Assembly: GCA_025362495.1 (NCBI GenBank)
Contig: JANYGI010000101.1
Location: 1 to 45,244 of the forward strand
Length of the DNA stretch: 45,244 nt
Direction: 5' to 3'
DNA from: Byssovorax sp.
Lineage (GTDB): Bacteria; Myxococcota_A; Polyangia; Polyangiales; Polyangiaceae
The position numbers and the translations under genes were made by a program. A model generated the notes under the pieces. The model had not been told where the DNA came from and did no database searches. It worked only from the letters and a program-made list of their open reading frames with translations. Below, one piece after another: positions 1 to 45,244 of this stretch; position 1 is the stretch's first letter, and the number at the start of each line of letters is the position of its first letter.

Positions 1-129
1 GCGCGTCAGATCGCAAGCTACGACGCGATCGTTCGTAAAACCAATCGAAACGGACCAACGCAGGTCGAGCACTTCAGGCGACGAATGAGTCCGCCGCGCG
101 GTATCATATCGAGTTCAAAAAGTGGCTAA
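1..129 (+). CDS. Possible C-terminal end of a gene truncated by the window edge
   Basis: Frame 1 is open from the first base to a TAA at 127-129 and reads as about 42 residues, including a stretch IASYDAIVRKTNRNG that is less Arg/Pro-rich than the alternative frames. The stretch is less GC-rich than its surroundings. No domain is recognised and no start is inside the window. It may equally be non-coding sequence. Confidence 0.2.
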   Translation, partial: ARQIASYDAIVRKTNRNGPTQVEHFRRRMSPPRGIISSSKSG

Positions 130-373
130 CAGCTATGCCCGTGTGCCCCTGGCGTTCAGCGCGCGGCCGTGCGGGCCCACGCGCGAGGTACACGAGATCT
201 TCAGGCGAAGAGGGGACGAGCGTTCGAAGGCGGGCCGAGGCTCACGCCGCTCTGACGGTGACACTCCTGCGCGCGTGAGGCGCCGTCGGGTCCATCCCGG
301 CGACGTTCGCCGATAATCGCGTGCTTCTCGCGTGCGGCTTGCGTTCATTTCGAGCCCGCAGTACCTCGCGCCG

Positions 374-1156
374 ATGTCCATCGACGCCCCGGTCGCGGTA
401 GCTCTCCTCCTGGGCATCGTCGGGCTGGGCGCTTGCAAGCCCGACAATGCCACTCCGCCGGACTATCCTGCCGCCGTGGCGGAGGCTCGCAAGGTGGGTA
501 TCGAGCTCGATCAGGAGCGGCGCGACGCGCTCGTCAAGGCCGCTGGGACGATCGTCGCGCGGCCGGACCTCGGGCGCTGCCCCGTCGAGGTGAAGCTCCC
601 CGGGCTGCAATACAAGGCGATCATGCCCAACCAGGTGAAGATCACGATGGGCACGGCCAAGCCGTCGCTCGACGTGATCGCGGCGAGCGGGGTCGCGACG
701 AGCAAGGGGCCGACGCTCGGCTACCAGACGATCCGCCTCGAGATCCTCGACGGCGACGCGAGGCGCGGTGAGCCCGGCGTCGTGGCCCGGGCAAACGAGA
801 TGGCCACGCGCGACTGGTTCGACGTCGATCTCGTGGTCGTCGTCGACTCGCGCACCGATCCCGAGATCGTCGGCGACGACAGGTTCAAGTCGGGAGAGCT
901 CACCGGGCACGCTTACCTGTGGAGCTACAAAGAGCGCGCGATCCTCTGCACGGCGACGGTGAACGTGGAGAGCTCGGACAAGGTCGACGTCGCCGGCGGC
1001 TCGCCCGAGTACCTGCGCGGCGACCTCGACGCTCAGGCGATCTTGCAGGCCAAAGCACGGTTGATGCGCGCCGGACCGCCGATGGAGCTCGGGCCCGCGA
1101 GCAGCCCTCCGGCGCCGGCTACGGCGGCGCCCGCACCGAAGAAGCCAGCGAAATGA
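374..1156 (+). CDS. Predicted outer-membrane or periplasmic lipoprotein, function unknown
   Basis: This is a 260-residue protein starting at the ATG at 374. An in-frame start at 332 exists, but the shorter form puts a short hydrophobic signal (residues 6-20) directly before a lipobox LGAC with lipidation Cys21. After the signal comes a soluble domain rich in beta-type sequence (roughly residues 60-235), with the acidic stretch DVDLVVVVDSRTDPEI near the middle. The C-terminal tail of about 25 residues is Pro/Ala-rich and ends in a lysine-rich segment. The stop overlaps the start of the downstream hydrolase as ATGA, so the two are probably translated together. No named family is recognised. The lipoprotein call is from sequence; the function is unknown. 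Confidence 0.8.
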   Translation: MSIDAPVAVALLLGIVGLGACKPDNATPPDYPAAVAEARKVGIELDQERRDALVKAAGTIVARPDLGRCPVEVKLPGLQYKAIMPNQVKITMGTAKPSLDVIAASGVATSKGPTLGYQTIRLEILDGDARRGEPGVVARANEMATRDWFDVDLVVVVDSRTDPEIVGDDRFKSGELTGHAYLWSYKERAILCTATVNVESSDKVDVAGGSPEYLRGDLDAQAILQAKARLMRAGPPMELGPASSPPAPATAAPAPKKPAK

Positions 1157-1794
1157 GCCGCCACGACGAGGGTTCCATGGATCACCACGACCGCCACCCT
1201 GTCCTGCTCGTACACGGCATCTGGAAGACGCACGCCACCTTCCGCCGCATGTCGCGTCACCTGACCGAGCGTGGCTTCGACGTCCATGGACTGGACCTCA
1301 CGCCCAACGACGGTCGCGCCGGGATCGATCTCCTCGCCGGGCAGGTCGCCGCGTACGTGGATGCCACGTTTCCCGCCGGATCGCCGGTTGATCTGCTCGG
1401 GTTCAGCATGGGTGGCCTGGTCACGCGCTACTACGTGCAGCGGCTCGGCGGGATCGAGCGGGTGCGGCGCTTCATCACCATCTCGGCGCCTCATCATGGC
1501 ACGCGCTGGGCGCGCCTGCGCGACCTGCCCGGGTATCTGCACATGCGCCCCGACAGCGCTCTTCTCCGGGATCTGAACAGCGACGTGGGGATGCTGGCGA
1601 GGCTCGATTTCACCTCGATCTGGACGCCGCTCGATCTGATGATCTCGCCGCCCGTCAGCTCTCGTTTGCCGGTCGGCGACGAGGTCCTCGTCGCGGCGCC
1701 GCTTCATGCGTTGATGCTGGAGGATCCGCGGAGCTTCAAGGCGGTCGCCGCGGCGCTGTCGGCTCCGCTCGGCGCGACGCGCCGCGCCGAGTGA
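1153..1794 (+). CDS. Alpha/beta hydrolase, lipase/esterase-like
   Basis: This 213-residue protein has the lipase-class alpha/beta-hydrolase pattern. The oxyanion-hole HG follows a short beta strand (LLVHGIW, residues 18-24). The nucleophile elbow is GFSMGG (Ser85). LDLTPNDG follows the second strand, and SAPHHGTRWA (residues 111-120) is the segment typical of PGAP1/LipA-type triacylglycerol lipases. Asp161 and His185 (APLHALML) are plausible remaining triad members. There is no signal peptide, so it is probably cytoplasmic. The ATG at 1153 overlaps the stop of the lipoprotein gene (ATGA); an alternative Met lies at 1177. The likely activity is hydrolysis of an ester in a lipid or related small molecule. 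The substrate cannot be told from sequence. Confidence 0.85.
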   Translation: MSRHDEGSMDHHDRHPVLLVHGIWKTHATFRRMSRHLTERGFDVHGLDLTPNDGRAGIDLLAGQVAAYVDATFPAGSPVDLLGFSMGGLVTRYYVQRLGGIERVRRFITISAPHHGTRWARLRDLPGYLHMRPDSALLRDLNSDVGMLARLDFTSIWTPLDLMISPPVSSRLPVGDEVLVAAPLHALMLEDPRSFKAVAAALSAPLGATRRAE

Positions 1795-2273
1795 GAGCGC
1801 AGAAGATACCATTGCGGTGAGGAGCCCTGCCAGGCGCCTGGATCTCGACAGCGAGGCTCCGAGTCGGCGGCCATCGCCGGATCCAGGAATGTTCGAGCGA
1901 GCATGATTAGCGGGAACATGGTCAGCGTCACCGGGGTGGAGATCGACGTGTGCTGTGACGCTCCTGCGAGGCTGTGACGGTTCCGTCATCGCCCTCGCTG
2001 CAAGATGACCGGCTCACGCGAGTGGCATGCGGCTAGCAATGGGGGTGCTCGCGACGTCGAGGTCGACAGGAGATCTCGACGAGGCGCGACGGACGGTCGG
2101 GTGGGACACGCCGGTGGCTCGAATTCGCTGCTGCTGGCGTCTTTCCATGCCGGGAGGAGCGCTGATGATCCTCCCGCGGAGCCCGCTCGAACGTTGTTTC
2201 TCATCAACCCGCGGGGGGTCGTACCGCGCCCGAGCGCGCGGCGGCGGCCCCCGTACCAGGAATGGATACTGCG
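1795..2273. other. Intergenic region, 479 bp, no convincing gene
   Basis: Short frames exist on both strands, but all are Arg/Ser-rich and none has a recognisable domain or a good ribosome binding site. A short direct repeat (gctgtgacg) occurs at about 1951 and 1971, followed by a 5-bp hairpin (gacggttccgtc). The region presumably holds the terminator of the hydrolase gene and the promoter of the next lipoprotein gene, but neither could be placed. Confidence 0.5.
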
Positions 2274-2744
2274 ATGATTCTCAATCGAATGGCTCTTGGT
2301 CTCTCTGCTGCGGTGGCGCTCTCCGTGGTCGGCTGTGGCGGCGACGATCCGCTGACGGGTACCTGGAGCAACGACACGTGTCATGGCACCTCGGGGAAGC
2401 CTGAAGGGATCGACCATTGCAAGACCTCGCTGACGTTCAAGGACGATCTGACGTTCTCGATCAAGGCCGAGCAGACCTCGATGCCCGCCACGGCGAAGGC
2501 TCCCGGCTGCACCACCACGAGCGCGATCACGGGGCAGACGTGGTCCACCGACTCCACGACCTTCACCCTCGAAGGCACCCCGAAGGCGACGCTCGAGCGA
2601 TCGAGCTGCGTGAACGCGCAAGACGAATTCAAGGCCGCTCTCGCGCCGGACGTGGAGACGCCGAGCGGCGAGGCGAAGTACACGATCGTGAACAAATCGC
2701 TCACGATCGAGTCGGGCCCGCTGAAGGGAACGTACACGCGCTGA
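2274..2744 (+). CDS. Small predicted lipoprotein
   Basis: This is a 156-residue protein. The ATG at 2274 is preferred over the ATG at 2262 because the only Shine-Dalgarno-like sequence (AGGA, 2258-2261) abuts 2262 but lies 12 nt before 2274. Residues 1-20 form a signal peptide ending in a lipobox VVGC with lipid-acceptor Cys21, then GGDD. The mature part opens with LTGTWSNDTCHGTSG, reads as a small beta-rich domain, and has four further cysteines that could pair. It ends with a stretch resembling a lipocalin-type closing strand (SLTIESGPLKGTYTR). The opening and ending resemble the small 'G-x-W' beta-barrel lipoproteins common in myxobacteria, but no family is assigned. It stands alone. Confidence 0.8.
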   Translation: MILNRMALGLSAAVALSVVGCGGDDPLTGTWSNDTCHGTSGKPEGIDHCKTSLTFKDDLTFSIKAEQTSMPATAKAPGCTTTSAITGQTWSTDSTTFTLEGTPKATLERSSCVNAQDEFKAALAPDVETPSGEAKYTIVNKSLTIESGPLKGTYTR

Positions 2745-2959
2745 GGCGCTCTCCGACCGGCCCTGCCGGGCGTGTCAGTCGGCCTCATCGCCGAACAGCA
2801 CATCCACCGGTAGCTCCGAGCCCGCAGTTTCCGCAGCTGTGGGACGCCGCAACCGGCAGGATGATCCATTCGACGCCACCGGCCATCTGGCCGCCAGCGG
2901 GTCGAGCGACCTCGCCGGCCCTTCGACTCAGGGGTTGTGGCCTTGACGCGCCCTGGGGC

Positions 2960-3190
2960 TCACTCCTTGACGGGTGGAGCGTCCGGCCCCGGCGTCTCCT
3001 CGAATTTCACGTGAAGCTCGGGGCCCGATGCCGAGAAGAACGCCTCGTAGAACAGGCCGGGGTTGGTGACGAACGAGACGGTGTGCTCGCCGCCCATCGC
3101 CGCGGGCTCGCAGGCGTTCTTGACGTCGCGCGCCGCGTCGACCGCGGCGTTGATCAGGGCACCTGTCAATCCCCCGATCGGGACGTTCAA
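2960..3190 (-). pseudogene. Small ORF or gene remnant downstream of the AraC-type regulator
   Basis: Right after the AraC stop another minus-strand frame becomes protein-like for 76 codons. It includes GGLTGALINAAVDAARDV and EHTVSFVTNPGLFYEAFF, and ends GPDAPPVKE then stop. A TTG at 3190-3188 overlaps the AraC stop as TTGA and could start it. Codon third positions are G/C-rich, as in neighbouring genes. Upstream of 3190 the same frame is an Arg-rich shadow of AraC. It may be a genuine coupled small gene or the 3' remnant of a longer gene whose 5' part is gone. No family is recognised. Confidence 0.45.
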
Positions 3191-3825
3191 GCCGGCGGGG
3201 GCTTGCGCTTCCGGCGCCACGCGCCGGGCGTGACGCCGGCCCACTGGCGAAACGCGCGGCGGAACGAGCCCTCCGACGCGTAGCCCGTCAGGCGCGAGGC
3301 CTTCGCGAGCGTCGCGCCCTCGCGCAGGAGTATCGCCGCCTTCTGCATGCGGAGATGCGTCAGGTAGCCGAGCGGTGGCTCGCCGACGAGCTGGGCGAAG
3401 CGCGCCGCGAAGACCGAGCGCGAGAGGCCGACCTCCTCGGCGAGCGAGGCCACAGTCCACGGCGCCTCGGGGCGATGGTGCATGGCGCCGAGCGCCGCTG
3501 CGGTGCTCGGATCGCGGAGGGCGCGGAGAAAGCCGCCGCCCTCGTCGGGGACGCGCGCCAGATACGCGCGGAGGATCTGGATGAAGATGACGTCCGCCAT
3601 CCGGAGAAGGACGATCTCGGAGCCGGGCCGATCCGTCTCGATCTCGCGGGTGATGAACTGGATGTTCTCGAGGAACGACGGCCCCTCCTGCTCCGATTCG
3701 GGCGTCATCCGGATGACCGGCGGCAGCACCGCGAGGATCTGCCGCGCGAGCGGATCGTCGAGCACGAAGCAGGCGGTGACGAAGCTCGTCTCCGCGCCCC
3801 TCGCCCCGACTTCGAGCTGCATCAC
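3187..3825 (-). CDS. AraC-family transcriptional regulator, N-terminally short
   Basis: This is a 212-residue protein with a C-terminal double helix-turn-helix of AraC/XylS type at about residues 120-205. The recognisable elements are PWTVASLAEEVGLSRSVFAARF, GEPPLGYLTHLRM, TLAKASRLTGYASEGSFRRAF and the closing WAGVTPGAWR. The remaining N-terminal part (residues 15-110) matches the second half of the cupin-type sensor domain (cupin_6) usual in this subgroup: FVLDDPLARQILAVLPPVI, then the helix containing ADVIFIQILRAYLA. Full members are about 300 residues, so the first ~90-100 residues, which form most of the cupin barrel, are missing. The start is GTG 3825 or ATG 3822. It overlaps an upstream 41-codon ORF (TGATG). 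The DNA-binding part looks intact, but ligand sensing is probably lost. The gene may be functional or a remnant. Confidence 0.8.
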   Translation of the reverse strand: MMQLEVGARGAETSFVTACFVLDDPLARQILAVLPPVIRMTPESEQEGPSFLENIQFITREIETDRPGSEIVLLRMADVIFIQILRAYLARVPDEGGGFLRALRDPSTAAALGAMHHRPEAPWTVASLAEEVGLSRSVFAARFAQLVGEPPLGYLTHLRMQKAAILLREGATLAKASRLTGYASEGSFRRAFRQWAGVTPGAWRRKRKPPPA

Positions 3826-3947
3826 GGCGCTGCGTGAGTCGCACTGCGCGACGTCACGCGAAACTCGCGGGCCCAGTGCTCACGCTTGAGCTCCTCGACG
3901 GGCGCGCGATCTCGACGGGCGAAGGCGCGAAGGTCAGCGGGATCCAT
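3822..3947 (-). pseudogene. Truncated N-terminal fragment of a small conserved hypothetical protein
   Basis: An ATG at 3947 opens a 41-codon frame beginning MDPADLRAFARRDRAP, followed by VEELKREHWAREF, then stopping at a TGA that overlaps the AraC start (TGATG). The opening resembles small hypothetical proteins of about 80-100 residues that begin with the same 'MDP.-LR.F.RRD...VE..K..HWA' pattern; this is recalled, not searched. The frame is too short for that family, and the resemblance ends where the truncated AraC frame begins, which suggests a deletion junction. It could instead be a leader ORF. Confidence 0.35.
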
Positions 3948-4190
3948 GACGCCCGCGAGCATAGCGCACCTTCGCGGCGCGTCCGCCCCTCCCAGGGTTC
4001 GCCGGCGAACATTTTCCTTTCGCTCGTGACAGAAGGTGCGTTAGCTCTGGTGCTGCGCATGGGGGAGAGCCGAGCGAGTCGCGGGCGGGATCGGGGAGCA
4101 CGCGAGTGCGTCTCCTCGACGGCGCTGGAGGCGGCTGGCAACCAGGATTGGCGACTCCCGTCCATGAGCCCATGAACAGGAGATCACCGA

Positions 4191-4934
4191 ATGGCCAAGA
4201 CGACGACCGCTGCTGCCGCGACCAACGATTCGACCTTCGATGTCACCCGGGAGACGCTCGAAGACACGCCGTCACGCGTCCTCCCCTTTCTTCGCGCCGT
4301 CGGCACCTCGGTCCCGATCCGTAGCATTCTTCGCGCGCATGGCTTCACCGACGCCGAGCAGAAGCTCGGGTGGACTCTGCTTCACGCGGTCTCCGGCTTC
4401 ACCGAGGACGCGAAGGCCGAGACGGTGGACGTCAAGGTGCGTGACGCCATCAACACCCTCGACGCCTGGGACGAGGATGGCTTTCGCATCGTGCGCGCCG
4501 CGCTGACCCGGCTCCACCCGGCGCAAGCCACGTTCGTGCTCGCGGGCATCGGCCCTTCGGTGGGCGCGGGCGCGGTGGTGGGCGTGAAGACGCTGCTCCA
4601 GCGGCTCGATGCGCTGGAGAAGAGCCCGGAGCGCAAGGCCACGCGCAAGGAGGATCAAGCCGCGCTGGAGACGCTGGCGGCGCGCGGGATCACCGCCAAG
4701 GAGCGGGCGCGCCTCGCCGAGCTTCTTCATGTTGCGCAGTCGGCGACCGAGATCGAGGCGCCGGACGAGGTGGGCAAGGCCGCGCGGGAAGAGACCTATG
4801 TGAAGGCCCTTGGCGCCCTCCGCGTCTGGTACGTCGACTGGTCGGAGATGGCGCGCTCCGTCGTCAAGCGGCGGGACTATCTGATCCGGCTCGGCCTCGC
4901 CAAGCGGAAGGCCGCGAAGAAGCCCGCGGGCTGA
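4191..4934 (+). CDS. Conserved-looking hypothetical protein
   Basis: This is a 247-residue protein with a good ribosome binding site (AGGAG, 4178-4182, 8 nt before the ATG). It has no signal peptide or membrane segment. The N-terminal 20 residues are Thr/Ala-rich and probably flexible. The middle (residues 30-110) is predicted helical. There is a glycine-rich hydrophobic loop GIGPSVGAGAVVGV near residue 125. The C-terminal half has long charged helices with WYVDWSEMARSV near residue 220, and a lysine-rich end. This layout is familiar from hypothetical proteins of myxobacteria, but I can name no function. It stands alone between an AraC regulator on the other strand and a Uma2 gene. Confidence 0.8.
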   Translation: MAKTTTAAAATNDSTFDVTRETLEDTPSRVLPFLRAVGTSVPIRSILRAHGFTDAEQKLGWTLLHAVSGFTEDAKAETVDVKVRDAINTLDAWDEDGFRIVRAALTRLHPAQATFVLAGIGPSVGAGAVVGVKTLLQRLDALEKSPERKATRKEDQAALETLAARGITAKERARLAELLHVAQSATEIEAPDEVGKAAREETYVKALGALRVWYVDWSEMARSVVKRRDYLIRLGLAKRKAAKKPAG

Positions 4935-5021
4935 AGGGCGCATCGCGCAGGGTTCCGGCCGCGCGCTCGTTGCTCGCGGCCGGACTTGCGCCCGACCCCT
5001 CTCCTGGGCCACGCTCCGGCC

Positions 5022-5609
5022 ATGAGCCCGCCTTCCGAGAAGCCGCGCCGCGCGACGTATGCTGATCTCGAAGCGGTGCCGGAAATCAAGATAGCCGAGC
5101 TGATCGGCGGCGAGCTCTACACAATATCTCGCCTCCTGCCGAGAGACTCTCTGGCCGCCTCGGGGCTGAGCCGCATGATCGGCCACCCGCTCCATTTTGA
5201 CCGCGCCGGCCCGGGCGGCTGGTGGATCCTGAACCAGGTCGAGGTCCACTTTCCCGATCCAACCGAGCCCGGCGCGATTGACGCCCTGGTTCCGAACATC
5301 GCCGGATGGCGCCGCGAGCGGATGCCCCGGATCCCCGACGTCGCCGCGATGACACTCGCTCCGGACTGGATCTGCGAGGTGGTGACGCCGGCGACAGAGC
5401 ACCTCGACCGCGAAGTGAAGATGCCAGTCTACGCTCGTGAGGGCGTGCGCCACGCGTGGCTTCTCGATCCGGTCACGCGGATGCTGGAGGTCTACACGCT
5501 CGATCCGGCGGGGCGCTGGAGCACGCCGGTACGCTACGGCGGCGGCGACACCGTGCGCGCGATCCCCTTCGACGCTGTCGAGCTCGATCTCTCGGACATC
5601 TGGGACTGA
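5022..5609 (+). CDS. Uma2-family protein (DUF820, PD-(D/E)XK nuclease-like fold)
   Basis: This is a 195-residue protein starting at the ATG at 5022; the in-frame ATG at 4986 would add 12 low-complexity residues. It follows the Uma2/DUF820 pattern: an N-terminal TYADLEAVPEIKIAELIGGELY, then the segment around Asp87 with NIAGWRRERMP, then APDWICEVVTPATEHLDREVKM with Glu119 and Lys133 as the E-x-K-type pair, then YAREGVRHAWLLDPVTRMLEV. The acidic residue normally found as PD is ID here (IDALVP). The family shares the restriction-endonuclease fold, but its natural role is unclear; it is greatly expanded in cyanobacteria and Polyangiales. It is followed by a repeat-rich intergenic patch. Confidence 0.9.
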   Translation: MSPPSEKPRRATYADLEAVPEIKIAELIGGELYTISRLLPRDSLAASGLSRMIGHPLHFDRAGPGGWWILNQVEVHFPDPTEPGAIDALVPNIAGWRRERMPRIPDVAAMTLAPDWICEVVTPATEHLDREVKMPVYAREGVRHAWLLDPVTRMLEVYTLDPAGRWSTPVRYGGGDTVRAIPFDAVELDLSDIWD

Positions 5610-5914
5610 CAAAGCCTCGGGCGCCCCGCCGCAGTCCCGGGCGCCGTCGCGACGGCCTCCGGCGCGGCGTTGAACCCTTCCGACGCGCCGCCGGAGCTTC
5701 GGCGTCCATCGCGAAGGCCTCCGGCGCGCTCGGGAGCTTCCGAAACCCGCGACGGAAGCCACTTTCGCGTGCCCGAGGCCTTCGCGGCCGCGGCGGAGGG
5801 CATTTTTGCCGCGCCGGAAGCGATATTTTCGCGCCCGAGGCCATCCGCGACGCGTCGGAAGCTCCACGAGCGCGTCGGAAGCTCCACGTGGGTCGAAACC
5901 GCGGGCGCCGCGCG
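5610..5914. repeat. GC-rich intergenic patch of short degenerate repeats
   Basis: This 305-bp gene-free stretch contains an exact 18-bp direct repeat at 5851-5868 and 5871-5888 (period 20), and an exact 12-mer gcctccggcgcg at 5655-5666 and 5717-5728. Several diverged copies of a core like gGAAGCTcC or its complement GgAGCTTC occur across 5690-5890. No reading frame looks coding. It resembles the short palindromic or GAAGC-type intergenic repeats seen between genes in large Polyangiaceae genomes, but that comparison is from memory. Confidence 0.55.
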
Positions 5915-6190
5915 CTACGGCGTGCTGGGCTTCGCCGGTCGGCCCCGCTTGATCACCGGTCGCTCGACCTCCTCGAACAGCGCGCCCGGCTTCACCTTCA
6001 GGACATCCGCAATGTTGATCATGACCGTGATGCTCGGGTTCCCGCGCGCGGCCTCGATTCGCTGGAGCGAGCGCAGCTCGATCCCGACCGCCTCGGCGAG
6101 CGCTTCCTGGGTCAACCCGCGCTCGAGCCGGAGCCGCCGCACATTCCAGGAGAAGTACTCCAGCACCTCGTGGACCCGCCGGCTGTTCAC
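5915..6190 (-). CDS. Small XRE-family HTH regulator with C-terminal AT-hook
   Basis: This is a 91-residue protein from the GTG at 6190. The frame is open much further upstream, but that part is not protein-like and contains the palindrome. Residues 14-72 form a Cro/CI-type helix-turn-helix: RLRLERGLTQEALAEAVG is the first pair of helices and SLQRIEAARGNPSITVM the recognition helix and turn. The tail KRGRPAKP (residues 81-88) is a classic AT-hook core (RGRP), a minor-groove binder. A perfect 14-bp palindrome lies 37 bp upstream of the start and is a natural candidate operator for autoregulation. No partner gene is adjacent on the same strand. The Shine-Dalgarno is weak, so the start is uncertain by a few codons. 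Confidence 0.8.
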   Translation of the reverse strand: MNSRRVHEVLEYFSWNVRRLRLERGLTQEALAEAVGIELRSLQRIEAARGNPSITVMINIADVLKVKPGALFEEVERPVIKRGRPAKPSTP

Positions 6191-6226
6191 CCACGACGAG
6201 GTATCCTGCGCGGTTCCATAGAATAA

Positions 6227-6240
6227 CGATACCGGTATCG
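6227..6240. promoter_or_regulatory. Perfect 14-bp palindrome, candidate operator
   Basis: The sequence cgataccggtatcg is identical to its reverse complement. It lies 37 bp upstream of the XRE regulator start and just upstream of a possible plus-strand promoter (TTGACG at 6248-6253, 18-bp spacer, TAGGCT at 6272-6277). A dyad of this size in the promoter region of a small HTH gene fits an autoregulatory operator. Binding is inferred. Confidence 0.5.
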
Positions 6241-6359
6241 CTTTACGTTGACGCACGTGTCCGGGCGCCTGTAGGCTCGGCTTCGAAACAAGTGCGGATC
6301 GCGGGAGTTGGCGCTCCCCGATCCGCGTGGCCGCAACCTCACAAGACGAGGTCTCGACA

Positions 6360-6670
6360 TGAATCAGGTACAACGTCCCGCGAACGGCGGGCAAGTGGAC
6401 GGGCCTCCGGGCAAGGCGATGTCGCTGCGCTGGAGCGATGTCGCGGAAGCTCGACGGTGGCTGTACGCCCTCCGCGAGCAAACCCTGGACGCCATTGCGA
6501 CTGGGGAAGACGCGACGCGGGCGCCGCAACGTCGAGCCGTGCGACCTCGTGTTCGGCGAGCGCGACCTGCTCCCTCCTGTGCTCGTCGAGATCGCCGGCC
6601 GGCATCTGACTACGCGACAGAGCTTGTCTTCCGCATCGTCATCACCGATTGTGCGGGAGAGTCAGAGTAG
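6360..6670 (+). pseudogene. Probable frameshifted remnant of a small gene
   Basis: From the ATG at 6360 the frame reads like a protein for about 50 codons (including SLRWSDVAEARRWLYALREQ), then turns Arg/Pro-rich. A second frame then becomes protein-like (NVEPCDLVFGERDLLPP, LVEIAGRHLTT). After about 6608 the first frame is plausible again (YATELVFRIVITDCAGE) up to a stop near 6670. Two compensating shifts would explain this. The last part is the left copy of the 50-bp inverted repeat. No family is recognised, and the frame-switch reading is made by eye. Confidence 0.35.
6611..6660 (+). repeat. Left copy of a 50-bp inverted repeat bracketing the CheB/CheR cassette
   Basis: Bases 6611-6660 match the reverse complement of 13591-13640 at 48 of 50 positions, without gaps. 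The differences are at 6617 (A against G) and 6655 (G against A). Similarity stops at both edges. In the frame beginning tac at 6611 the repeat has mostly G/C third positions, and the second difference is synonymous there, so the repeat may derive from coding sequence. Confidence 0.9.
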
Positions 6671-6808
6671 TTGTCGCTGATCAAGAACGTTCGTCGATGG
6701 TCCGCAGGAAGCGAACAACGCTACGGCGTGGGACGAGGTACGGCTCACTGACATCGGCGTGGCTTCAAGATCGGATCGAACGAAACCTTGCTCCTCGGAA
6801 AGACTTGA

Positions 6809-6985
6809 AGCGACGCGGCCCACGATGGCCTCTCTCGTGAAGTGGCCAACGCGCTCTTCGAGGCCGAATGTGAGGTTCGACGCACGATCGTGTCTCGGAC
6901 CTTTCAAGGCATGGTCCTCCGCACGTCGGAGCTTCTGACCGAGGTCGACTCCCTGTACGTGCACTTCTCCGGCATCAAGAATGAC
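6809..6985 (+). pseudogene. Possible gene remnant abutting the histidine kinase 3' end
   Basis: After an in-frame TGA at 6806-6808 this frame reads SDAAHDGLSREVANALFEAEC, followed by VRRTIVSRTFQGMVLRTSE and LLTEVDSLYVHFSGIKNDD, then runs into the antisense of the kinase gene at about 6985. A GTG at 6842 could start it. Just upstream, other frames also carry protein-like scraps (for example GPQEANNATAWDEVRLTDIG near 6700), which suggests a decayed gene. Nothing is recognisable by family. Confidence 0.3.
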
Positions 6986-8684
6986 GACCGGCGGCGCCGT
7001 GCCACGAGGCCGAGTGCGACTCCTCCAGCAGTTTCTTGAGCTTCTCGACGTCCACCGGCTTGGCCAGGTGCCGGTTGAACCCCGCGTCGGTGGCGCGCTT
7101 GCGGTCCTCGGGCTGCGCGTAGCCAGTCAGGGCGATCAGGTACGCGCCCTCTAGCGCCGCGTCCCGCCGGATCGCGTGCGCGACCTCGTAGCCGTTCATC
7201 TGCGGCAGGCCGATGTCGCAGAGCACCGCCTCGGGCCGGAAGTCGCGCGCCAGCGCGAGCCCCGTCGAGCCGTCGTGGGCGATCCGCACTTCGTGGCCGT
7301 CGAGCGCCAGCGCCTCCTGCAACATCTCCGCGGCGTCGACGTTGTCCTCGATCACCAGGATGCGCCGGGGCGCCGCCGATGGGTTCGGGAGCGCCGGTGT
7401 GGCCTCCGGCCGCGCCGGCTCGACGCTCTCGAGCCGGAGCCAGAACGTGGATCCGTGAGCGAGCCCCGGGCTCTCGGCCTCGACCGAGCCGCCGTGCAGC
7501 TCCACGAACCCTTTCACCATGGCGAGGCCGAGGCCCAGGCCGCCTCTGGCCCGGTCGAGCGCCTGGGGACCCTGGACGAACGCCTCGAAGACGTGGGCGA
7601 GCGTCTCCGGCGACATGCCCTCTCCCGTGTCGCGCACCGAGAGCACGGCGTCCTGCGCCTCGCGCATCAGAGCGACGTCGACCCGGCCGCCACGGCTGGT
7701 GAACTTCGCGGCGTTCCCCAGCAGGTTGCCGAGCACCTGAACCAGGCGCTCGGGATCGGCGTCGACCCACGGCGACTCGGGCGCGAAGGACGCCGCGAGC
7801 TCGACCCCGAGCGACTCGAACGTCGGCCGGTAGTCGTCGAGCGTGCCGCGGACGAGCTCGCCGAGATCCAGGACTTTGCGCTGGAGCAGGATCTTGCCCC
7901 GCGCGATGCGCGTCACGTCGACGAGGTCGTCGACGAGGCGCGTGAGGTGGCCGATCTGCCGCCCCATCACCGCCAGCGGCCTCTTCGCCGCCTCGGCGTC
8001 CAGCCCGCCTCGCGCGAGCAGGAACAGGCTGGTGCGGATGGGGGCCAGCGGGTTCCTGAGCTCGTGGGACAGCATCGCCAGGAAGTCATCCTTGCGCTGG
8101 CTCTCGTCGTGCAGCACGCGCTCCGCCCGCTTCCGCAGGCTCACGTCCTCGACGCTGAGCAGCACGGAGGGCCGCAAGCCGTCGCGGAGCACGGCCGTCA
8201 CCCGGACGTCGCACTTCCGGTTCCCGCCCGTGAGGAGGATCAGGTCGCAGGACATGTTCCTCCTGTCCTCCGGATCCGCGGTGAGCACACCAGCGCAAAA
8301 AACGTCGAAGCCGGCCCGCGCCGGCCCGAGGAGGTACTCCGAGAAGCGCCGGCCGACGAGGTGCGCGCGCGCGACGCCGAGCAGGCGAGCGGCGGCGTGG
8401 TTCGCCTCCTCGATCGTCTGGTCGGCCGCGAGCACGAGGTAGCCCGTGGGAGCGAACTCGAAGAGGTCGGCGTAGCGCCTGCGCTCCAGCTCGACCTCGT
8501 GCCGCGACAGCTTGAGCTCCTCGTTCTGCATTTCGAGCTCGATCTGATGCACCTCCAGGTCGTGGAGGAGCCGCTGCTGGATCGCCCCACCTTCATCCAG
8601 TATGCGGCGTTGGCGCGCATTGATGCGCGCTACCACCCGCTCGCGCAACCGAGCGCTGGCGCCCGCGGCTTGCTGCTTTTTCAA
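6975..8684 (-). CDS. Hybrid sensor histidine kinase (PAS-HisKA-HATPase-REC)
   Basis: Order of domains: an N-terminal coiled coil (LHDLEVHQIELEMQNEELKL), a PAS domain (RYADLFEFAPTGYLVLAADQ), a HisKA dimerisation helix with phospho-acceptor His in FLAMLSHELRNPLAPI, and an HATPase_c domain with N box (LGNLLGNAAKF), G1 (DTGEGMS) and G2 (GGLGLGLAMVKG). A C-terminal receiver follows, with Asp in VLCDIGLPQMNGYEV and Lys in HLAKPVD. There is no membrane segment, so it is a soluble sensor. A TTG at 8684, just past the stop of the CheB-CheR gene and 9 nt after GAGGG, is the proposed start (569 residues); an in-frame ATG at 8777 would overlap that gene by 83 nt. It is probably co-transcribed with the CheB-CheR fusion and acts as its kinase output. 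Confidence 0.9.
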   Translation of the reverse strand: MKKQQAAGASARLRERVVARINARQRRILDEGGAIQQRLLHDLEVHQIELEMQNEELKLSRHEVELERRRYADLFEFAPTGYLVLAADQTIEEANHAAARLLGVARAHLVGRRFSEYLLGPARAGFDVFCAGVLTADPEDRRNMSCDLILLTGGNRKCDVRVTAVLRDGLRPSVLLSVEDVSLRKRAERVLHDESQRKDDFLAMLSHELRNPLAPIRTSLFLLARGGLDAEAAKRPLAVMGRQIGHLTRLVDDLVDVTRIARGKILLQRKVLDLGELVRGTLDDYRPTFESLGVELAASFAPESPWVDADPERLVQVLGNLLGNAAKFTSRGGRVDVALMREAQDAVLSVRDTGEGMSPETLAHVFEAFVQGPQALDRARGGLGLGLAMVKGFVELHGGSVEAESPGLAHGSTFWLRLESVEPARPEATPALPNPSAAPRRILVIEDNVDAAEMLQEALALDGHEVRIAHDGSTGLALARDFRPEAVLCDIGLPQMNGYEVAHAIRRDAALEGAYLIALTGYAQPEDRKRATDAGFNRHLAKPVDVEKLKKLLEESHSASWHGAAGRHS

Positions 8685-8694
8685 TGCCTTGCCC

Positions 8695-11600
8695 TCATTT
8701 GCTGGGGGAGCCGTGCGCCTCCGTGGTGGCGGCGCTCCGGTCAACGGGCTGAAAAAAGACCGAGATGCCCGTCGCATGAGGATAGAGGCGGATGGCGTAC
8801 CAATCCCGGAACGAGCCCCGCTCGAGCTGCGCCTCGAACGTCTCGGGCCGCCGCGCCGCGATCGCCTCGCGGCATCGCTCCTCGAAGACGGTGCCGGTGG
8901 CCCCCGGATAGACTTCCAGGAGCGGGCGCCCGAGCAGCGCGTCGCGCCCGCGGTCGAGCAGCCTCTCCGCGGCGCGGTTCACGAACGTGATCGCCAGCGT
9001 TTCGTCGAGCGCGACGAAGGCGTCGCTCACCCCCTCGAGGATGCCGGCGAGCCGCGCGGCGGCTTCCTCACGGTTGCCCGCGGCCCTCTTCAGCTCGTCG
9101 ACGTCGGTGAAGGTCCCGTACCACTTCACGACCGCGTCCTGCTCGTCGCGGATCGGCACGGAGGCCGCCTTGAACCAGCGGTAGTCGCCGCCGCTGCTGC
9201 GGACCCGTACCTGGCTCGCGAACGGAGTCTGCTTCTCGACCGCGACGTCCCACGCGTCGCGGACGCGCTCGCGGTCGTCGCGGTGGACCCGATCGAGCCA
9301 GCCGTAGCCAAGCTGCGGGCCCTCGGCGATCCCGGTGTAGGCGACCCATTGCTGGTTGAGGTAGTCGCAGCTCCCGTCGGGGCGGCAGCCCCAGACCAGG
9401 TTGGGCAGCGAGTCGGCCATCTGCCTGGCCTGGCTTGCCTGCTCCCTCACGGTATCGCCGAGCTGCATCGCGGACGTCGCGTCGGTGAAGGTCAGGACGA
9501 CGCCGTCGATCATGTTCTCCAGCGTGCGGTACGGCATGATGCGCACGCTGAACCAGCGCCCGTCCCCCGTGGAGACTTGCTTCTCCTTGAAGACGAGCGT
9601 GCGCAGGACCTCGCGTGCGTCGTCGGCGAGGCCCGGGTAGGCGAGGTCGGTGGTGATGTCCGTGATCCGCCGCCCCGCGTCGCCGGGGATGAGCTTGAAG
9701 AGCTTTGCCGTCGGGGTCGTGAAGCGTCGCACCTGGAGCGCGTCGTCGAGGAACAGCGTCGCGATGTCGGTGCTGTTCAGCAGATTCTTCATGTCGTTGC
9801 TGGAGCGCGATAGCTCGTCGACCTTGGACTGGAGCTCGTGGTTCACCGTCTGGAGCTCCTCGTTCATCGACTGCATCTCCTCTTTCGAGGTGGTCAGCTC
9901 CTCGTTGCTCGACTGGAGCTCCTCGTTCGTCGACTGGAGCTCCTCGTTCGTCGACTTCAGCTCTTCCTGGGAGGTCTGCATTTCTTCGCGCGAGGTCGCC
10001 ACCTCCTCGCGCGCGCGCTGGAGGGCCTCCTCGATCTGCGTGACTCGGGCGTTCGCGCGCGTCCGGTGCCCCACCGGGGTCGGAGGCTCCAGAGGAGTCT
10101 CGACGTCCTGGATCACGATGATGACCGTCCCGCGCAGCTCGCGGACGTCGTTGACCGGTTGCACGGTCAAGTCGACGACTTGCGTGCTTCCGTTCGTCCC
10201 CACCTTCACTCCCCGGCTGACGACGGCCCGCTCCTGCTGCACGGCCGTTGCGAAGGCACTCGAGAGCTCGAAACGGAGCCCGTCACGGGCCATGGCAAAG
10301 ATGTTGAGGTTGGCCCTCCCGACGGAGGGCTCGAGGTATTTGCCGGTCCGCCCGCTGATGTAAAGGATATCGCCTCGCGGGGTGGTGAGCACGACGGCAG
10401 GCGAGAAGCGCTGCGCGATCAGACGATCGACCAGCACCTGGAGCTGCTGCGCGGGCAGCTTCCCGTGGTCGATGCTCTCGGGTCGCCCCGTCTTGAAGAC
10501 GGCGCTCAGGCCGGGCGAAGTGAACGAAGACGGCAAATCCAGCGGGGAGGCGATGGTCGCCTCGGTCCGCCGGTAAAGGCGCGTCCGGCCGTCGAGGGGA
10601 GTGAAATGCGACGTGAACGACCCCACCGTCTCGGCGCTCCCGAGGAAGAGGACGCCTCCGCGGTTCAGAGCATAGTGGAAGAGCGGGATGAGCTTCTTCT
10701 GGATCTCGGAGGACAGGTAGATGAGGAGGTTGCGGCACGCCAGGATGTCGAGCCTGGTGAACGGCGGGTCCATGATGATGTTCTGCGGCGCGAACACCAC
10801 GGACTCGCGGATCTCCTTGTTGACGCGGAAGCCGCGGTCGTCCTGCACGAAGAATCGGCGCAGGCGCTCGGGCGAGACGTCGGCCGCGATGTTCGGCGGA
10901 TAGATGCCCTGGCGCGCGCGCTCGATCGCTTGCTTGTCGAGGTCGGTCGCGAAGATCTGGAGCGTCGGGGGCCGAGGCGCGTTGATGAGATCGATCACCT
11001 CTTTGAACGCGATGGCCAGAGAAAAGGCCTCTTCGCCCGTCGAGCAGCCGGGCACCCAGGCCCGCAGCGTGCCCCCCTCGCGCCCCCGGATGAGGTCGGG
11101 CAGGACCGCGTTCTGGAGATGATCCCACGCGTACGTGTCGCGGAAGAAGCTCGTGACGCCGATGAGCAGCTCCTTGAAGAGCAGGTCGACTTCGTGCGGG
11201 TTCTCGCGGAGGAAGCGGACATAGGTCGCTATCCGGTCAATCTGATGCAGGCTCATGCGCCGCTCGATCCGGCGGTAGACAGTGCTCCTTTTGTAAACGG
11301 AGAAGTCGTTGCCGGTCTGGACGCGGAGGAGGATGAAGATTTTGTCGAGCCCGCTCTGTTGCTTGTCCTCGAGCGCCGAGCCGAGCTTGGTGGTGTAAGG
11401 CGCGTGCCGGTGGTAGGTGGAGATCCGCTCGGCGAGCTCGTCGGCCGGAGCGACCACATCGGCGAGCCCCATGTCGATAGCGCTGCGCGGCATGCTGTCG
11501 AACTTCGCCGAATCGAGCGACTGGACGAAGGCGGCCCCGGCCTTCTCCTTGATGGCGCGCAGGCCAAGGGTGCCATCCGAGCCCATGCCGGAGAGCACGA

Positions 11601-12267
11601 CGCCGATGGCGCGCTCCTGCTGGTCCTCGGCGAGCGAACGGAAGAAGAAATCGATGGGGAGGTTGAGTCCGCGCGGCAACGCCTGCGGCAAGAGGTGCAG
11701 CGTGCCGTGCAGGATCGAGAGATCCTTGCTCGGCGGGATCACGTAGACGCAATCGGCCTCGACCTTCTGGCCGTCCGTGGCCTGGGAGACCGGCATCGAC
11801 GTGCATCGCTGGAGGAGCTCCACCATCGCGCCCTTGTGCGTCGGGTTGAGGTGCTGGATGACGACGAACGCCATACCGCACCGCGGCGGTACGCTTCGCA
11901 GGAACTGCTCGAGGGCTTCGAGCCCGCCCGCCGAAGCGCCGATGCCGACGACGGGGAAGCCCATCTCGCCGCGGCGCTCCACCTCGGAGTAGGGCTGCTC
12001 TCGCGCGGGCGCCACGACGTCGCTCGGGCTCTCCGCCTGGTTGTCACCCGGCGTTCGACCCGTGTCGAGCGCTTGTGCCTCGCCCGGCGCCTGGACCTTT
12101 TCGGGACCTTGCGCCTCACCCCGCGCTTGGGTCTTGCCCGGCTTCTCGCCGTCGCCGGTGGAGGGCGCCAGGGTCGCGCGCGCCTCTGCTCCGGGCGCGC
12201 GGGAGCGCTTCTTCATGGATTTCGCGCCCCGCTTCGGCGGCGACGGGAGATTGGCCTTGCCTGTCAT
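8695..12267 (-). CDS. CheB-CheR-PAS fusion signalling protein
   Basis: This is about 1190 residues from the ATG at 12267. Residues 1-100 are a disordered Lys/Pro/Gly/Glu-rich leader with imperfect repeats around GEAQ. A CheB methylesterase domain follows with Ser in GIGASAGGLEA, His in QHLNPTHKG and Asp in LSGMGSDGTLG. Next is a CheR methyltransferase: the N-terminal helical part around STVYRRIERRM, the SAM-binding motif PGCSTGEEAFSLA, and CRNLLIYL. A glutamate-rich coiled coil with repeats of STNEELQ follows, then a CheR-associated PAS domain (STDIATLFLDDALQVRRF), a PAS_3 domain (LPNLVWGCRPDGSCDYLNQQ) and a final PAS. There is no CheB receiver domain. The known role of such fusions is to couple small-molecule sensing to reversible glutamate methylation; the target here is unknown. 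The ORF is open to 12726, but upstream of 12267 it looks non-coding. A second CheB diverges from it. Confidence 0.92.
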   Translation of the reverse strand: MTGKANLPSPPKRGAKSMKKRSRAPGAEARATLAPSTGDGEKPGKTQARGEAQGPEKVQAPGEAQALDTGRTPGDNQAESPSDVVAPAREQPYSEVERRGEMGFPVVGIGASAGGLEALEQFLRSVPPRCGMAFVVIQHLNPTHKGAMVELLQRCTSMPVSQATDGQKVEADCVYVIPPSKDLSILHGTLHLLPQALPRGLNLPIDFFFRSLAEDQQERAIGVVLSGMGSDGTLGLRAIKEKAGAAFVQSLDSAKFDSMPRSAIDMGLADVVAPADELAERISTYHRHAPYTTKLGSALEDKQQSGLDKIFILLRVQTGNDFSVYKRSTVYRRIERRMSLHQIDRIATYVRFLRENPHEVDLLFKELLIGVTSFFRDTYAWDHLQNAVLPDLIRGREGGTLRAWVPGCSTGEEAFSLAIAFKEVIDLINAPRPPTLQIFATDLDKQAIERARQGIYPPNIAADVSPERLRRFFVQDDRGFRVNKEIRESVVFAPQNIIMDPPFTRLDILACRNLLIYLSSEIQKKLIPLFHYALNRGGVLFLGSAETVGSFTSHFTPLDGRTRLYRRTEATIASPLDLPSSFTSPGLSAVFKTGRPESIDHGKLPAQQLQVLVDRLIAQRFSPAVVLTTPRGDILYISGRTGKYLEPSVGRANLNIFAMARDGLRFELSSAFATAVQQERAVVSRGVKVGTNGSTQVVDLTVQPVNDVRELRGTVIIVIQDVETPLEPPTPVGHRTRANARVTQIEEALQRAREEVATSREEMQTSQEELKSTNEELQSTNEELQSSNEELTTSKEEMQSMNEELQTVNHELQSKVDELSRSSNDMKNLLNSTDIATLFLDDALQVRRFTTPTAKLFKLIPGDAGRRITDITTDLAYPGLADDAREVLRTLVFKEKQVSTGDGRWFSVRIMPYRTLENMIDGVVLTFTDATSAMQLGDTVREQASQARQMADSLPNLVWGCRPDGSCDYLNQQWVAYTGIAEGPQLGYGWLDRVHRDDRERVRDAWDVAVEKQTPFASQVRVRSSGGDYRWFKAASVPIRDEQDAVVKWYGTFTDVDELKRAAGNREEAAARLAGILEGVSDAFVALDETLAITFVNRAAERLLDRGRDALLGRPLLEVYPGATGTVFEERCREAIAARRPETFEAQLERGSFRDWYAIRLYPHATGISVFFQPVDRSAATTEAHGSPSK

Positions 12268-12562
12268 TCTGAGCGCCTCGAGCGTGGTTTGAGCGGGGTC
12301 AGGCGGCATCCGCGCCCGGCGGCGGGAAGCTTTGCAAGTGTGCGAGGCCTGACGCAAGCTCCAACACGTGCGCTCCTCCCTCGGGGCCGTGCGTCGCCGA
12401 GAACCTGCTTCGTGGGCGTGGGCCTCCTCCGGTGATTGACCTTCGAGACCGAGCGCGCTAGCCGCTTTCACTCGGCTGCGTGCCGCCCTATGAAAGATGG
12501 AGCCGCTCTTCATGCAGCCCCTGCGCCTCTCCGGCCGGGCGCACCCTACAGCGGAGGAAACC
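12268..12562. promoter_or_regulatory. Divergent intergenic region between the CheB-CheR fusion and the zinc-ribbon/CheB pair
   Basis: This gap of about 295 bp separates two divergent transcription units and must hold both promoters. No clear -35/-10 pair or dyad was found. The only placed signal is GGAGG at about 12554-12558, the ribosome binding site of the rightward unit. Confidence 0.4.
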
Positions 12563-12964
12563 TTGCACCACGCCGAGATGCTCGCCGTTCCCGATCTGGA
12601 CGCCAGCCAGGGCGAACGGATGACCGCCGTTGTTTGCCCTTCGTGCCCCGGGGTGCTCGCCGTCGTCGCCACTGTCGGGAACAAACCCTCGTTCCGCTGC
12701 CGCATCGGGCACATGATCGGAGCCAATCAGCTCCTGGAGATGAAGGAGGTGCGTCTCGAGGATCACCTCTGGGCCGCGGTCACCGCGTGCGAGGAGTTCG
12801 CCGCGCTCCTGCGCGATCTCCAGGCCTTCCCGGAGCGCCAGCGGGCGCTCCTCGAGCAGGCGCTGGAGATCCGGGCGCTGATCGAACGTGCCGAGCCCAT
12901 CCAGTGGCCCGCGACTACCGACGAGGCGTCGCGTTCGGCCGTTGACGGCCCGGAGAAGACATGA
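12563..12964 (+). CDS. Small zinc-ribbon protein resembling the C-terminal extension of CheB proteins
   Basis: This is a 133-residue protein from a TTG at 12563, chosen because GGAGG lies 6 nt upstream; an in-frame ATG at 12497 lacks a ribosome binding site. It contains VVCPSCPGVLAVV, then FRCRIGHMIGANQLLEM, then LEDHLWAAVTACEEFAALLRDL. The CPxC...C..GH arrangement is a putative zinc ribbon. The same ribbon followed by a helix with LWAA is familiar as the C-terminal extension of many stand-alone CheB methylesterases. Here it is encoded separately, upstream of and overlapping (ATGA) the cheB-like gene. It probably associates with that CheB; this is inferred from context. Confidence 0.8.
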   Translation: MHHAEMLAVPDLDASQGERMTAVVCPSCPGVLAVVATVGNKPSFRCRIGHMIGANQLLEMKEVRLEDHLWAAVTACEEFAALLRDLQAFPERQRALLEQALEIRALIERAEPIQWPATTDEASRSAVDGPEKT

Positions 12965-13578
12965 AGATCAATGCCGCGGGCGTCCGGCGGGACGTGATCG
13001 TGATCGGTGCGTCCGCAGGAGGCTTCGAGGCAATCCGGGGCGTCGTCTCTCTTTTTCCGAAGGACATGCCCGCGATCGTGGGTGTCGTGCTGCACCGGGC
13101 TCCGTTCTTCAAGAGCGAGTTCGACCAGATCATGCAGCGCTGGTCACCGATGTCGGTGGTCGAGCCGACCGGGCCGACTCCGCTGGATCGGGGGACGATT
13201 TACCTCGCGCCGCCCGATCGTCACATGCGCTTCATGGGTAGCAGCCTGTTCCTCGATCGTGGTCCGAAGGAGCACTTCACGCGGCCCGCGGTCGACGCGC
13301 TGTTCATGTCGGCCGCCGAGGCGTTCGGGCCGCGCGTCGTGGGCGTCGTGCTCTCGGGGAACGGCTCGGATGGGCTGCTGGGCTGCCTGGCGATCAAGGC
13401 GGCCGGCGGGCTCGTGCTCGTACAGAACCCCGCGGAGGCGGAGTGCACGTCGATGCCAGTCGCGGCTCTCCGTCAAGACCATGTCGACGCGCACCTCGAC
13501 GTCAAGGAGATGGCCGACGTGCTCGGCCGCCTCGCTCTGGGAGCTACGGTCGAGCTGCCGAACGACCATGGCAAGTGA
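12961..13578 (+). CDS. Stand-alone CheB-type protein-glutamate methylesterase
   Basis: This 205-residue protein is a complete CheB catalytic domain without a receiver. The catalytic Ser is in IVIGASAGGFEAI (near residue 18), His in VVLHRAPFF and Asp in LSGNGSDGLLG. The motif is usually GMGSDG or GMGRDG; the Met is Asn here. IYLAPPDRHM and the substrate-loop segment ECTSMPVAA match the family. Its start overlaps the zinc-ribbon gene (ATGA, 12961-12964), with GGAG 6 nt upstream. It removes methyl groups or deamidates glutamines on a partner receptor or sensor in known systems. No chemoreceptor gene is present, so the substrate may be the divergent CheR/PAS protein or something elsewhere. The right inverted repeat begins 12 bp after its stop. 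Confidence 0.9.
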   Translation: MKINAAGVRRDVIVIGASAGGFEAIRGVVSLFPKDMPAIVGVVLHRAPFFKSEFDQIMQRWSPMSVVEPTGPTPLDRGTIYLAPPDRHMRFMGSSLFLDRGPKEHFTRPAVDALFMSAAEAFGPRVVGVVLSGNGSDGLLGCLAIKAAGGLVLVQNPAEAECTSMPVAALRQDHVDAHLDVKEMADVLGRLALGATVELPNDHGK

Positions 13579-13590
13579 GCTGCTCGAGGC

Positions 13591-13640
13591 TCTCCTGCAC
13601 AATCGGTGATGACGATGCGGAAGACAAGCTCTGCCGCGTA
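13591..13640 (-). repeat. Right copy of the 50-bp inverted repeat
   Basis: The reverse complement of 13591-13640 equals 6611-6660 at 48 of 50 positions. The two copies face each other across 6930 bp containing only the four signalling genes and a short remnant. On the minus strand the frame starting at 13640 reads YAAELVFRIVITDCAGE, against YATELV... in the left copy. Confidence 0.9.
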
Positions 13641-14220
13641 GCTACATGTGGATACCCCGGAAGATCATGAATGTGGAGCATGGCTGTGTGCGTCCGACAT
13701 CTCCCCGGACCCAAATCACCGGCCAAGAATGTCAATCGACACGTAGGTTCATGGAATAAGCGGGATTTTCTTCTGTTTGGGAATCGCCAAACGCCCACCC
13801 AGGAGGACTCTCTGAGCCTCAGCCGATTCGGTGGACGGTCGGACCGAGCTGCGAATACGACGACCCATGCTCTCGAGTCGGCCGCGCTCCCCGAACTCGA
13901 TGCTTTCACCGACGTGGAAGCGCGCCCTTCCTCGGGCGAGCTGCGGTGCCGCGGAAGGAGAGTGCGCTGCATGGTTGCCAGGGCTCTCGGCCTCGATCTC
14001 GACGACTTCGGCGCGGCCGGGTTCGTGGCAGCGGCGCCCACCGCACCCAGGCCAACTCGCAACCGCAGCGGACGCATCTCGGGAGGCGCGCATGGAAGAG
14101 CGCCCGGGGAGCGGGCGTAGAACGCGGCGGCGACAGCGTGCTCGGCGATGGCATCGCCGCGGAAGCGTGATCCGTCACCCGAGCGCGCAGCCGCATGCGG
14201 TCGGCGCGCTGGCGGTCGCG
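13641..14220. other. Degenerate region without a convincing gene
   Basis: These 580 bp are less GC-rich than the neighbouring genes (especially 13641-13800), and no frame has both sustained G/C third positions and a recognisable domain. Protein-like scraps occur on both strands, for example FHVGESIEFGERGRLESMG on the minus strand near 13900. A 6-bp hairpin (gtttgg at 13775-13780 with ccaaac at 13787-13792) has no T tract. It may be decayed sequence flanking the inverted repeat. Confidence 0.4.
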
Positions 14221-14571
14221 ATGGTCAAGCCGGCCCGCCTCGCTGCGCTCATGCCGCATTCTCGCTGTTCGTGCGCCGACGACACGGGCCGCCGCGGCAA
14301 GCGTCCCCGCAGTACGCCTGGCCTCGGTAGTCCTCGCGGCACACGAAGAACGGCTTGCACTACGGACGCGCAGTGCGCCGTCCTCGACTCCACGCTCGTC
14401 GGCGCGGAGGCCTGTTGCCCCGGTTGCACGTGGCATGCGGGAGAGAAGCTCTCGGTCGCCGCGTTCAAGGCCGCTTGCGAGGCCACGCCGGCGCCGATGT
14501 GTCCGCCGGTCGGCTGCGCGATGGCCGTCGTGACCCCGGCGTGCGTCGCCGGGACGTGCGTCGCGAAGTAG
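14221..14571 (+). CDS. Small cysteine-rich protein, N-terminus uncertain
   Basis: The last ~70 codons read ACTTDAQCAVLDST, GAEACCPGCTWHAGEKL, EATPAPMCPPVGCA and PACVAGTCVAK, with cysteine spacing typical of small secreted Cys-rich or lipoprotein domains common in myxobacteria ('C..DaDC...CC..C'). Such proteins normally start with a signal peptide. None is convincing here: the ATG at 14221 gives a 116-residue protein whose first 40 residues look non-native, and there is no ribosome binding site. The gene is therefore either started elsewhere by a frameshift or is a 5'-truncated remnant. It converges on the SelW-like gene with a 6-bp gap. Confidence 0.5.
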   Translation: MVKPARLAALMPHSRCSCADDTGRRGKRPRSTPGLGSPRGTRRTACTTDAQCAVLDSTLVGAEACCPGCTWHAGEKLSVAAFKAACEATPAPMCPPVGCAMAVVTPACVAGTCVAK

Positions 14572-14577
14572 CGCGCG

Positions 14578-14838
14578 TCAGCCCGAGGCGAGCCTGGCCT
14601 TCACGGCGGCGATGGCGGCGCGCTCTTCGGGGAAGCCGGCCTCGCCGAGCATCCAGCGGAGGAAGCCCGGGTGGTCCTTCGAGGCGACGAGGTGATCGTT
14701 CACCAGGACGTCGAACTGGTCGCTCGATCCCGCTTCCATCTCGACCTTGACACCCAGCTCTTTTTCGAGACCGGCGGCGAGGCTCGCGGCGCGACAGCGG
14801 TAACCGCACGCCTGGCTGTAGAGGATCTTGACGCTCAC
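14578..14838 (-). CDS. SelT/SelW/SelH-like (Rdx family) protein
   Basis: This is an 86-residue protein from the GTG at 14838, preceded by GAGGA. The frame is open far upstream, but that is an antisense shadow. It has the thioredoxin-like Rdx fold pattern: a first strand VKILY, a loop with ACGYRCRA, a helix LAAGLEKELGVKVEME, then FDVLVNDHLVASK. Family members normally have CxxC or CxxU after the first strand. Here the first position is Ser8, the second is Cys11, and an extra Cys15 replaces the usual Pro/Gly. There is no UGA. A redox role is the family expectation. It is divergent from the E2 gene, with 168 bp between them. Confidence 0.8.
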   Translation of the reverse strand: MSVKILYSQACGYRCRAASLAAGLEKELGVKVEMEAGSSDQFDVLVNDHLVASKDHPGFLRWMLGEAGFPEERAAIAAVKARLASG

Positions 14839-14951
14839 ATTTCCTCGGCTCGAAGGAGTGTACCAAAGGTCGGGCCGCGGGCCCACCTGGCCGATGCGAG
14901 CTCTGTTCCCTACGACCCGCCGCGGGCGCTCGCTTGCCCCCGCTTGCGACG

Positions 14952-14980
14952 TTGCCGCCATGCGGCGCACGTCGTATAGC
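14952..14980 (+). promoter_or_regulatory. Candidate sigma70-type promoter for the E2-glyA operon
   Basis: TTGCCG (14952-14957), a 17-bp spacer and TATAGC (14975-14980) lie directly upstream of the E2 start at 15007. The predicted leader is about 20 nt and contains AGGAG at 14990-14994, 12 nt before the ATG. The match is partial and is not tested. Confidence 0.35.
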
Positions 14981-15006
14981 CGCGCGCCCAGGAGCCAAGA
15001 ACGAAG

Positions 15007-16350
15007 ATGATCGACGTGGTCATGCCCCAGCTCGGAGAGAGCGTCGCCGAGGGCACCGTGACGAAATGGCTGGTGCGTGAGGGCGAGTACGTCAAGCGCG
15101 ACCAGACTTTGCTGCAAGTCGCGACTGACAAGGCCGACACCGAGATCCCGTCGCCCGCGGACGGCGTGGTGACGACCCTCGCCGTGGCCGAAGGGACGGT
15201 CGTCGCCAAGCAAGGACTTCTCTGTAGAATCGACGAAACGGCTCAAAAACCCGAGGGACAGCCCGAAGCGAAGGCGCCGAGCAAGGCGCCCGAGGCCCGC
15301 GCCGCGACGACCAACGGCGAGACGGCCCACGCGACCGCCGCCGCTCACCCGTCGGTCGCTCCCGCGGCTCCGCTGACGTCGCCGTCGACGCGCAAGCTCG
15401 CGCACGAGATGGGCGTGGACATCAACCGCGTGCAGCCGACCGGCGAGCGCGGCCGCGTCACGCGCGACGACCTCGTGCGCGCCGTCGGCCAGACGAGCTC
15501 GCCTGTCGCGCAGAGCGAGCCGAAGGCGCCCGCGGCGACGCCCGCGACCGTCGAGCTCTCGCAGCTCATCCAGGCCGGCGGCGGGTTCGTCCCGCCGATC
15601 CCCGGCGTGGGCTACGGCGCCTACAAGGTGCCGGCGTACGTGCAGAAGGCGGGCGACGAGGTGATCCCGTTCAACCGCCGCCGCCGGATCACCGCCGACC
15701 ACATGGTCTATTCGAAGGCCACGTCGCCGCACGTGGTCACGGTGGCCGAGGTCGACATCCACGCGACGAACAAGCTGCGCGAGGAGCACAAGGACCGCTT
15801 CAAGAAGTCCGGCGTGCCGCTGACGTTCCTCTCGTTCATCTGCGCCGCGACGGTGAAGGCGCTGCGCGAGCACCCGCAGGTGAACGCCCGCGTGCTCGAC
15901 AACTCGTACGCGATCCTCCGCGACGTGAACCTCGGCGTCGCCGTCGACACCACCGGCGGCCTGATCGTGCCGAGCATCAAGAACGCCGATCGCCTCTCGC
16001 TCCGCGGCATGGCGCAGAGCATCGACGAGCTCGCCGGCCGGGCGCGCTCGGGCAAGATTACCGCGGACGATCTCGCCGGCACGACGTTCACGGTGTCGAA
16101 CCCGGGCCTGAAGGGGAACCTCTTCGGCGGCGCGATCATCTCGCAGCCGAACGCGGGGATCCTTCGCATGGGCGAGATCAAGAAGCGCGTCGTCGTCGTC
16201 ACCCAGAACGGCGAGGACTCGATCGCCATCCATCCCGTGATGTACATCGCGTTCTCGTACGACCACCGGATCATCGACGGCGTGCTCGCAAACTCCTTCC
16301 TCTGGCGCGTCGGGGACATCCTGAGCCGCGCCGAATTCGAGGTGGCCTGA
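15007..16350 (+). CDS. 2-oxo acid dehydrogenase complex E2 (dihydrolipoamide acyltransferase)
   Basis: This 447-residue protein has one lipoyl domain (residues 1-76, lipoylated Lys42 in TDKAD), a Pro/Ala/Lys linker, and a peripheral subunit-binding domain at about 125-160 (SPSTRKLAHEMGVD, TGERGRVTRDDL). A second linker is followed by the acyltransferase domain (about 215-447), whose active site is SYDHRIIDG with His420 and Asp424. It transfers an acyl group from lipoate to CoA in a 2-oxo acid dehydrogenase complex. Sequence around TSPHVVTVAEVD and the single lipoyl domain fit the branched-chain or 2-oxoglutarate type; which one cannot be settled because no E1 or E3 gene is here. It overlaps glyA by one base (TGATG), so translational coupling is likely. 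Confidence 0.93.
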   Translation: MIDVVMPQLGESVAEGTVTKWLVREGEYVKRDQTLLQVATDKADTEIPSPADGVVTTLAVAEGTVVAKQGLLCRIDETAQKPEGQPEAKAPSKAPEARAATTNGETAHATAAAHPSVAPAAPLTSPSTRKLAHEMGVDINRVQPTGERGRVTRDDLVRAVGQTSSPVAQSEPKAPAATPATVELSQLIQAGGGFVPPIPGVGYGAYKVPAYVQKAGDEVIPFNRRRRITADHMVYSKATSPHVVTVAEVDIHATNKLREEHKDRFKKSGVPLTFLSFICAATVKALREHPQVNARVLDNSYAILRDVNLGVAVDTTGGLIVPSIKNADRLSLRGMAQSIDELAGRARSGKITADDLAGTTFTVSNPGLKGNLFGGAIISQPNAGILRMGEIKKRVVVVTQNGEDSIAIHPVMYIAFSYDHRIIDGVLANSFLWRVGDILSRAEFEVA

Positions 16351-17618
16351 TGAACACGAATCCGCACCCGGGCATGGCCCGCCTCGCCGAGACCGATCCC
16401 GAGATCGCGGCGCTGATCACCGCCGAAGAGCGCTACGAGAACGACACGATCCGCCTGATCGCCAGCGAGAACTACACCTCGCGCGCGGTGCTCGAGGCGA
16501 CGGGCTCGGTGCTCACGAACAAGTACTCCGAGGGGTACGCGCACAAGCGGTACTACGAGGGCCAGAAGCAGATCGACCAGGTCGAAGAGCTGGCGATCAG
16601 CCGCATGAAGGCCATCTTCGGCGCCGAGCACGTCAACGTGCAGCCCTACTCGGGCAGCCCCGCGAACCTCGCGGTGTACCTGGCCTTCGTGAAGCCGGGC
16701 GAGACGATCATGGGCCTGGGCCTCCCCGCGGGCGGGCACTTGACCCACGGCTGGAATGTGTCCATCACCGGGAAATTCTTCAAGAGCGTCGCGTACGGCG
16801 TGCGCGAGAGCGATCACCGGATCGACATGGATCAGGTGCGCGCGCTGGCGAAGGAGCATCAGCCGAAGCTGATCTGGTGCGGCACGACGGCGTACCCGCG
16901 CACGGTCGATTTCGCGGCGTTCCGATCGATCGCCGACGAGGTCGGGGCGGTGCTCGCGGCCGACATCGCGCACATCGCGGGCCTCGTCGCCGGTGGCGCG
17001 CACCCGTCGCCGATCGGCATCGCCGACGTGGTGACGATGACCACGCACAAGACCTTCCGCGGCCCGCGCGGCGCGGCGATCATGTGCAAGGCGCAGCATG
17101 CGTCGGCGATCGATCGCGCGGTGTTCCCCGGCCTGCAGGGCGGCCCGCACAACGGGACGACGGCGGCCATCGCGGTCGCCGCGAAGGAGGCGATGGCGCC
17201 CTCGTTCAAGGACTACGCACACGGCGTGGTGGCGAACGCGAAGGTGCTGGCCAAAGCGCTCGAGGAGAAGGGCTTCCGCCTGATCACCGGCGGGACCGAC
17301 AATCACCTCTTGCTGATCGATCTGACGCCGAAGGGCATCGCCGGGAAGCCGTACGCGCAGGCGCTGGAGAAGGCCGGGATCGTGGCCAACTACAACTCGA
17401 TCCCGTTCGATCCGCGGAAACCCTTCGATCCCTCTGGCGTGCGCCTCGGGACGCCGTCGGTGACGTCGCGCAACATGGGCGCAGCCGAGATGGTGAAGAT
17501 CGCCGAGTGGATGGACCAGGTGGCGCAGCACGCCGGCGACGAGGCGAAGCTCGCCAGCATCGCGGCCGACGTGAAGGCCCTTTGCGGGCAGTTCCCGGCG
17601 CCGGGGATCGCGCAGTAA
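16350..17618 (+). CDS. glyA: Serine hydroxymethyltransferase
   Basis: This is a 422-residue PLP enzyme interconverting serine plus tetrahydrofolate and glycine plus methylene-THF in the cytoplasm. It has LIASENYTS at the N-terminus, the substrate-binding stretch NKYSEGYAHKRYYEG, and DIAHIAGLVAGG with the PLP-nitrogen Asp. PLP Lys234 lies in TTHKTFRGPRGA, and GVRLGTPSVTSRNMG near the end binds the carboxylate. Length is typical for bacterial GlyA. Several family positions read like the eukaryotic-type form: QPYSGSPANLAVY in place of QPHSGxQAN, LPAGGHLTHG, and FPGLQGGPHNGTTAA. The start overlaps the E2 stop (TGATG), with GAGGTGG just upstream. A strong terminator follows. Confidence 0.97.
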   Translation: MNTNPHPGMARLAETDPEIAALITAEERYENDTIRLIASENYTSRAVLEATGSVLTNKYSEGYAHKRYYEGQKQIDQVEELAISRMKAIFGAEHVNVQPYSGSPANLAVYLAFVKPGETIMGLGLPAGGHLTHGWNVSITGKFFKSVAYGVRESDHRIDMDQVRALAKEHQPKLIWCGTTAYPRTVDFAAFRSIADEVGAVLAADIAHIAGLVAGGAHPSPIGIADVVTMTTHKTFRGPRGAAIMCKAQHASAIDRAVFPGLQGGPHNGTTAAIAVAAKEAMAPSFKDYAHGVVANAKVLAKALEEKGFRLITGGTDNHLLLIDLTPKGIAGKPYAQALEKAGIVANYNSIPFDPRKPFDPSGVRLGTPSVTSRNMGAAEMVKIAEWMDQVAQHAGDEAKLASIAADVKALCGQFPAPGIAQ

Positions 17619-17641
17619 CCGCGGCTTCGAGCGGCAGGAAT

Positions 17642-17682
17642 GAATGAGGCGGGCTGCCCTTTCCAGGGCGCCCGCCTCATTC
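17642..17682. terminator. Strong hairpin terminator between convergent genes
   Basis: The arms gaatgaggcgggc and gcccgcctcattc pair around an inner gccc/gggc stem with a ttcca-type loop, giving one long GC-rich hairpin. It lies 23 bp after the glyA stop and about 40 bp from the stop of the convergent lipoprotein gene. The T tract on the plus side is short (cgttt), so it may serve both directions, perhaps with little strand preference. Confidence 0.75.
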
Positions 17683-17723
17683 GTTTGAGAAGTGACGAGT
17701 CCGGCTCTACGGACGTGACGCGA

Positions 17724-18557
17724 TCACTTCGAGTAGAGCTGACTGGCAATCACGCCCTGGCCGCGAGTGGCCTTGACGACGTACTTGGCGTTGATGCCGA
17801 AGGGGAAGCTCCACTTGTAGCAATTGCCGCGGCCGCCGAGCGAGGCGCTGGAGCCGGTGCCCTGGTCCTGGGCGAGGACGCCCGAGGCCTGCGGGATCGG
17901 GGTGACGGCGACGATGGAGATGTCGACCTCCTGCACGCCGGCGCCCACGGCGAGGACGCTGTAGCACTTGTTGGGCAGCATCTGGAACGGCTGCTCCAGC
18001 GTCTGGCCCTCTTTGAACTGACCGGCTGCGACCTGGCCCTCACGCGCCATTCCGGGGGCCTCTTGCTGCGAGAAGGCCATGAGCGGCACCGTGGCGACGC
18101 TGGCGAAGTTCGGATCGATCGCCGTGGCCGCGCCGGAGGAGGGCTGTCCCCCGGGAGCCGGCGTGGCGCCGGGCGTGGTGGGCATCCCCGGGATCGGGAA
18201 GGGCCACTGGAAGCCGCCGGGCGCCGCCGGCGCGGGCTGCTGCGCGTTGGGATCGGTGCCGGGCGTCGTCGGCGCGGGCTGCTGCGGGAACGACGGGTTG
18301 GTCGGCGCGGGCTGCTGGTACGTGGGCGCGGGCTGCTGGTAGCCGGGCTGCTGCGGATACCCGGGCTGCTGCTGATACCCAGGCTGCTGCGGATAGCCGG
18401 GCTGCTGCTGATAGCCGGGCTGCTGGCCGGCCGGGTACGTCCCAGGGGTGGCGGACCCCTGAGTGGAGTCGCGTCCGCCCATGCAACCGGCGGAGAACGA
18501 GGACGCGAGGATCAGGGCACACGTGAGGGCGGCGCGGGAGCCAACGATGGGGAGCAA
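17724..18557 (-). CDS. Predicted lipoprotein with PGY/QQ repeats
   Basis: This 277-residue protein starts at a TTG (18557) that is well supported by AGGAGG 6 nt upstream. The signal peptide (residues 1-24) ends in FSAGC with lipidation Cys25. Residues 40-130 are low complexity: a six-residue PGY-QQQ/PQQ repeat, then repeats of QQPAPT, probably an extended linker. The C-terminal domain (about 150-277) contains two cysteines, one in NKCYSVLAVGAGVQEVDISI and one in GRGNCYKWSFPFG, and ends KYVVKATRGQGVIASQLYSK. The ending is clearly related to that of the next lipoprotein on the same strand (18757-19371), so the two are paralogues on different linkers. The function is unknown; it is probably surface- or periplasm-exposed. 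Confidence 0.88.
   Translation of the reverse strand: MLPIVGSRAALTCALILASSFSAGCMGGRDSTQGSATPGTYPAGQQPGYQQQPGYPQQPGYQQQPGYPQQPGYQQPAPTYQQPAPTNPSFPQQPAPTTPGTDPNAQQPAPAAPGGFQWPFPIPGMPTTPGATPAPGGQPSSGAATAIDPNFASVATVPLMAFSQQEAPGMAREGQVAAGQFKEGQTLEQPFQMLPNKCYSVLAVGAGVQEVDISIVAVTPIPQASGVLAQDQGTGSSASLGGRGNCYKWSFPFGINAKYVVKATRGQGVIASQLYSK
18336..18419 (-). repeat. In-frame tandem repeat inside the lipoprotein gene
   Basis: Residues 47-74 are five PGY units with spacers alternating QQQ and PQQ. At the DNA level this is an 18-bp unit nested in a 36-bp one. The repeat could change length by slippage. Confidence 0.75.
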
Positions 18558-18756
18558 GGCAACCTCCTGGGGAGTTGAAGCCTCCGTCCTCTCCCATCGC
18601 GGCCCCCCGGGCGCAACAGCGCAGGAAGGCGGGAAGGGTGAGTCGGGGTGGGCAGCGGTTCCTCGGTCTTTGACGCGCAGGGGTCGGGACTCATCGATTC
18701 GAGCACCATTTCGCCGCGATCATGCCGTTGAAGTGTGAGCAGAGGCGCTCGGCGGG

Positions 18757-19371
18757 CTACTTCTTCTTCCTGTAGACCTGCGCGGCGACGGGGCCGGCGC
18801 CGGCTTTGGACTTCACGATCAGCTTGACCTGCGCCGGGATCGGCCACGGCCAGACGTAGCAGTTGCCCTTCGAGGCCATCGCGCCCTTCTCGCCCGTCTC
18901 GGTGTCGACGAGGAGCGGGCGCTGGGCCATCGCCGCGAGGTTGGGCGCGAGGGCCATGCCGCCCGAGAGATCGATCTCGAGGGACATGTCGACCTCGGTC
19001 ACCGGCGGGAGCGACTGCGCGAGGAAGGTGTAGCAGTAGCCCTGCTCGAGCAGGAACATCGGCCCGTTGACGGGCTGCGCCTCGGGGACGACGCCGCAGA
19101 GGGGCGCGCCATCCGGCTTCATCCCCGGGGCTTCGGTGGTGGCGCGACCCTGGAGCGTCGTCGTCATGGCGAGGGTCTGGACCGGATCGCACGGCCCGGT
19201 GGCAGCCGCGGGCGGGCCAGCGTCGACCACGGGCGGCGGCGGAGGCGGCGGGCCGGCATCGACGGTGGGCTCGGGCGCGAACTTCGGTGCGGAGCCGCAT
19301 CCGGACGCGATGACCGAGAGCGCCGCTACGGGCGCGAGCACGCCGACCAACCACCACTTGCCCATCGTCAT
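18757..19371 (-). CDS. Predicted lipoprotein, paralogue of its downstream neighbour
   Basis: This is a 204-residue protein from the ATG at 19371 (a second in-frame ATG lies at 19365). The signal peptide is hydrophobic to IASGC with lipidation Cys25. A short Pro-rich linker follows (DAGPPPPPPPVVDAGPP). The C-terminal domain has GYCYTFLAQSLPPVTEVDMSL, then KGNCYVWPWPIPAQVKLIV and a final AGAGPVAAQVYRKKK. This matches the layout of the larger lipoprotein next to it: a cysteine in a CY motif, EVD strand, GNCY-x-W, hydrophobic strand, VAAQVY/IASQLY. The C-terminal lysines are unusual for this pair. The two genes are separated by 199 bp, so they may have separate promoters. Confidence 0.87.
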   Translation of the reverse strand: MTMGKWWLVGVLAPVAALSVIASGCGSAPKFAPEPTVDAGPPPPPPPVVDAGPPAAATGPCDPVQTLAMTTTLQGRATTEAPGMKPDGAPLCGVVPEAQPVNGPMFLLEQGYCYTFLAQSLPPVTEVDMSLEIDLSGGMALAPNLAAMAQRPLLVDTETGEKGAMASKGNCYVWPWPIPAQVKLIVKSKAGAGPVAAQVYRKKK

Positions 19372-19453
19372 ACAAAGCCTCCCACGCGCGTCAGTGTTCG
19401 CGGCCGACGGAACGGCAGCGCCCGCCGTTCTACTACACTCCTCGAAACAAAAC

Positions 19454-19483
19454 GCGAACGGCCACGTTTCCGTGGCCGTTCGC
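19454..19483 (-). terminator. Rho-independent terminator of the HU-like gene
   Basis: A perfect 13-bp stem (gcgaacggccacg, 19454-19466, with its complement 19471-19483) and a 4-nt loop are followed on the minus strand by GTTTTGTTTC. It is 54 bp past the stop of the HU-like gene, in the correct orientation. Confidence 0.85.
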
Positions 19484-19537
19484 CGTCAGCACGATCGGAA
19501 GGACGGCGCAGTCGCCGCACCTCTCAATCGACAGACC

Positions 19538-19885
19538 TCACGCGAGGGCGTCTTTGATCGCCTTGATCGGGCGGGCGCGGACGGCCTTGCTCGCCGGCTT
19601 CGCGGCGAACGTCATCGGCTGCTTGGTGAAGGGGTTTGTGCCCTGGCGCGCCTTGGTGGCGGGCTTCTTCACGACGCGGAACTTCGCGAAGCCGGGGAGC
19701 GTGAACACGCCCGCCTTCTTCAGCTCGCGGTGGCCGACGTTGATCAGCGACTCGATCACCGTCTTGACCTGCTTGCGGCTCAGCTCCTCGCCGACCGCCT
19801 CGCTGATCGCCTGGATCAGCCCGCTCTTGCTCATCGTCTTCTTGGAGCCGCCCGCAGCCGCGGGCGCCGTCTTCTTCGCTGCCAT
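19538..19885 (-). CDS. HU/IHF-family DNA-binding protein
   Basis: This is a 115-residue protein from the ATG at 19885, preceded by GGAGGAAATC. The open frame upstream to 20092 is not protein-like. A Lys/Ala/Gly-rich 17-residue leader precedes the HU fold: the helical dimerisation part SKSGLIQAISEAVGEELSRK and VKTVIESLINVGHRELKKAG, then GVFTLPGFAKFRVVKKPA. The DNA-clamping beta arm follows with GTNPFTKQPMTF, and the closing helix is AVRARPIKAIKDALA. The family bends DNA non-specifically in the nucleoid. The arm normally reads 'RNPxTG'; here it is TNPFTK. The gene is monocistronic, with its own terminator and a 351-bp upstream gap. Confidence 0.93.
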   Translation of the reverse strand: MAAKKTAPAAAGGSKKTMSKSGLIQAISEAVGEELSRKQVKTVIESLINVGHRELKKAGVFTLPGFAKFRVVKKPATKARQGTNPFTKQPMTFAAKPASKAVRARPIKAIKDALA

Positions 19886-20236
19886 GATTTCCTCCGAGGA
19901 ATTACACGCGTGCAGCGCCTCGCCGCCCGCGCTTGCCGAGGTATACACGGCGTTTGGACCAAAAAAAGCGAAATCTGCGCTGGGAAACTGCGATTTTTGG
20001 ATCGCCGCGCCGCGGGTGCCCCGGGGCGGGCGCCCTCGGCGCGCGAAATCGAGGCCGGCAAAACGCCGGGAAAGCCCTACAAAATAAGGCATTTACGCGA
20101 GGTCACGAGCGCGCGTCGCGCGCTCCGTTATGCGACGGACGGTCCCGCGACGAAACCTTCGTCGGCGGAACCTGCGCGGGATGGCCTTGATTTCTCGGTC
20201 GCTTTGGTATGCGCGCGACGCGCGGCGCGCTCGTCG
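19886..20236. other. Intergenic region, HU promoter side, and 3' end of the TPR gene
   Basis: These 351 bp have no plausible gene. An AT-rich patch at 19955-20000, unusual in this GC-rich DNA, lies 70-115 bp upstream of the HU start and probably holds its promoter (TATACC on the minus strand near 19945 is a possible -10; no good -35 was found). A 19-bp quasi-palindrome (gagcgcgcg, t, cgcgcgctc; 20107-20125) and a 7-bp hairpin (20148-20164) lie downstream of the TPR gene but lack T tracts. Confidence 0.4.
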
Positions 20237-23200
20237 TCAGCCCGCGCGGAGCTGTTCGAGGAGGTGGCGCGCGCCCTCGTGCGTGGCGTCGTCGGCCACC
20301 GCTTTGTCGATCATGAGGCGCGCTTTGCGGCGATCGCCCTGCGCGACGGCGATGCGCGCGAGCTGGAAATACGCGTGCGCGCGCGCGACGAGCGGCACGC
20401 CTTCGGTCGATCCCGAAGGCGAGAGCTTCATCAGCGTCGCGCCGCGGTAGGCGCGCGAGGCGAGCTCGAGATCCTTGAGCTCGATCGCCAGCTCGCCGAG
20501 CTCCATCGCCAGGGCCGCGTTCTGCGGATCGCCTTCAAAGCTGCGGGTCAGCGCCGCGAGCGCGGCGGCGCGATCGCCGACGGAGAGCTCGAGCTGGGCG
20601 CGCTTGCGGTGCACGGCGGCGAGCTGCTTCGAGCGGCGGCCCTTGTGCGCCGCGACGGCGATGTCGAGGAGCGTCCGCGCGTCGCCGCCGCGGCCGATGA
20701 GCACGTACGCGTCCGCGAGGAGCAGGAGGATCTCTTGCTCGTCGGCGCGCGGGCCCGCGGACGGAGGCTGCGGCGCGAGGAGCGAGCGCGCCTCTTCGAG
20801 GACGGCCGCGGCGTGCGCGGGCGCCTCACCGCCGTCGAGGAGGAGCCGGCCCGCGTGGAGCAAGAGCCCGCATTTCACCGCGGCGTCGGTGGACGCGGCC
20901 GCGTCTTCGAGGATGAGCTGCGCGAGCTCGCGGCCGGCGCCGAGCACGTTGTACACGTCGCGCAGGCGGACACGGACGGCCGCGCTGTGCGGCGCGACGT
21001 CGCGCGCGCGCTCGAGGGCGCTGCGCGCTTCGCCGAGGTGCCCGCCGCGCTCGCAGGCGTCGGCGAGCTTGAGCGCCGCGGCGGTGAGGCCCTCGTCGTC
21101 TTCGAGCGGTAGCAGGCGGAGGTACGCGGCCGTGGCGACGTCCCAGGCGCCATGTTTGTCTTCGAGCGAGGCCAGCGCGCGGAGCGCAGCGCGATCCTGG
21201 CCGTCGGTGCGCGTGAGCTCGACGAGCTCGGCGCGCGCGCGATCGATCTCGCCGGCCATGGAGAGCACCTCGGCGAGGCGGAGGTGGAGCGCGCGGCCGG
21301 CGAGGCGCTCGTCGTTCGAGGTGCCGCGAGGGGCACTGGCCGCGCGTTCGAGGAGGAGGACGAGCTCGCCCGCGTAGCCGCCGCCGCTGCGCCAGTGGGC
21401 CTGCTCGAGGTCGAGGAGAGCCCGGTGCTCGTCGCCCAGCGCCTCGTGGAGCGAGGCGCGCGCGCGGTAGAGCCACGCGTCCTCGGGCGTCACGGCGAGC
21501 GCGATGCCGACGGCCTCGACCGCGCGCGCGTGCTCGCCCAGGGCGCCGTACGCGTCGACGAGCGCGAGGAGGACGTCGCGATCGGTGGGGTCGAGATCGA
21601 GCGCGCGGACGAGGATCGCCGCGGCCCCGGCGGCGTCGCCGGCGCGGCTGCGGAGGATGTCAGCCGCGAGGCAGAGGCTGGCGACGCGGGCGGCCTTCGC
21701 GGGCTGCGCGTCGGCCTCGGCGACGTGGAGCGCGGCGAGCTTGCCCCACGATTCGCTGACCTCGTAGCGACGGATCAGCTCTTCGCGCAGCTCGACGTTG
21801 GTCGGGCAGGCCGCGAAGCCTTGCTCGAGCGCGAGCTCGGCGCCCTCGCCGTCCTCGTGCGCGGCGCGGATCCGCGCGAGGCGCAGCGCGAGCTCGGCCG
21901 CGGGCTCGCCCTGCTCGACGACGAGCAGCTGATCGAGCGCGCTGCCGAGCGCCATCGAGTCTTCGCGTGCCATGCCGATCCGGACGATGGCGCGGAGCAG
22001 ATCCCGGTTCTTGCCGTCCCAGTCGAGGGCCGCATGGTAGAGGTCGAGCGCACCGCCCTCGTCCCACTCCTGCTCCATGAGCGCGCCGAGGCGGAGCGAG
22101 AGCGCGACGATCACCGGGACGTCTTGCCGATCCTTGGCGACGTCGATGCGGCGGCCCAGGACGGCGATCAGCGCCTCTTTGCGGCCGTGTTTTTCGAGCA
22201 GATCGGTGAGGAGCTTCGCGGCGGGGACGGCGGTGGGATCGTCTTCGACGATCTCTTCGAGCAGCGTTATCGCGCGCAGCTCGTCGTCGACCATCACCAT
22301 GCGCGCGCGCTCGAGGCGGAGCTCGGCGCGCTCGGCGGCGGAGTCGAGGATCTTCGCGGTCTCGTCGAGGAGCACGGCGAGGCGATCGCGATCGCCGAGG
22401 CGACGGTAGACCTCGGCGAGGGGCTGCCAGATCTCGCGCTCGGCGGGCTCGCGCGAGCGCAGCTCTTCGAGGATGCGCGCCGCGGTGGCGAGATCGACGA
22501 GCGGCCCCGCGGCGATGCCCGCGGCCTCGAGGAGCAGGGCGCGCTCGCGCTCGGGCTCGGCGGCGCGAGCGGCGCGCTCCTTCAGCGTCACGGCGTCGGC
22601 GAGGCGCCCGTCTTCGAGGCGACGCTCGGCGAGCAGGGAGATCGCCCAGCCAAACGCGGCGTCACCCACCGACTCGGCGCGGCTGATGGCCTTCTCGAGC
22701 AGCGACTCGACCAGGGGTCGATCGCCGAGGCGATCGGCGATGGCCACGGCCTCTTCGATCTGGCTGGAGTCGAGGCGACGCGATTCGCCGGCCCGGGGCT
22801 CGCACTCCCAGAGCAGGAGGAGGGCCTCGACGAGGAGGCGATCGCGGCCGGTTTCCCGGGCGAAATGCTCGAGCGCCGCGAGCACGGGCGCGCTCCCGGG
22901 CGCGATCGCGAGGGCGCCGCGGAGCAGGGACTCGGCGCGATCGTTCTGCGGATCGGCGGCCAGGGCGCGGTCGAGGAGCTCGGTCGCCGCGGCGTGCTGG
23001 GAGGGATCCGCGAGGCGGAGCGCCGCGAGGCGGTAGAGCGGCTCGGCCGCGGCGGGGCCGTCGGCCGCGCGCGCGATCTGCTTTTCGAGGAGCTCGGCGA
23101 GGGCGGCGGTGTCGCCGCGCAGCTCGTGGATGCGTGCGAGCGCGGCGCGGACGCCGTCGAGGCGCGCGCTGTCGCCGTCGGGCTCGAGCAGCGCTTCGGC

Positions 23201-26200
23201 GGCGTGGTACGCCGCGGCGGCGGAGGCGAGATCGCCGCCGTCGGTGTCGAGGGCGCGGGCGATTTGCAGGCGCAGCTCGATCGAGCGGGGCGCGTCGGGC
23301 TCGCGATCGGCGAGGCCCGCGACGGCGGCGACGAAGCGACCGGTCGCGCCGAGGCGCGCGGCGAGCTCCCGCGCGGCGTCGAGCCGAGCGGCGGTGGGCG
23401 GCGCGACGGCGAGCACGCGCAGGCGCGCGTCGAGTGCCTCGGCAGCGCGGCCGAGGTGCTCATCGTAGAGGCCGGCGAGCTCGTCGAGGAGCGACGCCGC
23501 GGCGGCCCCGGCAGGCCCGGTCGCGAGCTTCGCCTCGAGCGCGCGCGCGAGCACGTCGTGGCGCTTGCGGGTGCGGAGCGCGGCGAGCAAGCGCTCGGCC
23601 TCGGGGACGGTCTCGCGCGCGGTCTCGAAGGCGGACTCGAGGTACTCGGCCGAGCGCTCGGGATCGCCTTGCAATTGAGCGATTTCGCAGAGCTCGAAGA
23701 GCAGCTCGGCGCGGCTGACGCCGCCGGGGCCACGCTCTTCGCGCGGCCGCTTCACCACGAGGAGCAGGGCGCGGTAGGTGCGCGCGGCGCGCTCGAGCTG
23801 GCCTTCTTCGAGCGCGAGGCGCGCCTGGAGATGAAGGATCTCGGGCTGCGCGGGATCGATGCGCAGCGCGAGCTCGAGCTCGGCCACGGCGGCGGCGCGA
23901 TCGCCCGCCGCGAGCGAGACGCGCGCCAGCTCGTAGTGGACGAGGCCGCGCTCCTTCGGCCGGCGCGTGCCGTAGCCCGCGAGGAGCACGCGCAGCGCCG
24001 TCGCCGCCTCGTCGAGGCGCCCCGAGGCGATCAGCGCCGAGGCGAGGCGCCGCCGCAGGTTGCCTTCGTCGGGGGTGAGCGTCGACGCCTCGTGGAGCAG
24101 CGGCACGGCCGACGCCGGATCGTCGCGATGATCGACGTGGATCGCCGCCGCCTCGCACAGCAGCGCGGCGCGGGCCTCCGTCGAGGGGGCGCGCGAGGCC
24201 GACTCGGCGATCAAGCCCGCGAGGGGCTCCCACGCCTCGGCCTCGCGGTACAGCGTGGCGAGCCGCTCGCGCAGCACCTCGGGCTCGCTCGAGCGCGGCA
24301 AGTAACGCTCGAGGCGAGCGCGCGCCGCGTCGGGATCGCCCGCCGCGAGGTACGCGTCGGTGAGCCGCAGCGCGAGCGCCGAGAGCGCCTCGGGCGACGC
24401 CTGCTCGCTGAGGTCTTCCAGCACGCGCGCCGCGCCGAGGTGATCGCCGCGGGCGATGAGGAGCCGGGCCAGCGCCGCCGCCGACGCCCCCTCGCCGAGC
24501 GCGGTCGCGCGGCGGTGATCGGCGATCGCCCGGGTCGCGTCGGCGAGCTGCTCTTCGGCGCGAAGCGCCGCAGAGGCCCACAGCTTCGCGGCGCCACGCG
24601 TGTCGCCGTCGCCTTCGAGACGCGCCGCCTGCGTCTCCGTCAGCGCGACGAGATCGAGGTGATGCCCGCCCGCTTCGAGCAGCTCGGCGAGCCGCGCCCC
24701 CGAGGGCTCGTGCGCGGTCAGCTCGGCGAGGTTCTCGCGCAGCGCGGCGATCGCGCCGGCGTCGTCGCGCGAGGCCGCGAGGAGCTCGGCGAGGTCGAAC
24801 CGCAGCGTCGCGCGGCGATCGCCGTCGACCGCGACCGCGATCTGGCGCTCGCGCAGGCGCACCAGATCCGCGGCGCGCTCGTGGCCACGGTAGAGCGCGT
24901 CGAGCCGCTCGCTGGCGACGGGATCGGTGGGATTTTCGCCGAAGAGCTCTTCGTAGATCGCGATGCGCGCGGGGGCCTCGGCGAGCTCGGCCGCCGCGAC
25001 GCGGAGCCGGCGACGCTCGGCCGCGTCGAAGGGGAGCAGCGCGCTGCGGCGGTAGATCTCGACGGCGAGCTTCGCGCCGAGGCCCGCGTCGTCCGCGAGA
25101 GCGAGCCGCACGAGGACGTCGATCGCCCACGCCGCCGCGCGCGACGCCGTCTCGAAGCGCGAGCCCGCGCGCCGCGGCTCCGTCCAGCGATCGGTCGCGG
25201 CCGCGAGGACCGTCTCGGCGATCGAGGTCGCGAGCGCGCGATCGGCGACCGCCCCCTCGGCGATCTCCGCGGCCTCCGCCCAGCGATCGAGATCGCCGCC
25301 CGAGGCCACCGCGAGCCGCTGCAGCGTGGCGATCAGCGCTCGATCGGGCGAGCGCCGCTGCACGGCGGCGAGCGCCTCGAGCACGTCGAGGTGATCGGGA
25401 TCGAGCGCGAGCACGCGGGTGAGCGCCGCTTCGGCCGCGACGAGATCGAGGCGGCGATCGCGCTCCCACAGCGCGACGTGCCAGAGCAGCGCGCGCGCGA
25501 CGAGCGGCGACACGTCGGGCCGCGCGTCGAACCCAGCGCCCAGCGCCGCGGCGAGCACGTCGGTGCGATCGGCGGTGTCGGCGAGGCGGATCGCGCTGTC
25601 GGCGAGGCCGTCCGTCGGGGCGAGGGAGAGCGCGCGGAACGTCGCGTCGAAGGCCGCGGAAGCGTCGCCGCGGCGGCGTTCGAGGAGCCCCGCGGTCTCG
25701 ACGAGGATCGCCGCGCGCGCGCCGTCGTCGGCCGCCGCCACGAGGCGCGGCTCGAGCAGCGCGATCGTGCCGGCCCAGTCGTCCGCGGCCGTGTAGATGC
25801 GGCCGAGGAGCGTCGTCGCGGAGCCCAGCAACGCGGGCGCGTCCTTCGCAGAGACGCCGCCGTCGGTGGAGCCGAGGCGCGCGACGAGCGCTTCGAGCCC
25901 GCGCCTGGCGCCCGCGTCGTCGGCGCGCAGCGAGAGCGCGAGATCGTACGCCGCGATCGCCTCGCCGAGGCTCCCGGTGCGCTCGCGGTGCAGATCGCCG
26001 ACGCGCACCCAGAGATCGGCGCCGCGCGAGGGCTCCGCCGTGATCGCGGCCTCGTGCTCCAGCAAGGCCGCCAGCTCGGTCCAGCGCGACGTCTTCTCGA
26101 GCAGCGCCGCGAGCGCGTCGGCGCTCTCGGCGTCTTCGCCGAAGCGCGCGCGGAGCTCGGTCCATGCGGTGATCGCGCGCGCCGCGTCGCCGATCTGCTC

Positions 26201-29200
26201 GTCGTACAGCCGCGCCACGCGCGCGTAGCCGCGGCGCGCGGTGTCCCCGTCGAGGCCGGCCGCGCGCTGCTCCAGCACCTCGGCCAGCTCCTGCCAGCGT
26301 TGCCCGGCGGTCAGCGCGCTCGCGAGGCCGTCGAGCGCCTCGGCGTCGCGCGGATCTTCGGCGAGCGCCGATCGGTACGCGCGGATGGCCCGCTCCGCGT
26401 CGCCAGCCTCGGCCCAGGCGAGGCGCGAGAGCTCGGCCCGCGCCGCGCGTCGCGCCGGCGCCTCGGGCTCGATCGTCGCGAGCGTCTCGAGCACGTCGCA
26501 GCGCTGGAGCACGAGCTCGCGCGCAGCTTCACCACCACCGATCGCCGCGAGCCGCGCCCCGAGGAGGCGATCGAGATCTCGCGCAGCCGCGACCGCCGCC
26601 GGCTCCCCCGCGGGCGCGCTCGCGAGGATCACCTGGCGGAGGGCCGTCGCCCGCTCGACGTCGCCGAGATCGCGCTCGTAGACGGTGGCCGCGCGCGCGA
26701 GCAGATCGAGGCGCACCGCGCCCTCGGCCAGCTCCGCCGCAGCAGCCAGGGCGCCGGCGAGGCGCTCTTGCTTTCCGAGCTTCACGGCCAGCAGCGCCAG
26801 CTCTTCGCGATGCTCGACGATCGCGGGCTCGAGCAGCAGCAAGGCCGCCAGCCCCTCGAAGGCGCCGGCCTCGTCGCCGAGCTCGTCGAGCCGCAGCCGG
26901 ACGAGCGCTTTTTGCCGGTCCGCGCGCTCCGCCTTCGTCGCTGCGCCCTCGAGATCCACCTCCAGCACGCGCGCCAGATCCTGCGTGTTGCCGTCGGCGC
27001 GATACCGCACCTTGAGCCGCGCCGCCGCCGCGAGCCGCGCCGCCGTCGCCTCGGGGCTGGCGACGCCCGCCGACGCGCCGAGCACGCGCTCCAGCAGATC
27101 GTAGGCCTCGACGCGGCCCGGCTCGGCGTCGAGCATCGCTTCGAGGATCGCCACGGCGCTCGCCGGCTCGCCGAGCCCGTCGATCCACAGCCCGGCGATC
27201 CGCGCGCGGAGCTTCTGCGCGGCCTCGCCTTCGAGCGCGCCGAGCTGCCGCTCGAGCAGCGCGATCAGCGGCCGATGACGCCCGTGGCGCTCGTAGAGCC
27301 GCTCCAGCGCGGTGCGGATCCGCACGTCGTCGCGCAGCGCGAGGAGGGCCTCGAAGTAGCCCATCGCGCGGCCGGTATCGGCGGCGAGATCCTTCGCCGC
27401 GAGCGCCGCGTCCTCGAGCAGCTCGCGCCGCGTCGCGTGATCGTCGGTGCGCGCGATGACGTCGTCGTAGAGCGAGAACAGCTCGTCCCAGCGCTCACCG
27501 AGGTTGTACGTGAGCTTGAGGCGCTCGAACGCCCAGGTGGACAGCGGGGCCAGAGCCACCGTGCGACGCAGCAGGGCGACCACGGTCTCCTGATCGTCGA
27601 ACCACTCCTCGTGGTACTCGACCGCGCGTCGGCCGAGCTCCTCGATCGTCTCGCCTTCGACGCCGATCGGCAGCGGCCTCGGCTCGCCGCCGACCCCGAG
27701 CGCGCGGCGATACGCGGCCGCCACGCGATCGGCGCCGCCGACCTCGAGCGCGAGCGCCGAGGCGCGATCCCACGTCGCGAGATCGAACGGCGCTTCGTCG
27801 AGGGCGCGCAGGGCGATCCCGAGCGCGCGCTCCGGCGCGATCGACGGCTCGTCGAGCAGGCGCTCGAACCAGCCGCGGCGCGCCGGCGAGAGGTCGGCGA
27901 CGTCGGCGGGTGTCTCGAGGAGCAGCTCGTAGAGCGCAGCGCGGGCCTCCGCGTCGGGCGCGGCCTGCGCGGCGCGCTCCAGCAGCGCCGACGCCGCGGC
28001 CTGCGTCTCCGATCGCGCGAGCAGCCGCTTGACCAGAGCGATCGCCGGCCCCGACGCGCCCCCTTCGAGCACCGTCGCGATCCGCTCCAGCGCCTCCGCC
28101 GGTCGATCGAGGCGATCGAGAAGCAGCGTGGCGATCGCGAGGTCCTGCGCCGCCCGCGCGTCACCTTCCGCGCGATCGCGGCGCTGCAAGAGCAGGCTCA
28201 CCGCGCCCTCGGCGTCGCCGCGGACGAGGAGGATCCGCGCCCGCGCCGAGAGAGCGGCGTCATGCTCGGGATCGAGCGCGATCACCCGCTCGTACAGATC
28301 CGCCGCGGCCGCCGGATCCCCGAGCGCACCCTCCTCGGCCTCGGCCCACGCCACGAGCAGCGGCACGCGCGCAGCGGCCTCGGCACGCGCGACGCGGAAG
28401 CCAAAGAGCCACCGTCGGTCCGTCGCGCGCACGGCCCCGCGCGCCGCCAGGAACGCCTCGAAATCAGCCGCCGCCGCTTCCGTGTCTCCCTCGTCTGCCT
28501 CCAGAATCACGCGGTACTCCGCGGCGACCTCGGCGTCGCGCGCCGGGTCCGACGCCAGCACGCGCACCCGCGCCGCGCGCAGCGCCGAGCGCGTCTCCGC
28601 CGACAGCGCGGCGCCGCGCGGCGCTTCGAGCGCGGACGCCGACTGCGCGAGGAGCCAGTCGATCGCCCCCGCGCGCCGCAGCGCGTCCTCGTGATGGAGT
28701 AGCGTGCGCGCGGCGTCGTCGGCGTCAGGCGCGGTCCGCAGCAGCACCGCGATCGCCGCGGGCACGCGCTCCCACGCGTCGGCGTCGCGATAGAGTTCGA
28801 GCAGCGCCGACGCCGTGGCGCGATCGTCGGGCGTCACCGCGAGCACGCGCTCGTACAGCCGCTGCGCCGACGCCGCGTCACCCGCCTGCAGCGCGGCCTC
28901 GGCGGCGCGCACGAACGCCGCCGCGGCGGCCTCGGGGCGCGACAGCCGGCCACCCTCGATCTCGCCGATCCGCTCCAGCCACGTCGCCACGTCGCGCGGA
29001 TCCACGGCGATCGCCACGCGCCGCTCGATCGCCGCGCGCACCAGATCCACGTCGTCCGCCGCGCGCGCGACCTCCTCGATCGCCGCGAGCGCCTCGTCCC
29101 CCAGCGCCGCGTCGAGGCCGAGCAGCACGCCGTAGTGCTGCGCCGCGCGAGCGTGCCAGCCTTGCGCCACGGCGATCTCCGCGAGCCGCCGCAGCGTCGC

Positions 29201-31939
29201 GGTTCGATCGTCGCCCGTGGTCCGCTCGAGCAGCCCGCTGAGCTCCGCGTAGAGCGCCTCCCAGTCGCCGCGCGCCTCGTGGAGATCGAGCAGCTCCGCG
29301 AACGCCGTCTCGTCCGTCGGATCCTCGGCCAGCGCGCTCCGGTACGTGGCGACGGCCGCGGCCGTATCGCCGAGGGTCCGCCGCTCGATCGCCCCGATGG
29401 CGTACAGCAACGCCCGCCGCCGCGACGGATCCGTCGCGCGCCCGAGCGCCGCGCGATGCAGCGAGAGCCGCTCCTCGGGGCTCCCCTGCTCGCGCAGCAG
29501 ATCGTCCATCCGATCGTGGAGCTCGTGCGACGACGGCTCCGCCGCCAGCGCGCGCCGCAGCACCTCGAGCGCGCCGGCCACGTCGCCGCTCGCCGCGAGC
29601 GCGTCGCCCGCGCGGCGCGCGAGCAAGCTCAGCGCCGGGCCCACGATTTCCCGCTCACCCAGCACGCGCCGCAGCACCCCCGCGCTCCGCGTCGCGTCGG
29701 CCCCGGCCACCTGCTCGACGCGCTCGATCCACGCCGGGACGTCGGCCGGTGCGCCCTCGATCGCCAGCTCGAGCCCGCGCCCCGCGATGTCGACGGCGCG
29801 CTTCGGATCGCGCAGATCGCGGTGCGCGACGAGCGCCGCCTCGTGCAGCGCCTCGAGCCGATCTTCGACGCGATCGAGCAGCGCCGCGCGCGCCTCGAGC
29901 ACGCGGAGCAGCACCGTCCACGCGCCCTCGCTGCGCGCCAGCGGCTCGAGCACCTCGGCCGCCGCGAGCCGCAATTCCCCCGCGGCCAGCATCTTGTCGA
30001 GGGCGAGCCGGCTGGTCCGCTCCGCCGGATCGATCGCCAGGGCCTGCCGGTACGCATCGAGCGCGCCGCGCGCGTCGCCGAGGCGCGCCAGACGCACCTG
30101 GCCGAGCCGCGAGAAGATCCCCGCGCGCTCGTTCTCCGGCGCCGTCGCCGCGTCGGACCCGAGCGCCGCCGCGAGATCCTCCCAGCGCCGCTCCGTCTCG
30201 AGCAGCGGGATCAGCCGCGTCAGCGCCTCGCGCGTCGGCCCGTAGACGTCGATCCACGCCTTCCACGCGTCGAGCGCCGCGGCGCGATCGGGCAGCTTCG
30301 TCGAGCGGATCTCGGCCGCACGGAAGGCGATCTCGCGCGCGCTCGCCCGATCCGTCGCCTTGCTCGCGCGAAGGTCCAGCACCTCGCAGAGCTCCACGTA
30401 CGCGCCCGAGCCCTCGAGCAGCCGCTCGAGCGCGGTGAGCGCCTCGGCCTCTTCACTCGTCCCGAGCAGCTTGCGGTACGCGCCGATCGCTCCGACCGCG
30501 TCGCGCAGCTCGACCTCGTACAGGCTCGCGAGCCGCAGCGTCGCCGCGACGCGCGCCTCGTCCGTCGGCTCGATCTCCGCGAGCCGCCCGAGCGCCACGG
30601 CCAGCGCGCGATGGTCCTTCGCCTCCGCGCAGATCGTCTCCAGCGCCCGCGCCGCGCGCAGCGTCGCCGGATCTTCCGCGCGCGCGTCGAGCGCCGCCTG
30701 GTAGGCCACCCGAGCCTTGCGCGCGTCGCCGAGCTCCATCAACAGATCGCCGAGATCGGCGTTGATCCTCGCTCGCACGACGGGATCCTTGGCGCCAGTC
30801 GCGGCCCGCGTGAGCACCTTCGTCGCCTCGAGCTGCTTGTCGAGCGCCGAGGCGATCTTCACGAACCGCGCCCGCACCTCGTGGTCGGCGGGATCGAGCG
30901 GCAAGATCGCCTCGTCGAGCGCGAACGTCTTCTCGGGATCGGCCAGCCGCTCGAACGTCAGCGCCGAGAGCCGCTTCTGCGCGTCGAGCCGCTTCGGCCC
31001 GCGCAGCATCTCGATCTCGACGCCCAGCATCCGCGCCGCTTCGCCCGGCTCGCCCGACGCCTCGAACGCGCTCGACAGCGCTGACGCCGCGCGCGCCGCC
31101 ACGCCCTTGTGACCGAGCAATTCGCCGGCGATCGCCCGCGCCGCCGGGTGCGACGGATCGACGCGGAGCAGCTCTTCCACGTGCGGCAGCGCGCGCTCCA
31201 CCTCACCGAGCCCGCCCGCATAGAGCGAGATCAACCGCACGCGCAAGAGCCGCGTCGCGTCCACGTCGGGCGACGTCGCGTCCCCGGAAAGAGCCTGCTC
31301 CAGCAGCTTGGCCAGCTCCGCGAGCTTGCCGCCGCGCTCGTAGCAATCCTCCAGGGCCCGCCGCGAGGTCACGTCGGTGGGATCGATCTTGAGCACCTCC
31401 AGATGGATCTTCGCCGATCGATCCTCGTCGCCCGCCATCAGCACCGCGGCCTGCTGCAGCATCCGGAGCTGCTCGGCGCGCTCGGTCTGCAGGCCCGCCG
31501 CGGTCGCGTACATCTCGCCGAGCTTGCGATTCTCGCCCTTGCCCGACAGCACTGCCTCGAGCTTCTGGAACACCGTCGCGTCGCCGGGCGACAGCGAGAA
31601 CGCGCGCTCCAGGTAGGGCTCCGCGCCGTCGACGTCGCCGAACACCTCGGCGAAGAAGCTCCCCGCGTGGAGCAGGAACGCCGTCTGCGCGCCGGGGTTC
31701 ATGCTGCGGAGCTTCTTGTCCTTGCTGAAGCGCTCGTACGCGAACGCCAGCTCGGCGACGCGATCGTCGCGCAGCGCCGCGTCGTGCAGCTGCTCCCACA
31801 TGGCGTCGTGCGTCTGCCCGCGCGCCAGGGCGCTGACGAGCAGATCCAGCACGGCCGCCTCGTTCTCCAGCTTCTGCTGGAGCGCCGTGGCGAGGGTATC
31901 GATGCGGAGCGAGTTGCGGAGGGGCTTCGGATCGGACAT
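20237..31939 (-). CDS. Giant tetratricopeptide-repeat (TPR) protein, 3900 residues
   Basis: This is one uninterrupted frame of 3900 codons from the ATG at 31939. Nearly the whole length is helical repeats of about 34-40 residues with the TPR pattern: small residues at positions 8, 20 and 27, and phrases like AYRKALA.DP.D. Examples are AIAAYDLALSLRADDAGARRG, AVATYRSALAEDPTDETAF and AIRAYRSALAEDPRDAEALD. Repeats are highly diverged at DNA level. There is no signal peptide, membrane segment or catalytic domain. The N-terminus (residues 1-60) is a charged helical cap. The composition is very rich in Ala, Leu, Arg, Glu and Asp. TPR superhelices are protein-docking scaffolds; this one could be several hundred nanometres long if fully extended. 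The partner is unknown. It is divergent from the 32080 operon, with 140 bp between. Confidence 0.95.
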   Translation of the reverse strand: MSDPKPLRNSLRIDTLATALQQKLENEAAVLDLLVSALARGQTHDAMWEQLHDAALRDDRVAELAFAYERFSKDKKLRSMNPGAQTAFLLHAGSFFAEVFGDVDGAEPYLERAFSLSPGDATVFQKLEAVLSGKGENRKLGEMYATAAGLQTERAEQLRMLQQAAVLMAGDEDRSAKIHLEVLKIDPTDVTSRRALEDCYERGGKLAELAKLLEQALSGDATSPDVDATRLLRVRLISLYAGGLGEVERALPHVEELLRVDPSHPAARAIAGELLGHKGVAARAASALSSAFEASGEPGEAARMLGVEIEMLRGPKRLDAQKRLSALTFERLADPEKTFALDEAILPLDPADHEVRARFVKIASALDKQLEATKVLTRAATGAKDPVVRARINADLGDLLMELGDARKARVAYQAALDARAEDPATLRAARALETICAEAKDHRALAVALGRLAEIEPTDEARVAATLRLASLYEVELRDAVGAIGAYRKLLGTSEEAEALTALERLLEGSGAYVELCEVLDLRASKATDRASAREIAFRAAEIRSTKLPDRAAALDAWKAWIDVYGPTREALTRLIPLLETERRWEDLAAALGSDAATAPENERAGIFSRLGQVRLARLGDARGALDAYRQALAIDPAERTSRLALDKMLAAGELRLAAAEVLEPLARSEGAWTVLLRVLEARAALLDRVEDRLEALHEAALVAHRDLRDPKRAVDIAGRGLELAIEGAPADVPAWIERVEQVAGADATRSAGVLRRVLGEREIVGPALSLLARRAGDALAASGDVAGALEVLRRALAAEPSSHELHDRMDDLLREQGSPEERLSLHRAALGRATDPSRRRALLYAIGAIERRTLGDTAAAVATYRSALAEDPTDETAFAELLDLHEARGDWEALYAELSGLLERTTGDDRTATLRRLAEIAVAQGWHARAAQHYGVLLGLDAALGDEALAAIEEVARAADDVDLVRAAIERRVAIAVDPRDVATWLERIGEIEGGRLSRPEAAAAAFVRAAEAALQAGDAASAQRLYERVLAVTPDDRATASALLELYRDADAWERVPAAIAVLLRTAPDADDAARTLLHHEDALRRAGAIDWLLAQSASALEAPRGAALSAETRSALRAARVRVLASDPARDAEVAAEYRVILEADEGDTEAAAADFEAFLAARGAVRATDRRWLFGFRVARAEAAARVPLLVAWAEAEEGALGDPAAAADLYERVIALDPEHDAALSARARILLVRGDAEGAVSLLLQRRDRAEGDARAAQDLAIATLLLDRLDRPAEALERIATVLEGGASGPAIALVKRLLARSETQAAASALLERAAQAAPDAEARAALYELLLETPADVADLSPARRGWFERLLDEPSIAPERALGIALRALDEAPFDLATWDRASALALEVGGADRVAAAYRRALGVGGEPRPLPIGVEGETIEELGRRAVEYHEEWFDDQETVVALLRRTVALAPLSTWAFERLKLTYNLGERWDELFSLYDDVIARTDDHATRRELLEDAALAAKDLAADTGRAMGYFEALLALRDDVRIRTALERLYERHGRHRPLIALLERQLGALEGEAAQKLRARIAGLWIDGLGEPASAVAILEAMLDAEPGRVEAYDLLERVLGASAGVASPEATAARLAAAARLKVRYRADGNTQDLARVLEVDLEGAATKAERADRQKALVRLRLDELGDEAGAFEGLAALLLLEPAIVEHREELALLAVKLGKQERLAGALAAAAELAEGAVRLDLLARAATVYERDLGDVERATALRQVILASAPAGEPAAVAAARDLDRLLGARLAAIGGGEAARELVLQRCDVLETLATIEPEAPARRAARAELSRLAWAEAGDAERAIRAYRSALAEDPRDAEALDGLASALTAGQRWQELAEVLEQRAAGLDGDTARRGYARVARLYDEQIGDAARAITAWTELRARFGEDAESADALAALLEKTSRWTELAALLEHEAAITAEPSRGADLWVRVGDLHRERTGSLGEAIAAYDLALSLRADDAGARRGLEALVARLGSTDGGVSAKDAPALLGSATTLLGRIYTAADDWAGTIALLEPRLVAAADDGARAAILVETAGLLERRRGDASAAFDATFRALSLAPTDGLADSAIRLADTADRTDVLAAALGAGFDARPDVSPLVARALLWHVALWERDRRLDLVAAEAALTRVLALDPDHLDVLEALAAVQRRSPDRALIATLQRLAVASGGDLDRWAEAAEIAEGAVADRALATSIAETVLAAATDRWTEPRRAGSRFETASRAAAWAIDVLVRLALADDAGLGAKLAVEIYRRSALLPFDAAERRRLRVAAAELAEAPARIAIYEELFGENPTDPVASERLDALYRGHERAADLVRLRERQIAVAVDGDRRATLRFDLAELLAASRDDAGAIAALRENLAELTAHEPSGARLAELLEAGGHHLDLVALTETQAARLEGDGDTRGAAKLWASAALRAEEQLADATRAIADHRRATALGEGASAAALARLLIARGDHLGAARVLEDLSEQASPEALSALALRLTDAYLAAGDPDAARARLERYLPRSSEPEVLRERLATLYREAEAWEPLAGLIAESASRAPSTEARAALLCEAAAIHVDHRDDPASAVPLLHEASTLTPDEGNLRRRLASALIASGRLDEAATALRVLLAGYGTRRPKERGLVHYELARVSLAAGDRAAAVAELELALRIDPAQPEILHLQARLALEEGQLERAARTYRALLLVVKRPREERGPGGVSRAELLFELCEIAQLQGDPERSAEYLESAFETARETVPEAERLLAALRTRKRHDVLARALEAKLATGPAGAAAASLLDELAGLYDEHLGRAAEALDARLRVLAVAPPTAARLDAARELAARLGATGRFVAAVAGLADREPDAPRSIELRLQIARALDTDGGDLASAAAAYHAAEALLEPDGDSARLDGVRAALARIHELRGDTAALAELLEKQIARAADGPAAAEPLYRLAALRLADPSQHAAATELLDRALAADPQNDRAESLLRGALAIAPGSAPVLAALEHFARETGRDRLLVEALLLLWECEPRAGESRRLDSSQIEEAVAIADRLGDRPLVESLLEKAISRAESVGDAAFGWAISLLAERRLEDGRLADAVTLKERAARAAEPERERALLLEAAGIAAGPLVDLATAARILEELRSREPAEREIWQPLAEVYRRLGDRDRLAVLLDETAKILDSAAERAELRLERARMVMVDDELRAITLLEEIVEDDPTAVPAAKLLTDLLEKHGRKEALIAVLGRRIDVAKDRQDVPVIVALSLRLGALMEQEWDEGGALDLYHAALDWDGKNRDLLRAIVRIGMAREDSMALGSALDQLLVVEQGEPAAELALRLARIRAAHEDGEGAELALEQGFAACPTNVELREELIRRYEVSESWGKLAALHVAEADAQPAKAARVASLCLAADILRSRAGDAAGAAAILVRALDLDPTDRDVLLALVDAYGALGEHARAVEAVGIALAVTPEDAWLYRARASLHEALGDEHRALLDLEQAHWRSGGGYAGELVLLLERAASAPRGTSNDERLAGRALHLRLAEVLSMAGEIDRARAELVELTRTDGQDRAALRALASLEDKHGAWDVATAAYLRLLPLEDDEGLTAAALKLADACERGGHLGEARSALERARDVAPHSAAVRVRLRDVYNVLGAGRELAQLILEDAAASTDAAVKCGLLLHAGRLLLDGGEAPAHAAAVLEEARSLLAPQPPSAGPRADEQEILLLLADAYVLIGRGGDARTLLDIAVAAHKGRRSKQLAAVHRKRAQLELSVGDRAAALAALTRSFEGDPQNAALAMELGELAIELKDLELASRAYRGATLMKLSPSGSTEGVPLVARAHAYFQLARIAVAQGDRRKARLMIDKAVADDATHEGARHLLEQLRAG

Positions 31940-32079
31940 GAGCGCGCCCCGGAACGTATCAAGCCCTCTGCGAAAAGGATGCTCCTCGCAACGAACCGCA
32001 CAGTTCTGCCGTTTACACGGGCATTCGAGGCCACCCGGGTATCATCACCTCGCATGACCCCGAGCCCGACGAGCCGCGG

Positions 32080-33537
32080 ATGACCGGCCCCTTCCCGAAC
32101 CGCCCTCGCCTCGCCGATCACGTGCTCGCGCGGCGCCACATCACCGGCGGCGAGGCTGTCGTCGTCCTCCACGATCAGCGCACGGGCGGCTTGGTCCAGC
32201 TCGGCCCGCGCGAGTGGGGCCTCCTCGCGGCCGCCGACGGCACACGCGATCTCGAAGGCATCATCCTTGCCGCTCGCCGCGAAGGCGCGCACGCCCGGGT
32301 CCCCGCGCTCCGCGCCTTTCTCGAGCAGCTCCACGGCGCCGGTCTCCTCGCCGACGGCGCGCCCGACGACGCGGCGTCGCCCGACGGATTGCCTGCGATC
32401 GACGCGCCCGCCGAGGCCGAGAGCCTCCCCGACGACCGCCCGCTCGACGTCCTCCCGGACTTCTCGCTTCATTGCGACGGCAGCGGAAGTTGCTGCCGTA
32501 TCTATGCCTCGGTGATCTTCGGCCCGGTCGAGGCCGCCCGCGCCCGCGCTCTCTACCCCGACATTCAAGGCGGAGGCGACCGCCACGAAAAGAACTTCCT
32601 CCCCGATCACGGCTCCGCCCCCACCGGAGGATCCGCCGTCACCCTCGTCGACGGCCGCTGCGCCTACCTCGGCGAATCAGGCCATTGCTCGATCCACGCC
32701 CGCGCCGGCGGCGCCGCCAAGCCCCTTGGCTGTAACCTCTTTCCGGCGAGCTTCGTCGATGACGGCGAGCGCGTCGCCGTCTCCGCATCCGTCGAGTGCG
32801 CCTGCATCCTCGCCAGCGCCGGCCGCCGCGGTGGAGCCCCGTTGATCCCGCCCGGGGCTCGTTTTCGAGGCGATCTCGATCCCGCGGTCTTCATCGCCGG
32901 CCTCCCTCCGAGCCTCGCCATCACCCGCGCTGGGCGCGCCGATCGCGCCGCCGTCCGCGCCTGGTCCCGCCGCGTCGCGGCCCTCTCCCCTCCATCCGAC
33001 GTCGCCCGGACGCTCTGGTCCCTCGCCGCGACCATCGACGACAGCGGCCTCGACGCCGATCCCGCGCCCAGCTTCAACGCCCCTCCCGCCATCGAGGCTT
33101 CAGGGCTCCTCGCCTGGATTGACGCCCTCGCCTGCCGCGCCGCTCGCCGCGTCCGCGAAGATGCCGTGTGGCGAAGCGAGCGTGATCTCGCCCGCCTCGC
33201 CTCCTCGTGGATCTCCGAGGCCGCGAGCGGGCTGCTCGCGCTCGACCCGTTCGCCGTCCCGGCCCCCGCTCCCTCCGTCGCCGCGAGCGAGGCCTTCTAT
33301 CTTCGCGCCGCGCTCCACGGCTACAAGCTCTTCGGCGATCTGCCCCTCACCGTCGCCCTCCGCGACCGCGCCGTCCGCCTCGTCGTCGCCCGCGCGCTAC
33401 CCGACGTCTTCGCTCGCACCCGGGCTGACGATCCTGCCTGCGCTCACCCGCTCGCGCTCGTCGAAGCCATGCTCCGCGGCCACGGCCTCGACGCCTATGC
33501 CCACGACCTCGAGAGAGTCCATGACGACGATTCTTGA
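32080..33537 (+). CDS. PqqD-like domain fused to a YkgJ-type cysteine-cluster domain
   Basis: This is a 485-residue protein. Residues 15-92 resemble a PqqD-like winged-helix/RRE domain: VVVLHDQRTGGLVQLGPREW, then LLAAADGTRDLEGII and FLEQLHGAGLLADG. Residues 125-245 hold a cysteine cluster of YkgJ/FliB (CxxxxxCC) type: C132, C138 and C139 in HCDGSGSCC, then C194 (GRCAYLG), C203 (GHCSIH), C218 (PLGCNLFP), and C240 and C242. These would bind a metal or Fe-S cluster. The last 240 residues are Arg/Ala-rich helices with no recognised domain. It is the first gene of a four-gene overlapping operon. A nine-codon ORF (32054-32083) ends in ATGA at its start. The PqqD assignment is by eye and moderately secure; the cysteine cluster is firm. 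Confidence 0.85.
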   Translation: MTGPFPNRPRLADHVLARRHITGGEAVVVLHDQRTGGLVQLGPREWGLLAAADGTRDLEGIILAARREGAHARVPALRAFLEQLHGAGLLADGAPDDAASPDGLPAIDAPAEAESLPDDRPLDVLPDFSLHCDGSGSCCRIYASVIFGPVEAARARALYPDIQGGGDRHEKNFLPDHGSAPTGGSAVTLVDGRCAYLGESGHCSIHARAGGAAKPLGCNLFPASFVDDGERVAVSASVECACILASAGRRGGAPLIPPGARFRGDLDPAVFIAGLPPSLAITRAGRADRAAVRAWSRRVAALSPPSDVARTLWSLAATIDDSGLDADPAPSFNAPPAIEASGLLAWIDALACRAARRVREDAVWRSERDLARLASSWISEAASGLLALDPFAVPAPAPSVAASEAFYLRAALHGYKLFGDLPLTVALRDRAVRLVVARALPDVFARTRADDPACAHPLALVEAMLRGHGLDAYAHDLERVHDDDS

Positions 33538-34618
33538 CGATCCAGGCGGGCTCGCCCCGGCGGCCTTCAACGCAGCTCCCGCCGCGGGGCCCCGGCTCTC
33601 TCTCCCTTCGCGGCCGGATCGCGCGGCGATGCTCCGCGCGCTCGTCGGCACGGCGGATCCTGCCATTCGCCCCTTTACGCTCGGCATCCGGGCCACGGCG
33701 CGCCGACACTTCGAGCTGCACATCGTCCCTCGCATCGCGGAGCACTGGCCCGCTCTGCTCCGCGAGCGCTTCTATCAGAAGCTCCAGATCGGCGCCTGCG
33801 ATCTCTACGCCTCGGCCCCCTACACGGCGCTCTTCTGCGCCCCGCGGCGCCCGCTCCTGGTGCGGGCCGTGACCGACCTCGGGAACGCGTTGCCCTTGCC
33901 CACGTCGGTGCTCGCGCAGCTCGGGCGCGGAGCGATGAGCGCTCTCGGTCGCTTCGCCTACGCCGCCGCCCATCGCCGGATCATCCTCATCGCCTCGTTC
34001 ATCGTGCTCGTCGATCACGTGTTCGATCACTGCATGACCGAGCCGCCGGAAGAGCGCGAACGGAAGCTCCTGCGCGTGCTCCGCGGCGAAGAGCGCCCGA
34101 CGACTCCCGAGCTCGCGCTCACCGCGTCCTTTGCGACCGCGATGGCAGAGGGGCTCGAGCCGCACGAGCGCGCGGCCTTCGACGCGGCGATGGACCGAGT
34201 GTACGCCTGGATTCACGCCGAGGTCCGCGCGATGCTCGGAGAGCCCGATCCCGCAGGTCTCGGTCACCGCCTCGCCGGCATCGAGGGCACGATTGATGGG
34301 CTCCTGTTTCCAGTCGTCCAGTACGGCGGCGAGGGGGCGCGAGCGTGGATGTACGACGTCTCGCTGTTCGTGCAGATCGCCGACGACTGGCTCGATTACG
34401 AGCTCGATCTCGCGTCCGACCGCAGCACGCCCGTGCTCACGGGCGACTGGACCTTTCGCGATCTGGAGGCCTCCTGGCAGCGCTCGATCACCGGCCTCGC
34501 GCGCCTCGTCGCGGACGCCGGGCTCACCTCGCCGCGCTACGGTAGTTTTGTGCGAGAGGCCTACGTGCTGATGATGAGCGAGGTGCTCGAAGCCATGGCT
34601 CAACGGCCCGACGAATGA
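33521..34618 (+). CDS. Class 1 isoprenoid-synthase-like protein
   Basis: This is a 365-residue all-helical protein from the ATG at 33521, which overlaps the upstream gene by 17 nt; the frame is open further upstream but is antisense-like there. Two Asp-rich motifs on helices, DHVFDH (165-170) after a hydrophobic helix and ADDWLDYELD (287-296), are placed like the two Mg2+/diphosphate-binding motifs of trans-isoprenoid synthases. The aromatic/hydrophobic helices between them fit that fold. The first motif starts DH rather than DD, so it could be a divergent or inactive member. The predicted role is condensation or cyclisation of prenyl diphosphate, but substrate and product are unknown. It overlaps the next gene (ATGA). 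Confidence 0.7.
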   Translation: MTTILDDPGGLAPAAFNAAPAAGPRLSLPSRPDRAAMLRALVGTADPAIRPFTLGIRATARRHFELHIVPRIAEHWPALLRERFYQKLQIGACDLYASAPYTALFCAPRRPLLVRAVTDLGNALPLPTSVLAQLGRGAMSALGRFAYAAAHRRIILIASFIVLVDHVFDHCMTEPPEERERKLLRVLRGEERPTTPELALTASFATAMAEGLEPHERAAFDAAMDRVYAWIHAEVRAMLGEPDPAGLGHRLAGIEGTIDGLLFPVVQYGGEGARAWMYDVSLFVQIADDWLDYELDLASDRSTPVLTGDWTFRDLEASWQRSITGLARLVADAGLTSPRYGSFVREAYVLMMSEVLEAMAQRPDE

Positions 34619-35559
34619 CATCGTCACCGCGCGACAACCCCGCTCCGGGGACGCCCGAGCACAGCAGATCTCCGGCCCGGGGAGCCCCGCCTGGACGCCT
34701 CGCGCCGGTCGTCCTCGTGACCGGCAAGGGCGGAGTCGGCAAGACCACGATCGCCGCCGGCCTCGCGGTGCTCGACGCGGAGCTTCACGGCCGATCCGTG
34801 CTGGTGGAGCTCGGAGATGGCCAATCCGGCGAGCGAGCGCTGGCGGGCGCGCCGGGGGGCGTCGAGCACCTCGTCATCCGCCCCGACGAGGCGATCCAGC
34901 GCGGCGCGGCGCCCCTCTTCGGCTCCGCCGTGCTCGCCCGGATCGCCCTCGGAAACTTCGCGATGAGGCCTCTTCTGCGCGCGGCGCCGGCGATCCGTGA
35001 GCTCGCGATGCTGGAGTCCGTACGGCAGATAGCCGCCGAGCGCCCGGGGGTCCGCGTCGTCGTCGACATGCCCGCCACTGGCCACAGCGTCGCCTGGTTG
35101 CGCGTCCCCCAGCAAGGAAAGGACTTTCTCGGCGAAGGACGCCTGTTCGATCTCTGCGATCGCGTCGGGAGAGAGCTGCTCTCCCCCGCTCACGCTTCCA
35201 TCGTCGTCGTCACCCTCCCCGAGCGGCTGGTCCTCGAAGAGACCCTGGAGCTGTGCTCGGCCATCGAGCGCGACGCCGGGATGAGCGTGGCGCGCCTCGT
35301 CGTGAACCACCTGCCCGTCGCGCTCCCCGAGGCCGCGCTCCGGGACGCCGCGGCGCGCGCCGTGTCAGGCCCTCTCGCAGCGTCGTTCGCCGAGCTGACC
35401 CGGGTCCTCGAGGCGCGCGTCGCGATCAGCGAGGCCGCGCGCGTCGCGCTGGAAACCCTGGTCGACAGCGCTCATGCCCTCTGGCACCTCCCTCGCGCGC
35501 CGATCGATCCTTCCGCGCGGGATGTCGCGCGCTGGCTCCGCGCCGCCGGGGCCGGATGA
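34615..35559 (+). CDS. ArsA-like P-loop ATPase, subunit 1 (with signature lysine)
   Basis: This is a 314-residue protein. After a disordered 30-residue leader comes the deviant Walker A GKGGVGKTT (37-45) with the extra signature lysine of the ArsA/GET3/MinD class. A switch segment VVVDMPATGHSVAWLRVP matches the DxAPTGH element. VTLPERLVLEETLELCSAIE and the following VARLVVNHLP match the family's distal part. Family members use ATP-driven dimer changes to move metalloid ions or tail-anchored membrane proteins or to regulate a partner. No arsB or arsenic genes are nearby, so an arsenite role is unlikely. ATGA overlaps on both sides tie it to the isoprenoid-like gene and to the second ATPase. 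Confidence 0.88.
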   Translation: MTSSPRDNPAPGTPEHSRSPARGAPPGRLAPVVLVTGKGGVGKTTIAAGLAVLDAELHGRSVLVELGDGQSGERALAGAPGGVEHLVIRPDEAIQRGAAPLFGSAVLARIALGNFAMRPLLRAAPAIRELAMLESVRQIAAERPGVRVVVDMPATGHSVAWLRVPQQGKDFLGEGRLFDLCDRVGRELLSPAHASIVVVTLPERLVLEETLELCSAIERDAGMSVARLVVNHLPVALPEAALRDAAARAVSGPLAASFAELTRVLEARVAISEAARVALETLVDSAHALWHLPRAPIDPSARDVARWLRAAGAG

Positions 35560-36704
35560 AGGCCGGAGCGCGACTGCCAATCTCCTCCGCCGAGCCCCGG
35601 GTCATCGTCTGTGTCGGCGGCGGCGGCGTCGGCAAGACCACGACGGCCGCCGCCCTCGCCCTCGCGCTCGCGGCCGCCGGCTCACGCACGCTGATCGTCA
35701 CCATCGATCCTGCGCGTCGCCTCGCCGGCGCGCTCGGCGTACCGATCTCGGACGAGGTCACGCCGGTGCAGCTGGAGATCGCCGCCGGTAGACTCCATGC
35801 CTTGATGCCCGACCCGAAGCGCTCGCTCCACACCTTCCTCGACTACCTGTTCGAGGGAAAACCCGAGGGCCGCGCCCGTCTCCTCACCAACGCGCTGTAC
35901 CTCGGCCTCTCCGACGCCGCGGCCGGGATGCACGAGCTCGTGGCGATGACGCTGGTGGCCAAGGCCTCGGCGGAAGGTCGATTCGACGTGGTGGTGATCG
36001 ACACCGCCCCTTCGCGCCACGCGATCGATTTCGTGACCTACCCGGGGCGCCTCGCCGCGTTGCTCGGCGGCCGCACGGTGGGCTGGCTAGCCGGCCTCTC
36101 CGAGCGCGCCGGCGAGGGCGACCAGGGCCGGCGTGGAGCGCGCTCCTGGACCGCTGGTCGGGTCGAAAGCCTCCTCGCCCGGGTGGCCGGTCCACACCTG
36201 CTGCGCGACACTGCCGCTCTCTTCGCCGAGCTCGCCACGGTGCGTGAGCGCTTCGTCGCCCTCACCGGGAGCGCCTCGAATCTCCTCCTCGGCGATCGCG
36301 CCGCCTACGTGCTCGTCGCGGCGCCCACCGCCGCGGCGCGCGACGACGTGCTCTACCTCGCGAAGCGCCTCGCGAAGCTCGGCCTCTCGCCGCGCGCCGT
36401 CGTGCTCAACCGCGCAGACCTCCAGCCCGCGCCGTTCGTGGCCGCGCTGAAGGGTGAAAGGGGTCTCCCGGCCTCGATCGTCGACGCGCTCGCCGTGCTC
36501 GAAACTGAGCGCGAGAGTCGCGCCGCTGCGGCAACCACCCTCGAACGCGAGCTCCGGCCTCTCGCCCCCGTCCCGGTGCTGCGACTGCCCTTCATCGAGC
36601 AGAGCGCGCCCGAGGCCATCGTGAAAGAGCTCCGCCTGAGCCTCGCGCCGCACCTCGACGTGCTCTTGCCCGGCGCGACCCGGGCGAGAGCACGCGAAGA
36701 GTGA
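35556..36704 (+). CDS. ArsA-like P-loop ATPase, subunit 2 (no signature lysine)
   Basis: This is a 382-residue protein from the ATG at 35556, overlapping the first ATPase (ATGA). Its Walker A is GGGGVGKTTT (21-30): the catalytic Lys is present, but the signature Lys of the family is Gly. TIDPARRLAGALGV, typical of ArsA, and VIDTAPSRHAIDF (switch II) follow. The middle carries a variable segment (about residues 185-215), and LVAAPTAAARDDVLYLAKRL lies in the distal half. Pairs of such ATPases, one with and one without the signature lysine, are familiar in actinobacteria and myxobacteria and are expected to form a heterodimer; that is inferred here. It is the last gene of the operon, ending 9 bp before the convergent NRPS stop. 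Confidence 0.88.
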   Translation: MKAGARLPISSAEPRVIVCVGGGGVGKTTTAAALALALAAAGSRTLIVTIDPARRLAGALGVPISDEVTPVQLEIAAGRLHALMPDPKRSLHTFLDYLFEGKPEGRARLLTNALYLGLSDAAAGMHELVAMTLVAKASAEGRFDVVVIDTAPSRHAIDFVTYPGRLAALLGGRTVGWLAGLSERAGEGDQGRRGARSWTAGRVESLLARVAGPHLLRDTAALFAELATVRERFVALTGSASNLLLGDRAAYVLVAAPTAAARDDVLYLAKRLAKLGLSPRAVVLNRADLQPAPFVAALKGERGLPASIVDALAVLETERESRAAAATTLERELRPLAPVPVLRLPFIEQSAPEAIVKELRLSLAPHLDVLLPGATRARAREE

Positions 36705-36713
36705 CCACACCTT

Positions 36714-39700
36714 TCAGATGTCGTCGTCCAGATCGAGCGAGTCCATCACGTCGTCGAGATCTTCCCGGCTCAGGTTGGCCTTGTCGAAGTCCGAAGGCGT
36801 GTAGCCGCCGGCCTCCGGAGCGAGGCAGTGCGCTATCAGCTCGCGCAAGGCCTCCATCACCCGCGCCGACAGCGCCTCGATCGTCTCGGCGCGATACTGA
36901 TTCTCACTGTACGCCCAGCGAATGCCGAGGCGGCCGTGGAGCACGCTCGACCGGACGTCGAGCTGATATCGCCGCAACGCCCGCACGCTGTGCGACGGAC
37001 CGACGGACTCGCGCGCCATCCGGAAAGGCGACGACTCCGGGAACGCGTGATCGAGCTGCCCCAGGTAATTGAAGCTCACCTGAGCCTGCGGCAACGCCAC
37101 GAGCTTTGCCGCAATCGCATCTCCCTCGCCGCGGAGATACCGCAGGAGCCCGTAGCCGAGGCCCCGCCCCGGCACGGCGCGCAGCGTCTCCTTCACCGAC
37201 GTCAACACCTCTCCTGGGCCGTCGCGGCCGGGCACGTCGAGCAGCACCGGGAACACCGTGGTGAACCACCCGACCGTGCGCGTGAGATCCGCGTCTTCGA
37301 AGACCTCCTCGCGCCCGTGGCCCTCGAGATCCACCAGCACCGACCGGGCCCCTGTCCAGCGCGTCAACGCGAGCACGACGGCCGAGAGCAGCACATCGTT
37401 GATCTGCGTCCGGTAGGCCTCGGGCACCTTGCGGAGCAGCGCGTCCGTCTCGTCTTCGGTGAGCGAGAGCGACACCGCGCGGAGGCTCGCCTCGGTGTTC
37501 TCCCCGCCCTCGTGATCGACCGGCAGGCGCCACACCTCCGCGCGCGACGGCGTGATCCAGTAAGCGGCCTCGTCGGTCAGCGCCTCCGAGCCCGCGTGCG
37601 CCGTCAGCTTCTCGGCCCACTGCTTGAACGAGGTGGTCTTGGCCGGGAGCGACATCGCCTCTCCGCGGCGGCGCTGCTCGTAGGCCGTCCAGAGATCCTC
37701 GAACAGGATCCGCCAGGAGACGCCGTCGCAGGCGAGGTGGTGAATCACCAGGAAGAGCCGGTTGGAGCGGGTATCTCCGAGATCGAACAGCACAGCGCGC
37801 AGCGCCGGCCCGCGCGCCAGATCGAGGCTTTCCTGCACGTCGGCCGCGGTCTGCTCCATCGCTCGGGTCTGCGCGTCCTCGGGGACGCCCTGGAGGGCGA
37901 TCCTCTGGAACGGAGTCTCTTCTCCGATCGCGGCGAGCCGCGGCAGCGCCCCACTGGCACCCACGTCGAGCCGCACCCGGAGCGCGTCGTGGTGCTCGAT
38001 CAAGCACCCCAGCGCCGCGGAGATGGCCTCGGCGTCGAGCGCCTCGCGCACCTCGAGGAAGTACGCTTGATTGTAGTGCGAAGGCGAAGCGACCCTCTGC
38101 TCCAGCCACCAGCGCGCGATCGGCGTGAGCGGGATCTCGCCGGTCACGGCTCCTTGCTCGGCCGTCGACGCGCCGGCCACGCCCGCGACCTCCGCCAGCT
38201 CGGCGATCGTCTGGTATTGAAAGAGCTGCCGCGGGGTGATCTTCACCCCCGCGTCCGCCGCTCGCCACACGATCTGGATCGAGAGAATCGAGTCGCCGCC
38301 CAGCTCGAAGAAGTTGTCGTGGATACCCACCTTCGGGAGCCGCAGCACCTGGGCCCATACCCGCGACAGGGCCTCTTCCGCCGGGCTCCGCGGCGCCACG
38401 AACGACTCGCCGAGCGTGAGCCGCTCGCCGGCCTCGGGCGCCGGGAGGGCCCGGCGATCGACCTTGCCATTCGACGTCAACGGCAGCTGCTCGAGGAGCA
38501 CGAACGCCGCCGGGACCATGTACTCCGGCAGCTTCTCCTTCAGGAACGCGCGCAGCTCACCCACCGTCGGGCCCTGCCCTGCGGCGCAGACCAGGTAACC
38601 GACCAGGCGCTTTTCGCCCGGCCCGTCCTCGCGCGCGAGCACGATCGCCTCGCGCACCGCCGCGTGCTGCTCCAGCACCGACTCGATCTCTCCGAGCTCG
38701 ATGCGGAAGCCGCGGATCTTCACCTGATGATCGATGCGCCCGAGGTACTCGACATCTCCGTTCGGGAGATGACGCGCGAGATCACCCGTCTTGTAGAGGC
38801 GCCCACCCGGCTTCGTCCCGAGCGTGTCCGGGAAGAAGCGCTCGGCCGTCAGCTCGGGCCGCCGCAGATAGCCTCTCGACACGCCCGCTCCGCCGACGAG
38901 CATCTCGCCCGGGACGCCGATCGGCACCAGGTTTCGTCGGCCGTCAACGATGTAGACGTCGAGATCCGGGATGGGACACCCGATGACGCTGGACCACGGT
39001 CGCTGCAGATCGGCGAGGCTCACCGGCCGGTACGTCACGTGGACGGTGGTCTCGGTAATGCCATACATGTTGACGAGCTGCGGCTTGCGGTCACCGTGGC
39101 GCGCCCAGAACGGCTCGAGGTCCGCGAGATCCAGCGCCTCGCCCCCGAACACCACATACCGGAGCTGGAGGTGCCGCTGCGCCTCGATCCCGGCCTCTTG
39201 CTCCGCGAAGATCAACTGACGGAACGCCGACGGCGTCTGGTTGAGCACCGTGACGCCCTCGTCGCCGAGCAGCTTGTAGAACGCGTCCGGCGCGCGGCTG
39301 ACCCAGTAGGGCACCACGACGAGGCGACCACCGTAGAGGAGCGCGCCCCAGAGCTCCCACACCGAGAAATCGAACGCGTACGAGTGGAACAGCGTCCACA
39401 CGTCGGTCCCGTCGAAGTGATACCAATCGTCCGTGGCGTCGAACAGGCGCACCACGTTCTCGTGCGTGACCATCGCCCCCTTGGGCTTCCCGGTCGAGCC
39501 CGAGGTGTAGATGACATACGCCAGATCGCCCGGCTCCGCGCCGGCGAGGCGGCTCGACGGCTCCGCGGCGATGACCTCTGCATCGGTGTCGAGACAGACC
39601 ACCTTCGCGGCGAGCTCCGGCAGCGAGGCGGCGTGGGTCGACTCGGTCACGATGACCGGCACCTGCGAGTCCTCGACCATGAACGCCAGGCGATCCTTCG

Positions 39701-42700
39701 GGTACTCGGGATCGAGCGGCAGATACGCGCCGCCGGCCTTGAGCACGCCGAGGATGGCGATCACCATCGAGAGCGAGCGCTGCACGCAGATGCCAGTGAG
39801 CACCTCGCGCCCGACTCCCAGCTTGCGGAGGTGCTGAGCGAGCCGCGACGCCCGCGCGTCGAGCTCGCGGTACGTGAGGCTCTCTCCCTCGAACGACGCC
39901 GCGATCGCGTCGGGCGTCCGATCGACCTGGGCCTCGAAGCGCTCGTGGATCGCGCTCGTGACCGGGAAATCCCGGGCTCCGCTCCGGACCCCGGTCAGCA
40001 GGCGCGCGCGCTCGTCTGCCGTCAGCAAAGGCAGCTCGAACAGCCGAGCTTCGGGGCTCTCGACGATGCCCCGGAGCAGCGTCCGGAGGTGCCCCACCAT
40101 CCGCTCGATCGTGGCCCGGTCGAAGAGGTCAGTCGAGTATTCGAAGATCCCGCGCAGCCCCGACGGCCCTTGCATCAGGCTCAACGTCAGATCGAACTTC
40201 GAGGTCGACACCTCCGGATAGGCCGCGCGCAGGGTGAGCCCCGGGAGCGTCATCGCCTCGATCGGCGCCGCCTGGAGCTGGAAGAGCACCTGGAACAGCG
40301 GAGTCCGCCCGAGATCGCGATCGGGCGCGAGCTGCTGCACCAGGCTCTCGAACGGCATGTCCTGGTGGGCATAGCCGCCGATGCAGACCTCGCGCACCCG
40401 GGCCAGCAGCTCGATGAACGGGAGATCGTCCGTCATCTGCGCGCGCATCACCAGGGTATTGATGAAGAAGCCAATCAGGCTCTCGAGCTCGGCCTTGGCG
40501 CGGTTGGCGACCGGCGTCCCGATCAGGATGTCCGTCTGCCCGGTGTACCGGTGCAGCAGCACGCTGAACGCTGCCAGCATGGTCATGAACAGCGTGGTCC
40601 CCTCGCGTCGCGAGAGGGCCGTCAGCGCCGCGGCGAGCTCGGCAGGCAAGGTGAAGCCGAGGTGAGCGCCCCTGTGGGTCGACACCGGCGGACGCGGGCG
40701 ATCGGCCGGAAGCTCCAGCACCCGCGGCGCCCCATCGAGCGCCGTTTTCCAGTACTCGAGCTGCTTTTCCAGCACCTCGCCGTCGAGCCAGCGACGCTGC
40801 CAGTGCGCGTAGTCGGCATACTGGATCGACAGCGGCGCGAGCCGCGCCGGCCGGTCCGCGCGGAAGGCCTCGTAGAGCGCGCCGATCTCGGTGTTGAGGA
40901 TACCCCGCGTCCACGCGTCGGACACGATGTGGTGCAGCGTCAACAGGAGGACATGATCCTCGGCGGCGAGGCGGAGCAGCTTGACGCGGAGGAGCGGCCC
41001 GCGCGCGAGATCGAAGGGCCGGTTGGCCTCGGCGAGGGCCTCTTGCTTCGCGGCTTCCTCGCGCGCGTCGGGCGCGAGAGCCCCGAAGTCGGAGACTGGC
41101 AGTCGGACCGAGACGTCGGCGTGGATCATCAGGCTCGGGCGCCCGTTCACGGTGGTGAACGTGGTTCGAAGCACCTCGTGTCGACGCACGACCTCGCGCA
41201 CGGCGCGCTCCAGCGCTCCGGTGTCGAGCCGCCCGTGCAAGCGCCACCCGACAGGCACGTTGTAGAACGAGCTCCCCGGCTCGAGCTGATCGAGAAACCA
41301 CAGGCGCTCTTGCGAGAACGAGAGCTCCATCCCGCCGCCGCGCGGGACGGGCACGATCGCCGGCACGAGCAGCCCAAAGCCCTCGCGGACCGACTCCTCG
41401 ATCACCCCGGCGAGCCCACGGATCGTCGGCTTCTCGAAGATGGCGCGGAGCGAAATCTCGGCCTGGAAGGCGTCGCGGGCGCGGGCGATGATCTGGATGG
41501 CGAGCAGCGAGTGGCCGCCGAGATCGGCGAAGCTCTCGTCGATGCCAATCTGGTCCTTGCCAAAGACGTCTTCCCAGATCGCCGCCAGCACCTCTTCGGT
41601 GGGGTTGCGCGGCGCGGACGTCTGCGCCTCCACCGGAGCGGCGAGCCGATCGAGCGCCGCGAGGGCCTGGCGATCGATCTTGCCATTCGACGTGAGCGGG
41701 AGCGCCGGGAGCACGCTGATCGACGCCGGTACCATGTACTCGGGCAGCCGCGCCGCGATGAAGGCCGCGAGCGCCGCGGGCTCCATCGACGCGCCGGACC
41801 GCGCGACGACGAACGCCGCAAGGTGCTTGTTGCCCGAGCCTCCCGCCACGTCGTCGAGCGCGAGCACGACGGCGTCCTGGAGCGCGGGGTGCGACGCGAG
41901 CGAGGCCTCGATCTCGCCGAGCTCGATCCGGAAACCGCGGATTTTCACCTGGAAATCGATGCGACCGAGGAACACCAGGGTCCCGTCCGCGAGGCGGCGG
42001 ACGCGATCGCCGGTGCGGTACATCCGCGCTGTCGGCTCGCCCGCAAAGGGATCACGGACGAAGCGCTCGGCGGTCAGATCCGGCCTCCCGAGGTAGCCCC
42101 GCGCGACGCCGCTGCCCCCGATGTAGGCCTCGCCGTGGACGCCGATCGGCACGGGCTTCTGCTGCGCGTCGAGCACGTAAACACGGCTGTTCGGGAGCGG
42201 GCGACCGAGCGGAACAATCGCCGTGCCCGGCACCGTTTGCCCCTTCTCGACCGGGTACGTCAGGACGCCGACCGTGGTCTCGGTCGGGCCGTAGTGGTTC
42301 ATGATCCGGGCCTCCGGAGCGAGCTTCTCGACGCGGGCGATCAGGTCCCAGTTCGACCCTTCGCCGCCGAGGACGAGGAGCTTTCGCGGGATCACCCGCT
42401 CGGGGTGCGCGCCCGAGAGGAGCGCCGAGAGGTGCGAAGGGACGATCTTGAGACAGTCAATCTCCTCGCGGGCGAAGTACGCGCCGAGCTGGTCGGGATC
42501 CGTCGTCATCTCCTGGGCGATGACGTGGAGCGTGCCTCCGAGGCAGAGCGGCGGGAAGAGCACCGTATTGCCGAGATCGGCCGAGAACGTCGAGATGTGC
42601 GCGTAGCTCGCCGTGGTCGGCAAATCGAGCCGCTCCGCCACGCCGAACACGTAGTTGACGAGCTGCCGATGCTCGATGGCGACGCCCTTCGGCTTCCCGG

Positions 42701-45244
42701 TCGAGCCCGAAGTGAAGAGCACGTAAACGAGGTTCCTGGCGGTCGCGCCGGAGACCGGGCGGGCGTCGCTCGCGGCGGAGAGCGCCGCCGCGTCCGCGTC
42801 GAGACGAACCCGGGTGACGCCTCCAGGGAGATTCGCTGCAAAGCGCTCTTCCGTCACCACGACGGTGGTCCCAGCCTCTTCGAGGATCTGCGCGAGGCGA
42901 GGCGCCGGATACGCAGGATCGAGAGGAACGTAGGCGCCACCGGCCTTGAGGATACCCAGCAACCCCTCGATCATCCCCGCGGAGCGATCGACGGAGAGGC
43001 CGACGACCGAGTCCGGCCCGACGCCGAGCGCACGGAGGTGATTGGCAATCTGGTTGGCGCGCCGATCCAGCTCGCGGTACGAGAGGCGCGTCGTCCCCGC
43101 GACCAGCGCGAGGGCGTCGGGCGTGCGCGACACGCGCGCCTCGAACAAGCCATGAATCGTCGACTCCGTGGCATAGCGAGCGCGAGTGTCATTGTGCTGT
43201 GAGAGGACGCGGCGCAGCTCGGCCTCGGGGAGCAGCGGAAGCTCGGCGATGCTGGCGGTCGGGGCCTTCACGGCGCCTTCGAGCAGCGTGATGAAGTGGG
43301 TGGCCAGGCGCTCGATCGTCTCGGCCTCGAAGAGCTCGGTGCTGTAGTAGAACGAGCCGCGCAGGCCCTGCGGCCCCTCGCTCATGATCAGCACCAGATC
43401 GGTCTTCACCGTCGGGTTCTCCATCGCGAGGGGCGAGAGGCGGAGCGAGGGCAACTCGAGCGCGCCGCCGGGCGCGTTCTGGAGGTTGAAGATCACCTGG
43501 AACAGCGGGGAGCGGCCGGGATCATGCTCGGTGTCGAGCCGCTGCACCAGGCGTTCGAAAGGCGTGTCCTGGTGAGCATAGGCCCCTAGACAGACCTCGC
43601 GCACCCTCGCGAGCAGGTCCTTGAACGAGAGATCCGGCTCGACCGCGATCCGGAGCACCATGGTGTTGATGAAGAGCCCGAGCAGCCTTTCGGTCTCGGC
43701 CCGGGTGCGATTGGCGATCGGCGATCCAACCACGATGTCGGCCTGCCCGGTGTACCGGTACAGGAGCACGTCGAAGGCCGCGTGGAGCGTCATGAACAGC
43801 GTCGCTCCCTCGCGGCGCGAGAGATCGGTCAGCCGATCCGTGAGCTCGCGTCCCAGCTCGAAGCGCCGGCGGGCGCCGCGCGACGAGCGCACCGGCGGAC
43901 GGGCCCTGTCGGTCGGGAGCGCGAGGATCCGGGGCGCTCCGTCGAGGTGGCGAGTCCAGTAATCGAGCTGCTCGTCGAGCACCGGGCCCTCGAGCCACCG
44001 CCGCTGCCAGAGGGCATAATCGGCATACTGCACCTCGAGCTCGGCGAGGGGCGAAGCCTCGCCCGCGTGGAAGGCCGCGTAGAGCGCGCCGATCTCCCGC
44101 GCCAGGACCGTCAGCGTCCAGTCGTCGGCCACCACGTGATGCATCGAGAGGAAGAGGGCATGATCGTCGTCGCTGAACGCCAGGAGGCGAGCGCGAATGA
44201 GCGGCCCCACGCCGAGATCGAAGGGGCGTCTGGCCTCCTCGATCGACGCCTGTCGTACGGCCTCGTCGCGATCCTCCGGGGCGAGCGCGCGGAGATCGGC
44301 CTCCGGGAGATCGAGCGTGAAATCCGCGTGAATCGCCGCGTGAGGCTTGCCGTCCACCGACGCGAACGTCGTCCGCAAGACCTCGTGACGACGCATGATC
44401 TCGGCGAGCGCGCGCCCGAGCGCCGCCCGATCGAGCCGCCCTTCGAGGCGCATCCCGAGGAGCACCAGATACGCGGGATCGTTCGGATCGAGCTGCGAGA
44501 GGAACCAGAGGCGCTCCTGCGCGAACGAGAGCGCGGTCGCTCGCTCCTCGCCGGCGCGCACGAGCGGAGGCACCGAGATCGCGAGGCCCGCTCCGAGGGC
44601 GCCTTCCACGAGGCGCGCGAGCGCGGCGGGGTTCGGGGCGTCGAAGATGCTCCGCAAAGGCAGCTCGACGCCGAACGCAGCGCGGAGGCGGCTCATGGCC
44701 TGCGTCGCGAGGAGCGAGTGCCCGCCCAGCTCGAAGAAGCCATCGTGCGCGCCCACGGCGCCTGCCTCCAGGCGCAACACCTCGGCGAAGATCCCCGCGA
44801 GCGACTCTTCCACCGGGCCACGCGGAGCCACGTAGACGCGCTCCGACAGGCCTGCTCCGTCCGGCGCGGGGAGCGCTCGACGATCGAGCTTTCCAGCCGC
44901 GGAGAGCGGGAACGCGTCGAGCGTCACGAACGCCGAAGGCACCATGTAGGCCGGCAACCGTCCTTCGAGGAAGGTGCGGAGCTCGCTCCCGGAAGGCGCC
45001 TTGCCGCCGAGAAGGATGAGATAGGCCACCAGCCGCTTCTCGCCGGGCGCGTCCTCGCGCGCGAGGACCGCGACCTCGGTCACCGCGGGGTGATCGCCGA
45101 GGGCCGCCTCGATCTCGCCGAGCTCGATGCGGAAACCCCGGATTTTCACCTGAAAATCGGCGCGACCGAGATATTCAATCTCGCCCGTCGCGAGATACCG
45201 GGCCACGTCGCCGGTCCGGTAGAGCCGCGCGCCGGACACCGCGC
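36714..45244 (-). CDS. Non-ribosomal peptide synthetase, 5' end beyond the window
   Basis: About 2841 residues are visible (numbered from the Met codon at 45239). Order: end of A1 (1-128, GRADFQVKIRGFRIELGE, K117), T1 (139-215, Ser175), C2 (232-680, HHVVADDW), A2 (695-1190), T2 (1210-1280, Ser1244), C3 (1303-1755, HHIVSDAW), A3 (1766-2265), T3 (2283-2352, Ser2317 in GGDSILS), E (2368-2810, HHLACDGVSW, EGHGRE, TVGWFTT). A 30-residue acidic tail follows. A3 pocket residues read D1957 F1958 W1961 N2000 V2030 G2032 M2058 V2066 H2067 K2259, nearly the threonine code of DhbF-type domains (DFWNIGMVHK). An E domain in that module would give a D-configured alpha carbon (D-allo-Thr from L-Thr). A2 lacks the usual Asp. 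There is no thioesterase or reductase. Confidence 0.97.
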   Translation of the reverse strand, partial: AVSGARLYRTGDVARYLATGEIEYLGRADFQVKIRGFRIELGEIEAALGDHPAVTEVAVLAREDAPGEKRLVAYLILLGGKAPSGSELRTFLEGRLPAYMVPSAFVTLDAFPLSAAGKLDRRALPAPDGAGLSERVYVAPRGPVEESLAGIFAEVLRLEAGAVGAHDGFFELGGHSLLATQAMSRLRAAFGVELPLRSIFDAPNPAALARLVEGALGAGLAISVPPLVRAGEERATALSFAQERLWFLSQLDPNDPAYLVLLGMRLEGRLDRAALGRALAEIMRRHEVLRTTFASVDGKPHAAIHADFTLDLPEADLRALAPEDRDEAVRQASIEEARRPFDLGVGPLIRARLLAFSDDDHALFLSMHHVVADDWTLTVLAREIGALYAAFHAGEASPLAELEVQYADYALWQRRWLEGPVLDEQLDYWTRHLDGAPRILALPTDRARPPVRSSRGARRRFELGRELTDRLTDLSRREGATLFMTLHAAFDVLLYRYTGQADIVVGSPIANRTRAETERLLGLFINTMVLRIAVEPDLSFKDLLARVREVCLGAYAHQDTPFERLVQRLDTEHDPGRSPLFQVIFNLQNAPGGALELPSLRLSPLAMENPTVKTDLVLIMSEGPQGLRGSFYYSTELFEAETIERLATHFITLLEGAVKAPTASIAELPLLPEAELRRVLSQHNDTRARYATESTIHGLFEARVSRTPDALALVAGTTRLSYRELDRRANQIANHLRALGVGPDSVVGLSVDRSAGMIEGLLGILKAGGAYVPLDPAYPAPRLAQILEEAGTTVVVTEERFAANLPGGVTRVRLDADAAALSAASDARPVSGATARNLVYVLFTSGSTGKPKGVAIEHRQLVNYVFGVAERLDLPTTASYAHISTFSADLGNTVLFPPLCLGGTLHVIAQEMTTDPDQLGAYFAREEIDCLKIVPSHLSALLSGAHPERVIPRKLLVLGGEGSNWDLIARVEKLAPEARIMNHYGPTETTVGVLTYPVEKGQTVPGTAIVPLGRPLPNSRVYVLDAQQKPVPIGVHGEAYIGGSGVARGYLGRPDLTAERFVRDPFAGEPTARMYRTGDRVRRLADGTLVFLGRIDFQVKIRGFRIELGEIEASLASHPALQDAVVLALDDVAGGSGNKHLAAFVVARSGASMEPAALAAFIAARLPEYMVPASISVLPALPLTSNGKIDRQALAALDRLAAPVEAQTSAPRNPTEEVLAAIWEDVFGKDQIGIDESFADLGGHSLLAIQIIARARDAFQAEISLRAIFEKPTIRGLAGVIEESVREGFGLLVPAIVPVPRGGGMELSFSQERLWFLDQLEPGSSFYNVPVGWRLHGRLDTGALERAVREVVRRHEVLRTTFTTVNGRPSLMIHADVSVRLPVSDFGALAPDAREEAAKQEALAEANRPFDLARGPLLRVKLLRLAAEDHVLLLTLHHIVSDAWTRGILNTEIGALYEAFRADRPARLAPLSIQYADYAHWQRRWLDGEVLEKQLEYWKTALDGAPRVLELPADRPRPPVSTHRGAHLGFTLPAELAAALTALSRREGTTLFMTMLAAFSVLLHRYTGQTDILIGTPVANRAKAELESLIGFFINTLVMRAQMTDDLPFIELLARVREVCIGGYAHQDMPFESLVQQLAPDRDLGRTPLFQVLFQLQAAPIEAMTLPGLTLRAAYPEVSTSKFDLTLSLMQGPSGLRGIFEYSTDLFDRATIERMVGHLRTLLRGIVESPEARLFELPLLTADERARLLTGVRSGARDFPVTSAIHERFEAQVDRTPDAIAASFEGESLTYRELDARASRLAQHLRKLGVGREVLTGICVQRSLSMVIAILGVLKAGGAYLPLDPEYPKDRLAFMVEDSQVPVIVTESTHAASLPELAAKVVCLDTDAEVIAAEPSSRLAGAEPGDLAYVIYTSGSTGKPKGAMVTHENVVRLFDATDDWYHFDGTDVWTLFHSYAFDFSVWELWGALLYGGRLVVVPYWVSRAPDAFYKLLGDEGVTVLNQTPSAFRQLIFAEQEAGIEAQRHLQLRYVVFGGEALDLADLEPFWARHGDRKPQLVNMYGITETTVHVTYRPVSLADLQRPWSSVIGCPIPDLDVYIVDGRRNLVPIGVPGEMLVGGAGVSRGYLRRPELTAERFFPDTLGTKPGGRLYKTGDLARHLPNGDVEYLGRIDHQVKIRGFRIELGEIESVLEQHAAVREAIVLAREDGPGEKRLVGYLVCAAGQGPTVGELRAFLKEKLPEYMVPAAFVLLEQLPLTSNGKVDRRALPAPEAGERLTLGESFVAPRSPAEEALSRVWAQVLRLPKVGIHDNFFELGGDSILSIQIVWRAADAGVKITPRQLFQYQTIAELAEVAGVAGASTAEQGAVTGEIPLTPIARWWLEQRVASPSHYNQAYFLEVREALDAEAISAALGCLIEHHDALRVRLDVGASGALPRLAAIGEETPFQRIALQGVPEDAQTRAMEQTAADVQESLDLARGPALRAVLFDLGDTRSNRLFLVIHHLACDGVSWRILFEDLWTAYEQRRRGEAMSLPAKTTSFKQWAEKLTAHAGSEALTDEAAYWITPSRAEVWRLPVDHEGGENTEASLRAVSLSLTEDETDALLRKVPEAYRTQINDVLLSAVVLALTRWTGARSVLVDLEGHGREEVFEDADLTRTVGWFTTVFPVLLDVPGRDGPGEVLTSVKETLRAVPGRGLGYGLLRYLRGEGDAIAAKLVALPQAQVSFNYLGQLDHAFPESSPFRMARESVGPSHSVRALRRYQLDVRSSVLHGRLGIRWAYSENQYRAETIEALSARVMEALRELIAHCLAPEAGGYTPSDFDKANLSREDLDDVMDSLDLDDDI

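Follow-up and report, generated by a model that had tools for sequence, protein, structure and literature searches.

The conserved unit in this stretch of DNA is, we are highly confident, a three-gene accessory module that joins a gene for an isoprenoid-synthase-like protein (p2) to two ATPase genes (p3 and p4). In myxobacteria and their relatives, p2 usually lies beside this ATPase gene pair.

Gene layout and linkage

The window analysed here is an entire contig of 45,244 nt (1-45244). Four ORFs were confirmed on its + strand between 32080 and 36704, each overlapping the next:

p1, 32080-33537, + strand: 485 aa; predicted RRE/PqqD-like domain plus YkgJ/FliB-like Cys cluster; local neighbour, outside the conserved module
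p2, 33521-34618, + strand: 365 aa; class I isoprenoid-synthase-like by predicted fold; module core, outside any named family
p3, 34615-35559, + strand: 314 aa; ArsA/Get3-superfamily ATPase, BagA (Rv3679)-like partner
p4, 35556-36704, + strand: 382 aa; ArsA/Get3-superfamily ATPase, BagB (Rv3680)-like partner

They are flanked by two ORFs, both judged from sequence alone:

Divergent neighbour, 20237-31939, opposite strand: 3900-aa ORF, TPR-like
Convergent neighbour, 36714-45239, opposite strand: NRPS-like ORF that runs to the contig end

The overlaps measure 17 nt for p1/p2 (33521-33537) and are ATGA for both p2/p3 (34615-34618) and p3/p4 (35556-35559), just as the first-pass annotation had described them. 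An in-frame ATG at 33497 offers an alternative p2 start, with which the p1/p2 overlap would be 41 nt. Conserved homologues in other genomes show that p1-p4 are true genes rather than ORFs arisen by chance; their codon scores are in part circular because the training set contained all four. A scan of 31850-36900 found no promoters or terminators, a result that is hardly informative because shuffles expect just 0.1 and 1.1.

The p2 set comprises 14 sequences from as many loci, the window included. It omits a match in G026 (E 4.4e-5) that lies within a 1599-aa frame and that the 14-row profile does not recover at E ≤ 1, one in G186 that covers 66 positions in a 91-aa frame, and one in G054 over 41 positions (E 0.649); loci L034 and L035 were treated as duplicates of L012 and L011, whose contigs have equal lengths. 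p2, p3 and p4 are adjacent in 11 of the 14 loci, which span no fewer than three family codes (f1, f5 and f6). Four of the 11 come from one genus (g52), and collapsing these genomes to one gives adjacency in 8/11. At L009 the order is p3-p4-p2 and the genes are still adjacent; the linkage therefore withstands rearrangement. The p3-p4 junction is a start/stop overlap or contact, and in a twelfth genome (G171) p2 is on one contig and a p4 from the same clade on another. All four genes had been called almost certainly one unit, with gene-order conservation across genomes suggested as a check. By the refutation criterion given along with it, this check separated them: three genes stay together and four do not, with p1 adjoining p2 only in the window (1/14 loci).

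The trees of the linked genes largely match. On the p4 tree the p2-linked sequences group together (11 linked and 3 unlinked, SH-aLRT 91), and the linked/unlinked label changes 3 times versus 9.5 in shuffles. Two starred groups that cross family codes, f1+f6 and f1+f5, are common to the p2 tree and the p3+p4 tree, and across 12 genomes the pairwise distances of p2 correlate with those of p3 at 0.92 and with those of p4 at 0.92. Movement of the module as one block would be expected to give such groups crossing family codes. One caveat here is that correlated distances and shared groups are equally expected under plain co-inheritance.

The genes also occur apart. L014 and L015 hold the most divergent p2 (41% and 39% identical) in genomes whose p4 homologues are all distant (33-34% identity), and p2 can therefore manage without the ATPase pair. 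Clade p4 sequences L071 and L072 come from genomes with no detectable p2 (G023 and G009, drafts 92% and 95% complete), and p3/p4-type pairs are also found without p2, beside varied genes. p2 itself is patchy: at least 9 of the 282 genomes of the phylum have it, counting that of the window and leaving out the 66-position match, a lower bound because only 7 candidates were scored per listed genome. This patchiness and the separate occurrences of p2 and of the pair speak for a reading in which p2 and p3/p4 are functionally independent and share one small block that is co-inherited or mobile. We consider that reading unlikely in the face of linkage at most p2 loci and in several family codes, the changed order in L009, the start/stop overlaps and the origin of linked p4 mostly in one clade.

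No biosynthetic neighbour and no tail-anchored client gene common to the p2 loci was found, and the only extra conserved gene near p2 is a 230-260 aa ORF in L008, L039 and L040 (two were tested, and neither matches Pfam). A search of 72,556 plasmid records found no p2. A link to the NRPS-like gene, raised earlier as unproven, is unsupported: in the other 13 loci, the 9 kb around p2 (less where a contig ends sooner) match it only through AMP-ligase-like ORFs of L039 and L040.

The upstream gene p1

p1 appears to be a separate gene that stands upstream of p2-p3-p4 through local gene order. Of 60 family genomes, 14 carry p1, and p2 was not detected in 12 of those 14; the neighbours of p1 relatives are varied. 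A second copy of p1 lies elsewhere in the window's genome, and in G029 p1 (C374) and p2 (C420) are on separate contigs. An isoprenoid-like gene beside a p1 relative in L092 was rejected as a p2 counterpart (no match to p2; hhalign E 0.21).

Structure prediction bears out the PqqD-like N-terminal domain that the first-pass annotation had assigned to p1, and the modelled N-terminus is of the RRE-type winged-helix fold. The six top Foldseek rows are all lasso-peptide B1 RREs, at a probability of 0.98-1.0 and TMt of 0.59-0.75 but with E of 0.02-0.16, and PqqD structures are matched as well; VIA scores are modest, with Z 4.5-4.7 for lasso B1 RREs, 5.3 for TruD and 6.5 for a KICSTOR-GATOR1 chain. 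By sequence, PqqD (PF05402) matches 1/15 p1 members (E 0.01) and window p1 has no match to it at E ≤ 1. The metal-type Cys cluster of the same annotation is also present, as eight invariant Cys in a YkgJ/FliB-like region. Window p1 scores 17.1 bits against CxxCxxCC/YkgJ (PF03692), under the Pfam cut-off of 23, and 13/15 members match CxxCxxCC and 13/15 match FliB at E ≤ 1, below curated cut-offs. The p1 alignment omits L101 (internal stop) and shorter, second or unlisted copies.

The RRE/PqqD-like fold and the 17-nt overlap with p2 in the window would suit a four-gene system in which p1 recognises a peptide, p2 prenylates it and p3/p4 bring it to the membrane. We regard such a system as very improbable, and as a conserved system it is refuted by the single p1-p2 adjacency, the many p1 genomes without p2, the varied neighbours and the separate contigs in G029. 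The peptide-modification idea proposed earlier loses its support along with p1, because it was built on a gene that is not linked to p2 elsewhere. Overlapping frames alone do not define a unit, as the p1/p2 case illustrates.

Predicted fold and motifs of p2

The sequence libraries used here fail to capture the isoprenoid-synthase-like family to which p2 belongs. Window p2 has no Pfam or NCBIfam match at E ≤ 1, no match to the squalene/phytoene synthase (PF00494) or prenyl synthase (PF00348) models at E ≤ 10, and no PDB sequence relatives up to E 1; of the 14 members, one matches PF00494 (E 3.3e-4). The AlphaFold2 model (pLDDT 85.7, pTM 0.84) predicts the all-helical fold of the class I isoprenoid synthase superfamily, in agreement with the isoprenoid fold first proposed for this protein. 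Listed Foldseek and VIA matches are terpene and prenyl diphosphate synthases. Foldseek gives probability 1.0 for the top rows, with a best E of 4.8e-3 and none below 0.001; VIA gives Z 16.8 against epi-isozizaene synthase 4lz3 (rmsd 4.1, 263 aligned) and Z 15.6 against heptaprenyl diphosphate synthase 5h9d (rmsd 3.5, 241 aligned), and rank 50 still has Z 14.6.

Two Asp-rich motifs lie at the ends of predicted helices:

First motif, 34013..34027, + strand: D165-H-V-F-D169 (then H170), end of predicted helix 148-171
Second motif, 34373..34432, + strand: Q285xxDDxxDxxxD296, then R301xTP304, at and after the end of predicted helix 248-291

In the first, D165, H166, D169 and H170 are invariant (14/14), so that every member reads DHxxD and none the canonical DDxx(D/E). 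In the second, Q285, D288, D289, D292, D296, R301, T303 and P304 are invariant in all 14, which supplies a DDxxD-type metal motif (D288, D289, D292) throughout; K87 and R179 are likewise invariant. This invariance of the Asp in both motifs argues for chemistry.

The predicted fold and an Asp-rich motif ending each of two helices are shared with class I terpene synthases (epi-isozizaene, aristolochene, geosmin), whose second motif is named NSE/DTE. p2 differs from them in its DHxxD first motif, in a second motif of the form DDxxDxxxD, and, for the window protein, in having no sequence-family match. Its QxxDDxxD...RxTP resembles both QxxDDxLD...K.T of trans-prenyl diphosphate synthases (PF00348) and QLTNILRDVxED...GRxYLP of squalene/phytoene synthases (PF00494); it is set apart from both by the lack of a model match for window p2 and by helices 98-145 ahead of the first motif, an apparent insertion judged from the spacing. 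For hhalign, profiles of both families were built from matches in six genomes. The prenyl synthase profile (14 of 17 matches) aligned its second Asp motif with that of p2 at E 0.0039 and a probability of 8.6%, and the squalene/phytoene synthase profile (8 of 11 matches) did so at E 0.079. Both alignments are too weak to prove homology of p2 to either family.

The ATPase pair and its putative client

The first-pass annotation of p3 and p4 as an ArsA-like ATPase pair stands, the two being of Get3/ArsA type. Both exceed the Pfam cut-off of 24.3 for ArsA_ATPase (PF02374), with 56 bits for p3 and 80.5 for p4. Scores fall under the cut-offs of narrower models: 49.3 bits for p3 against BagA (NF053622, cut-off 400), 168.2 for p4 against BagB (NF053621, cut-off 521), and 44.8 and 72.7 against TIGR00345 (cut-off 135). 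In the PDB, the first three matches of p3 are ArsA chains (best 1f48, E 9.1e-11), followed by Rv3679 (6bs3_A, E 6.6e-7); the best match of p4 is Rv3680 (6bs3_B, E 2e-34). The P-loops read:

p3 P-loop, 34723..34749, + strand: GKGGVGKTT, signature lysine present
p4 P-loop, 35616..35642, + strand: GGGGVGKTT, without the signature lysine

All 11 p2-linked p3 have GKGGVGK(T/S) and all 11 linked p4 have GGGGVGKT, so the two ATPases of every linked pair are unlike, with the signature lysine in the first only. Matches to PADLOC defence systems were weak and confined to the P-loop region (best 4.6e-5, p4), with none at E ≤ 0.01 for p1 or p2, and a defence role was set aside.

The closest parallel is mycobacterial Rv3679/Rv3680 (BagA/BagB; PDB 6bs3-6bs5), likewise two unlike ArsA/Get3-superfamily proteins, with the signature lysine absent from the second (Rv3680, whose P-loop aligned to p4 is GAGGVGKTT). 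p3 and p4 differ in scoring far under the equivalog cut-offs and in having an isoprenoid-synthase-like gene in the unit; to our knowledge, the Rv3679/Rv3680 operon holds no such gene. Get3, TRC40 and ArsA belong to the same superfamily, as the P-loops and a DPARRL stretch in p4 indicate, whereas p3/p4 are an unlike pair and not a single Get3 or a fused ArsA. We know of no established client of bacterial Get3-like ATPase pairs. A search of open-licence PMC literature for an ArsA/anion-transporting ATPase paired with a terpene or polyprenyl synthase found nothing. For bagAB, the portion of PMC10597346 consulted reports effects on citrate, glycerol and nitric oxide toxicity.

The likeness to Get3 and Rv3679/Rv3680, together with the unusual DHxxDH of p2, would be compatible with p3/p4 acting as a protein-targeting pair for tail-anchored or other membrane proteins, with p2 as an isoprenoid-binding subunit, catalytically dead or regulatory, that gates the ATPases by sensing prenyl diphosphate or membrane lipid. 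This seems quite unlikely to us: the Asp of both p2 motifs never vary, the loci have no tail-anchored client gene in common, and two genomes have p2 without such a pair.

We tentatively favour, at somewhat less than even weight, a module in which p2 is a non-canonical isoprenoid-diphosphate enzyme and p3/p4 a Get3/BagAB-like ATPase pair that handles p2 itself, the hydrophobic compound it makes or a membrane client. As a putative non-canonical class I isoprenoid synthase, p2 would probably bind an allylic (prenyl) diphosphate via Mg2+ on its two Asp-rich helices and could couple, cyclise or transfer the prenyl group. p3 and p4 would form a heterodimeric Get3/ArsA/BagAB-type ATPase with the signature lysine in p3 only, in which ATP binding and hydrolysis might open and close a hydrophobic groove. 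Cargo for the groove could be p2, the greasy molecule that p2 makes or a membrane protein using this molecule, and the pair would deliver it to the membrane. In a bolder form, which we hold to be rather doubtful, the module would be a lipid-handling machine: the client that a Get3/BagAB-type heterodimer carries to the membrane would be the hydrophobic product of an unrecognised isoprenoid synthase family, and not a tail-anchored protein.

The analysis defines the p2 family in bacteria rich in natural products. A linked enzyme of lipid-type fold is a concrete and cheap hypothesis for the cargo of such an ATPase pair and, if the lipid-handling reading is true, its product would be the first defined kind of client for the BagAB-like ATPase class.

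Conservation and boundaries of the module

The window, which is one entire contig of a 10.8-Mb draft genome, contains four open reading frames with the overlaps described in the first-pass annotation:

32080-33537, + strand: p1, RRE/PqqD-like (predicted) protein with a Cys cluster
33521-34618, + strand: p2, isoprenoid-synthase-like protein
34615-35559, + strand: p3, ArsA/Get3/BagAB-type ATPase
35556-36704, + strand: p4, ArsA/Get3/BagAB-type ATPase

The search for p2 homologues covered 60 family genomes and 282 phylum genomes, with a further single scan across GTDB species genomes. Removal of duplicates and weak partial matches left 14 loci in 14 genomes (the window, L007, L008, L009, L011, L012, L013, L014, L015, L036, L037, L038, L039 and L040). 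Genes p3 and p4 adjoin p2 in 11 of these 14 loci, the exceptions being L012, L014 and L015; counted by genus, adjacency is 8/11, with L037-L040 all belonging to genus g52 and L013-L015 taken as separate genera. Locus L012 lies on a contig of 7.1 kb that has p2 and lacks p3 and p4, and a p3-p4 pair belonging to the p2-linked clade is found on a different contig of its genome (G171). The genomes of L014 and L015 hold only distant p4 homologues (33-34% identity). Gene order in L009 is p3-p4-p2. These three genes constitute a real, unnamed and patchily distributed module.

Several other genes lie near the module. Upstream of p2 is an ORF of 230-260 aa in three loci with family codes f1 and f5 (L008 6261-7118, L039 8856-9629, L040 8933-9706), stopping shortly 5' of p2 in L039 and L040; two of the three ORFs were searched against Pfam, with no match. 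In genus g52 the module is convergent with genes at L037 1-723, L039 12749-16636 and L040 12829-16713, which by the appearance of their sequences resemble oleD, oleC and oleA, for long-chain olefin synthesis. An ORF resembling, by eye, an RND/MMPL-type membrane transporter (L008 12154-13161) starts ~0.9 kb 3' of p4 and runs past the contig end.

p1 as a separate gene

The first-pass annotation had treated p1-p4 as one operon, perhaps for modification or targeting of a peptide or protein. The observation itself is confirmed and the interpretation partly supported, the unit being reduced to the three genes of the module. Gene p1 falls outside it, since p1 was not found at other p2 loci, is common without p2 and has varied neighbours. 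By tblastn (E ≤ 0.01), p1 was found in 0/13 other p2 loci, where the flanks searched vary in length and some contigs are short (L012; L036, with 1.6 kb upstream of p2). Homologues of p1 at E ≤ 1e-20 occur in 14/60 family genomes, and p2 was not seen in 12 of these 14; in G029 both genes are present, on separate contigs. The genome of the window has a second p1 copy (on contig C177). Gene neighbourhoods of p1 differ between loci, and ten more p1 loci (L093-L102) showed no p2, p3 or p4 within 1.5-kb flanks.

Other candidate partners of p1 can be named. A small ORF lies directly upstream of p1 at L087 9620-9898, L090 10238-10672 and L101 943-1464 (the second copy in the window genome and two other genomes), and the three resemble one another by eye; this ORF is a more likely partner for p1 than is p2. 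On the 3' side of p1, at L096 2972-3712 and L097 683-1423, is a 246-aa ORF whose product, judging from the look of its sequence, is presumably PqqC/heme-oxygenase-like and may be the partner of the PqqD-like p1 at these loci. At L092 (contig C119 of G064, 5371-9214, - strand), a p1 relative overlaps genes for a DUF5685 protein (PF18937, E 4.2e-33) and a 337-aa protein, which has an LTKVDDQVID stretch, isoprenoid-synthase-like to the eye, and gave no match to p2. In the window, a single ORF of 3900 aa with TPR-like repeats (by eye) occupies 20237-31939 (- strand), divergent from p1.

For the predicted p1 model (pLDDT 82.5), the Foldseek ranking of the N-terminus as RRE/PqqD-like is convincing and the Z score modest. 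Eight Cys residues (132, 138, 139, 194, 203, 218, 240 and 242) are invariant among 15 members. The CxxCxxCC and FliB models were each matched at E ≤ 1 by 13/15 members, and PqqD by 1/15.

Predicted fold of p2 and the ATPase pair

The p2 protein family has no name in the libraries used here, and the window protein matched no Pfam or NCBIfam model. An AF2 model built from the 14-sequence alignment has pLDDT 85.7 and pTM 0.84. Foldseek returned no PDB match under E 0.001 (best 4.8e-3); the best 50 matches listed are terpene synthases with probability 0.98-1.0, Sat1646 being counted among them on the basis of a related VIA entry titled diterpene synthase. In VIA, the model matches epi-isozizaene synthase with Z 16.8 (rmsd 4.1, 263 aligned) and heptaprenyl diphosphate synthase with Z 15.6 (rmsd 3.5, 241 aligned), and Z is still 14.6 at rank 50. 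The VIA guidance cautions that for helical bundles a Z below about 13 may carry little weight, and its helical controls reached a best Z of about 14; measured against these values, the top match exceeds chance by a modest margin, and the excess is clear at rank 50. The assignment is strengthened because all listed matches belong to one superfamily.

Class I isoprenoid synthases have two long helices, each ending in one Asp motif, and in the predicted structure p2 appears to share this layout. Among the 62 columns invariant across the 14 sequences are D165, H166, D169 and H170, at the end of predicted helix 148-171, and Q285, D288, D289, D292, D296, R301, T303 and P304, at or after the end of predicted helix 248-291. 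The first motif is DHxxD rather than the canonical DDxxD. In profile comparison, prenyl synthases aligned with p2 across 29 columns at the second motif (E 0.0039, probability 8.6%) and squalene/phytoene synthases matched with E 0.079; these matches are too weak to assign p2 to a subfamily.

Both p3 and p4 match ArsA_ATPase (Pfam). Among named models, the M. tuberculosis BagA and BagB come nearest, with scores far under cut-off. In the PDB, the top match of p4 is Rv3680 (6bs3_B), while for p3 three ArsA chains outscore Rv3679. The P-loops are GKGGVGKT in p3 and GGGGVGKT in p4, the latter compared to GAGGVGKT in the Rv3680 chain. Homologues of p4 at E ≤ 1e-20 occur in 59/60 family genomes, mostly at 30-40% identity and with diverse gene neighbours; 16/60 have one under 1e-55. 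In a 'quick'-search tree of 34 p4 sequences, a chosen set rather than a census, the 11 p2-linked sequences group with three unlinked ones (SH-aLRT 91); the 13 remaining sequences of this type form a group (89) and seven distant ones another (100). Of the three unlinked genomes, G171 has p2 elsewhere and p2 was undetected in G023 and G009.

Shared history and possible role of the module

Trees of p2 and of p3+p4, both drawn from the midpoint, unite the window with L007 (f1), L011 and L036 (f6) and L013, and join L008 (f1) to f5 genomes; both groupings are starred in both trees. Since these groupings cut across family codes and are common to p2 and the pair, they fit either block transfer of the module or loss among old paralogues. 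Placement of L009 and L012 differs between the two trees. Distance correlations (p2-p3 0.92, p2-p4 0.92, p3-p4 0.95) are those expected of any co-inherited genes, and are only supporting.

Mycobacterial bagAB is said to protect against glycerol and nitric oxide toxicity, and insertions in the M. smegmatis bagAB homologues turned up in citrate-tolerant mutants (PMC10597346); the passages on bagAB in that paper name no client. A search of open-licence PMC articles found none joining such ATPases to an isoprenoid synthase. The genetic linkage between p2, an apparent prenyl-diphosphate enzyme, and a pair of Get3/BagAB type suggests a role in which the ATPases would handle p2 itself, the p2 product or a client in the membrane.
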